Made by a program: the position numbers and the translations under genes. Shown here piece after piece: positions 1 through 64,000 of a stretch of 64,000 bases of DNA (position 1 is its first letter; each line of letters opens with the position of its first letter). The stretch spans positions 1 through 64,000 of the forward strand of contig VFJK01000166.1 in the NCBI GenBank assembly GCA_009886125.1. Reading direction: 5' to 3'. This stretch comes from Geobacter sp. (GTDB lineage: Bacteria; Desulfobacterota; Desulfuromonadia; Geobacterales; DSM-12255). Under the pieces are notes generated by a model, which was not told the DNA's origin, did not search any database, and saw nothing but the letters and a program-made list of their open reading frames with translations.

Positions 1-167
1 CCGGCATCAAACGTATAACCGCTGTCGTAGCTAAAGCTTCTGGCAAGGCCGCCGGCTGAAGATTCCTTTTCGATCAGGGTGACATCAGCCCCGCTTTTGC
101 ACAGTTCGTAGGCAAGAGTAAGCCCGGCTATCCCCGCTCCGGCTATGACATATTTATGTTTACGCAC
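1..167 (-). CDS. FAD/NAD(P)-binding oxidoreductase, N-terminal fragment (runs off window)
   Basis: Only the first 55 codons are in the window. The reading frame starts at a GTG inside the end of the radical SAM gene (8-base overlap) and encodes a Rossmann dinucleotide-binding motif, IAGAGIAGLTLAYEL, followed about 15 residues later by an acidic strand end (TLIEKE) and GGLARS. This is the FAD-binding start seen in protoporphyrinogen-oxidase-like, amine-oxidase-like and UDP-galactopyranose-mutase-like flavoproteins. Its place at the end of a polysaccharide-type operon suggests a sugar- or lipid-modifying oxidoreductase, but the substrate cannot be inferred from this fragment. Confidence 0.8.
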   Translation of the reverse strand, partial: MRKHKYVIAGAGIAGLTLAYELCKSGADVTLIEKESSAGGLARSFSYDSGYTFDA

Positions 168-1203
168 CGTGCTTCACCATCCCGGCGGCTACCCTTTTTT
201 TCGTATATCCCAGCCAGTTCCAGATAACCTGCAGCTGGAAAGAGTGCATGAAATTGTACTCGGTAAAACAGGAAGCGATGCAGGAGTTACATTCCGGCTT
301 ACCGATATTGTCAAAAGCGTCCTTGAAGCCGACAGAGAGAAAGTTTTTTGCCGGAACAACCCCGACCGTCCCGGAACAGGGGTAGACCGAACCATCGGTA
401 TCGACATTGCAGTAGAGGCTGCCGGCCCAGCAGGTAAGCCCTTTTCTTTCCGGCGACACGTATGTGCTGTAATCTTCCCATTTCAACAACCTATTAAGAT
501 ACTGATAGCTTGAGACAATCGGCCACCCTTCCCGCTTTCGTTTGAGCAGAAGTCTGATTGCCTGGCGATACGCCTCGTTGTCGGAAACAAAGGTATGTTC
601 GTTTTCCGAAGCAAGACTCTTTGTGTGATGAGGCAGTTGAAAGGTACAGGAAAACCCGAGCTCTCTGGCTTTTTCAAGGATAAAATCAATATGGCCTATA
701 TTTCTATTCGTCAGGACCGTTATGGTAAAGACATTATGTGTCCGGCAGGCGACCCGCAGAGCCTCCAGGACTTTTTCACAGCTCCCCGGTTCCCGATTTT
801 CGTCATGAACCTCCCGTGGCCCGTCGAAACTGATGACGACGACATCCACAGGGTCAAGCAGCGCTATCTTCTCCGGCAGCAGATAGCCGTTGGTATCGAT
901 GCTGACAAAGAATCCGCACGTATTCTTTGCATAATCGATCAGTTCGCCGATATCGTCACGGATTAGCGGTTCTCCCCCCCAGAGTGCAACCCGCTGGGTG
1001 CCGAGACGCTTCAACTCATCAAAAAGTCGAATGATCTCCTCAGTCGTCATCTCCCGTTGCTGCCGATTCGGGATATTGCAGTAACTGCAACGCGCCGGAC
1101 ACCTGTTGGTAACGGATATCATGACATTGAGCGGCATCTTTGCCCCGGTCAGGTTGGCATTCAGCGAGGCGAAGCCCATGTTCAGCAGATTTTTTATCTT
1201 CAT
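160..1203 (-). CDS. Radical SAM/SPASM-like protein
   Basis: 347 residues. The radical SAM cluster motif CPARCSYC lies near residue 35 and is followed by the GGEPL motif typical of SAM binding. The C-terminal third has further cysteines (CWAGSLYC, YPCSG, ECNSCIASC), resembling a SPASM or twitch domain that would hold auxiliary iron-sulfur clusters. Radical SAM/SPASM enzymes modify peptides, sugars or cofactors. The neighbours are glycosyltransferases, a methyltransferase and an asparagine synthetase, so a role in modifying a surface glycan is the simplest inference; peptide modification is not excluded. A GGGGATT sequence precedes the ATG at 1203. The next gene overlaps its end, so it is part of the operon. 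Confidence 0.85.
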   Translation of the reverse strand: MKIKNLLNMGFASLNANLTGAKMPLNVMISVTNRCPARCSYCNIPNRQQREMTTEEIIRLFDELKRLGTQRVALWGGEPLIRDDIGELIDYAKNTCGFFVSIDTNGYLLPEKIALLDPVDVVVISFDGPREVHDENREPGSCEKVLEALRVACRTHNVFTITVLTNRNIGHIDFILEKARELGFSCTFQLPHHTKSLASENEHTFVSDNEAYRQAIRLLLKRKREGWPIVSSYQYLNRLLKWEDYSTYVSPERKGLTCWAGSLYCNVDTDGSVYPCSGTVGVVPAKNFLSVGFKDAFDNIGKPECNSCIASCFTEYNFMHSFQLQVIWNWLGYTKKRVAAGMVKHGA

Positions 1204-1221
1204 CCGTGAATCCCCAGACCA

Positions 1222-2724
1222 TTACTTAAAATTTTCACCAAGGTCAAACAACACCCACTTACCGTCACTATGAACCACTTTAACACTCAAATCAGTCGAC
1301 AACGAAGAGAAAAAAGGATGTAAAGATGGGTGGTCCAGACAGATTGCAAAGCTGCTGCCAAAGCGCTTCCTCACAATTTCAGCAGAATTGGCCGGGGCAT
1401 CAAGCAGCGTCCGGTACCAGAGGTCGTACAGTTTCGGATCACGTTTATAGAGAAGGGTCGGATCAAGCGCAACCATATAATTTCTGCCCGGCAGATTAAG
1501 CAGCAACCCCCCCGTATACTCCCAACCGCAAGTAAATACATTCGCGCCGACAGGTATCAATGCAGCGGTCTTTTCTATCAGAGAAGGACTCATCTGCCAG
1601 GAACGCTCGTTCTGTCTGAAGATATAATCAAGCAGATAGCCGCTGCCAATAATTGTGAATAGGAGTGAAAATGCTCCGGCAGCAATAATAACATATGGTT
1701 TGCGATACTTTTCTGCAGCCAGAGCCAAAGTCAGCAGGGCAAAAGGAACAAAATACTCGAGGAATCTGTTTGTTCTCGCGGTAAGAATTGCAAACAGGAT
1801 CGTTGCCAGGGCAACAGCCGGGTAGTGAAGGTCCGCTTTTCGATCCCTCCAGGCAAGATAAGCCCCTGCTAAAGCAAAGACCATTGCCGGAAGAAGGGTT
1901 CTGAACCAGCTGGCTATATCAAAACGTTCGAATTCTCCCCCCATATTAAACTCTAAATGATTCCCCCAGGCGTTGCGGAAGAGCACATCCACCATATGAA
2001 TCCGGTTCATCTCCAATAGATTGAGAGAGTTCGGGTGAAGAACTACTCCGGCAACAAGTCCGGCAACAACAAGCAGGAGCAGTTTTCCGTTAAAGAGACC
2101 TTTAGAGAGTAAACGCCCCCATTCAGCAGCGACGATGAGAAGCAGCGGGATCTGCCAAAAAGCAACATAAAAAAGCGGATATAGCAGTGCAACCAGAAAG
2201 AGAATTTCCCTTTTCTGCCGGCAGTAGGCCCAGAGAAAGAGAATGGCAAAAGCAATGGAAAAGAGCTGAGGACGAACCTGAAGAAAACGATAAAGGAAAA
2301 TCGTCGTGCCCAGCGGAATAAGCGCCCAGAGACCGGCCATTTTTACCCGTTCAGAACGGAGAACAATAAAGATCGCAATAATTATTGATGAACCGCCGAT
2401 TGCACCGACAATTCTTGAGGCTGCATTGAACCCTAGACTGGTAAACGGGACAAAGAGCAGATGGAAGAAAAACTCCTTGTCCGCATAATGGTCAAACTGC
2501 CAGCTGAATCGTGTCCAGGGGAAACTGTGCAGAATTCCGTGCTCACGTATCAATCTGGCCACAGAAAAATGATAGGCGGTATCATCGTCGAGCGGATAGG
2601 GGATAGAGAATTGAATGGCCGCCACCAGCAGGATGCTCAAGACAATCCAGAGTGCCGGTTCCAGCGATCTGCGGAGAGTCGCGTTTACTGCAACCATCAA
2701 ACGCTGCGGCGATTCATCTCTCAA
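1222..2724 (-). CDS. GT39/ArnT-like multi-spanning membrane glycosyltransferase
   Basis: 500 residues with about ten hydrophobic membrane segments (for example around residues 25-45, 110-135, 165-210, 265-290 and 325-360). The first external loop carries acidic residues (YPLDDDTAYHFSV), the layout of the GT-C fold (PMT/ArnT/DUF2079-like), in which loop aspartates act in transfer from polyprenyl-phosphate sugars. No standard catalytic signature is certain, so the family call rests on topology and the acidic first loop. It overlaps the upstream YfhO-like gene by four bases (ATGA), showing translational coupling. Two start codons are possible, M1 and M10. It probably adds a lipid-linked sugar on the periplasmic side of the inner membrane. 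Confidence 0.65.
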   Translation of the reverse strand: MRDESPQRLMVAVNATLRRSLEPALWIVLSILLVAAIQFSIPYPLDDDTAYHFSVARLIREHGILHSFPWTRFSWQFDHYADKEFFFHLLFVPFTSLGFNAASRIVGAIGGSSIIIAIFIVLRSERVKMAGLWALIPLGTTIFLYRFLQVRPQLFSIAFAILFLWAYCRQKREILFLVALLYPLFYVAFWQIPLLLIVAAEWGRLLSKGLFNGKLLLLVVAGLVAGVVLHPNSLNLLEMNRIHMVDVLFRNAWGNHLEFNMGGEFERFDIASWFRTLLPAMVFALAGAYLAWRDRKADLHYPAVALATILFAILTARTNRFLEYFVPFALLTLALAAEKYRKPYVIIAAGAFSLLFTIIGSGYLLDYIFRQNERSWQMSPSLIEKTAALIPVGANVFTCGWEYTGGLLLNLPGRNYMVALDPTLLYKRDPKLYDLWYRTLLDAPANSAEIVRKRFGSSFAICLDHPSLHPFFSSLSTDLSVKVVHSDGKWVLFDLGENFK

Positions 2725-4784
2725 AGCAAAACCACCTTTTTACCAGCCTTTCTGAACTTCACTGCTACCCACACAGCAGCTCCGCCCAGCAGTAAAGCGC
2801 CTGACACCAGCAGACCCTTCCAGAAGTTGGTATCAACATACGCTATCGTCACCGTATGCCCACCAGCAGGCACAACCACAGATACCTGTCCGTCTTCAGT
2901 TTCCGTCACTGGGAACTCTTTCCCGTCAAGATAGCCACGGAAAAAAGGGTTATAGAGAACATTCACCAGCAGAAGCCCTTCGTGTGCCCGGCTCGTGGCA
3001 ATTTCCACCGAGTTTGTCCTGAAGCTGAATGGAGGGGCAGCTGTTTTCAGTGCATCAGCCCAGTATACAAAAGGCTTTCCAGCTGGATCATGCAGCACCT
3101 GCCGATAACGGTCACGGGAAACCAATGTAAGACCATCAGTACCGGTCAATGGGATCCGACTGTTTATGACGTACCATTTGACCCCCCATTTCCTGAAGTG
3201 GTCAAGCGGGATATCAGTGCTTACATTCAAGACGGTATTCGGGGCAATGTTATAGACGGAGCTGTTTTTAAGCCCCAAGGTCGCCTGCAGGTTTCTTTCA
3301 GACAGTAACCCTTCATACCCTCCGAAATGGTAAAGGCCCCAGAGCGTAGCAAAGTTGTATCCCAAAGCAGGCACCATGTATTCAGGAGCAGCCTTCTCCC
3401 CATCCCAGACCACATCCGGTCCGGCGCTGACTATCCTCCCTCCTGTCAGCATTTTTTGCAAAGGCTCTGAAAAGGGGGGGGTATCAAGATAGTCAGCCAG
3501 CATCCTTGAGGGCATAAACCCGTAAAGGAGTGCAAAATTAGCGAGATGAAGAAACAGGATTACCCCCGCACTCCAACAGAAAACCTGATGCCCTCTACCT
3601 TTTATCCGGCTAAAAAAAATATCGGCGCCCAATGTCGCCAGTGCCGCCAGAAAAAACCCGGTAAAAAACTGGAGTTTGAAAGGTATCCGGAGTTTGTTGA
3701 AAAACGGCAGGTAATAGAAAGCCTTTGTGAAGACGATATCCGCCGACCAAAGAAGTGACATGGTTGCCAGCAAGGCAAAAATGGCAATACGGAGATTGCG
3801 CACCTGAGTCAGAGCAAGCAGCACGAACAGGATTGAAAGATACCCTATGTGGGATATATAGTGAAGTTCACCAAAACGGTTAACATCAGCTTCCAGAAAC
3901 GGCGTCACCAATCCATGTAACCACAGCTTCATATCATAAGCGTTCATTACATATTCATTCCAGCTTAAAGCAGTTTTTCTCGCTGCGGAGTCGCCTGACT
4001 CATGCAGCAGCTGCAGGATTTCCGGTAGCGCCAAGATGAGAAACAGCGCATAACCAGCAACGTAACGAACTGCAAAGAAAAACGGCGTACAAAGCTGTGA
4101 GTGTTCGTTCGTCCCCCGTTTTTTCTCCACAACATAAAGCGCCGCAACCAGCAGCACTTCAAAGGTGACGGTGTAGATAAACCACTGGGGATAGCCGACC
4201 AGAAAAGCCAGCAAACGGACGAAAGCAAGCGTCAAAAAGGAACGGGTGCTGAAGGTAGACTGCATCTGCCTGATTGAAAAAAACAAAATCCAGGGGATAT
4301 AAGCAGCATAACTGACCACATGAATCCAGGAATTGCCGACAATCATGATAAAAGCGGAAAATGTCCAGGCAAGTGCACCGAAAACACAACTCATCTCTTC
4401 CAGGTCAAACTGCCGGGCAAAGCGGTAAAAACCGAGGGCGGCAATAACCAGATGGATTGCGGCAACAAACTCCATCATACCATAATAGTGCCCGAGAAAG
4501 AGCCTGCTGAGAAACATGGCGAGATAGTTGACTGGATAGAATGGGGCTGAAAGAAAACTTACCGGGGTGCCAAGATACTGGTGAAAGTTGAAAAAGGGGA
4601 GTTCACCGCCAAGCAAGGCATTCAGGTTATGCACAAAGTAGGGTAAAAAATAGACTCTGTTATCATCCTGCAAAAAATAATATGGGTGCCTCAGCTCAAT
4701 AACCGCCAGCAACGCTATGGTCAGGAACACCAACAATAGCGGGAACTTCCAGGCGGATAACTTTTCGGCAAGCATGTGCATCAT
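2721..4784 (-). CDS. YfhO-like integral membrane protein (putative GT-C glycosyltransferase)
   Basis: 687 residues with an N-terminal region of roughly twelve transmembrane segments and a C-terminal soluble domain (about residues 430-640) ending in one more helix near residue 665. The early loop LQDDNRVYFLPYFVHNL matches the acidic first periplasmic loop of GT-C enzymes, and the overall plan matches YfhO-family proteins, which in Gram-positive bacteria glycosylate cell-surface lipids or polymers. The GAGGT ribosome binding site lies 1-10 bases from three in-frame ATGs (4784, 4781 and 4775), so the exact start is uncertain. The gene lies 35 bases after the methyltransferase and overlaps the next gene by four bases. 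Confidence 0.7.
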   Translation of the reverse strand: MMHMLAEKLSAWKFPLLLVFLTIALLAVIELRHPYYFLQDDNRVYFLPYFVHNLNALLGGELPFFNFHQYLGTPVSFLSAPFYPVNYLAMFLSRLFLGHYYGMMEFVAAIHLVIAALGFYRFARQFDLEEMSCVFGALAWTFSAFIMIVGNSWIHVVSYAAYIPWILFFSIRQMQSTFSTRSFLTLAFVRLLAFLVGYPQWFIYTVTFEVLLVAALYVVEKKRGTNEHSQLCTPFFFAVRYVAGYALFLILALPEILQLLHESGDSAARKTALSWNEYVMNAYDMKLWLHGLVTPFLEADVNRFGELHYISHIGYLSILFVLLALTQVRNLRIAIFALLATMSLLWSADIVFTKAFYYLPFFNKLRIPFKLQFFTGFFLAALATLGADIFFSRIKGRGHQVFCWSAGVILFLHLANFALLYGFMPSRMLADYLDTPPFSEPLQKMLTGGRIVSAGPDVVWDGEKAAPEYMVPALGYNFATLWGLYHFGGYEGLLSERNLQATLGLKNSSVYNIAPNTVLNVSTDIPLDHFRKWGVKWYVINSRIPLTGTDGLTLVSRDRYRQVLHDPAGKPFVYWADALKTAAPPFSFRTNSVEIATSRAHEGLLLVNVLYNPFFRGYLDGKEFPVTETEDGQVSVVVPAGGHTVTIAYVDTNFWKGLLVSGALLLGGAAVWVAVKFRKAGKKVVLL

Positions 4785-4819
4785 TACCTCTTGAAGTCGC
4801 TACAAGGTGCTACTCAATT

Positions 4820-5659
4820 TCAGACCGTCTGATTTTTCCGGTACAGTTCATTTACAAAAAGGACACAATTCAGCCACTTTAGATTGAGCGGGTAGTGGCA
4901 CGTTTCTATCCGCTGAAGATCCGCTCTGTTCCTCAGCACACACTGTATCTCGACGGCTTTTACGAGATGACTATGGATCTGCCCTTTATCGAGGTCAAAC
5001 CCTGTGCGTATCCTGAGATAACCGTGCATGAACATCTGGCAGAGTTTCAGCAAAAAGCTCCCTTCAGCCGGATAGCAGACGATGAGCAGCCCTCCCGGTT
5101 TCAGCACGCGCAGACTTTCTGCCACCACCCTGTCCAGATCGGCTACTGAAAAGTGCTCAAGCGTGGCCAGTAGTTGCACGGCATCAACTGCTCCGTCACG
5201 CAACGGCAACCGGAATGCGCTCGCCTGGAGGACCGGAATCTCCGAATGAAGCACCGAAAAATGCTCCAGCTTGAAGCGATCAAGATCAACACCGATGAAC
5301 GCCCCTGCAGCCTTCTCTGCTTCAGTGATAAACGGATAGTGCTCACCGATGCCGAAGCCGATATCCACCGTAAGCAGCTTTTCACCCGACTCACTCCTTT
5401 TCCGTGCGGCATAACGGTGATAGTGGTTGTACATCCGGCTGACCAGTGAATCATCAGAGTAGGCAATTCGCTTCATCTCAAGGAACTTTTCACGCTCGGC
5501 AGGCGGCACTTCAGTGAATTGTTCAAGCTCCTTTGCAACAAAACAAGGGACTCCGTTGATACAATTAAAAACCGTTCCGCACGTATGGCACGCAAATTCC
5601 TGTTCCAGACTGTCAGCAGCAACACCTTCGCCGCAAACAGTACAGACAAGGATTTCCAT
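4820..5659 (-). CDS. Class I SAM methyltransferase with Trm112-like zinc-binding N-terminus
   Basis: 279 residues from the ATG at 5659, chosen because it overlaps the asnB stop as TGATG. An in-frame ATG eight codons upstream is less likely. Residues 1-45 form a Trm112-like treble-clef domain with two CxxC pairs (CTVC and CHTC). The methyltransferase domain has the SAM loop DIGFGIGEH and a later acidic motif (GVDLDRF). It belongs to the broad Methyltransf_11 group that methylates sugars, lipids or quinones. The polysaccharide operon context points to a glycan or lipid substrate; the actual substrate is unknown. Confidence 0.8.
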   Translation of the reverse strand: MEILVCTVCGEGVAADSLEQEFACHTCGTVFNCINGVPCFVAKELEQFTEVPPAEREKFLEMKRIAYSDDSLVSRMYNHYHRYAARKRSESGEKLLTVDIGFGIGEHYPFITEAEKAAGAFIGVDLDRFKLEHFSVLHSEIPVLQASAFRLPLRDGAVDAVQLLATLEHFSVADLDRVVAESLRVLKPGGLLIVCYPAEGSFLLKLCQMFMHGYLRIRTGFDLDKGQIHSHLVKAVEIQCVLRNRADLQRIETCHYPLNLKWLNCVLFVNELYRKNQTV

Positions 5660-7551
5660 CAGTTTTTGCACAGGTCGCGACACTTCATACTCCAGTTGAT
5701 GTACTGCAAAATACCCAGCAGCACAAAGCCCCCTTCGACGTGCCCCTGTTGATGCTCCTGCCAGAAACGCTCTACCTCATCCCACTTCAGGATTGCCAGT
5801 GAGTTTCTGGCGGTTACCAGGTAGTCGCCAAACAAGCTGTTCATCGGTTGCGTCCGGAACCAGCGATCAACAGGCGGAAGAAAGCCGGCTTTGCGCCTTT
5901 TCAGAGCTGCTGGCGGTATCCTGCCGGTGAGGGCTGCTTTCATGATCCTCTTCCCTGAAAAAAGATTTTTCTTGGCACTGTCATCAAGATTAATGCAAAA
6001 CTCCACCATCATTTTTGAAAGGAGGGGTACCCGCACCTCAAGCCCGTGAGCCATGCTCATCCTGTCTACCTTGGCCAGGATACCCGGCAGATGGAAGAAC
6101 AGATCAGCATGCTGTCTTGCAGAAAGGTATGACCGGCCTGAAGGAATTTCATCCATGAAACCGGCATATTCGCCTAGCGGATCAAATGAAGCCGCCCCCC
6201 TTAGAAATTCCGGCGCATATAACCGCTGTTTCAGGCTGTTACCGAATATCCTTCTGAAAGAAGCATGATCACGCTTCGCGCCTTCACTGGCTGCGTCCAG
6301 AAACCGCTCCAGAACCATCCGCCGGCCGTAACGCTCATTGTCAGACGCAAGAAAACCTGCGCCCCGCCTGAGCATGGAACGGAGCGTGTCAGGAATCAAC
6401 CGCGCAAATGGAGTCAGCTCACTTGCCAGATAGGTTCCGTAGCCGGCAAGAAGCTCATCAGCGCCATCACCGGCAAGAATTACCGTGGCATCTTTTCTGG
6501 CAAAAGCAGCGAGCTGATAAAGCGGAAATGATGAAGCATCTGCAAGCAATTCACCCATTGCAGCGAGAGTCGCCTGTATTGATGACTCACTCCATGCAAA
6601 CTGGAGCAGATCCTGCCCTATCCCCAGATAAGCCGCATATTCAGCAGCATCAGCAGTTTCGTCAAATTTTTTCTCGGCAAAGCCGATGGTGTACGATTTA
6701 GGTCTTGCTCCTGTTGAAGAGGCTGCCAACGCCACTGCATAGGAATCAAGTCCTCCTGAAAGAAACACCCCCAGAGGAACATCAGCAACCAGCTGGTTTT
6801 TCACTGAACTAAAGAGAATCTCCCTGAAGCGCTCAACGGTATCACTGTTCCAGGGAGTGAGCTTTTCGCTGTAATGCGGCGTCCAGTAAGGGGTTACAGA
6901 CATGCCAGCTGCGTCGATCCGCAGCAGTCTGCCCGGTTCAAGCTGCTTTACCCCTTCAAGACCGGTGCGGGGAGCAGGCAGATAATTGAAGGTAAAGTAG
7001 GTATCCAGATCCTCCTGATTTTGTTGCGGCAGCGGATTTATCTCGCTGAACAGCGCCGGCAGCTCAGAGGCAAAGTAAATCTCTCCACCAGTAACCTGAT
7101 AAAACAGCGGCTTTACGCCGATATGGTCGCGAACAAGCCAAAGAAGCCGCTCTTCACGATCATACATGGCAAAGGCAAAGATCCCGTCCAGTCTTGACAG
7201 CGAAGCTTCGCCCCACTCCTGCCAGGCTGCCAGCAGCACCTCGGTATCGGAACAGGAGATAAAATTGTATCCCAACGCTTCCAACTGGCTACGGAGCTCT
7301 GCAAAGTTGTAGATCTCGCCGTTAAAGCTGACCACTAACCGCCGGTCAGCAGAATACATCGGTTGTTGACCGGCAGTGGAGAGATCGAGAACCGCAAGCC
7401 GTCTGTGGCCCAGAAATATCCCCGGTTCATTGTAGCGCCCCTCCCCGTCCGGGCCCCGATGACTTACCCTCTGCAACATCGATTTCATGACCGCTTCCGG
7501 CCAGACTCTGCTCCGCTCTGCGGGCGAGAATATGCCAACGACACCACACAT
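5659..7551 (-). CDS. asnB: Asparagine synthetase, glutamine-hydrolysing
   Basis: 630 residues from the ATG at 7551. The open frame extends 63 codons further upstream, but MCGVVGIF at this ATG supplies the catalytic Cys2 of the N-terminal glutamine amidotransferase domain, which must be exposed, so the shorter start is correct. The glutaminase domain (HRGPDG, SFNGEIYN) occupies residues 1-200. The synthetase domain has the ATP pyrophosphatase loop SGGLDS near residue 255 and AGDGADELLAGY near 370. The length matches the AsnB family found in many exopolysaccharide clusters, where the enzyme may amidate a sugar acid rather than make free asparagine; this last point is inference. The lasso-cyclase relatives of this family lack the catalytic Cys2, which is present here. 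Confidence 0.9.
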   Translation of the reverse strand: MCGVVGIFSPAERSRVWPEAVMKSMLQRVSHRGPDGEGRYNEPGIFLGHRRLAVLDLSTAGQQPMYSADRRLVVSFNGEIYNFAELRSQLEALGYNFISCSDTEVLLAAWQEWGEASLSRLDGIFAFAMYDREERLLWLVRDHIGVKPLFYQVTGGEIYFASELPALFSEINPLPQQNQEDLDTYFTFNYLPAPRTGLEGVKQLEPGRLLRIDAAGMSVTPYWTPHYSEKLTPWNSDTVERFREILFSSVKNQLVADVPLGVFLSGGLDSYAVALAASSTGARPKSYTIGFAEKKFDETADAAEYAAYLGIGQDLLQFAWSESSIQATLAAMGELLADASSFPLYQLAAFARKDATVILAGDGADELLAGYGTYLASELTPFARLIPDTLRSMLRRGAGFLASDNERYGRRMVLERFLDAASEGAKRDHASFRRIFGNSLKQRLYAPEFLRGAASFDPLGEYAGFMDEIPSGRSYLSARQHADLFFHLPGILAKVDRMSMAHGLEVRVPLLSKMMVEFCINLDDSAKKNLFSGKRIMKAALTGRIPPAALKRRKAGFLPPVDRWFRTQPMNSLFGDYLVTARNSLAILKWDEVERFWQEHQQGHVEGGFVLLGILQYINWSMKCRDLCKN

Positions 7552-7648
7552 TAGTGTAACTCCGCTCTCAATCGCTGCAGACGTCGCTGCCATAAACCGA
7601 TACTGCCGGTCTTCCTGAGCGGATAGCCAAACCTGCCGGTAATGATCT

Positions 7649-8755
7649 TCACTTTTTTTGCGCTCCGCTCCGCTGCAACTCGGGAAGGATAACCTTCTCA
7701 AGAGTATGCAGCGATATTTTGTGACCATCTGACTTTTCATCGATAAAAACTCTGAATGACCCTGAACCGAGTCTCTCCAGCGTTTTTTTCACCCGTGCTT
7801 CATACTCGCGCACAGACGGCTCAAACGGCAAGCCCGTGAGGCTCCTGTCATGCTGATTCTCCCCGAAGCAGCAGTCATCACGGCGGTTCAGCACCTGAAT
7901 CTGTTTTCTCCCTTTACCGTAGGATCCGAGCAGATACAGATCAAGATGCCCGGCAATGCGGTAAAATGAATCGACTCTCTGCTCAATATCATGACCATAC
8001 CCCTCATGGCAGAGATAGAGTGGCAGACTGCCGGCAACCGGAATACTGAGTTTGATCCGCGGGTCAACAGCCGCATAAAGGGTGGTTGTCCACCCGCCAC
8101 CGGAAAGCCCGGTCATGGAGAAATCCCGCAGCTCCGGATAGGTTTTCTGCAGATAGTTGATAGCGGCCAGCGTCGGTTCGAGAAAAAACTTGAGCGGACT
8201 GCCGCTGGTCTTCGCCTTGAAGAGCCGGTCATGTTCCCAGCGGCAATCCTCAGGGGTGACCTGCGGCATATATACCCCTAAAACAGCGAAACCCTCTGAC
8301 AGGAAGGCGTTCAGGCTTCTCCGCATACCGATGTCCGGCTCTCCGGGCATATCGTCGTTAAAGGTGCAGCCGTCGGTATGTCCAAGATGGAGAATGACCA
8401 CCCGGCTTTTTTTGTGTTTTCTCGGCAGAAAGAGGTGGGCAAGGCCCTTGACGCCCCCATCCATAGCAATACGCAGCGTATCAACCCGTTCCAGATTTTT
8501 CAGGTTATCCGGCTTCACTGTGCCGCGCTCGACCGCTACGGGGAGTTTTGCCAGCGGCATTCCGGCCTTTCCCCAGATGTAGCCGATTATCTCGGTCCGC
8601 TTTGCAGCCGCTTCCTCTTTACTGGTTATCTTTATGTCGCGATCGTAGACAAAGGAACCCTTCGGGGGAGAAAAACGTAACGAAGGCCTGTCAGCGGCAT
8701 ATGCCGTCACAGCCAGAAGGACCAGGACGCTGTAGCTTATGAATAAGTTTCTCAC
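7649..8755 (-). CDS. Secreted alpha/beta hydrolase
   Basis: 368 residues. The N-terminus is a signal peptide (hydrophobic residues 4-19, AYA-A cleavage), so the enzyme is probably periplasmic or outside. The nucleophile elbow GLSGGGW places Ser218, and the preceding oxyanion strand (VVILHLGHTDG) and a late DGHK motif (histidine near residue 348) fit an alpha/beta hydrolase triad. The likely reaction is ester hydrolysis such as deacetylation of a polysaccharide, inferred from the neighbours. It starts two bases after the stop of the preceding toroid gene. About 97 bases with no recognisable gene separate it from asnB. Confidence 0.75.
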   Translation of the reverse strand: MRNLFISYSVLVLLAVTAYAADRPSLRFSPPKGSFVYDRDIKITSKEEAAAKRTEIIGYIWGKAGMPLAKLPVAVERGTVKPDNLKNLERVDTLRIAMDGGVKGLAHLFLPRKHKKSRVVILHLGHTDGCTFNDDMPGEPDIGMRRSLNAFLSEGFAVLGVYMPQVTPEDCRWEHDRLFKAKTSGSPLKFFLEPTLAAINYLQKTYPELRDFSMTGLSGGGWTTTLYAAVDPRIKLSIPVAGSLPLYLCHEGYGHDIEQRVDSFYRIAGHLDLYLLGSYGKGRKQIQVLNRRDDCCFGENQHDRSLTGLPFEPSVREYEARVKKTLERLGSGSFRVFIDEKSDGHKISLHTLEKVILPELQRSGAQKK

Positions 8756-8757
8756 CC

Positions 8758-10395
8758 CTACGGCACCGTAAAATTTATGCTGCTGGTGATGGCGAGATTC
8801 TCCTTGGTCCGGTCCGTCACCCTGACCGGTTGCAGCGGCAGGGAGAGTTCTTCTGCATGGAAATTCCCGGCGCTGGCCACATGGCGCAGCGAGTACGGCG
8901 GTGCGGGAACCGGCTCGAAAGAGTCGAGACCACGACCGCTGAAGTTGTCGCTGCAGCTGAGACCGTCAGCCGTTATCGTCACCTTGCGGCAATAGGTGAT
9001 CCCGGAGCTTTCTGCCCGGAAGATCATTTTCTCTTTCAGCCGGGAAATCAGCCGTCTGCCGAACAGGTAGCTCAGGACCCGCAGGGCGATATGCCGCAGC
9101 GGGGTCGATTCCGGCCAGCCATGAACCGTGACGACGCCACGTGATTCAATTGTGACAGCAGTGGTTTCCTGACCGAAGGCGGCACTGCTTTCCGGGTGCT
9201 GCCAGTGTGTCAGGGCGACCCGGCCGTCACGGCACCGGTAACGCCAGCCAAAATCTGCACAGACCAGCCCTCCGCTGCCGTAAATGTAGTATACGCCCCC
9301 TTTTCTGGCGGCCGTAAAGATCGACCTGATGCCGGGAGTATGCTGAACATGGACACCTGACTCGCAGAGATATTTCTGCACTCCGGCTTCACAGGGAAGC
9401 CTCTCTGAACGGGTAGTCATCCGGGAAAGCTGCTCGATGCCCCGGAAACAGGATTGATAGATATAGTGGCACAGGTAGCGGTCATCAGTGGCATTAAGGA
9501 AATGAGCCGGTTTTTCCAGATCACCGAACAGCACGGCAACAACCCGTGCAGCAAGGGGGTTACTCTCTGCCATCCTGATCAGGCCATAGGGGGCGATGTA
9601 GTCGGTATTCCGGGAGTTTGTCATCACCGGCGTCGTACCGGACACAGCAACCATCAGACTGATGTACTCCAGCGCTCTCTCCATGGCAGCGGCAGCACGG
9701 GGATCACCCGTCAGGTCATGATAAACAGCCAGAGCATCCAGCGTGACCGACAGGTAACCGGTGTCGGCACCGCCATACTCGGGAAACCACCCTTCCGATG
9801 ACTGGGCATGAAAGAAGGCGTCTAATCGGGCTTCCAACAGCAGCGGATCAACCTGTATGGACGGAATGCGCGTCGCAAGGGACAGGGCTGCCAGCGCCAC
9901 TGACTGCTGATTGAGCGCCTGACTCTCCCGGGTTGCCAGGAGCCAGTCAACCGCCTTCTGGATGGCTTTTGCGAGAGGCGGCTGCGGTTGCGAAAAGCCT
10001 CTTTTCTGCAGAATGAGTGTCACTGAAAAGAGCGAGAAGGCGGTCGGCGGGAACCCTTCCTCCCAGGGATAGTATTCGTTGAACGCACCGCCGGGGAGCT
10101 GCTGCGCAGCCCAGAACGCAAGAGTCGCATCGACCCAGAGGACAACCTTTTGTTCACGGTAGAGGAAATTATCCGGATGAGGATAGCGGTAGAGCGTCTC
10201 CAGGATCAGCGCCCCCTGCTGCAACACCATGGAAGCAAAATCACGCATCCGGTAGTGCCAGAAATCACGATCGAAACAGCCGTAGGTCGGCGAGTCCGGA
10301 TCCCGGTCGAGCTGGGTCAGGATGCGCGGCACGCTCCGCAGCAGGAACTGTTCGAAACCGGCGCGGAATTCATTTGGATTCTGAGCACTATTCAT
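8758..10395 (-). CDS. Alpha/alpha-toroid plus beta-domain protein, possible polysaccharide lyase (heparinase-like)
   Basis: 545 residues from the ATG at 10395, which overlaps the nitroreductase stop by eight bases (GATGAATAG) and has an AGAAGAG ribosome binding site. A further nine in-frame codons upstream (to 10422) are less likely to be used. There is no signal peptide. Residues 60-310 are helix-rich with repeated aromatic and glycine turns (for example GGAFNEYYPWEEGFPPTAFS and GWFPEYGGADTGYLS), as in alpha/alpha toroids of polysaccharide lyases. Residues 350-540 are rich in short beta strands, as in the C-terminal half of heparinase II/III proteins. The catalytic residues cannot be assigned. 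Such proteins often accompany exopolysaccharide operons in this group. Function is inferred only. Confidence 0.5.
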   Translation of the reverse strand: MNSAQNPNEFRAGFEQFLLRSVPRILTQLDRDPDSPTYGCFDRDFWHYRMRDFASMVLQQGALILETLYRYPHPDNFLYREQKVVLWVDATLAFWAAQQLPGGAFNEYYPWEEGFPPTAFSLFSVTLILQKRGFSQPQPPLAKAIQKAVDWLLATRESQALNQQSVALAALSLATRIPSIQVDPLLLEARLDAFFHAQSSEGWFPEYGGADTGYLSVTLDALAVYHDLTGDPRAAAAMERALEYISLMVAVSGTTPVMTNSRNTDYIAPYGLIRMAESNPLAARVVAVLFGDLEKPAHFLNATDDRYLCHYIYQSCFRGIEQLSRMTTRSERLPCEAGVQKYLCESGVHVQHTPGIRSIFTAARKGGVYYIYGSGGLVCADFGWRYRCRDGRVALTHWQHPESSAAFGQETTAVTIESRGVVTVHGWPESTPLRHIALRVLSYLFGRRLISRLKEKMIFRAESSGITYCRKVTITADGLSCSDNFSGRGLDSFEPVPAPPYSLRHVASAGNFHAEELSLPLQPVRVTDRTKENLAITSSINFTVP

Positions 10396-11029
10396 CAAAT
10401 CTCTTCTCGAAACGCCCGGCAAACCCTCTCAGAACAGATCTAAACGGGAGTGCGTAATAAATCCTCCGGCAGAGCCGGCGTAATCCTGAAGTTGCAGAAG
10501 AGAGGCCTGCTCCTTCCTCGAATGCCCATCGGTCAAGGGCAAGCAGCTTTGCCTCCGGGTTGTCTGGACGCACGGAGCAGACTCCGTCCCGGTAATACCC
10601 GAAACTGAGAGCAGCCACCGGTTCATACGCTGCCGGGATGGCAAAACGGGCAGCGACTTCCCGCTTCGGCGGCAGATGACAAAGCCAGCAGCTGCCGATG
10701 CCGCGATCATGGGCAACCAGCTGGAAGTAGGCGATAAATGCAGCTGCGCTCTGGATGGAATCCTGCCATTCACGGTTCTCCGTGCCGCTTTCATAGCAGA
10801 CAAGCAGAACCTGGGCAGCGGTGCGAAACACCTCCGAGCCGCCGCAGCGGTAGAGCCAGTCAAGGTCTACAGGATCCTGGATCAGGATAGAGCGCCAGCC
10901 GCGCCGGTTGCAGGCGGACGGGGCATGGGCGGAGAGATTGACAATCTCGGACACAATATTAAAGGGAACACGTTCTTCAGTATAAGCTCGGGCAGATCGT
11001 CGTCCCCTTATGGCATCAGCCAGTTTCAC
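10388..11029 (-). CDS. Nitroreductase-family FMN oxidoreductase
   Basis: 213 residues. The start LADAIRGRRSARAYTEE and the segment APSACNRRGWR are the FMN phosphate-contacting N-terminal motifs of the nitroreductase family, and GIGSCWLCHLPP with AALSFGYYRD are the conserved later motifs. Enzymes of this family are NAD(P)H-dependent flavin reductases or dehydrogenases with many substrates. The gene lies three bases after the GT2 gene and overlaps the toroid gene, so it is expressed with the polysaccharide operon; its substrate there is unknown. The C-terminal 45 residues are basic and not conserved in the family as far as I can tell. Confidence 0.85.
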   Translation of the reverse strand: MKLADAIRGRRSARAYTEERVPFNIVSEIVNLSAHAPSACNRRGWRSILIQDPVDLDWLYRCGGSEVFRTAAQVLLVCYESGTENREWQDSIQSAAAFIAYFQLVAHDRGIGSCWLCHLPPKREVAARFAIPAAYEPVAALSFGYYRDGVCSVRPDNPEAKLLALDRWAFEEGAGLSSATSGLRRLCRRIYYALPFRSVLRGFAGRFEKRFDE

Positions 11030-11032
11030 ATA

Positions 11033-11803
11033 TCACCTCTTGAATACATGGTAAAGCAATATGAATGCAGCTGCCAGAGGAGATGCGAGCAACAGAAAAA
11101 AACGGGCTTTATTATAACGAAACAGAGAGTGAAGAATAATCCCTGCAGATTTAACAACGTAGCTGTACGGAGAAGTCATAAGTCTGGATGGTCTCAATCT
11201 GCCTGGATTAATACGAATCGGCACGGTTGCTACATCAATATCTGAGTTGCCGGCCTGAATTATTGTCTCAAGGGTATAGGTATAATCATTAAAAACGACG
11301 AGTTTCTCGGCAACATCCCGTGAGAAGGCCCGGAATCCGCTCGGAGGATCACTGACGGTTGTCTTGCTGGCATACATTACGACTTTGCTTCCAATCCAGT
11401 GAAGTGCCTTCAATATAAAAGGTACCCAGTCTGCCTGATAGACAGGTCTAAGGCCGACAACAAAGCCCGAACGCCCGGAAAGAACGGGCTCTAACAGTTT
11501 TATGATGTCTGCAGCACAGTATTGATTGTCGGCATCGGTATTGACAACAACATCCGCTCCGTTTTGCAAACAAGCTGATATTCCCGCCATAAATGCAGCC
11601 GACAAACCTCTGTTTTCGTTAAATCTTACAAGGTGATCGACTCCAAGCTCAAGAGCAACAGCCGCAGTTCTGTCATTGCTGCCATCATCTATTACGAGCC
11701 ATTCCACTGAATCAAAGCCGACAACAGTGCGGGGAAGTTCCGCAAGAGTAAAAGGAAGTGATAACTCTTCATTGTAACAGGGTATCTGGATTATCATTTT
11801 CAT
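11033..11803 (-). CDS. GT2 glycosyltransferase (dolichyl-phosphate mannose synthase-like)
   Basis: 256 residues from the ATG at 11803. The open frame can be extended four codons to a TTG, but MKMIIQIPCYNEE is the usual start of this family. The GT-A motifs are present: PCYNEE, VIDDGSNDRT and the DXD-type VNTDADNQY. A hydrophobic pair near the C-terminus (residues 215-250) anchors it to the inner membrane. It probably makes polyprenyl-phosphate hexose as donor for the GT-C enzymes at the end of the operon. It is the first gene of the operon, with a promoter at 11843-11871. Confidence 0.85.
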   Translation of the reverse strand: MKMIIQIPCYNEELSLPFTLAELPRTVVGFDSVEWLVIDDGSNDRTAAVALELGVDHLVRFNENRGLSAAFMAGISACLQNGADVVVNTDADNQYCAADIIKLLEPVLSGRSGFVVGLRPVYQADWVPFILKALHWIGSKVVMYASKTTVSDPPSGFRAFSRDVAEKLVVFNDYTYTLETIIQAGNSDIDVATVPIRINPGRLRPSRLMTSPYSYVVKSAGIILHSLFRYNKARFFLLLASPLAAAFILLYHVFKR

Positions 11804-11842
11804 ATTTGATTTCAAGACCTTGAATAGCTTTTATTGAGACAA

Positions 11843-11871
11843 ACATTAGTAGTATCCAGATATGCAGTCAA
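11843..11871 (-). promoter_or_regulatory. Sigma-70-type promoter of the polysaccharide operon
   Basis: Read on the minus strand: TTGACT (11871-11866), 17-base spacer, TAATGT (11848-11843). It lies 40 bases upstream of the GT2 start and just downstream of a terminator, so the operon is a separate unit from the cytochromes. Confidence 0.6.
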
Positions 11872-11889
11872 TCTAAAAAGGACAAAAAA

Positions 11890-11913
11890 ATGGGGTCGTA
11901 AGAACGACCCCAT
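11890..11913. terminator. Bidirectional rho-independent terminator
   Basis: A perfect nine-base stem (ATGGGGTCG / CGACCCCAT) with a six-base loop, flanked by seven A residues on one side and a T run on the other, so it can work on both strands. On the minus strand it ends the cytochrome-peptide unit. Confidence 0.9.
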
Positions 11914-11937
11914 TTTTCTGTGTATGATCCGGCTGTT

Positions 11938-11997
11938 TTAGCAGGGATGGACAACGGCACTACCAGTGATTTTCGGTGTTACGTAGCTCTTTTTCAT
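11938..11997 (-). CDS. 19-residue peptide gene after the cytochromes
   Basis: A short frame encodes MKKSYVTPKITGSAVVHPC followed by TAA. It is preceded by an excellent ribosome binding site, AAAGGAGGT, with seven bases between GGAGGT and the ATG, better than that of most genes here. The peptide is basic at the N-terminus, has a YxxPxI pattern like the recognition motif in lasso-peptide leaders, and ends in His-Pro-Cys. It sits between the second giant cytochrome and a strong terminator, so it is probably carried on the cytochrome transcript. No RRE/PqqD protein or leader peptidase is visible nearby. It could be a modified-peptide precursor, a small cytochrome accessory peptide, or a regulatory leader. 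Translation is well supported; function is unknown. Confidence 0.6.
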   Translation of the reverse strand: MKKSYVTPKITGSAVVHPC

Positions 11998-12045
11998 TGT
12001 AGGCACCTCCTTTATATATTTTCCTGAACATTATCTGATTGTTTG

Positions 12046-12069
12046 GCGGGGCTCTTTTCAGAGCCCCGC
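12046..12069. terminator. Strong hairpin between cytochrome and peptide gene
   Basis: A perfect ten-base GC-rich stem (GCGGGGCTCT / AGAGCCCCGC) with a four-base loop. On the minus strand it lacks a following T run, so it may be a partial terminator or an mRNA-stabilising 3' end rather than a full stop. Confidence 0.6.
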
Positions 12070-12079
12070 TCTTATGCTG

Positions 12080-15000
12080 TTACCAGCGGGTCTTTTTGTT
12101 CCACATCTGGTTAGACGGAGTCCAGGTCGAGCCGCCGGCGTTGGTGGCGTTGTGGCAGTTGGAGCCGTAGTTGGCAATAGAGTTTGCAACGTATGATCCA
12201 GGTTGCGCTGTCACGAAGTACCATGGGCCGGGGCCTTGAGCTGTAGCAGGTGTTCCGTTGTATCTGGAACCACCGGCAGGGAAACGACCGGCGCCTTTGG
12301 CGGTTGATGCATAACTCTGGAGCACGTTACCAAAGTTGGCTGCTGCCGTACCGGCTGTAGCATTGATACTGCCGCCCGACACAGCCTGTCTGACATGCCG
12401 TACATCAAGGCAGTTGGTGATCAACAGCCTTGGCAGACGGGATACGTGCGGTGCGTGGCACTTGGCACAGGTGAAGGCATGAACGGTACCGTTGGCATTG
12501 GTTCCGGCCGTTGCTGCCCAGCCACCAACAGACTGGTGAACACGGTTTGTGCTCCGCCAGTCAGCAGCTGTAGGAGCTGTTGTGATAGCGCCGGCATTGC
12601 CTGTCAGTGACAGTTTAGTATGGCAGCCGATGCAGAGGCCGGCGAAGTTGGCCGGGGTATTGTCGCCCTGGTTGTGGAGAGTAAGGGCGTTTCCGGCCGC
12701 ACCCGGGAAGGCAGTGAAATACTGCTTGCGAATGTTGTTTTTAACCATAGTAACTCCTGCGCCGCCAGCTGTAACCGCAGGATTATTCACCAGCGAATTC
12801 TGGTCGATGTTGTAACCAGGCATTGCGCCGAGACCGTTCATGCCGGCGTAGTTGCAGCCGCCGCCACGCTTGACAACCGGTGTTGCCCTGTCTTCGCGGT
12901 ACGGCGAGGTGACCCAGGTACCCTTGAGGAGCGGTACGGACTTACCACGGTTGACGACCGTCATACCGCTGGAGACACCGTGCGGATCGTGACATGGGGT
13001 ACAGAGACCGTTAATATCGTAGGCATGACTGGACTGGCCGCCACGAGCTGCGTCGACGCTCTGGCCGAAGTGACCGCCGCGCGGCAGGCGGAGGTTCTTC
13101 ATGCCGCTTGCGCCGCCGCCTTTGTAAGCGGTACGCTTGGTGGAAGCCATGGTGTAGTTGTCGAAGTATGGCGTACTCCAGTAGCCGGTGAGGGTGCCTC
13201 TGGTGGAGCTGTAGGTCCGCATCAGGCCCCATGGCTTGTTGGCGGAGGTCGGAACTGCCGGAGCTTTGCTGTAAGCATTGTTGTCGTTGTGGCAGTCGTT
13301 ACAGATGCTGGCGCCGGTATTGAAGAGGGCCGAGGTTGTGGTGAAGGCACTGTAATTGTTGTATGAGATCGTGCGTGCAGCCGGTGTATAGGTGGCGGTG
13401 TAGCCGCTCTGGCCGGCAATGGTCGTCTTCAGCAGGCCGCCTTTATAGCGACCGGTGGCGCTGGAGTAGGAGGAGGTGATGCCGGTGGCGTTGGAGCCGT
13501 GGGAGTTGTGGCAGTCGTAGCAGAAGACGTTTCTGTTGCCGCTGGCACCAGCATAGGTGTAGTCGGTCATGGTGGCGTCTTCACCGGTGCCGTTGGCAGT
13601 CGCATCCCAGGCCGGCATGTCGTTCAGGTCGGCCCTACCGTGAGCAGAGAGCGCCTTGATGGTGGTACTCTTCCGGTTGCTACCGTAATCGGTAACATTA
13701 CCATCCTGCATGGTGTTGTTGTACAAGCTCCAGGCAACGGTTCTGCTGCTGGAGTAACGGGAAAGAATACTTGATTTACCCAGAGCCGGGACCATATTCG
13801 GCTCAGGGGCGTAGAAGTCGGAGGCGTAGGTGCCGAACATGTTGGCCGCCGGGATGCTCATTGAGTTGTGGCAACCGGTGCAGACGGCGTTCAGCTTTTT
13901 GATCTGCTGCCGGGTACCATTGGCGGTGTAGGAGATCAGTGTTGCCGTGGTGACGGTTGTCGGCCGGGTAGTAGCGCCGTTCCAGTTCACGAGGCTCACG
14001 CCCTTGCCGGCTGCCTGGCTGTGGTAAGCGGCATTGATGTCACCGGTGATTGTAGCTTCCCAGTGACACTTGTAACAAGATGCCTTGGTAAGAACTTCAT
14101 TACCTTGAATATGATGAGACTGTGAGGCGAACTGGCCGACGACCGCTTTCCTGACGCCGCCCTTGACGGTACTGTGACAGCTGAGGCAGTCGCCGCCCTC
14201 GATTTTGCCGTTCATGTGCAGCGATTTGTCGGCGAAAATGGCACCGAAGGTTGTGGCGGAAGTACTGAGACTGTGGCAGTTACTGCCGCACTGGCTGTTG
14301 AGCGGGAAGCCGGTGACGGTTGCCAGACCGACGTGGTCGCCACTCCCCGGTGTCGGCGGGAAGGCATGGCATTTCTGGCAGTCAGCTACAGTAACAGTAC
14401 TGCCGCTGTTGGTGCCGGAGAGGTAAGCGGCGTTGTTCCAGACCGGTGCAGCAGCGCCGGTGCCGGTCTTGCCGGCGTGACAAGCGGTATTGTTACAGGT
14501 GATGAGGCCGCCTGCGCGTGAGACCCATGGAGTATAAGTTGCCCAATCAGTTATTTTTGCGTGACCACCAAAGGTTACCCGGGCAGTCGTATAATTGAGG
14601 TGATTCACGTCGGAGACCGCGTTGACCATGACGTGGCAGTCACTGCAGCGGACCTTGTCTGCTATGCCCATGGTCGCATTCATATGCTCCTGGTGCAAAC
14701 CACCGCGATTGGTAACGCCGGTAGCGCGGTTGGTATCAAAGTTGCCGGTACCCGGGGCGATCGTTGCCGAGGTGACATTGGTAAAGGTGCCGGATTGTGA
14801 ACCGTGGCAGTAGTAGCATTTGCCGCCATTTGGCATTACCTGGCCCCAGACCGGCGATTTCTGACCGTGGCACTGGGAGGTGGAACAGGTCATGGTACCG
14901 ACAGTATACGCTGCGGCCGTGCCGGCCTTGGCTGTGTTGAATCCGACATTAACAGTTGCCCTCGTCTTGGCTGCTTTACCGGAATAGTTGCCATGAGCAG

Positions 15001-17548
15001 CTTTTCCTGAACCGCCATTTAGATGACAGTCATTGCAGGCATAGCTGTATGGCGCCGAGACGTGAGCAGTATGACTGCCGCTCCAGTTCGGGAAGGCATT
15101 GGCAGCACCGTTTGGTACACCGGTTGCGTTAAGACCGTGACAGTCTCCGCAGCCGGGTGTATTGGTGAAGTTCGTCTGATTGGTATGACAGAGCTGACAA
15201 TTGATGTTGGCAGCAACACCACGGGTCACCGGATATGTTCCGCCACCAGTTAAAGAGTGACAAGGGGTACAGTTGGAGTAGCCATTCGGGTTTGCCAGGA
15301 TAAAGGTACCAAGACCGCCATTTTTGTGCCTGATACCGCCGAAACTCCACTCATGGCCATTGGCAGCATTTACCACGCCATTGATATGCATGTCACGGTT
15401 GATGATCTTGCCGGTTGCATCAACAACTGAACCATGACAAGCGGAACAAGTAACAGTCGGTTTACCGACAGCGGTATAGTTTTTATGGGTAGCCTGAGAA
15501 GAACCGGTACGCGGCGGGTTACCGTGACAACGGCTACAGGCCACGAGCGGATTGGTGTAGTTGATCATTGCCGAGTAGTTCCAGTAAGGAACTTGATAGG
15601 TACCGGAGGTGTCAGCTGTCTTCAGCCTGCTGCCGTGGCAGTAGGTAGTAACGCAGCTTGCCCTGTAGGTAGAAGTTCCTGAACTATAACGGACCAGTGC
15701 AGCATTACGGGCCGGAGTACCGGAGGCAACACCGATAGTGATACTTGCTGTTGAAGACTGTAAAAAGGTGAGTGTCTGCGAGTTGAAACGGGTGGATGCA
15801 GCATGGGAACCGTCAAAAACAGTCAAAGGCACGCGGTGACACTCGTTGCACTTGATTGCTTTCATGTAGACTGACGAAAGGTGCTTGAAGTGTGAGCCGA
15901 CGCGGATATTGTTGGAGCTGGTGAGCTGGTCAGTACTGGTACCGATAGTGGCGGCGACTTTATAGCCGGGAGCAAAGAAGCGGCGATTGTCGCCGGCGTT
16001 GGCAAGTCCTGCTGAAGTGCCGGCAACACCGTGACAGTGGGAGCAGGTGTTATCGGTATTGACACCAGCGGCGTTACTCCAGACGCCCCTGGATTTACCA
16101 CCGTGACATGCTGTGTTGGTGCACTTGAGGGCGTCAACACCGGTTTTCTTGTAGGATGTGTAGGAGGCATAGGCTATATCGTTAAAGATGACGTTCTTGC
16201 TGCCATCGCCGTGATAGATGGCACCGCTGTAGTCCTTGAGGGCGGTATGATCCTTGGCGATCTTGCCGTGACAGTTATTGCAGTTGATGTTGGCAAGTGG
16301 ATATTTCCCCAGATGCTGCTGATGAGTGGTCGAAAGGCTGAAATTGGTAGTAGTAGTCTTTGCATAGCCACCACCAGCATTGCGCCCACCGTGACAGGAG
16401 AGGCAGGTGGAGGTGCCGGTCCAGACCGGTGACGGACTGTACTGCGTTATGACGGTACCCCTGCCGGTACTGTGGCAGGTGGACTTGGTGCAGGTCAGGG
16501 TATAGTTGGGACTATTGGTAGCGGCAATGTTCGTTGTCCCGCCATAGGTGTTGCGCGGCACTTTGCTGCCGGAGATATTCTTGAAGCCGGTTGAGTGCTT
16601 GACAGTAGCGGCGTTGTAATGACAGACGGTACAGGCATAGCCGTACTGCCCCTCATCTTTTCCTGAGTGTTTACTATGGGCACCCTGGAACAGGCCCGGA
16701 GGATTATTGCGGGCAGTCACATAGGTGCCGTCCTGAGGCGGGTTGCCGTGGCAGTCACCGCAGGTGGTAATAGTTGAATAGTTTGTTCCTGTATTGGTCA
16801 CCGGTGCCAGGCCGACACCGGCAATGGCGCCTGCTGCAGCAACACCGACAGTTGTAGTCGGGTTCGATGTTGTGGTGCCGGTGGTAACTATTGAATAACC
16901 GGATGCCAGGTTAAAATTCGTGCCGGCATAATCCCTGATTTCTGTATGAGTCGGGGTACCGCCAGCGGTTGATGCCTGGCCGTTCCAGTTCGCCACATAG
17001 ACACTCATACCCATGTTGGCGGCCGAACCGGTCACACTGTACGCCCCGGTGGCAAGTGCGGTGTTACTGGCGGTCGCAGCGGCGAGACCGGTCGGAGCAA
17101 CCTGGCTGGCGCCGCTGTAGACCGCTGCGGTTACGTACATGGCTGTCAGGTTGGCAGTCACCGAATTGGTGACCGAGAGAATCTTGGTGCCGGCCGAGCC
17201 TGTGGCGACCCCGGTCTCCAGCAGGTAACCGAGCCAGATCTTGCTGTTCTGGGCAGTGTTGGTTACCAGCTGCGTCACCGTCTGTCCGCCGTAAGTGACC
17301 GTAAAGCCGGGAGCACCTGCAGCTGAGTACTCGGTCGCCACCGCTACCAGCATCACACGGTTACTGCCCGCTCCCGGGGTGTAGATCCCGGTGATCGTTG
17401 GAGCAGCACTGTTGCTGACGATTGTCGGTTTTGCCGGCCATTGATTGACAACATCGACCGATGCTGCCGCCTCCTGTGGACTGATCAGACCAGTCAGCGC
17501 ACAGACGGTAGCCGCCACAACAAGAAGGAGAGCGCCCTTTAGTTTCAT
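12080..17548 (-). CDS. Giant multiheme c-type cytochrome, about 29 heme-type motifs
   Basis: 1822 residues from the ATG at 17548, which has an AGGAG site seven bases upstream and begins a clear signal peptide (MKLKGALLLVVAATVCALTG). The longer frame start at 17611 adds 21 hydrophilic residues. By eye I count 23 CxxCH, 5 CxxxxCH and 1 CxxxCH motifs, the mix described for the Geobacter GSu_C4xC__C2xCH family. Residues 30-230 are a heme-free beta domain with a TYGGQTVTQLV motif also found in the neighbouring cytochrome. The C-terminus has the sequence PRLLITNCLDVRH and a lone NCH. It should be exported, haem-loaded in the periplasm and probably sited at or beyond the outer membrane for electron transfer. 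It lies 63 bases after the larger cytochrome. Confidence 0.9.
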   Translation of the reverse strand: MKLKGALLLVVAATVCALTGLISPQEAAASVDVVNQWPAKPTIVSNSAAPTITGIYTPGAGSNRVMLVAVATEYSAAGAPGFTVTYGGQTVTQLVTNTAQNSKIWLGYLLETGVATGSAGTKILSVTNSVTANLTAMYVTAAVYSGASQVAPTGLAAATASNTALATGAYSVTGSAANMGMSVYVANWNGQASTAGGTPTHTEIRDYAGTNFNLASGYSIVTTGTTTSNPTTTVGVAAAGAIAGVGLAPVTNTGTNYSTITTCGDCHGNPPQDGTYVTARNNPPGLFQGAHSKHSGKDEGQYGYACTVCHYNAATVKHSTGFKNISGSKVPRNTYGGTTNIAATNSPNYTLTCTKSTCHSTGRGTVITQYSPSPVWTGTSTCLSCHGGRNAGGGYAKTTTTNFSLSTTHQQHLGKYPLANINCNNCHGKIAKDHTALKDYSGAIYHGDGSKNVIFNDIAYASYTSYKKTGVDALKCTNTACHGGKSRGVWSNAAGVNTDNTCSHCHGVAGTSAGLANAGDNRRFFAPGYKVAATIGTSTDQLTSSNNIRVGSHFKHLSSVYMKAIKCNECHRVPLTVFDGSHAASTRFNSQTLTFLQSSTASITIGVASGTPARNAALVRYSSGTSTYRASCVTTYCHGSRLKTADTSGTYQVPYWNYSAMINYTNPLVACSRCHGNPPRTGSSQATHKNYTAVGKPTVTCSACHGSVVDATGKIINRDMHINGVVNAANGHEWSFGGIRHKNGGLGTFILANPNGYSNCTPCHSLTGGGTYPVTRGVAANINCQLCHTNQTNFTNTPGCGDCHGLNATGVPNGAANAFPNWSGSHTAHVSAPYSYACNDCHLNGGSGKAAHGNYSGKAAKTRATVNVGFNTAKAGTAAAYTVGTMTCSTSQCHGQKSPVWGQVMPNGGKCYYCHGSQSGTFTNVTSATIAPGTGNFDTNRATGVTNRGGLHQEHMNATMGIADKVRCSDCHVMVNAVSDVNHLNYTTARVTFGGHAKITDWATYTPWVSRAGGLITCNNTACHAGKTGTGAAAPVWNNAAYLSGTNSGSTVTVADCQKCHAFPPTPGSGDHVGLATVTGFPLNSQCGSNCHSLSTSATTFGAIFADKSLHMNGKIEGGDCLSCHSTVKGGVRKAVVGQFASQSHHIQGNEVLTKASCYKCHWEATITGDINAAYHSQAAGKGVSLVNWNGATTRPTTVTTATLISYTANGTRQQIKKLNAVCTGCHNSMSIPAANMFGTYASDFYAPEPNMVPALGKSSILSRYSSSRTVAWSLYNNTMQDGNVTDYGSNRKSTTIKALSAHGRADLNDMPAWDATANGTGEDATMTDYTYAGASGNRNVFCYDCHNSHGSNATGITSSYSSATGRYKGGLLKTTIAGQSGYTATYTPAARTISYNNYSAFTTTSALFNTGASICNDCHNDNNAYSKAPAVPTSANKPWGLMRTYSSTRGTLTGYWSTPYFDNYTMASTKRTAYKGGGASGMKNLRLPRGGHFGQSVDAARGGQSSHAYDINGLCTPCHDPHGVSSGMTVVNRGKSVPLLKGTWVTSPYREDRATPVVKRGGGCNYAGMNGLGAMPGYNIDQNSLVNNPAVTAGGAGVTMVKNNIRKQYFTAFPGAAGNALTLHNQGDNTPANFAGLCIGCHTKLSLTGNAGAITTAPTAADWRSTNRVHQSVGGWAATAGTNANGTVHAFTCAKCHAPHVSRLPRLLITNCLDVRHVRQAVSGGSINATAGTAAANFGNVLQSYASTAKGAGRFPAGGSRYNGTPATAQGPGPWYFVTAQPGSYVANSIANYGSNCHNATNAGGSTWTPSNQMWNKKTRW

Positions 17549-17611
17549 TTTGAATCTCCTGTCAATATATTCAGTCATATAATTACTTATCATCATTGCT
17601 CTCCCCCTCAC

Positions 17612-20600
17612 TTAGTAGGTTGACCAGATCGGCGAGGTTCTGTAGTGGCAGTCTATATTCGAACAGGTCTTCGGTTTCGCAGCTGAAGAGCTCAAACTCG
17701 AACCGTTGTAGAAAGCGGCTGAACCGAACGAACCAGTTCCAGGGAAGGTAATCTGTCTCCTGTTCGGATTCTTGCTTGTTGAGTGGGCTCCTGCCTCGCT
17801 GGTCGAGTGACAGGCACCGCAGATCTTGATGAAGTGGCTGTTTGCCCAGTTGTCAGTAGATGGATTCAAGCTACTGAAGGTCGGGTATCTGGCCTGGAGG
17901 TACTGAATATGCTTGACGTGGGCGCCATAGCCTTCGGTGTTGGCGCCGGCCATGGAGAGGATGCCCCAGGTATTGCCGTTTCTTACATTATAATCGTGGC
18001 AACTGTCGCACTTCAGGTTGTAGTTGATGACACCGTTGACATGGAGATTCTTGTCAGTGAAGGCATTGGACATGTTGGTTGCCGAGCTGCTGATATTGAA
18101 ATGGCAGGACTGACAGTTGGCGACGATGGTCGACAGTGCCGCCCCGTCAGCCAATGCCACGTGACCGGAGATTGAGCCCGGCAGAGGCGCCATGGCATGA
18201 CACTTGTTACAGGCGCCGACCGTTGAGGCATTCTCTTTCACCAGGCCGGTCATATTCCAGAACGGTGCCATGAGGGTACCGGTATTGTTCTTGCCGGTAT
18301 GGCAGTAGGTGTTGGTGCACTGCATGATGCCGTTGGTCCTGGAGACATACGGATTGTCGATGCCGTTCTTTGCCCGGCCGTTGAAGGTCAGGGTGGCGGT
18401 TGACATGTTCCAGTGACTGCCGTTACGGACATTGGTTACCGGGATATGGCACTCACCGCACTTGATCGCATTGGAGAGCATATCGGTCTGCAGGTGACGC
18501 TGGTGAGCGCCGACGCGTGGCAACGTGGCCGCGTTGTTGACCATGGTTGTGTCGGTTCCGGCCGTGCCGTATCCCGGGGCGATGGTCGCCGACGAGTAGT
18601 TAGTCAGGTAATCTGCTGCCGTGGCATCACCATGACACTTGGTACAGGTCTTTTGTCCGGCGAGGAGGGAACCGGTTTTCTTGGCTCCCCAGACCGGTGC
18701 GCCGGCACCATGACAGATAATGTTACTGCAGGTGACCTGGAAGCCGGCAGTCGCAACCGCAGCTTTACTGCCGATATTTGGCAGGGCAGTATTGAAGACC
18801 ACGTTCGGACCACCACTGAGGTGGGTGGTGGAATACGGTCTGAAGCGGTTCGGTACGGATGTCTCGGCAGTCTTGCGGTGGCAGTCGGCGCAGGAAGTGG
18901 TCGAGGAGAGGCCGACCATGTGACCTTCGTGGAGGTTGGAGGTCGCGGTGTTGCCTCCGCCGTTGGCGTAACTTGGATAGCCGGTTGCATTACTGCGGCC
19001 GTGGCAGTTATTGCAGGTAGTGATTGCTGCAGATGTTGTTCTCCATTCCTTGAAGCCGGTCATGTTGACAAAAACGACGGCATTCGGATTACCGTTGCTG
19101 TGGCAGTAGACGTTGGAACAGATCTTGGTGATGCCGTTATGGTTCTTGCCTGACTTGGCGCCTGAGTAGTTGAGCGTTGCGTTGACGTGACGCCCTTTGT
19201 TGGCGATGGTATAGTTACTGAACGTCGTGATGGTCGGTGCGTGACAGTCGCGGCACTTGAAGCCGTTGCCGACGCCGATTATCGGGTTGTTGGTCGGGTT
19301 CATATGCTTGTCGTGCTTGCCGGACAACTGGCTGACCGTGCTATTGGTGTACTGCATGTCATGGCACAGTTTGCAGTTGGCGGTGGGCTGCTTGCCAGTA
19401 GTCCAGGTAAGGCTGGCGCTGAACGGCGCACCGCCGCGGCCGTTGGAATGACAGTAGCTGGCGTTGCAGACGCCGGAGGTGTAGTTGAAACCGTTATCAG
19501 TGGAACCCGATGGCGCACCGTAGCTGTAAGTGCCGCGACGGCTGCTGGTTGCCGGTGTGGCGGTGGAGATGCCGAAGAAAACGCGGGCGGCGGCATTGGC
19601 ATTGGCCGGTTTGAGGCTGTGCTTGGCAACCTGGTCGTCATGGCAGTGGGCACAGTTGAAGCGGTACTTGGTCGGGGAACTGAGGTCCTGGACCGTCTGG
19701 GTGTAACTGGTCGGCATGGTCGAGTAGTTGTAGTGGATCTTGTGGTTGCCGGACCAGCTGACATCGTCTACCTTGGCGCTGTGGCAGCCATTGCAGTTAA
19801 GAGAAGCGCCACCCCAGACCGGAGAATCGGCAGTGCCGTGACAGAAGGTGGCAGAGCAGGAGCCGAATGCCTGAGTCTGGGCAATCTTCTGCGTGCCGGT
19901 CAGGTACGGTGTGCCGACTGAGTAGGCCCCACCGATATAGCTGGTGAAATTAAGGAAAATACTGCGGTCGGCATGCATCGCATTGAAACTCGCCCCTGCA
20001 TCCTGGTGGCAGTATCCGCATGGCACGTCCATGCCGGTAGTTTTGTTGGCATGTTTCTCGTGGCTGCCGGTGGAAGCTGCGCCGGTAGCAGTTGAGAAGT
20101 CGTTATGGCAGGTGCCGCAGGTCATGGGAGCTGCACCCCAGCGAGGCTGGATGTAGGTCGGTAAGCCGGTGCCGTCACCACTCTGGACCGTACTGTGGCA
20201 GTAGACGTTGTTGCAGGTCCGGTAGTCATCGCCGGCGGTCACATTACCGCGCGGCGCCATTCCCGGCAGTGAACCGGAGGAAACGTTGTTATAGGTTGCA
20301 TTCGGCCCAAAGACCAGATTTGCCCGGTCAAGCCGCCAGGTGAGGACCGCATTGACATGTGTGCCGTTATCAGTTGTATCACCATGACAGGATGAGCAGG
20401 TAAGCGAAGCAACGGTCAGGGCATGGCGCGTATGCGAACCGGTAGTCGGTGCATTGGCCGAGTCGACACCATGGCAGTCACCGCACTGGATCGACAGTGC
20501 GTCAGCCCAGCTCGGATTGAGAACATTGCCGCCTCCGAGAACCGGACGGACCGGCGAGGCGAGAGAACCGCCGCCATGGCAGTAGAGGTTGGAGCAGCGG

Positions 20601-23600
20601 GCTTCATGAACATTGGATTTAACGAGGGTCGTGGTACCGGTCGTTTTCCAATTGGGGCCATTAACACTGTTGGTGTAACCGGTGAAGGTACCGCTCCCGC
20701 CGAGACCGAACTGGTTGAAGCCGATCTCCAGCTGGTAGCCTTCTGCCAGCATTGACGTACTCGAACCATTGTGACAGGTATTGCACTGATTACCGATTGA
20801 TGGAACGAGCTGATGGGCATTATGCGACCCGGCAAAACCGGGCGGCATTGCATTCTGTGCCGGCAGGGTAAGACCATCCGGCGGGCCAAGCACGGCGTTG
20901 ATCGGCGGATTGCCGTGACAACCGTCGCAACCGCCTTCTACAATGCCGTTGACGTGCAGACTCTTTTCCTTGAAACCGTAGCCGTCTGCCGAGACATGCT
21001 GGTGGCAGTTGGCGCACGTATTAAGGGTCTTGCCGAAATGGACATATGATGAATTTGGCGCCGGCGGTGGCAGTGCATGACACTTGGTACAGTCAGCGGC
21101 ACCGTTGCCGGTAAGGAACGCAACGTTCCATTTGGGGACACTGTGCGCGGGCGGTGTTGTCCCGGCATACTCGTCCTGGCCGCGGTTGGAGTGCATACCG
21201 GCACCGTGGCAGTAGATATTATTACAGCTCTGGGTGGCAAATGAGTAGGTGGGTGTTGAATAGTAGCCGAACAGTTTACCATGACCGGCAATAGAGCTGT
21301 TATTGTTGAACGGCACCTCAGCCGGGAGGGCGTTGTCAATGTGACCGGCGGTGAATGGGCCGCTTGGGTTGCTGTGGCACTGCTTGCAACTCATGCCGAC
21401 AGCAAACGAAGTGAAGCGGGCAAAGGTTGCCTTGCGTGGCGAGTTCAGGTTCTGGAGATGGATATCATGAACACCGATGCCGGTAGAGTAGATGCTGAGA
21501 GTTCCTGTCGGGCCGCGGGTGTTGTAGAAACCGCGCGGTGAAGTAGCTGAGCCGTGGCATTTTTCGCACATCGGCAGGGCCGACGCAGCAGTGCCCCAGG
21601 CTCGGGTATAACGGCCATGACAGTCGCTGGTAGAACAGGTACCGAAGGCGGTACCCGGAGTTATGGAAGTGCCGCGAGAATAGACAGTGTTCATACCGAG
21701 ACCGTCAAATTGCATGTTAATGATGCTGTTGGCGTGATTAAGCGGCGAAGTCGTACCGCCGTTATCATGGCAGACATGGCAGTCAAAATTAACCTGGGCA
21801 TTCTGGTGGCTCACGTGAGAACCGGACTGTTGTGGCGCAACACATAACGGATCCTGCGGACTGCACCCATGACATGAACCGCAATCAGCCGGTCCGCCCC
21901 ATAAGGCAGTAGCATATTGTGTCGGCCCACCGGTGCCGTTGCCGGTCGCACCTTGTACATTACTATGGCAATAAAGATTGGTACAAGAACTGTAACTTCC
22001 GGTTGGCGTTGGCGCCGGCTGGCCGGTAGTGGCAAGAAGGCCGGAGTTGATACCATTGTAAGTCGCGCCGGGATAGGGTGCCATCCCCCATTCGACCTTG
22101 CCGTTGATGTGGGCGCTGCCGGTATAGTTGGCATAGGTGGAGTGGCAGTTGCCGCAGGCGATGCCGAGACCGGCTCCGGTAGTTGCGGCATGCTTGGCAT
22201 GGCTACCAGAGGTTGGCGGGATCGCGCCGGTGGCATTATGGCAGGTACCACAGGCGGCCTGTCCTGCTCCAACCCAGTTCGGCACGGTGTTGCTGCCTTG
22301 ATTTCCACCAGCCTTCCAGGAACCACCGCCATGGCAGTACGTGCTGCAGGAGTTATTATAGTCGGCGATTGTCGTAATATTGGTAAATGCGCCGGCTACC
22401 CAGCTAAACGGCTGATTGAGGTTGTTGGTGCCGTAGAATTTACCGCCCTGGACGGCAACTGCCGGGTTCCACCCGGAGAAGGTATCCTTGGAGGCATTGA
22501 AGCCGATTTCGAGGATGCCGTCGCCCTGCCATGCTGTCGTGGCAAGCCCGTGATTGGTACTGCTATGGCAGGCCCCGCAGGTAATAGCCTTTCCGTTGTG
22601 ACGGGCATGAGCGCCGTAGTTGGGTGGATTCGGCCCGAGGGCATTGGTCAGGTCCTTGACCATGGTTGCCTTGTTGATCGGGGAATACCCGGTGGCCTTG
22701 AAGCCGTGACAATCGCCGCACAGACCGTAGATCGACTTGAAGGCGGAATTGTGGGTATGACAGCGGATGCAGTCACGACTGTTGTGATGATCTGAATTAT
22801 AGGCTTCATCGTTGCCAGGGCCGCCAAATGGCTTGCTGGCGCTGTACTGATGCTGACGTGTCTGGTGGTGGCAAATGTTGCAGACCTGATTGGAGCCGTT
22901 TTTATTCGAGCGAAGGTCATTACTGAGAACACCATTCGAATCAGCCGAAGTGGAGGATGTCTTGGTAAAGACAACATTTCTTTTGCCGATCGGTGTGGAG
23001 ATAATCTGATAGACACCCTTTATATTGGTAGTGCTGTTGGAATGACAGGTAGCGCAGGTGTAGGTCTGCCCCCATGAACCGTACTGGTACTTGGCCATAT
23101 TGGCACTGTTATGAACGATCGGCGGCATATCATTAAGCAGTCCGGTCACCTGCGGTGTCGTAAGAGTATACGGCAAGCCGTTATTGTGATTACCATTGGT
23201 CAGCTTGACGGCAAACTTGTAGGTTTCCAATTGCTGAACGCCGGCTGCTTCAATACCGGTAATGAGGATATTAACCGTTTTACCGGTGCTGGCGCCACTG
23301 CCACCGGTACCGACAGTTACAGAACTCGGGAACGGACCACCAGCAATGGTTTTGGTAAAGTGACTGTCATTACCGACAACAAGATCGAGTTCAACGTTAA
23401 AAACTGCATCCGGACAGGTGCCGATATCATTATTAGAAACCTGCAGCTTGAATGGAGCACTGACGCTCGACTTGATGATCTGCAACCCTGCTGTCGTGCC
23501 GCCGTCTTCATAGGCAAGAGTGACTGAAGGCGGCCGATTGCAGATATTCTGCACCTTGGCATTGGCAGAGGCCTGGGCACCGTCGCTGATGTTGCCGAGG

Positions 23601-26600
23601 GAATCCTTGGCGCAGACGCGGTATTTATAATTAGTCGGGTTGTCGCTGGTAAGGCCGTTGTCGGTAACCGTGCGACCGGCATAATTAATGGTGACAGTGC
23701 CCACGCCGGCGAGGTCGATCGAGCCGTCGGTCAGGCCGAGACAGCCGGGGTCAGGCGAGACCCCGCCGCCGAGGCTGCGGCGGATGATAACCGGTGTCGT
23801 CGGATGCATGGTGCCGCCGTTGGCAGGGGTGTCATCAACCGGATCCCAGCCAAGATTGATCTCGCCGGGGTTGACACCGGTTGCCGCCGAGGCTGTGGCC
23901 GGTCCGTTCGGCTTTTCTACATCTATGGAAAGATTTGCGCTGGTCGTATCGTTATTGATAAGCTGATTGGTTCCCACCGAATGGATGAGGTTGGTGACTT
24001 TGCCGTTTATCGGGCCGTAATAACCGGACAGGGTACCAGAGGGGTCAGAAGCAGAAGGGGTGATCACATCAGCAGTTCTGATCCGCACATAATAGGTTGT
24101 AGGAGTGGCATTTGCAACAAGTCCAGTTACCGGGATATTCCAGACATCACCGACGGCGGGGAGGTTCATGGAGCCGTAGACTACCGTACCGGCCTGATTG
24201 GTTATCTCCACCAGCTTTATCTTGGTGATTGTACCGCCGCTGCCGCCGGAGATAAAGGGCGGTGTCATGGTAACCGTAATACTGGAGATGGTATCGTCGT
24301 CAATAGCATTGACACTGTTATGATTGAGGGTAAAGGCATTGAGATTGGTAGGGGCACTCGACTTCCAGAGCCGCACTGCTGAGGGTTCGACACCGTTGCC
24401 GACCGTCAGCGACGGCAGCAGGGTCAGCGTGGCGGCAGTCGCGTCATTAAGGGTGCCGGCTGCCGGGGTAGTGCCGGTTACTCTGGCGGTGAAGGTTACG
24501 CTCGTACCATTGGCGATCGCCCCTGGCGCAACGTCAACGACGACGAGGTAATTCTGTTGTCCAGAGATGGTTTCAGTGCCGGTGAGCGCTATATTGACCG
24601 GTGTCGTGCCGACAGCGCCAAAATTGCCGGAACCGATCAACTCATCGACCACCGGTGTATAGAAGACAAGATTGGCGTCTCCCTTGCGGTAGATCCTGAT
24701 GGCACTGATATTCGAACTGGTCGTGTTGGCATTACCGGTTACCTGAATACTGGTGACCGTGCCGCTGCCGTCCATGGTGAAGGCATCGACTACCGCGCTT
24801 TGGCCGGCATAGATAACGCTGTTGCTGGGTGTACCACCATCCGTAAGGGTAACAGCCCGCGGTGGCAAGGCCATGGCGGACATGGCGTAGCGCCCGCTGA
24901 GCGAGCGGATGCCGGTCATGGCACTGTCGGTGATCGCAGTACCCGGGATTGCCCTTTGCGCCAACTCGTGGGCATAGGCGGCCGTGGCGGTGAGTGTTCC
25001 GGTGAACCTGGAGGGAGCAACATCGCTGTACGGGGTTGTCCAGTTGGTATCGGGCGACCAGGTCGGGATGCCGTTGGTAGTGATATTGACATCATTGATA
25101 ACATAGATGCCCAGACTGTTAGCCGCTATCGGCAGAACCGGGGAAAGCAACATGTTTGTCGTGCTGGTCGTATTATAGAGGCGGCTGTAACTGACAACCG
25201 GTGCGAGCTGATCGACATTAGCGAACACCGCATAATAGACATCAAGCTTGGTAGAGGCAATGCCGGCCGCCCAGCTGAGAGCAAACGGCTTGCTCGTGCC
25301 GTCCATAATGACGTCGTTGTCTTTCATATAATAGAGCCAGGTATGCGCTACCGCCGATGTTTGCCGGTTGCTGGACGCCAGGGTCAGCGGCGTACCGCCG
25401 TAGGTTATGGTAGACGGTATTGCCGGCGCGACATTGGTTGCCGGTGTATTGTAATGGGTAATGGCGACCACCAGCATGCGGCCGGTCCCTGCCGGCGCCG
25501 TTACCGCAAAGTTTGCGGTGAGGTCGGCTGCTGCACCGGTCGCCCTGGTAGTCGTGTCGTTGATGATCCTGGTCCAGCTCTGCGCCGCCTCGACCAGGCC
25601 GCCGGCACGGGTTCTGATATTGGTGAACGTCTGTACCGCGGTACCGGTTACCCCGTCCGGGTCCTGGTAGGTAACCTGGATATCGTAGAGGGTATCCTGT
25701 GCCAAGCCGGTGATAACGGTTGAGTACGGGCTGCCTGCATGGGTCATGTTCTGCCAGAGCGTGTAGCCTCCGGCACCGGAGAGCTTGTACTCAACCCGGA
25801 AGGTATTGTCGGCATCGGCATCGTCATAGTAGGGGCCTTCAACGAGAATACGGTCCTTGCCGGAGGCAATGGCCGACGCCGTTCCTGTGGCAGTTGTGTT
25901 GATAACACTGAACGGAGCTATGGTTGCTGTGGCAAAAGCATAGCGGACCGAGGTCCAGACAGGGATCGGATCTACGGTGCCGGTCGACGCAAGCGGCTTG
26001 GACCCCATCGTATTCTTGTAGAGCGCCCCGTTGGCGGTGTCAAAGTGTTCGGTATAGCCGGAAGGAGTGCTGACATCACCAGCCGTAGTAGCATTGGTAT
26101 TGACGCCATAGATGGCATAGCCGCCACTGATGCCGTTGATGGGTGAAGATGGAGGATTGGTCGCAGCTGCGGCGTTGATTACCCACGATGCGGTGATCGG
26201 CGTCGTCTGGTTGACGCCGCTGTAGAATGCTGCGGCCAGGCTGCTGCCGCTCTGCGGGGCCGTGCCGGTCCAGCTGACGGTGATGGATGGGGGCGCTCCG
26301 GTGGCGGCGGCAATACCGGCGTCATTGAGACGACCGAGCCAGATGTGTTGGCGCTGGCTGACCGACGACTTGACGATCTGGGTCAGGGTCTGCCCGCCGT
26401 AGGTGACCGTCGGCGTTGCGCCGGTACTGTTACCGCTGTAATCCATGGCGATCTGGACGACCAGCAGTCGCTCCGTACCCGTCCCCTTGGCCAGGGTCAT
26501 GGCCGGGAAGGTATTGGTCGTAGTGGTACCGATAATTGCCCACTGCGTCTCGTTGACGACCGCAGCCTCGGAATGACGAGGAGCGAGTAAATACGCAAAG

Positions 26601-26686
26601 GAGGCAAGGAATACCAACAATAACAGCATCCCCCTTTTTGCCTGTGGATTTATCTCTCGGATTTTATTCACGAGTAATTTTCCCAT
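17612..26686 (-). CDS. Giant multiheme c-type cytochrome, about 43 heme-type motifs
   Basis: 3024 residues from the ATG at 26686, eight bases after GGAGG; a TTG two codons upstream is possible. The signal peptide has a long basic start, a hydrophobic core (GMLLLLVFLASFAYLL) and SEA-A cleavage. Residues about 45-1210 contain no haem motif: two beta domains with TYGG motifs near residues 97 and 428, then fibronectin-III-like and other beta domains. From about residue 1212 onward I count 31 CxxCH, 11 CxxxxCH and 1 CxxxCH motifs. They occur in repeated units of a CxxxxCH haem, a W, a CxxCH haem, a GSHxxH histidine pair and another CxxCH haem. This is probably an extracellular or outer-surface electron carrier. 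No porin-cytochrome partner is visible in the window. Confidence 0.92.
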   Translation of the reverse strand: MGKLLVNKIREINPQAKRGMLLLLVFLASFAYLLAPRHSEAAVVNETQWAIIGTTTTNTFPAMTLAKGTGTERLLVVQIAMDYSGNSTGATPTVTYGGQTLTQIVKSSVSQRQHIWLGRLNDAGIAAATGAPPSITVSWTGTAPQSGSSLAAAFYSGVNQTTPITASWVINAAAATNPPSSPINGISGGYAIYGVNTNATTAGDVSTPSGYTEHFDTANGALYKNTMGSKPLASTGTVDPIPVWTSVRYAFATATIAPFSVINTTATGTASAIASGKDRILVEGPYYDDADADNTFRVEYKLSGAGGYTLWQNMTHAGSPYSTVITGLAQDTLYDIQVTYQDPDGVTGTAVQTFTNIRTRAGGLVEAAQSWTRIINDTTTRATGAAADLTANFAVTAPAGTGRMLVVAITHYNTPATNVAPAIPSTITYGGTPLTLASSNRQTSAVAHTWLYYMKDNDVIMDGTSKPFALSWAAGIASTKLDVYYAVFANVDQLAPVVSYSRLYNTTSTTNMLLSPVLPIAANSLGIYVINDVNITTNGIPTWSPDTNWTTPYSDVAPSRFTGTLTATAAYAHELAQRAIPGTAITDSAMTGIRSLSGRYAMSAMALPPRAVTLTDGGTPSNSVIYAGQSAVVDAFTMDGSGTVTSIQVTGNANTTSSNISAIRIYRKGDANLVFYTPVVDELIGSGNFGAVGTTPVNIALTGTETISGQQNYLVVVDVAPGAIANGTSVTFTARVTGTTPAAGTLNDATAATLTLLPSLTVGNGVEPSAVRLWKSSAPTNLNAFTLNHNSVNAIDDDTISSITVTMTPPFISGGSGGTITKIKLVEITNQAGTVVYGSMNLPAVGDVWNIPVTGLVANATPTTYYVRIRTADVITPSASDPSGTLSGYYGPINGKVTNLIHSVGTNQLINNDTTSANLSIDVEKPNGPATASAATGVNPGEINLGWDPVDDTPANGGTMHPTTPVIIRRSLGGGVSPDPGCLGLTDGSIDLAGVGTVTINYAGRTVTDNGLTSDNPTNYKYRVCAKDSLGNISDGAQASANAKVQNICNRPPSVTLAYEDGGTTAGLQIIKSSVSAPFKLQVSNNDIGTCPDAVFNVELDLVVGNDSHFTKTIAGGPFPSSVTVGTGGSGASTGKTVNILITGIEAAGVQQLETYKFAVKLTNGNHNNGLPYTLTTPQVTGLLNDMPPIVHNSANMAKYQYGSWGQTYTCATCHSNSTTNIKGVYQIISTPIGKRNVVFTKTSSTSADSNGVLSNDLRSNKNGSNQVCNICHHQTRQHQYSASKPFGGPGNDEAYNSDHHNSRDCIRCHTHNSAFKSIYGLCGDCHGFKATGYSPINKATMVKDLTNALGPNPPNYGAHARHNGKAITCGACHSSTNHGLATTAWQGDGILEIGFNASKDTFSGWNPAVAVQGGKFYGTNNLNQPFSWVAGAFTNITTIADYNNSCSTYCHGGGSWKAGGNQGSNTVPNWVGAGQAACGTCHNATGAIPPTSGSHAKHAATTGAGLGIACGNCHSTYANYTGSAHINGKVEWGMAPYPGATYNGINSGLLATTGQPAPTPTGSYSSCTNLYCHSNVQGATGNGTGGPTQYATALWGGPADCGSCHGCSPQDPLCVAPQQSGSHVSHQNAQVNFDCHVCHDNGGTTSPLNHANSIINMQFDGLGMNTVYSRGTSITPGTAFGTCSTSDCHGRYTRAWGTAASALPMCEKCHGSATSPRGFYNTRGPTGTLSIYSTGIGVHDIHLQNLNSPRKATFARFTSFAVGMSCKQCHSNPSGPFTAGHIDNALPAEVPFNNNSSIAGHGKLFGYYSTPTYSFATQSCNNIYCHGAGMHSNRGQDEYAGTTPPAHSVPKWNVAFLTGNGAADCTKCHALPPPAPNSSYVHFGKTLNTCANCHQHVSADGYGFKEKSLHVNGIVEGGCDGCHGNPPINAVLGPPDGLTLPAQNAMPPGFAGSHNAHQLVPSIGNQCNTCHNGSSTSMLAEGYQLEIGFNQFGLGGSGTFTGYTNSVNGPNWKTTGTTTLVKSNVHEARCSNLYCHGGGSLASPVRPVLGGGNVLNPSWADALSIQCGDCHGVDSANAPTTGSHTRHALTVASLTCSSCHGDTTDNGTHVNAVLTWRLDRANLVFGPNATYNNVSSGSLPGMAPRGNVTAGDDYRTCNNVYCHSTVQSGDGTGLPTYIQPRWGAAPMTCGTCHNDFSTATGAASTGSHEKHANKTTGMDVPCGYCHQDAGASFNAMHADRSIFLNFTSYIGGAYSVGTPYLTGTQKIAQTQAFGSCSATFCHGTADSPVWGGASLNCNGCHSAKVDDVSWSGNHKIHYNYSTMPTSYTQTVQDLSSPTKYRFNCAHCHDDQVAKHSLKPANANAAARVFFGISTATPATSSRRGTYSYGAPSGSTDNGFNYTSGVCNASYCHSNGRGGAPFSASLTWTTGKQPTANCKLCHDMQYTNSTVSQLSGKHDKHMNPTNNPIIGVGNGFKCRDCHAPTITTFSNYTIANKGRHVNATLNYSGAKSGKNHNGITKICSNVYCHSNGNPNAVVFVNMTGFKEWRTTSAAITTCNNCHGRSNATGYPSYANGGGNTATSNLHEGHMVGLSSTTSCADCHRKTAETSVPNRFRPYSTTHLSGGPNVVFNTALPNIGSKAAVATAGFQVTCSNIICHGAGAPVWGAKKTGSLLAGQKTCTKCHGDATAADYLTNYSSATIAPGYGTAGTDTTMVNNAATLPRVGAHQRHLQTDMLSNAIKCGECHIPVTNVRNGSHWNMSTATLTFNGRAKNGIDNPYVSRTNGIMQCTNTYCHTGKNNTGTLMAPFWNMTGLVKENASTVGACNKCHAMAPLPGSISGHVALADGAALSTIVANCQSCHFNISSSATNMSNAFTDKNLHVNGVINYNLKCDSCHDYNVRNGNTWGILSMAGANTEGYGAHVKHIQYLQARYPTFSSLNPSTDNWANSHFIKICGACHSTSEAGAHSTSKNPNRRQITFPGTGSFGSAAFYNGSSLSSSAAKPKTCSNIDCHYRTSPIWSTY

Positions 26687-26774
26687 CTTCAATTCCTCCC
26701 TCTCGGTGACGAGTACACAATTTATTTCTGATTCTTATCGTTAATTGACTGATTTCCGTAAAATATTAATAATA

Positions 26775-26838
26775 ACAGGAAGATAGCTTCCTGTATTCTC
26801 TCTAGCAACTGCGTAACATTCGATGCTGAACTTCCTGT
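26775..26838 (-). promoter_or_regulatory. Alternative hairpin elements in the cytochrome leader
   Basis: On the minus strand ACAGGAAG occurs twice (26838-26831 and 26794-26787), followed by its complement CTTCCTGT (26782-26775). The second copy forms a perfect eight-base stem with a four-base loop, followed by TTATTATTAATATTTT. The first copy could pair with the same CTTCCTGT, so two mutually exclusive structures are possible. Confidence 0.4.
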
Positions 26839-26942
26839 AAACCCCTATATTCCCTACCTTTTAGATCTTAATTCGGGCGCTAAGGCGGTCCTGTATACAA
26901 GTACGCCATAAAACGGTTAAATAGCCCCTCGGTTTAGAAGTA

Positions 26943-26958
26943 TGCAATTCCATCGCCA
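26943..26958 (-). promoter_or_regulatory. Candidate sigma-54 promoter for the cytochromes
   Basis: Minus-strand TGGCGATGGAATTGCA has the -24 GG and -12 GC dinucleotides ten bases apart, with intact TGGC and TTGCA. The central consensus ACG is not kept. It lies about 260 bases before the start codon. Confidence 0.4.
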
Positions 26959-27268
26959 TTGCATCAATTCTTACCGGCAGAAAATGATTAGTCGTAATTA
27001 ATGTCTTGCAACAAGGCTAAAGTTTATCAAAAAAAAATGGCAGCAGCCGAATGCTTCCGCCCTCTCCAATCGCCTCAGGCAGAAAGCAGCGATTTCAGGA
27101 GTTGGTTTGCCGGCAGTTTCGCCGAATTCAGCTGTAGTAGCCGTTATTTCACTGCCGACGTTCCGATAAAGACGCCTGAATTCAATTTCGGAATAATACA
27201 ACATATTTACTTCACGTGCAATACTCCCTTCATCTCTTTTCCTGTCAGATTACAACATGCAAAATATT

Positions 27269-27303
27269 AAGGCCGGAGCTTCACATTGAGAAGCTCCGGC
27301 CTT
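27269..27303. terminator. Rho-independent terminator after amtB
   Basis: Perfect 14-base stem (AAGGCCGGAGCTTC and its complement) with a seven-base loop, followed on the minus strand by AATATTTT, 31 bases beyond the amtB stop. Confidence 0.85.
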
Positions 27304-27334
27304 ATCGGGTCACGCACCTGTTTTGTCGGGAAAA

Positions 27335-28801
27335 TCAGTTATAACCACTCTCTGAATGCTGAGTCTGGTCAAGACCAATGATCTCATCCTCTTTTTCAAC
27401 CCTGAGGCCGATCGTCTTCTGCAGAACAAATACAATAACCAGGGTAACGATAAATGCATAGGCCCCGGCAGCACCGACAGCGATCACCTGGGTCATGAAC
27501 TGCTTGACATCACCGGCAAGCAGGCCCTTGGCCCCCACAGAAGCAAAAACACCTGTGAGGAGAGCCCCGGCGGTTCCGCCGATACCATGAACCCCGAAAG
27601 CATCGAGAGAGTCATCATACTTGAGTTTCGCCTTCAGCATAACGCCGCCGTAGCAAACCAGACCGGCAGCAACACCAAGGATCAGTGCTGCTCCCGGCTG
27701 AACAAAACCAGCTGCCGGAGTTATCACGACAAGCCCGGCCACAACACCGGAACCAAATCCGAGAGCAGACGGCTTACCGGAGTGGAGCCATTCAGCAACC
27801 ATCCAGGTGAGGCCGGCCACTGCAGGAGCTATCGTAGTAGTGGTCATGGCAAGACCGGCAAGTCCGCCAGCAGCATCGGAGCAGTTAACTCCAACGATGG
27901 CGGACCCGGCATTAAAACCGTACCAGCCGAACCAGAGCATGCCAACGCCCAGCATGGTCAGCGGCAGACTGTGAGGCGCCATCCTTTCAGTCGGAAATCC
28001 GTGACGCTTGCCGAGAAATATAAGTGCGGCCAACGCCGAGATACCTGATGAAAGATGAACTACGGTACCACCGGCAAAGTCAAGCGCACCCTTCTTGAAG
28101 AGCCAGCCGTCAGTCATCCAGACCCAGTGAGCAAGCGGATCATATACCAGTGTCGTCCAGAGGAGCACAAACAGACAGTAGGCGGAGAACTTGATCCTTT
28201 CAGCAAGCGCTCCTGAAATAAGAGCCACAGTGATGATGGCGAACATGCACTGATACATGGCAAAAACATATTCAGGAATGGAACCCGGCTCAGTGGTGAC
28301 ATTCTGGAAAAGGGCATAGACAGGAGTGCCGTCCTTGCCAAAGGTAATCAGACCGTTCAAGAGCATCTTGCTGGTATTTCCGATCAGACCCATGAAAGCA
28401 TCAGGCCCGAAAGAGAGGGAATAGCCGATAATCACCCACTGGACCCCTACTATCCCCATGGCGACAAAGGAGTGCATCATGGTCGACAGCACGTTCTTCT
28501 GCCGGACCATGCCGCCATAGAAGAAGGCAAGACCCGGGATCATAAAGAGCACCAGGGCAGTCGACATAAGCATCCAGGCAGTATCTCCGGTATTAAGGAC
28601 CGGATCGACATTTTTAGGTTTCGCCGGATCAGCAGGTGCTGCTGCAGCAGCTGGCGCCGCTTCGGCAGGAGATGCCGCCGGTGCCGACACTGCCGCCGGT
28701 GCTGCTGCCGGGACTTTTGCCTCTTCTGCAGTTGCCAGCAGCGGAAGCAGGACCAGCGTTGACAGCAACATTACTTTTATAAACAATCCTCGGAATTTCA
28801 T
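27335..28801 (-). CDS. amtB: Ammonium transporter AmtB
   Basis: 488 residues. The N-terminus is a signal peptide (to about TAEEAK), followed by an unusual 40-residue alanine/proline-rich stretch, then the usual eleven transmembrane helices. The pore histidines are visible in GTVVHLSSG and VHGIGGTAG, and the signature FFYGGMVRQKN and WFGWYGFNAGSA are present. It conducts ammonium across the inner membrane and is gated by GlnK. It lies downstream of glnK in the same minus-strand operon and would be governed by the sigma-54 promoter and ANTAR leader at 30066-30177. A terminator follows. Confidence 0.95.
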   Translation of the reverse strand: MKFRGLFIKVMLLSTLVLLPLLATAEEAKVPAAAPAAVSAPAASPAEAAPAAAAAPADPAKPKNVDPVLNTGDTAWMLMSTALVLFMIPGLAFFYGGMVRQKNVLSTMMHSFVAMGIVGVQWVIIGYSLSFGPDAFMGLIGNTSKMLLNGLITFGKDGTPVYALFQNVTTEPGSIPEYVFAMYQCMFAIITVALISGALAERIKFSAYCLFVLLWTTLVYDPLAHWVWMTDGWLFKKGALDFAGGTVVHLSSGISALAALIFLGKRHGFPTERMAPHSLPLTMLGVGMLWFGWYGFNAGSAIVGVNCSDAAGGLAGLAMTTTTIAPAVAGLTWMVAEWLHSGKPSALGFGSGVVAGLVVITPAAGFVQPGAALILGVAAGLVCYGGVMLKAKLKYDDSLDAFGVHGIGGTAGALLTGVFASVGAKGLLAGDVKQFMTQVIAVGAAGAYAFIVTLVIVFVLQKTIGLRVEKEDEIIGLDQTQHSESGYN

Positions 28802-28855
28802 AGTATCCTCCGTAAAACTCTATTATTGGTTGCCACACTCCTGTTACGGGCCGGA

Positions 28856-29224
<369 letters not shown>

Positions 29225-29230
29225 TTACAG

Positions 29231-29974
29231 TTACGGAAAGTTAATATCAACCTGGGTGGTGAAGGTGTTCTTGCCGCCGGTTTTGATATTGTTATAGATG
29301 TCATATCCGAAGATTACCGACACGTTCTTGGCAAAAGCCCAGGAAACACCGAAACTAAGTGCGCCGTTCATATTTTTGCCGCCCTGATAATCGACTGCCA
29401 GCCAGAGTTTGTCAGAAATCTCAGTCATGGTTCTGTCCCACGAAAGGAGTACTCCGTCATTTGCTTTATTCCCGTTCTCATCCAGCAGTACTTTTTCACT
29501 CCCGACATAGTAGCCGGCAGAAAGACGGCCGATCACCGGCAGGGTTCTGGCCAAGAGTCCATAGGTCATATTCTGTGATGTCACGCCGACATTGGTGCCA
29601 AAGTTGTAGCCACCGAAGGCAATTGCAGGAGAGTAAGTAAAGAGTGAATCTTCAGGCGTTCCAAGCTTTCCGTGAAAATAGAGCGGACTTTTGTCTGCGA
29701 GGGAATTTGTACCGCTATCGATATAGTCAAAGCCGACCTCACCCTGAACCTTTTCAAAAGGAAGAACACCAACCGTCGGACCGACAACTATCAGATTCGG
29801 GTTTGACTCTTTTGTGCTTGTCCGGGTATAGGTGTCAAAATTAAGGTGAAGGGTTTTGTACGGCTGGATATCGGTCGAGGGGATCCATACCTGGGTCGAT
29901 GGGGTTGCCATTGCAGCGGTTGCTGCCAGAAGCGTAAGAGCGATAGTGATAAATGCGAGGACGATTTTTTTCAT
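29231..29974 (-). CDS. Putative outer-membrane beta-barrel protein, first gene of the nitrogen operon
   Basis: 247 residues with a clear signal peptide (MKKIVLAFITIALTLLAATAAMA) and a body of alternating hydrophobic and polar residues forming many short amphipathic strands, ending in VDINFP, an aromatic-rich end like that of outer-membrane barrels. No named family is recognised. An AAAGGAGAATAAAA site precedes the ATG. It is the first gene after the sigma-54/ANTAR leader, 36 bases before glnK, so it should be induced on nitrogen limitation. A role in letting ammonium or another nitrogen source through the outer membrane is a reasonable guess only. Confidence 0.65.
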   Translation of the reverse strand: MKKIVLAFITIALTLLAATAAMATPSTQVWIPSTDIQPYKTLHLNFDTYTRTSTKESNPNLIVVGPTVGVLPFEKVQGEVGFDYIDSGTNSLADKSPLYFHGKLGTPEDSLFTYSPAIAFGGYNFGTNVGVTSQNMTYGLLARTLPVIGRLSAGYYVGSEKVLLDENGNKANDGVLLSWDRTMTEISDKLWLAVDYQGGKNMNGALSFGVSWAFAKNVSVIFGYDIYNNIKTGGKNTFTTQVDINFP

Positions 29975-30065
29975 TTTTATTCTCCTTTGAATGTTGAACT
30001 TCGTTGCTCTGGTGGAATTTATTCAGCTGTTAAAAAACTACATATCCCCCTTTCAAATATTCGCG

Positions 30066-30102
30066 AAAAAAAAGCGCCATCCACCTACGGGTGGAATGGC
30101 GC
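30066..30102 (-). terminator. Intrinsic terminator in the nitrogen operon leader
   Basis: Stem of 12 base pairs with one bulged base (30074-30085 with 30090-30102), loop of four, followed on the minus strand by eight T residues (30073-30066). It lies upstream of the first gene, so it is an attenuator rather than an end-of-operon terminator. Confidence 0.85.
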
Positions 30103-30136
30103 CATTGCCTTTAAAACGTCACGCACACCGTTGTGC
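30098..30136 (-). promoter_or_regulatory. ANTAR-responsive antiterminator (two hexaloop hairpins)
   Basis: On the minus strand the first hairpin is GCAC-AACGGT-GTGC (30136-30123) and the second GGC-AATGGC-GCC (30109-30098). Both have six-base loops with A in position 1 and G in position 4, the recognised ANTAR-binding pattern. The 3' side of the second hairpin is part of the terminator stem, so protein binding to the pair would prevent termination. Confidence 0.8.
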
Positions 30137-30161
30137 AGTTCAGATTGTTTGATTATCCTTT

Positions 30162-30177
30162 AGCATAAGCTGTGCCA
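30162..30177 (-). promoter_or_regulatory. Sigma-54 promoter of the nitrogen operon
   Basis: Minus-strand TGGCACAGCTTATGCT matches the -24/-12 consensus with GG and GC ten bases apart. Transcription would begin near 30151, just before the ANTAR hairpins. Confidence 0.8.
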
Positions 30178-30307
30178 TTTGAAATTATGCATTATTTACA
30201 GATAGTTACATTTTTAAACACGGCGAATATTCATTAATAGGCAGGACGGAGCATTCTTTTTCATTGCTGACTGCCTGAATATCAGGCACGGGCTGCTGAA
30301 TCATTTC

Positions 30308-30904
30308 TCACTTCCGGGAATCGACTCTTCCCGGACCTGCATCTTCAGTCAGAAGAATCGCTTCTGCGACTTTTTTAAGGGAAGTCCTCTTGTCCATAGC
30401 CAGCTTCTGCATCCTGCGAAAAGCTTCTGGTTCGCTCAGCCCCTTTTCTCTCATAAGAAGCCCTTTGGCCTTCTCGACGATTTTCCGGTTTTCAAGAGCA
30501 CCTTCAAGTTCTGCGACCTTTTCCTTGAGCTCTTCAAGCTCATGATTATGGACTGAGGCCAACTCGATTGCCGGCCATAGCTCCTCCTGGCGCAAAGGCT
30601 TCGAGAGAAAGCCACCTACTCCGGCAGCAATCGCTTTTTCCAGAAAGTCCGGCTTAAACACATTTCCAAGGAGTATGACCGGAATAGAAATCTTCTTCCT
30701 GATAGAAGCTATCGCTGAAAGCAGATCTTTTCCGCTGCATTCAGTATCTATAATCGCCAGGTCAGGAAGATGGTCGTTTGCCAGCAGAACAGCCCTGTCT
30801 GAATCAAGTGATGCTAAAAATTCAGCAAACCCCAACTCACATAGCATAATTTTAAGGCGGTCGGTTTCAGCCGCCGATGCGGCACATATCAGTGCACTCC
30901 TCAT
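30308..30904 (-). CDS. Response regulator with ANTAR RNA-binding domain (GnfR-like)
   Basis: 198 residues. Residues 1-120 are a receiver domain with a likely phosphorylated aspartate in LAIIDTE and the late KPL motif. A coiled linker (HNHELEELKEKVAELEGAL) leads to an ANTAR domain from about 140 (RKIVEKAKGLLM, SEPEAFRRMQKLAM). ANTAR proteins bind paired hexaloop RNA hairpins and prevent transcription termination; in Geobacter sulfurreducens GnfR does so for nitrogen-fixation and ammonium genes. The target hairpins lie just downstream, at 30098-30136. The partner histidine kinase is not in the window. The start has an AAGGGGG site. Confidence 0.9.
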   Translation of the reverse strand: MRSALICAASAAETDRLKIMLCELGFAEFLASLDSDRAVLLANDHLPDLAIIDTECSGKDLLSAIASIRKKISIPVILLGNVFKPDFLEKAIAAGVGGFLSKPLRQEELWPAIELASVHNHELEELKEKVAELEGALENRKIVEKAKGLLMREKGLSEPEAFRRMQKLAMDKRTSLKKVAEAILLTEDAGPGRVDSRK

Positions 30905-31005
30905 GATTTCGCCCCCTTAGAAGAGATTCAACGGTAAAGTTTTCTCTTTCTACCAAGGTAAGAGCATCAAACGAGCCAAAACTACAGATATCCCGCCGAA
31001 ACCGT

Positions 31006-31035
31006 TTGACATTTAACAACTTCTCTTGATATATT
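31006..31035 (+). promoter_or_regulatory. Sigma-70 promoter of the cold-shock gene
   Basis: TTGACA (31006-31011), 18-base spacer, TATATT (31030-31035). It leaves a leader of about 55 bases before the start codon. Confidence 0.75.
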
Positions 31036-31096
31036 CCACATGCCGTGGATTATCCCGGACATATCAAAACAAGTAACATCAGGAGAAGGTAAGTAA

Positions 31097-31297
31097 ATGG
31101 CCAACGGAACAGTAAAATGGTTTAACGACAGCAAGGGTTTTGGTTTTCTCGAGCAGGAGAGCGGCGATGACGTATTCGTTCACTTTTCCGCAATCGCTGG
31201 TGACGGTTTCAAGTCTCTCGCAGAAGGCGACAGAGTAACGTTCGACCTCGTGAAGGGGCCAAAAGGTCTTCAGGCTGCCAACGTAACCAGAATCTGA
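31097..31297 (+). CDS. Cold-shock domain protein (CspA family)
   Basis: 66 residues, the full length of a single cold-shock domain. The RNP1 motif KGFGFLE and RNP2 motif VFVHFSAI are both present. Such proteins bind single-stranded RNA and DNA and melt RNA structure. It has its own promoter, an AGGAGAAGG site and a strong terminator, so it is a single-gene unit. Confidence 0.95.
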
Positions 31298-31320
31298 TTC
31301 TGCCATTACGAAAAATGCCA

Positions 31321-31352
31321 AAAAGCCCCGGACCTCTCCGGGGCTTTTTTTG
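31321..31352 (+). terminator. Rho-independent terminator of the cold-shock gene
   Basis: Nine-base stem AGCCCCGGA / TCCGGGGCT with a four-base loop, followed by seven T residues. Confidence 0.9.
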
Positions 31353-31437
31353 TTTTGTGTAACAAAGCCTGCTGATGATGAAAAGCCTCTTGTGTCGGAG
31401 ACTCAGTTAGCGCTATAGTGAGCATTCACAAGACTAA

Positions 31438-31476
31438 GGGGCTGCCAGAAAATAATAATTATTCCCTGGCAGGCCC
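31438..31476. other. Hairpin in the leader of the DUF4388 gene
   Basis: Ten paired bases with one mismatch (31438-31448 with 31466-31476) around an A/T-rich 17-base loop. It ends about 20 bases before the start codon and has no T run, so it may be a leader structure or a protein-binding site. Confidence 0.35.
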
Positions 31477-31497
31477 TAATTGAGAGGTCGGCTTCGA

Positions 31498-33246
31498 ATG
31501 TCGTTTGTCGGTGATCTTGAGCACCTCCCCATAGTGGACGTAATTCAGCTGCTTCACGCCACAAGGAAATCAGGCACTCTCTGCCTTAAGAGTCTGCAGG
31601 GAGAGAGTCAGCTTGTTTTCAGTGATGGCTGCATAGTCAGTGCTAACCACTCCAACAACAGCGTTCGTATAGGACAGATCCTTGTCCAGATGAACGCTAT
31701 CTCCCGTGAGACTCTTGATGCTACCCTGTCAGAGCAGAAAACTGCCGGAGCAGCAAGAGCCCCCCTGATCGCATCACTTATAGAAAGCGGAAAACTGAAG
31801 AAAGAAGATGCTTTCAAAGGCCTTGAAACCCTTATTGAACTCACCATAGTAGAAGTGCTGACCTGGACGGAAGGAACTTTCGAACTCGATGTCGATGCCA
31901 CCGTCATTTCCGATGAATACAGATACATTCCTGAGAAACTGAAACTTGATCTGAACCTCAATACCCAGAACGTTCTTATGGATGCGCTGCGAATATATGA
32001 TGAGAAGAAACGTGACGGGACTCTGATGGATGATACTTTCCAGGATGAAGAGCCGGAAAGTGAACATTCTCAAGGGATGTCTTCAAGCGATACAATTATA
32101 TCAATAGACGACCTCGGCCTTGACGTCCTTGATGATCTGGAAAAAGTCATCCCCGGCTTCTTCACCCCGGTCAAGGTCCACGACCCATCAATGATTCACA
32201 GAGAAAAGCTCGGCAGCATATTTGAAGGGATCTCTCCGGATGGCCAGGAAAAGCTCTTTTCCTACCTCTCACAAGGCCACCAGTCAACTGGCAGTGACAC
32301 GCCCTCCGGGCCGACCCATGCAATGATCCTGTTTAGTCGCAATGAATTCATAAGCCACACGGTAATGACAATCTGCCGGCAGGAAAACTTCTTCACTTTT
32401 TCAACAGATGAAGAGGAGAATCTTGAGCATATCATATGCCAGTCTTTTTCCAGAGACCTGCTGCCGGTCCTTTTGATCGACTCTTCGGATGATGCGCCCG
32501 GAGATGGTATGGCTGTAATGACTCAACGAGTTCTGGCCAGCCACCCTGACCTTATCGTCTATCACCTTACTGATGGATCCGATTTTAACTCGATTATCAA
32601 CACAATGGATTCCGGTGCAAGAGCCGCAATACCTAAACCGGACAGAAACAACAGAAACTCATCATTCGTGAATGAAACGATCCGGTTTCTTGATACGATC
32701 AAAAGATGCGTAAAAGCATCCTCCTCCTCAGCGGGTAAAGGGTTGCCAAACCTTTTTATGGACTGCATGGATGAGATAACCGCCCTGAAGGAACTTGAAG
32801 AGATTATCACTGTCATTGACCGGTATATCTCATCCGTTCTTGGGCGTGCAGTCACCTTTACTTTCCGCAAAGCAGAGCTTGCCTGTTGCGCCATTTCCCG
32901 TTCAGGGAGTTCACAGCCTCTGGAAATAAATATTCCTGGCGAAGCTCATTCACCTCTGCATAATGTCATTTCCAGCGGGACAATCTTTTACGGTGAAAGC
33001 GAGGACACCCTTCTCAAGGAGAAGCTCTACTCACAGATCGACACGCCTCTTTCGCATCAGATCCTGATCGCCCCGCTGAAATGCCTCGGGAGAGTCGTTG
33101 CTGTAACCTATGCAGACTTCGGCTCCAGGCATCCGGTTGCAGTCCAGACCGATCTGATAGCGACACTGTTACGGCATGCAGGTTTGGTTTTTGAAAATGC
33201 TCTCTACAGGAAAAAATTCGAAAAGATGCTGAATTCGCAGCATTAA
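31498..33246 (+). CDS. DUF4388 (PATAN-like) regulatory protein
   Basis: 582 residues from the ATG at 31498 (GAGAGG site upstream); a TTG six codons earlier is in frame. The N-terminal domain MSFVGDLEHLPIVDVIQLL through DGCIVSA is a DUF4388 domain, a PATAN-type module common in Geobacter regulators. Residues 280-400 resemble a receiver-like fold without a clear phosphorylation aspartate (VLLIDSSDD). The last 170 residues look GAF-like (HQILIAPLKCLGRVVAVTYADF). It sits 49 bases before a PilT-like ATPase, so it may regulate pilus or surface behaviour; this is inference from position. Confidence 0.7.
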   Translation: MSFVGDLEHLPIVDVIQLLHATRKSGTLCLKSLQGESQLVFSDGCIVSANHSNNSVRIGQILVQMNAISRETLDATLSEQKTAGAARAPLIASLIESGKLKKEDAFKGLETLIELTIVEVLTWTEGTFELDVDATVISDEYRYIPEKLKLDLNLNTQNVLMDALRIYDEKKRDGTLMDDTFQDEEPESEHSQGMSSSDTIISIDDLGLDVLDDLEKVIPGFFTPVKVHDPSMIHREKLGSIFEGISPDGQEKLFSYLSQGHQSTGSDTPSGPTHAMILFSRNEFISHTVMTICRQENFFTFSTDEEENLEHIICQSFSRDLLPVLLIDSSDDAPGDGMAVMTQRVLASHPDLIVYHLTDGSDFNSIINTMDSGARAAIPKPDRNNRNSSFVNETIRFLDTIKRCVKASSSSAGKGLPNLFMDCMDEITALKELEEIITVIDRYISSVLGRAVTFTFRKAELACCAISRSGSSQPLEINIPGEAHSPLHNVISSGTIFYGESEDTLLKEKLYSQIDTPLSHQILIAPLKCLGRVVAVTYADFGSRHPVAVQTDLIATLLRHAGLVFENALYRKKFEKMLNSQH

Positions 33247-33295
33247 TGTTTTACGTGCCTTACAGGCCGACTCTTTTTACAGGGAAGGATCAAAC

Positions 33296-34366
33296 ATGGA
33301 CTCAAAAATACTGAATCAGATTCTTGAAATCGCTTTTCAGAAGAAAGTTTCGGACCTTCATTTCGAAGTCGACAACCCCCCTTTCTTCAGAGGCAGAGGG
33401 CAATTGATCCGCTCAAAACTTCCAAACCTGACTCCAAAAGATACAGAGTTCATAGCCTCAACGGTTCTTGAGCATAACAACAGGAAGCTCAGCAACGACA
33501 TGAAGGAGATTGATGCCTCATACTCACTCCCTACCGGTGGGCGTTTCCGTGTGAGCATCTTCCGTCAACGCAGCAACTACGGGATTATCATGAGAGTCAT
33601 CCCTCCTCATATCGGCACCCTGCAGGAGCTCAACCTGCCTGCGGTCCTTTCCGAGATTGTAAAAGCTCCGAACGGGTTGATCCTTGTGACCGGCCCCACA
33701 GGCAACGGCAAGTCGACAACCCTGGCCTCGATGATACGTCTTTTGAATGAAAGCCAGACTTACAACATCATTACCATCGAAGACCCGATCGAATTCCTCT
33801 TCTCATCGCAAAAAAGCTGTATCATCCAGCGGGAAGTAGGAATAGACACCGAAGACTTCAACGCTGCACTCAAAGCGTCTCTCCGGATGGATCCAGACGT
33901 AATAATGGTCGGCGAGATGCGTGACAAGGAGACCATCGATTCATGCATAAAAGCAGCAGAAACAGGACACCTTGTCTTCTCAACCCTTCACACCCAGAGT
34001 GCTGTCTCCACCATAAACAGGCTTTTAGGCAACTTCCCGCCTGAATCGCAGGAGATCATCCGCCAGCGCCTTGCCGATATTCTTGTGGCGATTGTCTCTT
34101 TAAGGCTGATCAAGGACAGGACCGGAGAGAATATCTTCCCGGTCGTTGAGATCATGAGGTCGACTACGACAATCCAGGCCTGCATCCGCGAAGGGCGGAT
34201 GGATGAGATCGAGAAACACATAGAAAACGGGCAGTCACTCTATCAGATGCAGACTCTTGACCAGCACCTGCTACAGCTTTACAAACAAGAGATCATATCC
34301 ATGGAGGATGCCAAGAGACTTTCGCACTCCACAGATCTTGAACGAAAACTCATGTACGATAACTGA
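33296..34366 (+). CDS. PilT/PilU-family type IV pilus retraction ATPase
   Basis: 356 residues, the usual length. The Walker A motif GPTGNGKST (about residue 130), Asp box ITIEDPIE, Walker B VGEMRD and His box HTQSAV are all present. The enzyme hydrolyses ATP to retract type IV pili at the inner membrane. Geobacter genomes carry several PilT paralogues; this one is not next to pilus structural genes but in a group with a DUF4388 protein, a small membrane protein and a beta-rich exported protein. An AGGGAAGG site precedes the start. Confidence 0.9.
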   Translation: MDSKILNQILEIAFQKKVSDLHFEVDNPPFFRGRGQLIRSKLPNLTPKDTEFIASTVLEHNNRKLSNDMKEIDASYSLPTGGRFRVSIFRQRSNYGIIMRVIPPHIGTLQELNLPAVLSEIVKAPNGLILVTGPTGNGKSTTLASMIRLLNESQTYNIITIEDPIEFLFSSQKSCIIQREVGIDTEDFNAALKASLRMDPDVIMVGEMRDKETIDSCIKAAETGHLVFSTLHTQSAVSTINRLLGNFPPESQEIIRQRLADILVAIVSLRLIKDRTGENIFPVVEIMRSTTTIQACIREGRMDEIEKHIENGQSLYQMQTLDQHLLQLYKQEIISMEDAKRLSHSTDLERKLMYDN

Positions 34367-34377
34367 CCGTTTTCATC

Positions 34378-34539
34378 ATGAAAAAACCGCTGGCACTTTT
34401 CATCATATGCTTCACTCTCTGCCTGATTGCATTCGCGACCTGGCAGCTCTTCAAAGGCAATCTGGAAGCGGCATTCATGCCGCTTCCTTTTCTTCTTATC
34501 ATCTATTTTTTCCTGAAATCATCTGACAGACAGGATTGA
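34378..34539 (+). CDS. Small two-helix membrane protein
   Basis: 53 residues: MKKPLALFIICFTLCLIAFA begins the first hydrophobic helix and MPLPFLLIIYFFL the second, joined by a short polar loop (LFKGNLEA) and ending in a charged tail. The gene starts 11 bases after the PilT stop and ends four bases before the next gene, filling the gap exactly with gene-like spacing. The ribosome binding site is weak, so coupling to pilT translation is likely. No family is recognised. It is an inner-membrane protein of unknown role, perhaps linked to the PilT-like ATPase. Confidence 0.6.
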   Translation: MKKPLALFIICFTLCLIAFATWQLFKGNLEAAFMPLPFLLIIYFFLKSSDRQD

Positions 34540-34543
34540 CAGT

Positions 34544-35488
34544 ATGAGAATCAGACTTTTTCTGTCGTCGTTTCTCATCCTGACCATCTTCCCCCTCATC
34601 GGACTGTGTGACAGTGAGATACCGTCAGACAAAACAGGCTCATCTCAAAAAGCCCCGATCGAGCTTAATTACGAGCTGGACCAATACTATTCGAATCTCG
34701 GTCTGCATATCCCCCTTACAGACAAAGCAATCCCTGACGTTGGCGAATCTGATGAGATAGCAGTTTATAAAGGGCTGTTTCTGAACTCTCTTACCCCCCG
34801 CTTTATGCTTCTGGAAGCAAGCATCTTCCCTATGCCGATCCTCGGTACTTACATTAAGACAAATCACCGTGAGTTTTATGACAGCATGGGATACGGCGGA
34901 GACCTTAATTTAATTACTTCAGTTACCGCTGGTTTTCAAGAACCCTACTCCTTATCACTTTTTTTCGGAGATGTTGTTACCTTCGTAAAGCCTGGAGAGC
35001 TCCGCTCCGGGTCGAACAAAGGGTATATGGGTTATCTTTTCACCATTGCTGACCAGCACATCAAGGAGAATCTCCTTATCAATGACAAATCCCTTGAGAT
35101 TGAATGGAAATTAAAAGGGGAACGGAATTTCACTGACGAAAAACTGAGCTGGAGTTTCAGGATAGGCTCAAAACTGCATGAGAATAAAGATATCACCGAC
35201 ACTGTCTATCTGGGGCTGAAGCGGAGCAATCTCGATTTTAACTATTCAGCACTATCCTGGCTGAAAAACAGCAGTTTCGACTTCAGATGGGATTTCGGGC
35301 TGAAAGACGGGGATATCATCAAGCAGGAGTATATAATCGGAAAAAAACTTCCACTGAAGGATTATATGTTTGCGTTGAAAATGGATGTCGGGATGATATG
35401 GGAGAGTTTAAAGAGTTATACAGGAACACTGAGGGACAGAGACCGCGATAATTTCACTATTGTGTTCAGGCCGAATATCCAGTTCTGA
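34544..35488 (+). CDS. Exported beta-rich protein, possible outer-membrane protein
   Basis: 314 residues. The signal peptide (MRIRLFLSSFLILTIFPLIG) is followed by LCDSE. The LC could be a lipobox-like site, although LIGLC is not ideal. From residue 70 the protein alternates hydrophobic and polar residues in many short strands and ends in FTIVFRPNIQF, the aromatic C-terminal residue expected of an outer-membrane barrel. No named family is recognised. It is the last gene of the run starting with the DUF4388 gene. Confidence 0.55.
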   Translation: MRIRLFLSSFLILTIFPLIGLCDSEIPSDKTGSSQKAPIELNYELDQYYSNLGLHIPLTDKAIPDVGESDEIAVYKGLFLNSLTPRFMLLEASIFPMPILGTYIKTNHREFYDSMGYGGDLNLITSVTAGFQEPYSLSLFFGDVVTFVKPGELRSGSNKGYMGYLFTIADQHIKENLLINDKSLEIEWKLKGERNFTDEKLSWSFRIGSKLHENKDITDTVYLGLKRSNLDFNYSALSWLKNSSFDFRWDFGLKDGDIIKQEYIIGKKLPLKDYMFALKMDVGMIWESLKSYTGTLRDRDRDNFTIVFRPNIQF

Positions 35489-35494
35489 GAAAAC

Positions 35495-36331
35495 TCATTT
35501 CTTCATTGCATCTATTAACTCAAGGGCATGCTTTACCCTGGATACTATCCTTATCGGTTGTACCGGCTTTGAGATAAAATCAAGGAAACCTGCTTCAAAG
35601 GCACGTTGTTCGTCCTCACTGCTGGCCTTGGACGTAAGGAGAATCATCGGTATCTGAGCGGTCGCAGGATTTGCACGAAGGGCGCGAATGAGGGCGAACC
35701 CGTCCATCCGTGGCATTACCGAATCACAGATAATCAGATCAGGTTTTTCGGTAAGAGCCATTTTGAGCCCTTCCACCCCGTCCTGCCCGACACTGACTTC
35801 GTATCCTTCCTTTTTCAGAGCCACTTCGATAATGGTGGCAATCGGCTGGGAGTCATCCACCACCAGGATTTTGCGTTTATCGGAAACAATCTCTGCATTC
35901 CGCAGATAATGTTTTTTTATAGCCGCCAGGATATCCTGACGGGTTGAAAGGACCGGCATTATTTTCAATCCGGTTTTTTTGCCAAGAAATTCAAGTGTAT
36001 CTTTGTCAAAGGGGTCGTTTATGGCAATGGCAAGCATTCCATTCTGGATCTTCAGCGGGAAGATCGTCCGCTGCACTGCCATATCCACATGTACCAGATC
36101 CAGCAGATCACCGGAAAAGGAGTACCCGGCGAACTCCTTGGCAATCTTGAACTCGAACTGCTTGGCAAGGGTATCAACCAGTTCACTCTCATTGATGACA
36201 CCCATCTCCTCAAGGATAATCCCCAGTCGTTTTCCACTCCCCTTCTGACGCTCAAGCGCTCTTTCAAGAGTCTTGAGAGAGATGATTCCGGATTCAAGAA
36301 GGATCGAACCAAGCTGTTTTTTCTGTTCCAT
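35495..36331 (-). CDS. MshEN-type domain fused to a response-regulator receiver
   Basis: 278 residues. Residues 1-148 match the GspE/MshE N-terminal domain (LGSILLESGIIS, LGIILEEMGVI, then the second half LVHVDMAVQRTIFPLKIQNGMLAIAINDPFD), which in MshE-type proteins binds cyclic-di-GMP. Residues 153-278 are a complete receiver domain: VVDDSQ, phosphorylation site LIICDSVMPRMDG, KPVQP. There is no output domain, so it may act by protein binding, possibly joining c-di-GMP and phosphorelay signals. It converges with the exported-protein gene, six bases apart. Confidence 0.85.
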   Translation of the reverse strand: MEQKKQLGSILLESGIISLKTLERALERQKGSGKRLGIILEEMGVINESELVDTLAKQFEFKIAKEFAGYSFSGDLLDLVHVDMAVQRTIFPLKIQNGMLAIAINDPFDKDTLEFLGKKTGLKIMPVLSTRQDILAAIKKHYLRNAEIVSDKRKILVVDDSQPIATIIEVALKKEGYEVSVGQDGVEGLKMALTEKPDLIICDSVMPRMDGFALIRALRANPATAQIPMILLTSKASSEDEQRAFEAGFLDFISKPVQPIRIVSRVKHALELIDAMKK

Positions 36332-36580
36332 CGCCTTCTCCTGAATAACAACCTGATTTAATCATTACCATATTTATTGCGTGAAGACCACTTTTCCAAC
36401 ATGCTCCAGTCCAATAACCAGAGCGACAAAATCGGAATTTTATTAAAGGTCTTTTACCGGGCAGCTTATTCATGGACACAAGGTATCAAGTATATACAGC
36501 AGCATGGAATATAACGCTATTTTATTTACTTCAACCCCGTTTTTTGTTAAACTGTTTTCTCATGAAAGGCAGGAGGCAGT

Positions 36581-38815
36581 ATGACCAGAAAGCTCTCAGT
36601 AAAAATTGCCGGAATACTCATAATCGTCATGATTGTTATCATGTCGGCATTCACCGTGTATTTTGTGAGGTGGAGAAGTGAGCATATGTATTCAGAGATA
36701 CTTGCCAAGGGGAGAATATTGGCAATCTCTGGTGCCGCCAGCATGGAGAGAGTCCTGACAGAGGCAGTCACTGATAACAAGTTGACTATGGATGAGATTT
36801 TCGACACCAACTACAAAGAGATTCCCGGCAGTGCTCCGTCGAAATATACGACCAGATACGACTCGTACCTTGACAGGATGATCCCGCAGATTGAAGACGC
36901 CTTTCTTAAAGATGAACAGGTCTCATTTGCAGCCCTTGTCGACCGGAATGCCTATCTGCCGTCGCACAATACGAAATTCTCGATGCCCCAGACAGGCGAC
37001 CTCGAAAAGGACAGGGCTTTCAGCAAATCAAAGCGGATATATAATGATCAGGTTGGACTCACTGCAGCAAAAAACACTCTTGAGTTCATCAAACAGGATC
37101 ACCGCCAGGATACTGGTGAGAAGATGTGGGATATCTCCGCTCCGGTATATGTAAAGGGCAAGCATTGGGGAGCTTTTCGGATCGGTTTCTCGATGGCTAC
37201 GACCGAAGCAAATATAGCCAAGCTCAGATCCCACATCTTACTTGCCATGCTCCTCATGCTCATAATTTCATCACTCACCATAATTGCAGTGGTAACCCTT
37301 ATGATACGGCCTCTTCATATCCTTACCGAGGCCGCGAAAAACATTGCAAACGGTCAACTTGGAGAAGATATCCCGATTATCAGCAATGATGAGATCGGCA
37401 CCGTCTCTGCTGCTTTCAACCGCATGACTTCGACAATTGTAAAGAGCCTGAAATCAGAAATTGAAAAGAGTAAACGTCTTTTTGCAACGATGAAAGATGC
37501 GGTCTTCCAGCTCGCAGAGTCATCAGCCAGACTGACGGCGGTGAGCGTTCAGCAGTCGTCATCTGCAACACAGCAGGCAGCATCGGTACAGGAACTGACT
37601 GCCACAGCTGAGCAGGTCGCAATTACTGCACGACAGATAATGGATAACGCCGGCCTTGTCGTTACCTTTGCAGAGGATGCAAGCAACACCTGTCAATCCG
37701 GCTCCAAAGATGTCGGAGCTGCAATTACCGGGATGGACGCTCTCAGAGAGCAGGTCAAGCAGATAGCCGGGAGTATGCTCCGACTTGGGGAAGACAGCCA
37801 ACGGATCGGCGGGATAATAGAGATAATAGATGAAATCAGCGATCAGACCAACTTACTGGCGCTCAATGCTGCGATAGAATCTGCAGGAGCAGGCGAACAT
37901 GGTAAACGGTTTGCGGTGGTGGCGAAAGAGGTGAGACGCCTTGCTGAAAGGACAGTAGATGCCACCCGGCAGATAAGGGAGCTCATCACCGAGATACGAA
38001 AGACGACCAATTGCACTATTATGCTTACTGAAGATGGGACAAAGGGGGTCGATGAGGCAGGCAGACTCGTAGACAAGGTAGATCGTTCTTTCACACGCCT
38101 GATGAAAGTGGTCGATGAAACTGCTCAGGCAGCACGAGAGATTACCTTTTCCACAAAACAACAGACCAGCGCTTGCCAACAGATAGCAGCAACAATGAAT
38201 GAAGTCAGGGACGTGGCTCAACAGGTCGCGGACGGGACTCTCGAAACAGAACGGGCTGTGATCGATATAAATGACATTTCTGAACGGCTCAGATTTCTCA
38301 TCGAAGAAGAGATTCAGTCAAAAGGACGCAAAAACGCAGTTGAAGGGGCGGCATCAATATCAGGTATTCTCGCAGATGCACTCAGGAGCGGACAACTTAC
38401 ACGCGCACAACTGTTCGACACAAACTACATCCCCATCCCGGAGACGACTCCACAGAAATACAGGACAGCGTATGATTCATTTACCGATATGAGTATCCAG
38501 ACGCCACTCGACCAGTTCCTCATGGATGATGACCAGGTGGTTTTCGCAGTCCTGGTGGACAAGAACGGCTACCTCCCGACCCACAATACCAGATACAGCA
38601 ATCCCCTGACCGGCGATCCGGAAAAAGACAAAATGGGCAACCGGACAAAAAGGCTGTTCAACGATCCGGTCGGGCTCGCTGCAGCCCAAAACCTTGAAGA
38701 GATACTTGTACAGGCCTACAACAGGGATACCGGGGAGAAAATGTGGGATATTTCATCGCCTGTCTATCTTGATGGAGAGCACTGGGGAGCATTCAGGGTC
38801 GGATACTCGATGTAA
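36581..38815 (+). CDS. Methyl-accepting chemotaxis protein with sensor domain at both ends
   Basis: 744 residues. Transmembrane helices lie at about 8-28 and 215-240. The periplasmic sensor occupies about 48-206 (FDTNYKEIPG, LVDRNAYLPSHN, KMWDISAPVYVKG, HWGAFRIGFSM). A HAMP domain follows at about 245-290, then the signalling hairpin with DEISDQTNLLALNAAIES. After the signalling domain, from about 585 to the last residue, a second copy of the sensor appears (FDTNYIPIPE, LVDKNGYLPTHN, KMWDISSPVYLDG, HWGAFRVGYSM). The second copy has no membrane segment after it and so should be cytoplasmic. The receptor would control CheA kinase in response to an unknown ligand. It has no adjacent che genes. 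Confidence 0.92.
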   Translation: MTRKLSVKIAGILIIVMIVIMSAFTVYFVRWRSEHMYSEILAKGRILAISGAASMERVLTEAVTDNKLTMDEIFDTNYKEIPGSAPSKYTTRYDSYLDRMIPQIEDAFLKDEQVSFAALVDRNAYLPSHNTKFSMPQTGDLEKDRAFSKSKRIYNDQVGLTAAKNTLEFIKQDHRQDTGEKMWDISAPVYVKGKHWGAFRIGFSMATTEANIAKLRSHILLAMLLMLIISSLTIIAVVTLMIRPLHILTEAAKNIANGQLGEDIPIISNDEIGTVSAAFNRMTSTIVKSLKSEIEKSKRLFATMKDAVFQLAESSARLTAVSVQQSSSATQQAASVQELTATAEQVAITARQIMDNAGLVVTFAEDASNTCQSGSKDVGAAITGMDALREQVKQIAGSMLRLGEDSQRIGGIIEIIDEISDQTNLLALNAAIESAGAGEHGKRFAVVAKEVRRLAERTVDATRQIRELITEIRKTTNCTIMLTEDGTKGVDEAGRLVDKVDRSFTRLMKVVDETAQAAREITFSTKQQTSACQQIAATMNEVRDVAQQVADGTLETERAVIDINDISERLRFLIEEEIQSKGRKNAVEGAASISGILADALRSGQLTRAQLFDTNYIPIPETTPQKYRTAYDSFTDMSIQTPLDQFLMDDDQVVFAVLVDKNGYLPTHNTRYSNPLTGDPEKDKMGNRTKRLFNDPVGLAAAQNLEEILVQAYNRDTGEKMWDISSPVYLDGEHWGAFRVGYSM

Positions 38816-38857
38816 ACGCGCCTTGCCCATCAGGAGCCCAGTACCATGGAACATCTA

Positions 38858-38976
38858 AAACCAACCCCCCTCAATCCCCCTTTATGCCCCAGAGGGTACT
38901 TGACAGGGGGGAAGCCTTTAAGCCTCCCTTTATGCCCCAGAGGGTACTGTCAAGGGGAGGTTTGGAGGGGTTTGGT
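38858..38976. repeat. Palindromic repeat element with two internal direct copies
   Basis: The outer arms (C-rich at 38858-38880, G-rich at 38954-38976) are imperfect inverted repeats. Inside are two near-identical copies of CCCTTTATGCCCCAGAGGG (about 38878-38896 and 38924-38942), each followed by GTACT and a G-rich end. It lies between two genes, codes for nothing and resembles the short palindromic intergenic elements common in Geobacter genomes. Confidence 0.75.
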
Positions 38977-39001
38977 GCGAAAGAATAAGAGTTACAAGGT
39001 A

Positions 39002-39853
39002 CTAGCGCAGTGAACGGTTTGCCCCCTGCGTGATGCCGTAATGAAAAAAGGCAATCAGATTGAACGTCTCCTTCTCATACCCTTTCGGGAAAGAGCCTAT
39101 TGGTCCAATTTTTTCCAGAGTCCTTATTACCTCCTTATCAAGAATCTTGCTCCCTGAGCTCTGAAGGACCTCACTTCCCACTATCTCTCCACGTCGGTTG
39201 AACGTTATCTTTACCGGGGTGACCCCTTCGATTCCCATCTTTGCTGCTTCTTGCGGATATCTCCAGACACCGTACACTGCCGTTTCAAAGCGCCTCAGAA
39301 AAGAGCCGAAAAGTATGTCATCAGTATTCAGGAACTTGGTCTCTCCATCCACCACTTCCGGTCCGTATTTTTTACGATACAGATCCTCAAGGCGTGCCAT
39401 CTTTTCTGCACCCGGATAAAAACTGGCAATTGAAGAAGGTTGAGCACGCTCTTTTTTCCTGAAAAGCTCTTCTTTTGGAAGCTGTTCACGGCCGGAAGAG
39501 TCGAACTGTTGAGATGGCTTTGTCATTGAGTCTGAAAGCGATCGGGAAGGTCTCAGTACCGGCTGCTTGAAACTTGAATCCCCTCTGGGCAGCTTCTCGA
39601 CAAAAGCGTCGCCTTTTGGTGCGACCTCTCTTTCAACTCGCTGCCTGCTTTCTGAAAGCCTGTCAACCGGAGGAAGATCTGCTTCCGGGGCCGGAAGTGC
39701 CGGGATACCAGCAAGATCGACCATAAAAGGTTCGCTGGAAGGCTTGATCTCATCCCGAAGGTTCACCATAACGACGAGTACCGCTACGTGAACAGCAATT
39801 GAGATGAGAATGAGGTAAAGTAATTTTTTTTCAATGACGGTATCTGACATCAA
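39002..39853 (-). CDS. TonB-family energy transducer
   Basis: 283 residues: a short cytoplasmic start, one transmembrane helix (about 11-30, LLYLILISIAVHVAVLVVMV), a proline- and charge-rich periplasmic linker, and a C-terminal domain with VYGVWRYPQEAAKMGIEGVTPVKITF and a following GEIVGSEVLQSSG, the standard TonB C-terminal fold. It would pass proton-motive energy from ExbB/ExbD to outer-membrane receptors. Neither ExbBD nor a receptor is next to it. Confidence 0.85.
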   Translation of the reverse strand: MMSDTVIEKKLLYLILISIAVHVAVLVVMVNLRDEIKPSSEPFMVDLAGIPALPAPEADLPPVDRLSESRQRVEREVAPKGDAFVEKLPRGDSSFKQPVLRPSRSLSDSMTKPSQQFDSSGREQLPKEELFRKKERAQPSSIASFYPGAEKMARLEDLYRKKYGPEVVDGETKFLNTDDILFGSFLRRFETAVYGVWRYPQEAAKMGIEGVTPVKITFNRRGEIVGSEVLQSSGSKILDKEVIRTLEKIGPIGSFPKGYEKETFNLIAFFHYGITQGANRSLR

Positions 39854-39971
39854 CTGCCTTGCATAGATTCAGTTTATCTGTATATTTTACGGGCTACGGA
39901 AGTTAAAAGCAACCTTGCACTGGCACTATTATCCCTGTCAGTGAGGCAATAATTTAATCCGGGAGACTTAC

Positions 39972-40898
39972 TTGACGAACGAAACAATCCTCTGGACCGG
40001 ATTTGCCGCCATCATGGTCATCATGTTTACCCTGGACATGGGAGTCTTCAACAGAAAAAGCCATGAGATCAGCTTCCGGGAAGCAGCTGCCTGGACCTCG
40101 ATATGGGTGACGCTCGCCCTGGCATTCAACATAGGGGTTTATTATGAACTCGGGAGAGAAAAAGCTCTTGAATTTCTGGCAGGGTACCTGATTGAGCAGT
40201 CCCTTTCAGTTGACAATCTCTTTGTCTTCATAATGATATTTTCTTACTTCCATGTCAGCAGGAAGCATCAGCCCAAAATACTGAAATGGGGGATTCTGGG
40301 GGCACTCGTTTTGAGGGCCGTATTCATAATAGCAGGGATAGATCTGATCGAGCGTTTCAGCTGGACCATCTACCTTTTCGGCGGGATTCTCGTTGTCACC
40401 GGCATAAAAATGGGCTTCGGCAAGGAAGGACAGCTTGAACCCGAAAAAAACCTTGCTGTCAGACTTATAAGGCGTTTCATGCCGATCACAAAACGGATAA
40501 GGAGTGATAAGTTCTTTATTCACATCAGAGGGATAACCGCAGCAACCCCGCTTTTTCTTGCGCTTGTCGTTATTGAGAGCAGTGATGTAATATTTGCAGT
40601 TGACTCAATCCCTGCGGTTCTCTCAGTCACCAGGGACCCGTTGATAGTCTATACATCGAATGCCTTCGCTATTATGGGGCTGCGATCGATGTACTACCTG
40701 CTTGCAAACGTGATGGGGATGTTCGAATATTTAAAACTAGGTGTTTCGTTCATCCTGGCGTTTGTCGGTGTTAAAATGCTGCTTACTCATACAGCATACA
40801 ATATACCGATTCAATTTTCGCTCGGGATTATATTCGGAGTGCTCGTGGTCTCGGTTCTCGCATCGACAATTACCGCCAGGAAGAAATCCCTGCTATGA
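39972..40898 (+). CDS. TerC/Alx-family membrane protein
   Basis: 308 residues from a TTG start with a GGGAG site six bases upstream. About nine transmembrane helices carry the family's conserved acidic motifs, EQSLSVDNLFVF and VVIESSDVIFAVDSIPA, which are thought to bind metal ions. TerC/Alx proteins export manganese or other metals and are linked to tellurite and pH responses. The stop codon overlaps the end of the opposing CNNM gene by six bases. Confidence 0.92.
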   Translation: MTNETILWTGFAAIMVIMFTLDMGVFNRKSHEISFREAAAWTSIWVTLALAFNIGVYYELGREKALEFLAGYLIEQSLSVDNLFVFIMIFSYFHVSRKHQPKILKWGILGALVLRAVFIIAGIDLIERFSWTIYLFGGILVVTGIKMGFGKEGQLEPEKNLAVRLIRRFMPITKRIRSDKFFIHIRGITAATPLFLALVVIESSDVIFAVDSIPAVLSVTRDPLIVYTSNAFAIMGLRSMYYLLANVMGMFEYLKLGVSFILAFVGVKMLLTHTAYNIPIQFSLGIIFGVLVVSVLASTITARKKSLL

Positions 40899-42206
40899 AT
40901 GCTCGCCTGCTTTCCTGACTCTCACTCTTGTCACAGCATTCTTTGCTATCTCTTCAGATACGAACAGGTAACCCTCCCACTCCACCTCTTCGCCCTTTTC
41001 CGGGAATCGTCCCAGTTTGTGGAGAATAATACCGGCAACGGTGTCGAACTGCAGGTCACCTTCGAATGTCACGTCAAGAAGGTCTTCAAGGTCGCTGACT
41101 GAACAGAGCGCATCCAGCAGATAGCTGCCATCCGGAAGCAGCTGAACCCGCAAAGGCTCACCGATATCATGTTCGTCCTCGATTTCTCCTACCAGCTCTT
41201 CGAGAAGGTCCTCAGTTGTCACCATGCCGCTCAGCCCTCCATACTCGTCAACGACAAGGGCCAGATGAACGCGCCGGCGCTGCATCTCCTTCAGCAGGTC
41301 GTTGACCTTTTTCCCTTCAGGGACATATAAGGGTGGCCTGAGAATTGTCTGGAGATCAAATGAAGGGTCTGCAACCGTCTGCCCTAGGAAATCCTTGGCA
41401 TGGATGAATCCGGCGATCCTCTCGATATCCCCCCTATAGACCGGATATCTGGAGTACTGGCTCTCCAGAATAGTGCGTAATATTACCGAATCGGGCTGGT
41501 CCAGGTCGACAGCGACTATCCGTGTCCTGGGGACCATGACTTCTCGCACCGTTGTATGGGTGAAGTCGAATATATTCTTGATATACTCGTTCTCTGCAGC
41601 AGTAAAAGTACCGGCATCATGTCCCTCCGAAATGATATGCTGGACCTCTTCCCGGCTTATAAAACCCTGAACGGTGCCGCTCACCCCGAAAAGAGATAGC
41701 AGTCCCCTGCTTGAAAGAGAGAGTATACTGACGACAACACCGCCGACTCTTGCGATAAAATCAAGAGGGCGTGCGAAGTGAAGTGCAGCAGGATCGGCAT
41801 ATTGAAGGCCAATGGCCTTCGGGACAAGTTCACCAACGACGAGAATGAAATACGAGAGAAGAAGGACTACCAAGGAGACGGCTAGCGGTTCGGCAGCATT
41901 GCGGATTATCAAAACAGATGAGTTCAGAAAGATCGGTTTAATGTGCTCTACTGCAATGACACCGCCAATCGCAGATGCGGTCGCCCCGACTACTGTCACG
42001 CCGATCTGCACAACAGCCAGCAGCCGGTGAGTATCTTTCTGCAACCCCTCAATGATCTTTGCCCGGGGATCTCCTGCCGCAACCAGTTGTGCTACACGAC
42101 TTTTGCGAATGGAGATGACTGAAAACTCGGCACAGGCAAAAAACCCGTTTACAAAAATGAGAATGACTATAACAAAAAGCTCTAGCAAGATACTGCTCAA
42201 CGACAC
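40893..42206 (-). CDS. CNNM/CorB-type transporter with CBS domains
   Basis: 437 residues from the GTG at 42206. The open frame runs 23 codons further up to 42275, but those residues are not hydrophobic and a promoter-like TATAGT lies in them. The N-terminal DUF21 domain has three to four helices ([19 protein letters not shown]). It is followed by a pair of CBS domains ([10 protein letters not shown] equivalent [13 protein letters not shown], and [14 protein letters not shown]...[13 protein letters not shown]) and a C-terminal CorC/HlyC domain. Members export magnesium or other divalent ions. The gene converges on terC with overlapping ends. Confidence 0.85.
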
Positions 42207-42320
42207 CCCCCCTTCACGAATGGAATCTTTGCAGTGAACTATATCAGGAAAATCGGGCATTATCCAAAAAAACAATATATAAATCTGTTCCCTGTCAAAC
42301 GTTATGCCGGTTTTATAAAG

Positions 42321-42350
42321 TTGACATAGATGTGAAAAAACCTGTATTTA
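42321..42350 (+). promoter_or_regulatory. Sigma-70 promoter of the protease gene
   Basis: TTGACA (42321-42326), 18-base spacer, TATTTA (42345-42350). Transcription should start near 42357, which is inside the longest possible reading frame and supports the internal ATG at 42391 as the true start. Confidence 0.65.
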
Positions 42351-42390
42351 GATGGGTGTTCTAGGAAAAATCAGGGGGCGTACCGCATTA

Positions 42391-43824
42391 ATGAGCATCA
42401 GACCCAGAGTAATTCTTTTTATCATCATACTTTTAATAATATCTGCCGCCGGGATGCACCTTTACAGGGATTTAAGGTCAAAAAGAACTGACTCTTCTTC
42501 AAAAGACCAGATAAAACTCCTGAAAGAGGTTATCACCATCGTCAAAAAGAGCTATGTCGAAGAGATCGACAACAAAAAGCTCGTACAGGGTGCTATCGAC
42601 GGGATGCTCTCCAAGCTTGACCCTCACAGCGCGTTCATGACTCCTGAGCCCTATAAGGAGATGAAAGTGAACATTTCCGGCTCGTTCGGCGGTCTCGGCA
42701 TTGAGATCAACGTGAAAGACGGAAAACTGACGGTCATCTCCCCGATTGAAGACACTCCTGCCTGGAACGCAGGCATAAAATCGAATGACTACATCTGGAA
42801 GATCGACAGTAAGCTTACCCGAGGGCTCACCATCAATCAGTCAGTATCACTGATGCGCGGTGAAAAAGGGACTCGTGTGACTCTTCATATTGTGCGTGAT
42901 GGAGAGAAAAAACCGCTGGTCTTCCCGCTCATCAGGGACATTATCAAAACGAAGAGCATGAGGAGCAGGACTCTTCTGCCCGGTTATGGCTATATAAGAA
43001 TAATCCAGTTTCAGGAAAGAACCGGTGAGGATTTCGTAAAAGCTCTTGAAAACCTGCATGCAGACAACCCTGAAGGGCTGAAAGGGCTTGTCATAGACCT
43101 GAGGAACAACCCTGGCGGACTCGTCGACACAGCAGCACAGGTAGCTGACCGCTTCATCGGCGAAGGTAAGGATGACGGGACGATCGTCACCATGAAGGGA
43201 CGTACCCCTGGCGCCAGGATGAGTCATTTCGCAAAGGTCGGGATCAAAGAGCCGCATTACCCGATAGTCGTGCTTATTAACGGCGGGAGCGCCAGTGCAT
43301 CAGAGATTCTCGCCGGCGCACTTCAGGATAACGGAAGAGCGATCGTCATGGGGACCCAGAGCTATGGCAAAGGTTCAGTTCAGTCTGTCATACCGCTCCG
43401 CGACGGATACGGGCTTAAAATCACGACTGCACGATATTACACCCCGAAAGGGCGTTCTATTCAGGCAAAAGGGATAACTCCCGATGTTATAGTCGCACAG
43501 CTGGATCTCTCCAAAAAAGCCAAATCTGCCGGGAAGGGGTCTGCTGAAGAAGCTCCCACAGAGATCAGGGAAAAGGATCTGGAGAACCATTTCAAGGGAG
43601 TCCAGGGGAAAGATCTCCCTCTGAAAGCAGACCAGCCGGAAAAATTGAAACCACCGGCGAATAAAGCTCCTGCAGTCAAACTGCTCGGTGAAGAACTTGC
43701 TGATGACTATCAGCTTTTCCGGGCTGTCGAGATGCTTAAAGGGCTGGATATTTTCAGCACCATCACCATGGGGAAAGAGCCCCCCCCCTCTGCCGTGCCT
43801 TCATCAGGCAGAACCGCAAAATAG
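42391..43824 (+). CDS. C-terminal processing protease (S41 family)
   Basis: 477 residues from the ATG at 42391 (GGGGG site 12 bases upstream). An ATG at 42352 adds 13 residues but sits two bases after the -10 element. One signal/anchor helix (VILFIIILLIISAAGMHLY) is followed by a PDZ domain (GSFGGLGIEINVKDG to SLMRGEKG) and the S41 serine protease core with catalytic Ser in GGSASASEI and Lys in YGKGSVQ. It would trim exported or periplasmic proteins at their C-termini. The last 100 residues are lysine- and proline-rich and not part of the core. The GspA gene starts ten bases later. Confidence 0.92.
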   Translation: MSIRPRVILFIIILLIISAAGMHLYRDLRSKRTDSSSKDQIKLLKEVITIVKKSYVEEIDNKKLVQGAIDGMLSKLDPHSAFMTPEPYKEMKVNISGSFGGLGIEINVKDGKLTVISPIEDTPAWNAGIKSNDYIWKIDSKLTRGLTINQSVSLMRGEKGTRVTLHIVRDGEKKPLVFPLIRDIIKTKSMRSRTLLPGYGYIRIIQFQERTGEDFVKALENLHADNPEGLKGLVIDLRNNPGGLVDTAAQVADRFIGEGKDDGTIVTMKGRTPGARMSHFAKVGIKEPHYPIVVLINGGSASASEILAGALQDNGRAIVMGTQSYGKGSVQSVIPLRDGYGLKITTARYYTPKGRSIQAKGITPDVIVAQLDLSKKAKSAGKGSAEEAPTEIREKDLENHFKGVQGKDLPLKADQPEKLKPPANKAPAVKLLGEELADDYQLFRAVEMLKGLDIFSTITMGKEPPPSAVPSSGRTAK

Positions 43825-43833
43825 CAGGTATAC

Positions 43834-45564
43834 GTGTACTGCACTTATTACGGCTTCAAGGAAAAACCGTTCAATATCACGCCAAACCCGCGTTTCCTTT
43901 ATCTGAGCAAGAACCATAAGGAGGCGTTCGCACACCTGCTCTACGGCATTAATAATCATTCCGGCTTCATAGAGCTTACCGGTGAAGTCGGGACAGGCAA
44001 GACCACCATCCTGAGAACCATCCTTGAACAGCTTGATGACGAAAGCCACTGTACTGCGCTGATTCTCAACCCATGCCTCTCCTCGCTCGAACTGCTCAGA
44101 AATATAAACCGCGAATTCGCTATCCCGCATGACGGGCTTGAAAACGGTGCGTTGCTGGAAGAGCTTAACCGTTTTCTGCTCGCTGAAAACCGGGACGGAA
44201 GAACAGTCGTTCTTGTTATCGATGAAGCACAAAATCTGGCGCCGCAGGTCCTGGAGCAGATCAGGCTGATCTCGAATCTGGAGACAGAGTCTGACAAGCT
44301 TATCCAGATAGTTCTTGCCGGACAGCCTGAATTGCACAATCTCCTGAACAGCCGTGAATTACGTCAGCTTGCGCAGAGGATAACCGTAAGGTTTCATCTT
44401 CTGCCGATGGATTTTGAAGACAGCTGCCGCTACATCAGACACAGGCTGGAGGTTGCCGGTGGAGGGGGCTGGATCGCCTTCCCTGACCCGTCATATAAGA
44501 AGATCTACCGTTTTTCCAAAGGATCGCCGCGACTTATCAACCTTGTCTGCGACAGGGCACTGCTGGTAGGCTATAGTGAGGACACTCGTCGGATAGACTC
44601 GACCATCGTGGCCAGGGCTCTTGACGAGCTTCAGACATCTGCTCCCGACAGGTGGCGGTCATTATTGAGCCCGATGACTTCTTTCGTCGCCCTGCTGTCA
44701 GCAGGACTCCTCATTACACTGGGGCTACTGACAGCCCGAGAACTGGTATCCTACCAGAAGGGGCTGTTGCTGCAGAGCCCCCCGGAAAGGGCTGCTCTCA
44801 ATAAATTGTCCGGCAGCAAACAGCTGACCACAAAGGCCCCTCCTCTCACGCCTGCACCTCCTGTCGTGCAGCTGGCAACTTCAGTTCCCGCAACAAGCGC
44901 CCCTGTTGCTATCAAGCCGACGTCTCCCCGGCATCCTTCCTTTGCAGCACTTCCTGGCGGACCGGAAGCAGCTTTTGCTGCAGTGGCTGCTTTATGGCAG
45001 ATTCCTTATGCAGTCGGCAGTACAAAGCGTGCCACTCTGGGAGAGCTCGCAACCAGCCACGGATTTAACCTCACCCCTCTGCACACTTCCCTGTCAACCC
45101 TGCAGCGCCTGAATGTGCCGGTTATCCTGGAACTGCAGGTGCCGGGCACCGGCACGCGTTTACTGGCGCTCGTCGGGCTGGGCCGTGAACAGCTTGTAAC
45201 CGCGCCACCCCTCCCTGACGGACATGGTTTGAGCCGCTCTGAACTGACCAGATTCTGGAACGGACGTGCCTTTCTCCTTTGGCGTAATCATCAAAAAATC
45301 CCGAACAGTATTGACACTGACTCAGCAGGTACCGAAGTAATCCGCCTGCAGGTTCTGCTTTCCGGAGCTGGTTTTCTTAACAGCGAGCTCACCGGAATCT
45401 ATGATGACGCCACCCGCAGCGGCCTGCAAGCCTTTCAGAAGTCGCGCGGGATCAAGCCTGACGGACATCCTGACGGCCTGACCCTTCTCCTCCTCTACCG
45501 GGACGGAGGCAGATTTGTGACTCCGCGCCTCAATCAGGCCCCTGTGAAGAGGAGAGCCGCATGA
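43834..45564 (+). CDS. gspA: GspA/ExeA-type ATPase with peptidoglycan-binding domain
   Basis: 576 residues from a GTG start. Residues 1-270 are an AAA ATPase (MYCTYYGFKEKPFNITPNP at the start, Walker A TGEVGTGKTT, Walker B VLVIDEAQNL). A transmembrane helix lies at about 282-302, then a proline-rich periplasmic linker, a C39-peptidase-like region (residues 375-480, catalytic residues not apparent) and a peptidoglycan-binding domain (VIRLQVLLSGAGFLN to LQAFQKSRG). GspA with GspB helps place the type II secretin through the cell wall. Its stop overlaps the gspB start. Confidence 0.88.
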   Translation: MYCTYYGFKEKPFNITPNPRFLYLSKNHKEAFAHLLYGINNHSGFIELTGEVGTGKTTILRTILEQLDDESHCTALILNPCLSSLELLRNINREFAIPHDGLENGALLEELNRFLLAENRDGRTVVLVIDEAQNLAPQVLEQIRLISNLETESDKLIQIVLAGQPELHNLLNSRELRQLAQRITVRFHLLPMDFEDSCRYIRHRLEVAGGGGWIAFPDPSYKKIYRFSKGSPRLINLVCDRALLVGYSEDTRRIDSTIVARALDELQTSAPDRWRSLLSPMTSFVALLSAGLLITLGLLTARELVSYQKGLLLQSPPERAALNKLSGSKQLTTKAPPLTPAPPVVQLATSVPATSAPVAIKPTSPRHPSFAALPGGPEAAFAAVAALWQIPYAVGSTKRATLGELATSHGFNLTPLHTSLSTLQRLNVPVILELQVPGTGTRLLALVGLGREQLVTAPPLPDGHGLSRSELTRFWNGRAFLLWRNHQKIPNSIDTDSAGTEVIRLQVLLSGAGFLNSELTGIYDDATRSGLQAFQKSRGIKPDGHPDGLTLLLLYRDGGRFVTPRLNQAPVKRRAA

Positions 45565-46265
45565 GTTCAATATTGAAGGCGCTTAAAAAACTTGAAGAAG
45601 AGAAATCTTTCCAGAAAAGCGGCAAAGAGATCAATATCTCCCAAGAGATCCTTAAGCCCCAGGCGGAGCACAGCAACAGTGTCAGATGGCTCTGGCTGCC
45701 CGGCAGTGTCGCACTGGCATTAATCATGATCCTGGCTACGGCACTTTTCCGTTCGTCCTCTTCAAAAAAAGAGACCAGAATTCAGCCGCAGGTGCTAATA
45801 TCACCGGGCCTTCCGTCACTCGCCCCACCGCCGGCACCCCCTGCGCTGCGATCATTATCAGATGACAGAAAAAATATTGGCAAGCCTCCATCTTCGACAG
45901 TGAAAACTCTTAACCAGGAACCGCCTAAACCCTTGGCAGAGCGATCAAGAGTGCGCTCTTCGATAAAAACAGAACTGCCGAATACGCCTGCGGTCTACAT
46001 TGAATTGCCAAAAACAGATTTCAAGGCTAATACTCCTCCACCTTCGCAACTGCCGAAATCGTTCGACTCATCTTTGACCCTTTCAGGTATAGCCTGGAAC
46101 AAGGATAGCTCAGACAGGCTGGCAATAATTAACGGTCAGCCGACCGCCACAGGAGCCAGTGTAGATGGTGCTGTTGTTGAAGAGATACTACCGGACAAGG
46201 TTAGGATGAATCTTTCTGGCCGGACTTTTGAACTCTTTCTGGGCAGGCAGCAGAAAACAAACTGA
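45561..46265 (+). CDS. gspB: GspB-type secretin assembly protein
   Basis: 234 residues. The start MSSILKALKKLEEEKS is characteristic of GspB. A transmembrane helix (about 48-66) is followed by a proline-rich periplasmic region and the C-terminal GspB domain (SSLTLSGIAWNKDSSDRLAIIN). It pairs with GspA for assembly of the type II secretion outer-membrane channel. The start overlaps gspA by four bases. The structural type II secretion genes are not in the window. Confidence 0.85.
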   Translation: MSSILKALKKLEEEKSFQKSGKEINISQEILKPQAEHSNSVRWLWLPGSVALALIMILATALFRSSSSKKETRIQPQVLISPGLPSLAPPPAPPALRSLSDDRKNIGKPPSSTVKTLNQEPPKPLAERSRVRSSIKTELPNTPAVYIELPKTDFKANTPPPSQLPKSFDSSLTLSGIAWNKDSSDRLAIINGQPTATGASVDGAVVEEILPDKVRMNLSGRTFELFLGRQQKTN

Positions 46266-46279
46266 AAACAGGAATTGAA

Positions 46280-46402
46280 ATGCACGATAACGACAATGGT
46301 AAGCCGGTTTTGACACTGATAGCCGGAGGGAGAGTGACCGCCGATGAAGGTCTTCCTGCCTCGATTGACGCTGCGGAATACTATGCAGGGAGAATGGCTT
46401 GA
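46280..46402 (+). CDS. Small protein coupled to the YkgJ-type gene
   Basis: 40 residues (MHDNDNGKPVLTLIAGGRV at the start, EYYAGRMA at the end). An AGGAAT site lies four bases before the ATG, and the stop overlaps the TTG start of the next gene, so the two are probably coupled. No family recognised. It is hydrophilic and likely cytoplasmic. Confidence 0.5.
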   Translation: MHDNDNGKPVLTLIAGGRVTADEGLPASIDAAEYYAGRMA

Positions 46403-46653
46403 GCGTGGAATGGGATTCCTTGTGTAAAAAATGCGGTTTCTGCTGCTTTGAAAAATACGAGACCGACAACGGCTCCATTTACTACACCCAGACTCCCTGC
46501 CGCTATCTTGATATCGTCACCAGAAAATGCAAGGTCTATAATCGGCGCTTCCAGATCAATCCGGCGTGCGTACAGCTCACCCCTGACTATGTGAGATCGA
46601 TCAAATGGCTTCACCCGGAGTGCGGATACAGGCAGAACGCTGAGAGCGATTGA
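46399..46653 (+). CDS. YkgJ-family cysteine-cluster protein
   Basis: 84 residues from a TTG start with a GGGAG site six bases upstream. The N-terminal motif CKKCGFCCFEK matches the CxxCxxCC-type cluster of the YkgJ/YcgN family, with further cysteines in TPCRYLD and RKCKVYNRR. It probably binds zinc or an iron-sulfur cluster; the family's cellular role is unknown. It is the last gene of the run from ctpA. Confidence 0.8.
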   Translation: MSVEWDSLCKKCGFCCFEKYETDNGSIYYTQTPCRYLDIVTRKCKVYNRRFQINPACVQLTPDYVRSIKWLHPECGYRQNAESD

Positions 46654-46723
46654 TCAGACCAGGCAGGAACAGCGACACCTTCCCTTCTCCGGTTAGACCC
46701 TGAAAGACCTTCTTCACGGCGAC

Positions 46724-46751
46724 TTGACAAACGACCATTGATTTGTATTAT
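46724..46751 (+). promoter_or_regulatory. Sigma-70 promoter of the HD-GYP gene
   Basis: TTGACA (46724-46729), 16-base spacer, TATTAT (46746-46751). The expected start point coincides with the ATG at 46758, so the mRNA may be leaderless. Confidence 0.6.
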
Positions 46752-46757
46752 TTCCCC

Positions 46758-48443
46758 ATGAGACAGGATAAGGGAATACTAATATTTAATGCGGTCGGCT
46801 TCAATCTGAGACTTGTCAGTGCCATGCTGGAAGCCGAAGACTGCACTGTTTATGTCACATCCCACCCTCTTGAAGCGATCCATATACTTCGGAACAATGA
46901 TATTGATCTGATTCTGGCTCCGCCGCATCTTGATGGCATGGAAGGCTCCGAGTTCAAAGAGCTGGCTGAAAAGATCAGGCCGGGTGTCAGTACCTTCCTG
47001 CTCCCCTTGAACCCTCAAACTGCCGATGACACCGAGGGCTCACAGGCTGAATGCCATGTAAACCTGAAAGAGTTTGTCCAGTTCATTCAGAATCATATCC
47101 GGATTGAAAACCATCTGCTTGATCAGGCTGCATCTTTCAAGGAGTTTTTTTTCACATTTACAGACAGACTGCTTCAGCTCTTCGAAGCAAAAGACCATTA
47201 TTTTTTTAACAATAATCATCTCGTTGCAACCCTTTCCTGCAAAGTTGCGCAAAACCTGCGCCTTGAAGAAAAGCTCATCGAAGCGATAAACCTGGCTGCG
47301 CTGCTGAGAGACATCGGCAAGATCGCCATAACCCATGAAATCCTTAATGACACGCGCCAACTGGAGAAAAAAGCCTTCTCGTCAATAAGAAATCATCCGC
47401 AAAATGCGATTCAACTCCTGCGGCAGATAAGTTTCCCCTGGAATGTCGACTCCATAATCAAGCACCATCATGAGCATTACGATGGCAACGGCTACCCGGA
47501 CGGGCTCAAAGGCAGAGGGATCCCTCTCGGAAGCAGAATTATTTCTGTTGCTGATGCCTATGTAGCAATGACGACTGATCGCCCGTACAGAAAAGCTCTT
47601 GCAAAAGAGTTTGCTATCAATGAACTCATGAAAATGTCGGGCAGCCAGTTCGACCCTGAAATCGTCGAGAATCTGGTTGCGGTTCTCAACCAGGAATCTG
47701 CCGAAGGAACTGCACGGAAGCGGGCTCTTATCCTTTACAAGGATGAAGCGTTGGCTGCCTTTATGAAGCTGAATATTAACAATGAAGATCTCCAGATTTT
47801 TTTCGCTCTCTGCAGTGAAGGTGAGCTTGAAAACCTGTTACAGATGGAGATTGATATTCTTATTGCCGAAGAGGATGCCTTGAATTGCTGCAGCACCGGT
47901 TTTACAGCAGCAATTCGCCGAAGTGCCGAGGAAAAGGCTACTCCGTTTATCCTGATTACTGATACCAAAGAGCTTGTAATCCCTGAAGACGACCTTTTCA
48001 TCGAATGGATTTCAAAACCGATCGACATTGATATTTTAAATACAAAGATAACAAATCTGCTCGGGAAGACCGTGCATAAATCTGCAGCAAACCATAACGG
48101 AGCAGAGTTAAGAGGAGTGGCTGGCAGCCTCGAAGAGATGGGGATAACGGACATTATCCAGGTGCTGAACATGGGCCTGAAAACCGCCAAAGTCACGATT
48201 TCCGGAGAAAAGGCCAAAGGAGAAATTTTCCTGAAATACGGCAAAGTCGTAGGTGCCAGGACAGGTGAGCTTAAAGGGCATCAAGCTTTCTTTGAGCTTA
48301 TCGGCTGGGAAAAAGGGATTTTCAATATTCTTCATGGCAAAACCAGTGACGAAGAGAATGTAACCATGGATACGATGACCCTCCTGCTTGAAGCTGCCAG
48401 GGTCCTTGATGAAAAGCGATACCACGTAAAAACTGAAATTTGA
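46758..48443 (+). CDS. Receiver-like, degenerate HD-GYP and DUF4388 fusion regulator
   Basis: 561 residues from the ATG at 46758. Residues 1-115 look like a receiver domain without a standard aspartate (LILAPPHLDGM). Residues 150-310 are an HD-GYP domain with intact HEHYDGNGYPDGLKG, but the HD pair is replaced by Arg184-Asp185 (LLRDIGK), so c-di-GMP hydrolysis may be lost. A second receiver-like region follows (about 320-440). The C-terminus (GVAGSLEEMGITDIIQVLN, KYGKVVGARTGELKG) is a DUF4388 domain. There is no Shine-Dalgarno sequence before the ATG. It probably acts as a c-di-GMP-linked signalling or scaffold protein. Confidence 0.85.
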   Translation: MRQDKGILIFNAVGFNLRLVSAMLEAEDCTVYVTSHPLEAIHILRNNDIDLILAPPHLDGMEGSEFKELAEKIRPGVSTFLLPLNPQTADDTEGSQAECHVNLKEFVQFIQNHIRIENHLLDQAASFKEFFFTFTDRLLQLFEAKDHYFFNNNHLVATLSCKVAQNLRLEEKLIEAINLAALLRDIGKIAITHEILNDTRQLEKKAFSSIRNHPQNAIQLLRQISFPWNVDSIIKHHHEHYDGNGYPDGLKGRGIPLGSRIISVADAYVAMTTDRPYRKALAKEFAINELMKMSGSQFDPEIVENLVAVLNQESAEGTARKRALILYKDEALAAFMKLNINNEDLQIFFALCSEGELENLLQMEIDILIAEEDALNCCSTGFTAAIRRSAEEKATPFILITDTKELVIPEDDLFIEWISKPIDIDILNTKITNLLGKTVHKSAANHNGAELRGVAGSLEEMGITDIIQVLNMGLKTAKVTISGEKAKGEIFLKYGKVVGARTGELKGHQAFFELIGWEKGIFNILHGKTSDEENVTMDTMTLLLEAARVLDEKRYHVKTEI

Positions 48444-48455
48444 TTGCAGGACTTT

Positions 48456-49736
48456 TCAGAAATCAGCGCTGCAGCTTCCGTCGCTGTTAATACCGGTGAT
48501 TTTTATAGTGTGTTCAGTTCCGGCTCCGCCAATTCCCCTGCCCAGTTTTACGGTTAAATAGTTTCTTGAGATACCGCTTTTCCCGTCTCCCTGAACAAGT
48601 ACCTGAAGATCTCTCCCGTTAAACTGTCCGGCAAAGCTGACGCTCTTGTTTTTACCAATCCTTCGAAGTTGCTCTGCACGGCGCTTGATGACAGAAGGCT
48701 GCAGGTGGCCGGGCATGACAGAAGCGGTTGTCCCCGGTCTCGACGAGTAGGGAAATACGTGGAGATAGGCAACCGGCAGTGACTCAACCAGCTTACAGGT
48801 AGCGACATGATCCTCTTCAGTTTCTCCCGGGAAACCGGCAATAAGATCAAGACCGATTGAAATGTCAGGGATTTCTGAAACCAGTCTTGTCACCAGTTCA
48901 CGGATGAATTCCGGAGTATAGCTCCGGCCCATTTCAGACAGGATATGAGTGGATCCGCTCTGAAGCGGCAGATGGATATGCGGGCAGAGTGTCCTGGAAG
49001 TTGCCAGGAAGCGGATAAACCCGTCTGTCATTTCGTTCGGTTCTACAGACCCGAGCCGCAGCCTGCCGGTAATCCCTTCGGCATCTATCCTCTGGATAAG
49101 CTCCAGAAGCCCCCTGTTCGGCCTCAGATCGAGCCCGTATGCCCCAAGGTGTATGCCGGTGAGGACAACCTCTGAAAAACCGGCCTCAGCAGATTTACGC
49201 ACGCCGTCAAGAACCTCTTCAAAAGGAACGCTCCGGCTTCTCCCCCGGGCATACGGTACAATACAGTAGCTGCAGAAGGCATCGCAGCCGTTCTGTATCT
49301 GCAGAAAAGACCGTGTATGTTCGGAGAATGTCTTCAGGTGAAGCCCCTCTGCCCTGCTTGCTGCAGAAATGTCCGAGACAACTATCTGAGAATCCTCCCC
49401 AAGGCTCCGGATCAGCGAACAGATCTCCCTCTTCTCGCTGTTTCCTGTTACCAGCGCGACATTTGGAAGAGCTGCAAGCTCCGGAGCTGAGAGCTGTGCA
49501 TAGCAGCCGGTGACGACGATCCTGGAATCCGGGTTCTGCCTGGCGGCCCGCCTGATAAGCCTGCGCGACTCGGCATCTGTCCTGGCGGTCACGGTACAGG
49601 TGTTTATGATATAGATATCCGCAACCTGGTTGAAAGGAACGCTCTCGTACCCCTCTTTCTCAAGCGACTCCCGCATCGCTGCGGACTCAAACTGATTGGT
49701 CTTGCAACCAAGTGTTGTAATGGCAATTTTCTTCAT
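48456..49736 (-). CDS. mtaB: tRNA (N6-threonylcarbamoyladenosine-C2) methylthiotransferase MtaB
   Basis: 426 residues. The N-terminal methylthiotransferase domain has cluster cysteines in TLGCKTNQ, NTCTVT and TGCYAQ. The radical SAM domain has CDAFCSYC, and a TRAM-type C-terminus ends the protein. It adds a methylthio group to t6A37 of tRNAs reading ANN codons, using two iron-sulfur clusters. The start is next to the mnmA stop with no gap, so the two are co-translated. The context of cysE and mnmA groups sulfur supply with tRNA thio-modification. Confidence 0.93.
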   Translation of the reverse strand: MKKIAITTLGCKTNQFESAAMRESLEKEGYESVPFNQVADIYIINTCTVTARTDAESRRLIRRAARQNPDSRIVVTGCYAQLSAPELAALPNVALVTGNSEKREICSLIRSLGEDSQIVVSDISAASRAEGLHLKTFSEHTRSFLQIQNGCDAFCSYCIVPYARGRSRSVPFEEVLDGVRKSAEAGFSEVVLTGIHLGAYGLDLRPNRGLLELIQRIDAEGITGRLRLGSVEPNEMTDGFIRFLATSRTLCPHIHLPLQSGSTHILSEMGRSYTPEFIRELVTRLVSEIPDISIGLDLIAGFPGETEEDHVATCKLVESLPVAYLHVFPYSSRPGTTASVMPGHLQPSVIKRRAEQLRRIGKNKSVSFAGQFNGRDLQVLVQGDGKSGISRNYLTVKLGRGIGGAGTEHTIKITGINSDGSCSADF

Positions 49737-50774
49737 CTACTCTATCCAGCCCCCCCCCACCACTTCATCTCCCCGGTAGAACACCGCAACCTGCCCGGGA
49801 GTGACCCCTTTCTCCGGTGACTGGAATCTGACCTCGGCACGCTCACCGGCAAGGATCGTTACCTGGCAGGAAACGGGTCTGTGCCGGTATCTGATCTTGC
49901 ACTGGACCCCTTGATCAAGCTGGTCCGGTGACTGTATCCAGTTGCAGTCGCTGATAAAGAAGGAGTCCCTGTAGAGCTGCGGCTCAGGTCCGACGATGAC
50001 ATTACCGGACTCAGCATCCATGCTGATAACGTGAAGAGGTTCACTCCAGGCAATTCCCATACCCCGACGCTGACCGACTGTATAGCAGTGAATCCCCTTA
50101 TGATGTCCGACAATCCTGCCGTCTGCCAAAAGAAAATCACCGGAAACGGGAGATACCCCGCGACGTTCCAGAAAAGCGATATAGTCACCATCCGGAATGA
50201 AGCAGATATCCTGGCTGTCATGCTTCTCCGCAACCGCTATCCCCATATCAGCAGCAACTCTGCGGACCTCGCTCTTATCCTTCACCTCTCCCAGCGGGAA
50301 GAGGATCCTCTTGAGTTGCTCCTGCTTCAGCGAAAAGAGGAAGTAGGACTGATCCTTGGAAATGTTGGCAGCCTTCAGCAGATGAGGGACCCCGTCTACG
50401 CCTCTGACAATCCTTGCGTAATGACCGGTAGCCAGATGGCCGGCATCAAGCTGGTTAGCCATATCCATAAGGGCACCGAATTTTATCAGCTGATTGCATC
50501 GGGCACAGGGGTTGGGCGTCCTTCCCGACCGGTACTCCTCGGTGAAATACCTCATAATATGCTCTTCAAAGCAGCTTTCGAATGAAGCAACGTGGTGAGG
50601 GATCCCCAGATGTCCGGCAACCCTTACAGCATCGTCAACCGCAGTTGAAGGTCCGTCCCAGAGACGCATCGTGATCCCGATAACGTCATGCCCCTCCGCT
50701 TTGAGGAGTGCAGCCGTGACCGAAGAGTCGACCCCTCCGCTCATGGCTACTGCTATTTTCATCTTTTCTGACAT
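49737..50774 (-). CDS. mnmA: tRNA-specific 2-thiouridylase MnmA
   Basis: 345 residues. The PP-loop AMSGGVDSS binds ATP; the catalytic cysteines are in NPCARCN and SQDICFIPDG. It makes the 2-thiouridine at U34 of tRNAs for Lys, Glu and Gln with sulfur from a cysteine desulfurase relay. M1 (50774) and M5 are both possible starts; family members often begin at the equivalent of M5. It lies between cysE and mtaB in one operon. Confidence 0.95.
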   Translation of the reverse strand: MSEKMKIAVAMSGGVDSSVTAALLKAEGHDVIGITMRLWDGPSTAVDDAVRVAGHLGIPHHVASFESCFEEHIMRYFTEEYRSGRTPNPCARCNQLIKFGALMDMANQLDAGHLATGHYARIVRGVDGVPHLLKAANISKDQSYFLFSLKQEQLKRILFPLGEVKDKSEVRRVAADMGIAVAEKHDSQDICFIPDGDYIAFLERRGVSPVSGDFLLADGRIVGHHKGIHCYTVGQRRGMGIAWSEPLHVISMDAESGNVIVGPEPQLYRDSFFISDCNWIQSPDQLDQGVQCKIRYRHRPVSCQVTILAGERAEVRFQSPEKGVTPGQVAVFYRGDEVVGGGWIE

Positions 50775-50841
50775 TTCAGGTATACCTCAAACAAAAAAGG
50801 GAAGCCGCGAGGCCTCCCGTAAATCAAACCAGCGGGTGAGT

Positions 50842-51513
50842 TCAATCCGCAAGCTTCTTCTTGAGCTGTTCATGCTCAGTTGAAAGAGTCTGGAATTTCC
50901 TGTCAAGCTCGCGTATCTGGTCAAACAGGCATGAGATGGCTTTTGCTTCAGGATCAGGCATGTTGCCGTGCTGAAGATCCGGTTTTTCAGGCTGCTCCCC
51001 TTCTGTCTGAACAACCCGACCGGGTATGCCGACAACTGAAGAGTTGGGGGGAACCTCCTTGACCACGACCGAATTGGAACCGATCTTGCTGTTAGCGCCG
51101 ACCGTAAACGGCCCAAGGACTTTCGCACCTGAGCCGATGACAACATTGTCACCGATTGTCGGATGCCGCTTGACCTTGTCCCAGGTCACCCCACCCAAAG
51201 TCACGCCATGATACATGGTAACATTATCGCCGATCTCCGCCGTCTCACCTATAACGACCCCCATCCCGTGATCGATGAAGAATTTACGGCCGATCTTCGC
51301 TCCCGGGTGAATCTCGATACTGGTGATGAATCTGGAAAGATGTGAGGTAAGCCTGCCAAGAAAAAAGAACTCATGGGTCCATAACCAGTGAGCGATCCTG
51401 TGCAGCCATATGGCATGGAGGCCGGGGTAGCAGAACAGAACCTCGAGCACATTACGTGCAGCCGGGTCACGATCAAAAACCGAATCAATATCCTCTCTCA
51501 TACGGGCAAACAT
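50842..51513 (-). CDS. cysE: Serine O-acetyltransferase
   Basis: 223 residues, the short CysE type. An N-terminal helical region is followed by a left-handed beta-helix with hexapeptide repeats ([22 protein letters not shown], then [15 protein letters not shown]). The active histidines are in DHGMG and YHGVTLGG. It makes O-acetylserine, the precursor of cysteine. The C-terminal tail is charged and helical ([11 protein letters not shown]). A GGAGGT site five bases from the ATG and a likely IscR-type operator upstream suggest control by iron-sulfur or cysteine status. Confidence 0.93.
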
Positions 51514-51554
51514 CTGTCACCTCCTGCATACCTTACCATATGTAATCAGTTATC

Positions 51555-51579
51555 ATACCCGACCAATTTAGTCAAGTTG
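51555..51579 (-). promoter_or_regulatory. Candidate IscR/Rrf2-type operator upstream of cysE
   Basis: The minus strand reads TTGACTAAATTGGTCGGGTAT within these 25 bases. This fits the IscR type 1 pattern GACT-RWWWY-AGTC-RRS-TAT with one mismatch in the core (GGTC for AGTC). TTGACT may also serve as the -35 element. It is about 42 bases from the cysE start. Confidence 0.55.
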
Positions 51580-51592
51580 GATAGAGGGCATT

Positions 51593-51625
51593 AAAAAGGG
51601 CGAGCCTTGCGGATCGCCCTTTTTG
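51593..51625. terminator. Bidirectional terminator between cysE and frdB
   Basis: An AAAAAGGGCGA / TCGCCCTTTTT stem around a ten-base loop. On the minus strand it lies 20 bases after the frdB stop and ends the frdCAB operon. Confidence 0.85.
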
Positions 51626-51644
51626 TGTACTAAAATAAAATATC

Positions 51645-52408
51645 CTAGTTTGCCAAAGCCTTGAGATACTCCCGGTTCAGCTTTGCAATAAACTTGACAT
51701 CGACGCCCTTCGGGCATGATGCCTGACACTCATAATGGTTGGTGCAGTTACCGAAACCGCAATCCTTGAGCGCTTCAGTCATGGCATTGACTCGAACTGC
51801 AGCCTCGGCCCTGCCTTGCGGAAGAGCAGCAAGCTGAGCGACCTTCGCGCTGGTAAAGAGCATTGCCGAACCGTTCGGACATCCTGCAACGCAGGCGCCG
51901 CAGCCGATGCACTCAGCAGCATCCATGGCGTAATCAGCTTCCGGCTTCGGAATCAGCAGTGCATTGCCGTCCGGGATCCCGCCGGTGTGGCAGGAGGTAT
52001 AGCCACCTGCCTGGATGATCGTATCAAGGGCACTGCGGTCAACGACCAGGTCCTTGATAACAGGGAATGCACGTGCTCTCCATGGTTCGATGAAGATATT
52101 GTCTCCGTCTTTGAAGGAGCGCATATGGAGCTGGCAGACCGTTGTACGGTCCTGGCCGCCGTGCGGAACACCGTTGACAACCTGTGAGCACATGCCGCAG
52201 ATCCCTTCGCGGCAATCGTGATCAAACGCTATCGGATCAGCACCCTTTTTGATCAGGGTCTCATTCACCTCATCGACCATCTCCAGAAAAGACATATCAG
52301 GACTGATATGCTTTGCCTCGTAGGTCTCCAGCTTCCCTGTAGCATTCGGCCCTTTCTGGCGCCAGACATGCAGAGTCAGATTCATGGTATTGGTAGTATG
52401 ATCACTCA

Positions 52409-52409
<1 letters not shown>
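51645..52409 (-). CDS. frdB: Fumarate reductase/succinate dehydrogenase iron-sulfur subunit
   Basis: 254 residues. The [2Fe-2S] cluster motif [10 protein letters not shown], the [4Fe-4S] motif [12 protein letters not shown] and the [3Fe-4S] region [11 protein letters not shown] are all present, as in complex II iron-sulfur subunits. Electrons pass between the flavin subunit and the membrane haem. Its ATG overlaps the frdA stop as TAATG. In Geobacter one such complex serves as both fumarate reductase and succinate dehydrogenase (established knowledge). Confidence 0.96.
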
Positions 52410-54325
<1,916 letters not shown>

Positions 54326-54335
54326 TCTAAACCCC

Positions 54336-55001
54336 CTATTTAATCAAAGCGCTGGCTAGTATGGATATCGGAATAACCGCATAACCGGCAAGCAGGATGA
54401 AGGCAACTGCTTTACCGATCATAGAGATGCTGCACTGAGTTTTGTCAGTGTTCCATCCCATTGTCTGGAAAAAGCTCTGTATACCATGTGAAAGATGCAA
54501 GAAGAGAGCAGCCATCGCAACAAGATAGACACATGAGATCCCGCCGTTCTTGAATGCTGTTACCACCATAGTGAAGACGTCGTAGCGACCGAGAGCATCA
54601 ACTCCCTTCACAACACCGGGAAGAGTCCGGGCAGTGAAGTGCAGAAGATGGAATACAATGAAAGCAATCAGTGTAATGCCGGTCCAGATCATGGTGGAAC
54701 TGGCGAAAGTGGCCTTTAACTGCCTCTTCACAGCATATCCTGCAGGATTGGCTGCACTGTTCTCCAGTGTGAGCTGTACCCCGAAGAAGATGTGGGTCGA
54801 CACCAGGGCAAAAAGACCGGCGCGGAACACCCAGACCAGCGGACCAAGATCATGGAGATGCTTTGCGTAGGCGTTGATCCCGTCAGGACCTACGAAAATG
54901 GATGAGTTGCCCACCAGGTGGACAACGGCGAACAGGACCATGCACTGGCCTGTGATCGCCATGAAAACCTTTCTTCCAACGACACTCTTTAGTATTTGCA
55001 T
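54336..55001 (-). CDS. frdC: Fumarate reductase/succinate dehydrogenase cytochrome b subunit
   Basis: 221 residues with five transmembrane helices and histidines in helices I, II, IV and V ([30 protein letters not shown]) for two b haems, the Bacillus/Wolinella single-subunit anchor type. It links the complex to menaquinone. It is the first gene of frdCAB, with an AAAGGG site before the ATG. Confidence 0.93.
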
Positions 55002-55321
55002 GTTTCTTTCCCTTTTTGCGAGAGATTTACTACAGATTTGAAATTGATGCCGCTCATTGCGGTAAATCGCAATAAAGCGGTTCGGCGTGACCGGATTCTC
55101 TGAATTCTACGGTGGGGCCCGTAAGCTGCTGAATGTTCGCATTATCCCTTCCTTTCCCGAAATGTGATAGCATACGAAACAGCTTTATAATTAAGAGATT
55201 GAACCCTTTTTTTCGCAAAGCATAGTAATCACCGTTTTAGAAAAAATCAACATAAATAATGTATACAGTATCAAATCAGTGTCACAACAGAACCTCTTTT
55301 TGCAAACGTCTTCACGCTTTC
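55002..55321. other. Divergent intergenic region frdC / tgt
   Basis: No gene is visible. It must hold the frd promoter on the minus strand, but I see no clear -35/-10 pair. It becomes A/T-rich from about 55190. Confidence 0.5.
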
Positions 55322-55350
55322 TTGACTCAGGAAGGATGATGTCCGATAAT
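55322..55350 (+). promoter_or_regulatory. Sigma-70 promoter of tgt
   Basis: TTGACT (55322-55327), 17-base spacer, GATAAT (55345-55350), 34 bases before the start codon. Confidence 0.65.
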
Positions 55351-55375
55351 CCGATCAATTCTCACTGAAAGGTAA

Positions 55376-56515
<1,140 letters not shown>

Positions 56516-56540
56516 GAGCTGCCGGAAGGAGAGCCTTAGG

Positions 56541-56647
56541 GCTGTTTCGTCGCAATTCTTAGCGAAATGGAGCGTAAACAGCCGATATTGTCTGAGCGAA
56601 GCGAGTTTATCGGCTGTAGCTCAATGAGCTTAGAATTGCAGAAACAG
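56541..56647. repeat. Nested inverted repeat
   Basis: Outer arms 56542-56562 and 56629-56647 are imperfectly complementary (CTGTTTC..GCAATTCTTAG against CTTAGAATTGCAGAAACAG). Inner arms 56578-56587 and 56608-56617 (ACAGCCGATA / TATCGGCTGT) pair perfectly around a 20-base segment containing GAGCGAAGCGAG. The structure codes for nothing. It marks the border between housekeeping genes and the accessory region. Confidence 0.75.
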
Positions 56648-56692
56648 GACGTCAGCTCGACTGCAGGTAGCTTTCAACTGCCGGACTTATGT

Positions 56693-57184
56693 TCAATGCT
56701 TCCTCTCCACCCAGCACTGCTCCGTGGAAAGGGACTTCAGGAATTCTGCGGCAAAGAGGAACTTCGCCAGCGGCGTCGGCACACTGATGAAATCCTTGTC
56801 GCGCCCAACCGTAAGTGCATAGCCGCTCTTGCCGTTTCGCTCCCACTTCTCCGCCGTCAGGGTGGTGACGGTCTCTCCCCCCTGCTCGCCACCGTTGAAC
56901 TTGTGAGGGCTGAGTTTTTCCTTAGCCGGCACCCCAGAACCCGCCACCTGAGCGATCTTCAGCGCCAGTTCAAAGGCCTCGTCCGGCGCACAGATAAAGC
57001 GGATCTGGGTCACTTCGTCTGGCTTCGTCTTCGGAGTAAGCTTGAAAAAGCGCAGCTGGATCCGGCCAACCCGCTCCACCACCTGCCCGCCCTCTTCGCT
57101 GGCCTTGACCGTCGCCTTGATCTCCACCCCGGTCGACTGGGAGAATATCTCGTAACAGCGGTAATGTTTGAGATCATTGGTCAC
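56693..57184 (-). CDS. Hypothetical protein
   Basis: 163 residues from a GTG with a strong AAAAGGAGA site. It is a soluble, mixed alpha/beta protein with no recognised family. It has a hydrophobic core strand pattern (IQLRFFKLTPK, QIRFICAPDEAFELALKIAQ) and a C-terminal helical stretch (LAKFLFAAEFLKSL). It lies downstream of the small gene at 57298 on the same strand in the accessory region. Confidence 0.65.
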   Translation of the reverse strand: MTNDLKHYRCYEIFSQSTGVEIKATVKASEEGGQVVERVGRIQLRFFKLTPKTKPDEVTQIRFICAPDEAFELALKIAQVAGSGVPAKEKLSPHKFNGGEQGGETVTTLTAEKWERNGKSGYALTVGRDKDFISVPTPLAKFLFAAEFLKSLSTEQCWVERKH

Positions 57185-57297
57185 TTGGTTCTCCTTTTCA
57201 GAAGTGCGAAATTTGTTCCTGATTTATATCGCCACCAGTCTGCCGACACAATCCACAAACTCCCCTGGCGTAACTATCCTGAACGGCAGCCTCTTTT

Positions 57298-57465
57298 TTA
57301 GCGGCCATACAGATCAGCAAAGAGAGCTTGCCGCTCATCGTCAAGTCCAGCTAAAACCTTGTCAGCCGACATCCCAGTTACACGGACGATCTTCCTGATC
57401 TCCCGCCGCGCCTCGTCAAGCTCCAGCCGCTTAGTGGTCAATAGAATGTTCTCCAAAGTTTCCAT
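57298..57465 (-). CDS. Small helical protein in the accessory region
   Basis: 55 residues from the ATG at 57465, ten bases after GGAGGT. An ATG three codons earlier (57474) lies too close to that site. The sequence starts METLENILLTTKRLELDEAR and continues as charged helices (DKVLAGLDDERQALFADLYGR). No family recognised. Its size, strong ribosome binding site and nearby palindrome are compatible with a small regulator or antitoxin-like protein, but there is no direct evidence. Confidence 0.6.
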   Translation of the reverse strand: METLENILLTTKRLELDEARREIRKIVRVTGMSADKVLAGLDDERQALFADLYGR

Positions 57466-57484
57466 GCAAGACATTACCTCCTTT

Positions 57485-57506
57485 AATACCCTCTTTTCAG
57501 GGTATT
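57485..57506. promoter_or_regulatory. Perfect palindrome beside the small-gene ribosome binding site
   Basis: AATACCCT, six-base loop, AGGGTATT. The downstream half continues into a second TACCCTCTTTT copy (57505-57515), a direct repeat. It could be an operator or a leader hairpin for the gene at 57298-57465. Confidence 0.45.
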
Positions 57507-57612
57507 ACCCTCTTTTGATTCGCCATGAAGCTCCGCGACCCCGTCGCTCTCCCAAAGTGGTTTTGCCTACGCCTTTCAGCCCGACGATGATGACTATTTT
57601 GTGAGTAGTCAT
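57505..57612 (-). pseudogene. P-loop NTPase fragment
   Basis: A 35-residue frame begins MTTHKIVIIVGLKGVGKTT, a strand plus Walker A loop as in small kinases and AAA-type ATPases. It then runs into arginine-rich sequence and a stop at the palindrome. No further ATPase motifs follow, so this is probably a 5' remnant of a deleted gene. An intact 35-residue protein is less likely. Confidence 0.5.
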
Positions 57613-57677
57613 TGAATGATTCCGCGATTGACCAAAATCAGCCAAAGTCAGATTTCCGCTGTGGCATAGTGCCGTCA

Positions 57678-57911
57678 TTAAACCGGCTGAGACCGGTCAT
57701 AAAGAGTCTCCGGCGCAATATCCAGATCGCCCGGCCAGCACACGGTATCAAAGGCAACATAGGCCTGCTGAAAAAGTTCCAGTTGCTTTAACTTCGTAAA
57801 TATACCTTTTTCCAAATATGGCCGTGCATCAAACAGTTTTGTTTCTCCGTTGTTGAATGTCACGAGCAAGCTGAAATCATCTTTCGGAATAACCTTGATT
57901 ACCGACTCCAT
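57678..57911 (-). CDS. DUF2442-family protein
   Basis: 77 residues, the normal family length. VIKVIPKDDFSLLVTFNNGE and LFDARPYLEKGIFTKLKQ followed by FDTVCWPGDLDIAPETLYD are the family pattern. DUF2442 genes are often next to DUF4160 genes in a toxin-antitoxin-like pair (established association), but no DUF4160 gene is seen here. An AGGAG site lies before the ATG. It follows the NERD cassette on the same strand. Confidence 0.8.
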   Translation of the reverse strand: MESVIKVIPKDDFSLLVTFNNGETKLFDARPYLEKGIFTKLKQLELFQQAYVAFDTVCWPGDLDIAPETLYDRSQPV

Positions 57912-57935
57912 ATTGTTTCTCCTAACGCAGTGGAT

Positions 57936-58013
57936 CTAGGCCTTGGCGGCGCGACTTATGGCAGCGTCAACTCCAGCAAGAAGGTCCATAGGCACTTTCG
58001 GCTTTGTGGGCAT
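57936..58013 (-). CDS. Tiny ORF after the NERD gene
   Basis: 25 residues starting MPTKPKVPMDLLAG and ending SRAAKA. The ATG is one base after the NERD stop and 25 bases before the DUF2442 start codon, which fits gene spacing in an operon. It might be a remnant of a larger gene. No family recognised. Confidence 0.3.
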   Translation of the reverse strand: MPTKPKVPMDLLAGVDAAISRAAKA

Positions 58014-58014
58014 T

Positions 58015-58920
58015 CTATTTACTCTCTTTCTTATATGCCTGCGGTTCCACATCCCGGCACTTCTGTTCAAGCTGGTGGGCGATGCGCTGGATCATGCCAG
58101 CAGTCAGAGGAGTGTCAATCTTGATTTTGGCAAAAGGAGGATTCTTGCCGCTAAAGATGATTACATCACACGGTTTCCTCAGCTCAGTATTCCACCCGGT
58201 TATTGCCAGAGCCGGTCGAACCGTTACGGCATCGCCAATCGCGCTGCTCAACCACTTTGCAAGCCAATCAGCTTGCCGCCTCGCTTGTGGCAGGTAATCA
58301 CGCTCCGTCCAATTCGGAAACTGCAAAGCCTGCCCATCATAGATTACGGACCAGTTTTTCTTGTCATCCGTTGACTTAGGTTTTGCTTTCCCCTTGGTTT
58401 CGACGGCAAACACGCCATTCTGCCCGATGACGATATGATCGATATTGAACTTGTCCGCCTGAAAATCATGGTAAACGCGGAATCCATCGAGCATCAGTTG
58501 GTTCAGCTCCTGGCCGATTGACATTTCCGCGTCCAGGCCGAGGCGAAGATGATTGCGGCGGGTCAATGCTCTGGTTAATTTTACGATAACTATGGCTTCG
58601 TAAATTGTCATTGCTATGCTGTACAAGACCGCAAGCAGAGCTGGATTATGGATTTTCTCGAAATGAAGCTGCGTCAGGAAGATGGCATATAAAGCCAATG
58701 GAGCAATGACGGAAACAAGTAGATAGGCATTTATATCGATATTGATGTCTTCAATCTGTTGACGGAGCGACTCCCCTGGACTCCGCAGCAAATCCCTGGT
58801 TAGCGGCGAACGCTTCCCGCGGATTTTCAGCCTGCTCAGCCAGAGTGACGGGAAGGCAACGATGCACATCGGGACAAGAACGATCGCGGCAGGGAGGAGG
58901 GTTATGATGAGGTTTGACAT
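58015..58920 (-). CDS. Membrane-anchored NERD nuclease-domain protein
   Basis: 301 residues. An N-terminal helix (about 3-28) and two more (67-86, 96-115) anchor it in the membrane. Residues 134-265 are a NERD domain, a nuclease-related fold: GQELN (Glu138), NIDHIVIG (Asp161) and VETKGK (Glu174, Lys176) form the expected PD-(D/E)xK-like active site. Such proteins are predicted nucleases in defence or DNA-handling systems. Its start overlaps the end of the HEAT gene by 19 bases, so the proteins are made together. Confidence 0.8.
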   Translation of the reverse strand: MSNLIITLLPAAIVLVPMCIVAFPSLWLSRLKIRGKRSPLTRDLLRSPGESLRQQIEDINIDINAYLLVSVIAPLALYAIFLTQLHFEKIHNPALLAVLYSIAMTIYEAIVIVKLTRALTRRNHLRLGLDAEMSIGQELNQLMLDGFRVYHDFQADKFNIDHIVIGQNGVFAVETKGKAKPKSTDDKKNWSVIYDGQALQFPNWTERDYLPQARRQADWLAKWLSSAIGDAVTVRPALAITGWNTELRKPCDVIIFSGKNPPFAKIKIDTPLTAGMIQRIAHQLEQKCRDVEPQAYKKESK

Positions 58921-61130
58921 TTTCTGGATCTTCCCTTTTTTGCCTGCTTACGATGGACTGGTTTATTCTCGCAACTTTGAGTCTCTTCAGAACAACTTTC
59001 CAAAGCGCAGTTCCGTACCCACCAGCTAGCATCACTGGACAGATCGTTCAAAATGTTCTTGAGCCTTGTAACTATTTCACCATCAACCATAGTATGCTTC
59101 AATAACGCCCTTGCCGCCCTCGCTGCTTCAGCTCGCTCATTTGCATCGGTCGAGCTTGACGCATTCTTGATAGCCCGCACTCCAAGGAGAAGCCCTTGCC
59201 GATCTAAACCCAATGTTTGTAAAGTACCTAATGCATAAAGAGCCCGCTTACGCACAGCTGGCGACGAATCAAAGCAGTTTGTTATGAGCGATGTAGTTTC
59301 GCTTTCAGTAAGACAATCAGCTTCAAGTGCAGCAGAAACTCCATATTTCCTAATTTTCTCATTTTCTGCCTCAAGGAGCTCTAATAACACTCCTGAATGC
59401 AATTCAGTTCTAAACTCAGAATGGAATTTACTGCCGTGAGCCAGCGTCAGCCCAGCAATGCTTACCAAATCGCACGGGTCACCAGAAGAAATTTTGAACG
59501 GGTTTAGCGGACTTTTAGCCTCTTGATAGGTTTGAGCAACGTCTGACTCTTTAAAAATGCCCCGTGCAATCTGGCCGAGTATTTGAGAGGATCGTTGCGC
59601 GAGTCCAGACGTTAAACGAGGAATGAATTTTTCTAGCGATTGAGCTAAGGATACTCTATTGGACACAATATTGCGGTCATCAGCAATCATGTCAAGCAGT
59701 GCATCAACAATTTGGTTCACAGAATCATCGGTCAAGCTGCTGACATGTGCCGCTATTGCATCTATCAAATGCTGATTTCCTGCCATATGAACGACAATTT
59801 TCTCAGAGCCTTTTGACTTTGTTATTTGGCCAAAACCGCCCAATTTTGACGGTTCTGCCGCTTCATCAAGAACTTCAACTTGTTTTCTTACAGAGGACGC
59901 GATACGAGCCGCGCCTGCGTTTATCGTCTCTTCATCCTGAAGCGGGCACTCAAGTAAAGAAGCCAATATCAATAATGTGGAATTGGAAACTTGAACTCCT
60001 GGTGGGAAAAGCGCCGATTTTATCTCAGTACTACAGGATTCACATCTCTCTGCGAACAGATACACAAGGTTAACCGAATCCACAAAATCAAAATCTGATT
60101 TATATGTAGTTACGAGGCTGATAACAGAGGGAGTAAACTGGGTTAACAAGTCTTGCGAGATTTTTTGGAATATGCAATTGCATGATTCTATCAAATGTTT
60201 TCTTGCAGGATTTCCCTGAATAAAAAAAGGATGCTCTACAGCCAACTGCGCAAAACCAAGAAGCAATTGTGCGTTAATCCTAGGGGCAAGCTGTCCGGCA
60301 AGTTTCCATACCGGTTCATATATTGAAGAGTGTATCCAGGCAGTAGGAACGAATTGCAGCTGCTCAACCAGCCAGGGTATTACATATTCCAGCCTATCTT
60401 CAGGAATACAGTCTGCTATAGTGGACAAAAAGTGTGCTACCAGGTATGTGTGTTTTGCCAACTTGGAAAACATCAAGACGCGATCAATTGCAGCAGCAAT
60501 TCGATCACTCTCTTTTAAGACCATCAAAGCGTTCGCAGCCTCTACCACCAAATCTTTATCAAGAGCCTGAACAGCATGCCAGACGGCTTCATCCGGCCAG
60601 TTGAGCGCAATGCACTCCCTTGCCATGTGACTGTGTGCCACTTGAAGCGCCCGCCAGTTCTGCTTTTGATAAGTTTCCAGAAGTTGTCGCCAAACAAGCG
60701 GGAGCGCCTCATAATGTTTTCCCGCTTTTGCACTTCTCTCCGCCTCCAACGCGGCGCTGGAGTTACGTAGTTCAACACCTAACAATCTACGTATATCAAC
60801 TTGGTGATAGAACTGATTCGATCCGTCGGCATTGAATAATGCGAAAGAAATAATTGAACGGTTATCAGTGAGCAAAGCTGAACATTCTGGAGGTAAGTGC
60901 TCCAACAGCGGCTCAATGTTAGTGTCGTAAGTGCTGCTAGCGCTATCAAACTGTTGATCAAGATACAGAAGTTCACATTGCTGCATGTACAATGCAATGC
61001 GCGCTGGTGGCGGTAGTTCAGCATCGACATTCAAAATGGCTATGCCGGCAGATGCGCCGTATTGCATAGCAGCTGCGCGGGCTCTTACAAGCCGGTTTCG
61101 TGTTGTTCCGTCAACAAGAGAGGTCAGCAT
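58902..61130 (-). CDS. Large HEAT/TPR-like helical-repeat protein
   Basis: 742 residues, almost wholly helical with no enzyme motif. The first 300 residues look TPR-like (ALPLVWRQLLETYQKQNW). The C-terminal 150 contain HEAT-like repeats (RKYGVSAALEADCL, SSPAVRKRALYALGTL, DANERAEAARAARALL, SDASWWVRNCALES). The tail is basic with three cysteines (ETQSCENKPVHRKQAKKGR). It overlaps the HD gene by seven bases and the NERD gene by 19, so it is the middle part of a three-gene cassette and may be the sensor or scaffold. The DNA looks less GC-rich than the flanking housekeeping genes. Confidence 0.75.
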   Translation of the reverse strand: MLTSLVDGTTRNRLVRARAAAMQYGASAGIAILNVDAELPPPARIALYMQQCELLYLDQQFDSASSTYDTNIEPLLEHLPPECSALLTDNRSIISFALFNADGSNQFYHQVDIRRLLGVELRNSSAALEAERSAKAGKHYEALPLVWRQLLETYQKQNWRALQVAHSHMARECIALNWPDEAVWHAVQALDKDLVVEAANALMVLKESDRIAAAIDRVLMFSKLAKHTYLVAHFLSTIADCIPEDRLEYVIPWLVEQLQFVPTAWIHSSIYEPVWKLAGQLAPRINAQLLLGFAQLAVEHPFFIQGNPARKHLIESCNCIFQKISQDLLTQFTPSVISLVTTYKSDFDFVDSVNLVYLFAERCESCSTEIKSALFPPGVQVSNSTLLILASLLECPLQDEETINAGAARIASSVRKQVEVLDEAAEPSKLGGFGQITKSKGSEKIVVHMAGNQHLIDAIAAHVSSLTDDSVNQIVDALLDMIADDRNIVSNRVSLAQSLEKFIPRLTSGLAQRSSQILGQIARGIFKESDVAQTYQEAKSPLNPFKISSGDPCDLVSIAGLTLAHGSKFHSEFRTELHSGVLLELLEAENEKIRKYGVSAALEADCLTESETTSLITNCFDSSPAVRKRALYALGTLQTLGLDRQGLLLGVRAIKNASSSTDANERAEAARAARALLKHTMVDGEIVTRLKNILNDLSSDASWWVRNCALESCSEETQSCENKPVHRKQAKKGRSRKCQTSS

Positions 61131-62635
61131 ATCCCGTCCTCCTCACAACTAACAATCTGTCCCAAATTGCCTTGCAGCAAATGCATTTCTGCGATTTCAG
61201 CTAAAGCATTCTCACGTTCTGACACTTGGGTCGTTGTTTGGGCAATTTCATCATAAGCTCGAACTGCTTCTTGATATGCACATGCGTCACGTAAAGCCAC
61301 TGCCCAGATGTTAAGAAATAGAAGTTTATTGGGGCTGTCTGGAGTTAAACTTGAAAAGTGCGGAGCGAACTCTCGGAGGTGTCGTAATGCACTATCCGTT
61401 ACATTATCCGCTATCATCAACTCTCCCAGCTTTAAAGCCACATTCAGCATAATTTCTTCACTAATCCTGGATTTGAGTCTACTAAATTCACTTTGGAGAA
61501 GTGTCCACGCGTCGCGCCTACCACCAATCACAGATAGATGTTCCGCAAGACTTTGGGCTTTCAATATAAGTACATCTGGCAGGTCAGTCGCATTCTGAAG
61601 CGATTGGAACTCCCGTTTAATCGTAGGTCGAGCAACGCGAAGTTGTGTCACAGCAGTCAAGCGTTGTTGGCGGAGTTCCTCTGCTTGACGAGCTACAGCT
61701 TTCTCCACAGCGTACCTTTCGAGTTCGTTGTCCATCACTCGGGAAATACACTGCGCTTCCGAAGTATCACAAGCCCGAACGTGCCATGCAAGACCATTCG
61801 AGGCTAATACAGTAGAGTGACGATCCACTTCTGCCTTAATCCATGGCATCTGTAATGGCTCGAAAAGCTCTTTGTATTGAACTCTTCGCTCTGAAGGAAA
61901 ATCAAACCATACTGTGATGTTACGGGCTTCAATTGAAATGCTTGAGACATAATAATGACGCCACCAGTGTAGCCGACTTTCAAGTGGCAACTCCCTTGTT
62001 TGCTCCAAAAACAATTGTGTGCGGCGTTGCGATTCGTCAAGAATATCAGCCAGTCGCAATAAAGCAGAGAGTAGTCCCACTCTAAGATGACCTTGATCGG
62101 CTGTATTAATCTGGTATTCAACTGAATCGCTTGCCAAGCAGTGTGCAAGACATAACGACGCTACAATACCAGGCTTATCGCCATCAATTAAAGATATGCC
62201 TATTTCAGGATCGCCATTTCGAACAGCCCTTCGAACAAGTTCATTGGAAATTCTATGGTGCTGTTCCCTTAGAATGTTTTTCTTTGTTTCCTCCCCCAAG
62301 GTCTCCCATGTTTGGCCACTGAAGGGCTCAACCGCCAAAACACGGCTAATAACTTGTGTAGTTCCTGCTCGCTGATGCTGCATCCCTACATCATGAAGGT
62401 AGCAAGCAGCATAAAGCACAAAGGCTTCATCAGAGTTAAGCATCTTTTGCTGATCAAGAGTTACAGCAAGTTCATCCACAATATTACAGAGTTGGTCAGA
62501 ATGGCTCACTGAATGATCCGTAAAGTGGCTGAGATAGTTACTGGCCAAAAGCGGAGCCACCGCACCACGGATTGTGGTGAGCCGTGCTACTCTGTTTTGG
62601 TCGTTTTGCAGAAGTTTAAATGTTGGCGCTGTCAT
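61124..62635 (-). CDS. HD-domain protein (HD-CE-like), head of the cassette
   Basis: 503 residues. The N-terminal 290 form an HD phosphohydrolase-type domain: His41 and His45 (HSVSHSDQL), the His81-Asp82 pair (CYLHDVGMQ), a second histidine pair (EQHHRIS) and the later LLRLADILDESQRR helix. This pattern is like the HD-CE group predicted in conflict systems, where HD domains may act on nucleotides. The C-terminal 200 are helical with TPR-like repeats. A GAGG site precedes the ATG. It is 59 bases from the restriction gene, and its end overlaps the HEAT gene by seven bases. Confidence 0.75.
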   Translation of the reverse strand: MTAPTFKLLQNDQNRVARLTTIRGAVAPLLASNYLSHFTDHSVSHSDQLCNIVDELAVTLDQQKMLNSDEAFVLYAACYLHDVGMQHQRAGTTQVISRVLAVEPFSGQTWETLGEETKKNILREQHHRISNELVRRAVRNGDPEIGISLIDGDKPGIVASLCLAHCLASDSVEYQINTADQGHLRVGLLSALLRLADILDESQRRTQLFLEQTRELPLESRLHWWRHYYVSSISIEARNITVWFDFPSERRVQYKELFEPLQMPWIKAEVDRHSTVLASNGLAWHVRACDTSEAQCISRVMDNELERYAVEKAVARQAEELRQQRLTAVTQLRVARPTIKREFQSLQNATDLPDVLILKAQSLAEHLSVIGGRRDAWTLLQSEFSRLKSRISEEIMLNVALKLGELMIADNVTDSALRHLREFAPHFSSLTPDSPNKLLFLNIWAVALRDACAYQEAVRAYDEIAQTTTQVSERENALAEIAEMHLLQGNLGQIVSCEEDGIC

Positions 62636-62694
62636 AAACTTTTCCTCTTCAATTATTTATACGGATACATTGGCTATTTTGAGTAACATCGAAC

Positions 62695-63444
62695 CTACTC
62701 CCTCGCCGCCTCCACCGCCACCCGCGCCGCAAAGCCGGCAAAGAAGCTCCTGATACTCGTCAGCTCGGACAGTTCCGTACACTTCCCGGTTTTACCAGCC
62801 GACCGTGACGACAGCAACAGCGCGGCGGATGAGTAGAGCTTCTCCTGCATCAGCTTTTTGCACAGGAGGTTATAGCGCTCCGCATAGGACGCTCCTCGGA
62901 ACTCGGGAAACATGGGGAAGTTGTGGCAGGTCTCCTTTACCGGCGAGCGGGACTTGTCGCAATCCTCCAGCATCATCATCCAGCCAACGAATGGCGCCGG
63001 ACTTTCGCCGAATGCGCCTTCCCGAAAGGCCACCCAGATATCGTGAGCCGTCCCGATTGCCTCTTCGGCGCGGTTGTTGAAATTGTTGCCGAAGGAGGGG
63101 CCGACCTGGCTCTTGAACTCCAGCGCCGCTACCAGCCTCCCTTCGTGAATGACCACGACATCCCATACCTTGGTCGGGCGGAAATAACCGGGTAGCGTCA
63201 GGAGCTTGCGCGATACCTGCACTTGGGCATCCGGCAGGCCGTTGGCGACGACAAGCTGCTGCACGATGGCGAGAAAGCCGTCCATGTTCTTCCCGGCAGT
63301 AACGGAGGCGCGTTCCCCTTGGTCGGCTTTGCCGCTCTCAACCTGCTTGATCCGGGCAGACTCCCGGCTCCCCCAGAAAGCGCGGACTGCCGCACGGATG
63401 TTGTTGTCAAACTCCGGCAATTCAATAGGCATATCAGTTCCCAT
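62695..63444 (-). CDS. Type II restriction endonuclease, XhoI/PaeR7I family
   Basis: 249 residues, full length for the family. The conserved core [35 protein letters not shown] and EEAIGTAHD matches XhoI/PaeR7I enzymes, with the E-x-K metal site in ALEFKSQ. Characterised members cut CTCGAG; the specificity here is inferred from similarity. CTCGAG sites occur in this window (for example in the cold-shock gene), so matching methylation is needed. Two starts are possible (63444 and 63432); it overlaps or abuts the methyltransferase stop. Confidence 0.9.
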
Positions 63445-64000
63445 TCCCCCCGAGGGCAGCCCTCTGATTAGTATCCAAACCGTACAGATCGAAGGTGACC
63501 CGGTTGCACTCTTCGGTATCCCCCAATCTGGCCGCCTCTTTCAATTTATCCTGCAGTTCCGTCGGCACCTCACTCCACCGCGGCAACCTGATCCGGCGCA
63601 GGTACTGCGCCTGGTATCGCAGGTAGCCCCCACGCATCTGCGTCGAGTAAACACCGACGAAGAGGCGCGCTATGCCGGACCGCAGGACCGCCTGGAGCGC
63701 CCTCAGATCCCATTCGGATGAAGTGATGTAGTAGAGATTGTGATGCGGATAATACTGGCCGGTTTCGTAGACGACGTTGGCCTCTCCTTTGATATCCGGG
63801 ATCAGCAGCTTCTTCTCGCTGAGCAGCGGGGGATAGATTCGGTCGATGGTCCGGTACCACACATGAGGATTTCGCTTGGCGCAGTTCCTCGCAGCGATTA
63901 CGTCCCGCCTTGCCTCTAAATACCTTTTCAGCTTCGGATAGCTGTTGAGATCGACGACGGTCCCGTCGTTGTTGAAAGGGTTCACTACCCCCAGACCCTG
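63434..64000 (-). CDS. DNA adenine methyltransferase of the restriction-modification pair, C-terminal part
   Basis: The frame is open to the window edge; about 188 codons are visible. Residues such as [32 protein letters not shown] and [19 protein letters not shown] are typical of the target-recognition region of class I N6-adenine methyltransferases (TaqI/PaeR7I type). The catalytic NPPY part lies outside the window. Its stop overlaps the endonuclease start, so methylase and nuclease are coupled. Confidence 0.8.

Follow-up and report, generated by a model that had tools for sequence, protein, structure and literature searches.

The cytochrome gene pair and its surroundings

The window analysed here comprises the first 64,000 nucleotides of contig VFJK01000166.1 (C20), from the Geobacter sp. 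assembly GCA_009886125.1, in which a 16S gene was not found. Two consecutive genes are encoded on its minus strand, A upstream and B downstream (Table 1), and their lengths of 3,024 and 1,822 residues and joint extent (12080-26686) hold as originally predicted. The two genes are in frame with each other across the interval 17549-17614, where the TAA at the end of A is the only stop before the start of B; losing this codon would be enough to turn them into one gene. As terminator-like hairpins flank the pair and none lies between A and B, the two genes likely form one transcription unit. No known riboswitch or other RNA was found in the leader of A. Both frames are under constraint, with about twice as many differences at third as at second codon positions in comparison with three homologues.

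In the ORFs closest to the pair on either side, Pfam scans revealed no porin, pilus or secretion gene (four ORFs matched no family), and none of the nearest flanking ORFs is named as an outer-membrane porin of the porin-cytochrome conduit type. The region downstream of B (window positions 160-11815) carries radical SAM, methyltransferase, asparagine-synthase-like amidotransferase, nitroreductase-like and glycosyltransferase genes with unknown ones interspersed, perhaps a polysaccharide or natural-product cluster. Elsewhere in the window (30930-31351), an Rfam match to the cspA thermoregulator (84.5 bits, gathering threshold 78) covers a 66-aa cold-shock-like ORF at 31097-31297.

Table 1. Positions of the cytochrome genes, their parts and the flanking signals in the window
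Feature	Position	Strand	Remarks
Gene A, giant c-type cytochrome, 3,024 aa	17612..26686	minus	43 haem-type motifs; TIGR01904 and Pfam matches
Gene B, giant c-type cytochrome, 1,822 aa	12080..17548	minus	29 haem-type motifs; TIGR01904 match
A/B gap, 63 bases	17549..17611	minus	AGGAG site before the ATG of B; without terminator-like site
Terminator-like hairpin, 15-pair stem	27268..27304	minus	after amtB, upstream of A
Terminator-like hairpin, 18-pair stem	11882..11921	minus	downstream of B
A residues 1-42, signal-peptide-like	26561..26686	minus	basic start, hydrophobic run, SEA-A; inferred by reading the sequence
A residues 43-1200, motif-free N-terminal part	23087..26560	minus	AlphaFold2, Foldseek, alignment blocks
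A core, residues 1211-2350	19637..23056	minus	28 motif sites: 21 CxxCH, 1 CX3CH, 6 CX4CH
A tail array, residues 2351-3024 and stop	17612..19636	minus	15 motifs, kept in close homologues only
B part fused to A in L040, about residue 960 to end (968-1822)	12083..14647	minus	alignment

Motif content and family membership

A program count yielded 43 motifs for A (31 CxxCH, 1 CxxxCH, 11 CxxxxCH) and 29 for B (23 CxxCH, 1 CxxxCH, 5 CxxxxCH). The total of 72 motifs (54 CxxCH, 2 CxxxCH, 16 CxxxxCH) is identical to the manual count made earlier, including its 16 CxxxxCH and two CxxxCH sites. Shuffling the residues 200 times per protein left on average 0.3 motifs for A and 0.27 for B, with a maximum of 2 and 3, respectively. 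The expectation that the pair ranks among the longest cytochrome frames of Geobacter is not supported, as a genome of the same family contains a frame of 4,360 aa with 86 motifs.

Protein A matches TIGR01904 with 245.1 bits in 11 stretches and B with 49.3 bits in 4 stretches, both above the curated cut-off of 27 bits. Among Pfam families, PF14522 (Cytochrome_C7) exceeds its cut-off in both proteins and GSu_C4xC__C2xCH in A, which also matches the MtrC/MtrF II-IV domain. The assignment of A and B to the giant c-type cytochromes of a Geobacter-like organism, a known kind (TIGR01904), is supported by their sequences. A first contig scan of the genome with B as query returned no match.

Single-protein searches with E up to 1 found no solved structure close to A or B. 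The profile of the A core gave weak matches to solved chains (best E 0.01) of the c7, NrfA, NrfB and GSU1996 types; the GSU1996-type chain 3ov0 matched this profile with E 0.29 and neither single protein up to E 1. The solved filament cytochromes OmcS, OmcE and OmcZ were absent from the matches up to E 1 of the single proteins and of the core profile.

A predicted three-haem repeat module

Writing out the motifs plus all other histidines revealed a module of about 125 residues, HxxH - CxxCH - H - CX4CH - CxxCH, which is regular in both proteins and includes 12 HxxH pairs in A and five in B. The non-canonical motifs occupy the module slot, i.e. the second motif position after HxxH, in 17 of 18 cases (A 12/12, B 5/6). 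Across 181 frames with at least 10 motifs each, composed of the window pair and the fetched loci with near-identical frames kept in, this slot is held by 959 of 1,174 non-canonical motifs versus 76 of 3,854 CxxCH motifs. Exactly two CxxCH and one CX3-4CH are found in 556 of the 719 distinct stretches between successive HxxH pairs, and 94% of the stretches with this composition have at least three other histidines.

A split module, in which A ends in a half module that B completes, was considered and rejected: several other partner genes likewise start with HxxH without a leading CxxCH, so the gene ends look like plain unit borders.

Conservation of the core

For the conservation analysis, residues 43-3024 of A served as query against 13 family genomes and 117 genomes of the order. 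The 16 matches with at least 1,400 aligned residues were aligned with A (17 sequences), leaving out shorter ones. All 28 motif sites between residues 1211 and 2345 are retained in all 17 sequences, including the CX3CH at 1447, and CX4CH is exchanged for CX3CH at positions 2031 (2/16), 2158 (4/16) and 2277 (2/16). Five unfused close homologues (55-62% identical) retain all 43 sites of A; the 15 tail sites are mostly lost in distant homologues.

The histidines outside the motifs are similarly stable. In the core, 25 of 36 are invariant in the 17 sequences and three more are present in 12-16 of them, at an overall proportion of 144 invariant among 1,066 non-motif positions. The conserved histidines of the core amount to approximately one distal histidine per motif (28), while the CxxCH motifs alone would need 21. 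An AlphaFold2 model of the 28-motif core, built from the 17 sequences, failed (mean pLDDT 31.8).

Cultured relatives with a member of the A family are Geotalea sp. SG265 (L064) and Pelotalea chapellei (L069). An A-family frame of 3,763 aa with 68 motifs (L045:4725-16016) has the 28-site core too, followed by a longer array.

Probable haem at the non-canonical motifs

Conservation and a regression of histidine numbers, weighed together, lead us to regard the CX3CH and CX4CH sites of A and B as very probably haem-binding; the prediction is based on the retention of the core sites and of the further histidines, and on the 43 of 43 sites kept in close homologues. The regression, over 145 frames, assigned 0.19 extra histidines to a non-canonical motif (interval -0.005 to 0.37) versus 0.77 to a CxxCH, and thus speaks against a simple one-to-one histidine rule. 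It would agree with haem at the 54 CxxCH sites only, the CX3CH and CX4CH motifs being structural, a reading also compatible with data that consist of sequence. We nevertheless hold this alternative to be quite improbable, as all 17 sequences keep both cysteines and the histidine at each of the seven non-canonical core sites, CX4CH and CX3CH replace each other at three of these seven, and the 25 to 28 conserved distal histidines exceed the need of the 21 core CxxCH sites. There are, furthermore, precedents for haem at such motifs: in MmcA of Methanosarcina acetivorans, CXXXCH and CXXXXCH peptides carry the mass of haem in mass spectrometry (PMC11024163), and cytochrome c3 has two CXXXXCH sites (PMC10454114). 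The earlier statement that sequence does not tell whether CxxxxCH and CxxxCH sites bind haem remains fair for A and B, less so for the motif types as such in view of these two proteins.

If haem is bound at these sites, CX4CH holds a constant haem position in a unit that recurs hundreds of times in relatives of Geobacter, and roughly one haem in four (here 18 of 72 sites) escapes a count limited to CxxCH.

N-terminal parts and predicted location

Read by eye, the N-termini of A and B are hydrophobic and resemble signal peptides. The AlphaFold2 model of the N-terminal part of A has a mean pLDDT of 57.4 and is confident only from about residue 613 to 1190, where it is all-beta. Foldseek matched it to many chains of tandem beta-sandwiches, e.g. 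of fimbrial and fibronectin types; TM-scores by query length were at most 0.15 among the 50 matches listed, and we therefore derive no more than the fold class from them. The first 400 residues of A vary between close homologues. The modelled fold suggests that this haem-free part may serve as a surface stalk or attachment part, and A and B may be exported to the surface, although the nearest ORFs scanned include no porin, pilus or secretion gene.

Two other arrangements were weighed against these features. A and B might be periplasmic capacitors, as proposed for GSU1996, and have no role as an outward wire. This is unlikely: they do share the modular triheme build of GSU1996 (PMC10138318), and signal-peptide-like N-termini alone indicate only export across the inner membrane, but the beta-sandwich region of A is long and variable and resembles a surface part, and for Geobacter proteins with 30-53 motifs the available text of a bioanode study gives predictions of extracellular (31%) or unknown (69%) location and none of periplasmic (PMC7399161). 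Alternatively, A and B could be the repeating subunits of filaments like those of OmcS, OmcE or OmcZ. The subunits of these filaments are not known to carry a large beta stalk such as that predicted for A, which counts against such an assembly. Cytochrome filaments do exist in Geobacter (PMC9473688), but neither single sequence matched a solved filament cytochrome and the core profile matched other cytochromes only weakly (best E 0.01), so that we consider filament formation highly improbable.

Fusion, synteny and related arrays

The syntenic locus of an uncultured Geobacter sp. MAG (L040) contains one fused A-B frame of 3,223 aa with 48 motifs, in which residues 350-2916 of A (59% identical) are followed by the C-terminal part of B. 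Upstream, amtB (87-88% identical), glnB (90-92%) and an ANTAR regulator (64-72%) are common to the window, L040/L146 and L044/L139; downstream, a glycosyltransferase (64%) is common to the window and L040. The MAG contains a further copy of the fused tail, and the two are 88% and not 100% identical, so the fusion, found in one MAG, is not simply that copy mis-joined. At other loci, A is followed by one to three further cytochromes, with 43+13+26 motifs in C109 of the window's genome (L039), and 43+13+19+28 in L042.

Fusion and gene layout together point to A and B as neighbours in one electron path, and we infer that the two proteins are in contact. The original suggestion that the pair may form one long electron path thereby gains support from the syntenic fusion and the two-gene arrangement.

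In genome G001, contig C134 (L149/L150 and L057:5833-18915) carries three tandem giant cytochrome frames of 3,816, 3,864 and 4,360 aa with 63, 62 and 86 haem-type motifs, i.e. 211 in about 37 kb.

A proposed wire

The reading we favour, and think reasonably probable, sees A and B as the products of one two-gene unit, polymeric c-type cytochromes that are exported and jointly form one long haem chain. Near-perfect conservation of the unit suggests that all 72 predicted sites, the unusual ones included, may carry electrons along one protein wire, and the strict constancy of the site number is more in line with a wire of defined length than with a loose store. Each module would carry three haems, including that of the CX4CH site, and each haem would be bound by the histidine of its motif and a second one, supplied by the HxxH pair plus one further histidine. 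System II synthases would attach the haem in the periplasm. The mature proteins would reside at the outer surface, A being held by its beta-sandwich stalk, and electrons would travel along A and B by hopping between successive haems in the direction of an external acceptor. If this holds, a single unit, about 125 residues long and with its ligands predicted, could be produced by itself to build wires of chosen length.

Divergent ResB and CcsA genes

Matches of the ResB/CcsA type (PF05140, PF01578) are present in the window's genome, the ResB-like ones on contigs C18, C123, C109 and C120 and the CcsA-like ones on C118, C18, C109, C123 and C151; C20, the contig of the window, has neither. Beyond the giant cytochrome array of C109 there are a ResB-like gene, at a distance of 3 kb, and a CcsA-like gene, at about 8 kb; the ResB-like match of C120 is 4.7 kb away from the cytochrome. 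The positions L138:2540-3661 and G000:C109:46332-46934 mark the ResB-like and CcsA-like genes that adjoin the paralogous giant array in the window's genome.

Among the matches listed for the 13 family genomes, ResB places were divided at a score of 240 bits: of the 43 below it, 16 have a match to a giant or TIGR01904 cytochrome no more than 8 kb away (1.8 expected), and of the 15 high-scoring ones none has. The 8 kb radius and the 240-bit border were chosen after the pattern was seen, so the P value of this comparison is indicative at most. Paired_CXXCH cytochromes, in turn, adjoin 10 of the 15 high-scoring versus 1 of the 43 divergent ResB places among the matches listed. A conserved set of four genes, encoding a beta-helix/NosD-like protein, two small proteins and a ResB-like protein, follows cytochromes in three genomes (L056:8911-13603, L055:13536-18277, L136:4982-9719).

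Dedicated System II synthases for odd motifs are described from Wolinella, NrfI for CXXCK and CcsA1 for CX15CH (PMC12285233). The divergent synthases beside the paralogous arrays (C109 and C120 in the window's genome) might act in trans on A and B. Taken as a whole, a genetically fixed-length wire of 72 haems, with a CX4CH haem in each module and maturation in trans by divergent ResB/CcsA-type synthases, is a tentative and somewhat doubtful proposal. As the window pair is without a ResB or CcsA gene nearby, a dedicated synthase for A and B themselves is only a guess. The link to divergent ResB genes makes the question of which synthase matures CX4CH directly testable.

Comparison with known multihaem cytochromes

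GSU1996 is a polymer of four triheme domains and GSU2210 contains 27 haems (PMC10138318). By the module pattern and the Cytochrome_C7 matches, and in the sense of a provisional likeness, the GSU1996-type polymers resemble A and B in their tandem three-haem domains within one chain (PMC10138318), but GSU1996 has 12 haems, compared with up to 43 motifs and one CX4CH per unit here. The giant Geobacter cytochromes of TIGR01904 and PF09698 (GSu_C4xC__C2xCH) share the CxxxxCH...CxxCH repeats and the lineage of A and B; the model, however, covers two of the three motifs of the module, and its name and description are without the HxxH pair, the first CxxCH and the 28-site core.

The 113-haem MHC/S-layer protein of Ca. 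Methanoperedens manganireducens, named as the record in 2020, is likewise a giant multihaem protein of an organism with extracellular electron transfer (PMC7082337). Compared by description, it is archaeal, larger and equipped with S-layer domains, unlike A and B, which are no size record beside its 113 haems (PMC7082337).

Geobacter proteins with 30-53 motifs and two to four residues between the cysteines have already been published from bioanode genomes (PMC7399161). These agree with A and B in size class, motif variants and genus; the module, its ligands, the fusion and the link to synthases are not described in the available text of that study (PMC7399161). No description of the full HxxH module or of the conserved core was found in the open-licence literature, which was covered mostly at the level of listings and provides weak evidence of absence. 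The newer points are the full module, the frozen 28-site core, the A-B fusion and the divergent ResB genes beside such cytochromes. Proteins of this kind are known already, and the analysis gives a sharper and partly new picture of their anatomy.

What the first reader, a model, noticed from the sequence alone, without database searches (positions are those of the whole stretch)
58015..62635. Three-gene overlapping HD / HEAT-repeat / membrane-NERD cassette beside a restriction system
An HD-domain protein, a 742-residue helical-repeat protein and a membrane NERD nuclease overlap one another by 7 and 19 bases, which is strong evidence for one functional unit. Each domain type occurs in bacterial conflict systems, and the cassette lies directly next to a XhoI-type restriction-modification pair in a region with gene fragments. 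I do not recognise this exact combination. A plausible scheme (inference) is nucleotide hydrolysis or signalling by HD, sensing by the repeat protein, and membrane-localised nuclease action by NERD.
Basis: partly seen in the sequence, partly recalled or inferred. Interest (0 to 1): 0.75.

Follow-up and report, generated by a model that had tools for sequence, protein, structure and literature searches.

The report
Mobile HD-phosphohydrolase / helical-repeat gene pair

Summary
The three ORFs, their domains and their 7- and 19-base overlaps are real. Comparison with other genomes splits the "three-gene cassette". HD and HEAT form a true two-gene unit: two distant relatives were found, a Phycisphaerales MAG (46% and 31% identity) and a second genome of that phylum. 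Both carry the same two genes in the same order, overlapping or abutting, and neither has NERD. The metal-binding residues H45/H81/D82/D197 and H41, H126 and H165 are invariant in 13 aligned HD-CE domains. The NERD gene is separate: homologues occur in 19 other genomes of the class, and none of 13 neighbourhoods read has HD or HEAT. There it usually follows an HNH endonuclease or a restriction gene. The overlap with NERD falls in a disordered tail that the other HEAT proteins lack. Everything, XhoI included, lies in an 8.9-kb insertion between tgt and mazG, which abut in four relatives. In one relative genome the pair is cargo among filamentous-phage genes (Zot, secretin, Rep). Best reading: a rare, mobile, uncharacterised two-gene conflict system with an HD-CE/TPR enzyme and an alpha-solenoid sensor or restrainer, probably anti-phage. 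Defence function, substrate and trigger are inferred, not shown.

The parts
61124..62635 (-). HD-CE phosphohydrolase with C-terminal TPR-like helical repeats (503 aa): residues ~36-241 HD-CE, ~330-495 helix pairs
   Evidence: Pfam PF24391 E 9.3e-32; H41, H45, H81, D82, R123, H126, H165, D197, R205 invariant in 13 HD-CE domains; C-terminal helix pairs at pLDDT 65-88, best fold matches TPR domains
58902..61130 (-). HEAT/alpha-solenoid partner (742 aa), start codon overlaps the HD stop by 7 nt; last ~30 residues non-conserved
   Evidence: one HEAT repeat PF02985 E 1.1e-5; all-helical model, residues 712-742 below pLDDT 50; full-length relatives L013 (31%) and L017 (24%)
61124..61130 (-). HD/HEAT overlap (ATGCTGA) behind a GAGGAGG ribosome-binding-like stretch; the same junction is 1 nt (TGATG) in L013 and 0 nt in L017
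58015..58920 (-). Membrane NERD nuclease (301 aa), independent neighbour, not part of the conserved unit
   Evidence: PF08378 E 2.3e-14; full-length or partial homologues in 19 other genomes of the class, none of 13 neighbourhoods with HD/HEAT; D161/E174/K176 invariant in 13
62695..63444 (-). XhoI-type restriction endonuclease (neighbour)
   Evidence: PF04555 E 2.1e-91
63434..64000 (-). XhoI-type methyltransferase, 3' part inside the window (whole gene runs to 65137 on the contig)
   Evidence: PADLOC MTase_II E 5e-88, PF12950; full ORF 567 aa
56506..64000 (.). Inserted island between tgt (55385-56515) and mazG (65356 on the contig); homology to four relatives, where tgt and mazG abut, stops near 56505 and resumes near 65371

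Best explanation
The finding contains a rare, horizontally moving two-gene system: an HD-CE phosphohydrolase with a TPR-like tail and, translationally coupled behind it, a ~720-residue alpha-solenoid (TPR/HEAT) protein. Most likely it is an anti-phage (conflict) module. The solenoid binds the enzyme, through its tail, and a phage- or damage-derived trigger. Release or activation lets the HD site hydrolyse a phosphoester in a nucleotide or a related signal and so stops phage replication or cell growth. Shown: the pair's conservation and coupling across two phyla, its mobile settings, and intact HD metal ligands. Inferred: complex formation, phosphohydrolase activity, nucleotide-type substrate, sensing by the solenoid, anti-phage output. 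The NERD gene downstream is a separate gene placed there by island assembly.
For: Full-length pair in G000, in a Phycisphaerales MAG (L013: HD 46% over 445 aa, HEAT 31% over 714 aa) and in G691 (37% and 24%); every full-length HD found has the HEAT partner and the reverse. Junctions of 7, 1 and 0 nt. HD metal ligands and neighbouring residues invariant in 13 diverged HD-CE domains. Mobility: 8.9-kb insertion between tgt and mazG next to XhoI RM, with GC3 0.38-0.40 against 0.58-0.76 for flanking genes; in G691 the pair lies between inovirus-type genes: Zot PF05707, secretin/pIV PF00263 and phrog_1012, Rep PF23343. Other HD-CE proteins found here are fused to NACHT, nSTAND1, HSP90-like ATPase or IF-2B, and the PADLOC model RT_UG24 (DRT) carries a matching stretch. 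Precedents: Clover, an HD dNTPase toxic without its partner (PMC12265719), and a defence module in a filamentous prophage (PMC11341870).
Against: No experiment. Only three instances. No named defence-system model matches the pair apart from the partial RT_UG24 hit. L013 lies beside a ribosomal-protein-S1-like gene on a 6.7-kb contig, with no visible defence context. The HD model is poor over the catalytic half (pLDDT mostly below 50), so substrate class cannot be read from structure. The HEAT fold matches are generic solenoids (TM 0.2-0.35).
Confidence: 0.5

Rival explanations
1. The three-gene scheme of the first reader: HD, HEAT and membrane NERD form one system, HD signalling, HEAT sensing, NERD cutting DNA at the membrane.
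For: Same strand, 19-nt overlap, no terminator-like site between HEAT and NERD, NERD catalytic residues intact; co-transcription is likely.
Against: NERD absent beside both other pairs; 13 NERD neighbourhoods lack HD/HEAT and 8 have an HNH-type gene directly beside NERD; GC3 0.59 against 0.38-0.40; the overlap lies in a HEAT tail missing from both homologues and predicted disordered.
Confidence: 0.1
2. The pair is a toxin-antitoxin-like or prophage-control module: the HD enzyme is a growth inhibitor restrained by the solenoid, kept for stability of the mobile element or exclusion of competing phages rather than for general defence.
For: Two coupled genes, mobile settings, inovirus-like cargo position in G691; the Clover effector is toxic without its partner (PMC12265719).
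Against: Enzyme-first order and a ~720-aa partner are unusual for classical TA; no HTH or NTase in either gene by Pfam/NCBIfam. It overlaps with the main reading and cannot be separated from it by sequence.
Confidence: 0.25
3. The pair is a metabolic or housekeeping regulator (nucleotide or second-messenger turnover, or protein scaffolding) without a conflict role.
For: HD domains are widespread in housekeeping; L013 lies next to a ribosomal-protein-S1-like gene.
Against: Very sporadic distribution (no member in 12 relatives of the same family; only the own genome among 395 of the phylum), foreign composition, island and phage-element settings.
Confidence: 0.15

Closest known systems
Pfam HD-CE (PF24391) proteins fused to NACHT, nSTAND, HSP90-like ATPase or IF-2B
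   Same: Same catalytic domain with the H41/H45/H81-D82/H126/H165/D197 set; joined to a putative sensor or regulator
   Different: Here no NTPase or IF-2B domain was detected; the HD protein ends in TPR-like repeats and the partner is a separate alpha-solenoid
Clover (CloA HD dGTPase + CloB nucleotidyltransferase)
   Same: Two-gene unit with an HD phosphohydrolase and a second protein that may restrain it
   Different: Partner is an alpha-solenoid, not a Pol-beta NTase; HD subfamily is HD-CE; activity untested
DRT UG24 (PADLOC RT_UG24)
   Same: Its model carries a stretch matching the HD-CE region (E 1.3e-13, model positions 799-911 of 1036)
   Different: No reverse transcriptase here
NERD proteins next to HNH or type I restriction genes in the same class
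   Same: The window's NERD is 41-55% identical to full-length ones, with the same catalytic residues
   Different: In the window its neighbour is HD-HEAT rather than HNH or HsdM/HsdR

Membership tests
Pfam HD-CE (PF24391) | Profile score above the curated cut-off | tested here: met
   111.2 bits against a cut-off of 27; 123 bits for the L017 member
Pfam HD-CE (PF24391) | Metal-ligand set H...HD...D intact | tested here: met
   H45, H81, D82, D197 and H41, H126, H165 invariant in 13 sequences
Two-gene HD-CE + alpha-solenoid unit (defined here) | Both genes full length, same order, overlapping or abutting, in unrelated genomes | tested here: met
   Window, L013, L017: junctions 7, 1, 0 nt
Three-gene HD-HEAT-NERD system | NERD present beside other HD-HEAT pairs | tested here: not met
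   No NERD in the ORFs of L013 or within 7.7 kb after the pair in L017; no HD/HEAT in 13 NERD neighbourhoods
Clover (CloA/CloB) | Partner nucleotidyltransferase with the [DE]h[DE] motif | tested here: not met
   Partner matches only HEAT repeats above cut-off in Pfam and is nearly all-helical by model
Clover (CloA/CloB) | dGTPase activity of the HD protein | not testable with these tools
   Needs biochemistry
DRT UG24 | Reverse transcriptase domain | tested here: not met
   Only the HD-CE-like part of the profile (799-911 of 1036) is matched; no RT domain in Pfam
HD-CE STAND/NACHT or HSP90-type conflict proteins | STAND/NACHT NTPase or HATPase domain in the unit | tested here: not met
   None detected in HD or HEAT proteins, though present in other HD-CE proteins
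NERD nuclease | NERD domain with D-E-K catalytic residues | tested here: met
   54.3 bits against 22.1; D161/E174/K176 invariant
Anti-phage defence system | Protects against phage when cloned | not testable with these tools
   Needs an experiment

The most novel reading that the evidence does not exclude
HD-CE enzyme plus a dedicated alpha-solenoid partner is a new two-gene anti-phage system in which the usual NTPase switch of STAND/HSP90-type HD-CE proteins is replaced by a repeat-protein sensor, spread between phyla partly by filamentous phages and guarding their host against competitors.
Probability: 0.3. Interest if true: 0.7.

Novelty: new variant of a known kind. Interest (0 to 1): 0.5.

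Why it matters
HD-CE domains recur in predicted bacterial immune proteins, in many of the cases seen here attached to complex regulators; a minimal two-gene form with a repeat-protein partner would be a tractable system in which to find their substrate. The result also corrects a common inference: overlap with a neighbour inside a defence island does not by itself make a functional unit; the same two genes found elsewhere, without the third, show where the unit ends.

Tried and rejected
HEAT protein against 244 genomes of the class, plasmids, phages and genome contigs: nothing but itself. HD against plasmids, phages and viral contigs, with window, L013 and L017 queries or alignments: nothing; the HEAT alignment against viral contigs: nothing. 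The 'fused HD-HEAT in other genomes' idea: the long HD-CE ORFs found (631-1192 aa) mostly proved to be IF-2B, NACHT, nSTAND or HSP90-type proteins, not HD-HEAT fusions. Structures: HD model too weak for its catalytic half; fold search gave only generic TPR and HEAT solenoids. PDB sequence search gave no real relative. Literature search for 'HD-CE' gave only unrelated abbreviations. No clean direct repeats, and no promoter or terminator excess, in the island.

Full report
Observation. The three minus-strand ORFs are present as described, with overlaps of 7 and 19 nt. Domain calls: HD-CE (PF24391) and a weak plain HD for the first, a single HEAT repeat for the second, NERD (PF08378) for the third; XhoI endonuclease and its methylase lie upstream. 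The methylase is complete on the contig beyond the window (567 aa).

Is it one unit? The deciding evidence is what relatives do. A scan of 84,980 species' genomes with the HD protein gave one relative, a Phycisphaerales MAG contig (L013), whose next gene is a homologue of the HEAT protein (31% over 714 aa; HD 46% over 445 aa). A profile of the two HEAT proteins then found a second pair in G691, in the same phylum as that MAG, again HD directly followed by HEAT (37% and 24% identity to the window). The HD/HEAT junctions are 7 nt overlap, TGATG (1 nt) and abutting. The pair is rare: profile or protein searches over 395 genomes of the window's phylum and 343, 170 and 223 genomes sampled around L013/G691 found only these three full-length members.

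NERD. Neither other pair has NERD: in L013 the next long ORF after HEAT is a ribosomal-protein-S1-like gene (identified by reading its translation), in L017 a 320-aa unrelated protein. Conversely the NERD protein has homologues in 19 other genomes of the class, mostly full length and 41-55% identical; 13 neighbourhoods read had no HD or HEAT homologue by profile search. In eight of them NERD adjoins a ~325-aa gene of one kind (partial in one); the four scanned whole all carry HNH_2. Elsewhere the neighbours are HsdM, a type I R-like gene or a Vsr gene. GC3 is 0.59 for NERD, 0.38-0.40 for HD and HEAT, 0.67-0.76 for XhoI R and M. The window's HEAT protein has a ~30-residue tail that the two others lack and that is predicted disordered (712-742); the 19-nt overlap with NERD lies in it. 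I infer that HD-HEAT was placed in front of NERD and the HEAT frame runs on into it. Co-transcription remains possible.

Mobility. In four relatives (G088, G214, G076, G015) tgt and mazG abut or nearly so; in the window's genome 8.9 kb lie between them, homology breaking near 56505 and resuming near 65371. The whole set, XhoI included, is therefore best read as an acquired island. In G691 the pair lies on the opposite strand between a secretin/protein-IV gene, a Zot gene and an adsorption-like gene on one side and a phage-type Rep gene (PF23343) on the other, i.e. in the cargo position of a filamentous-phage-like element. A filamentous prophage of Pseudomonas carries a module that protects its host from lytic phages (PMC11341870).

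Mechanism. In 13 diverged HD-CE domains H41, H45, H81, D82, R123, H126, H165, D197 and R205 are invariant, so the metal site is under selection and a phosphohydrolase activity is likely (general knowledge of the HD superfamily). The C-terminal third of the HD protein is modelled as TPR-like helix pairs (pLDDT 65-88) and the partner as a solenoid throughout; both are natural binding surfaces, so an HD-HEAT complex with the solenoid as sensor or restrainer is the simplest inference. Other HD-CE proteins met in the same searches are fused to NACHT, nSTAND1, HSP90-like ATPase or IF-2B domains, and the PADLOC model of DRT UG24 contains a matching stretch. This is conflict-type company, by association only. 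Clover shows that an HD dNTPase can be an anti-phage effector that is toxic without its partner (PMC12265719). Substrate, trigger and phenotype of the present pair are not shown.

Limits. Only three pairs; the two others come from one phylum, one of them a short MAG contig. Only three papers were opened (PMC8195603, PMC12265719, PMC11341870), and 'HD-CE' returned nothing relevant, so prior description of this exact pair under another name cannot be excluded. The structure model of the catalytic half is poor. No metagenome scan was available.

Verdict. The pair is a rare, mobile, apparently uncharacterised variant of HD-CE conflict systems, with a moderate chance of being a new anti-phage system.

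Noticed in passing
L050, L051, L052, L053, L055 (partial), L056, L057, L059: A recurrent neighbour pair in this class: a ~325-aa gene of one kind (HNH_2 endonuclease in the four scanned) directly beside the membrane NERD nuclease, in defence-like settings; a better candidate for the NERD's real partner.
   Followed up: partly
L017:1962-14548: Inovirus-like element (secretin/pIV, Zot, adsorption-like, Rep) in a genome of the phylum of the Phycisphaerales MAG, carrying the HD-HEAT pair on the opposite strand.
   Followed up: partly
L005, L006, L007: HD-CE proteins with an IF-2B-like C-terminal half (Pfam hit in L006 and L007; L005 by reading only), an unexplained enzyme combination.
   Followed up: no
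L028, L029 (NACHT with NA-iREase1), L011 (nSTAND1), L008 (HSP90-like ATPase): HD-CE domains fused to NTPase modules of predicted immune proteins.
   Followed up: partly
window:57678-57911: DUF2442 gene with a weak match to antitoxin DhiA (E 0.015) and no toxin partner seen; small ORFs and a P-loop-like fragment nearby suggest decayed genes inside the island.
   Followed up: no
window:56693-57184: 163-aa ORF of high GC3 (0.76) at the left end of the island, unidentified.
   Followed up: no
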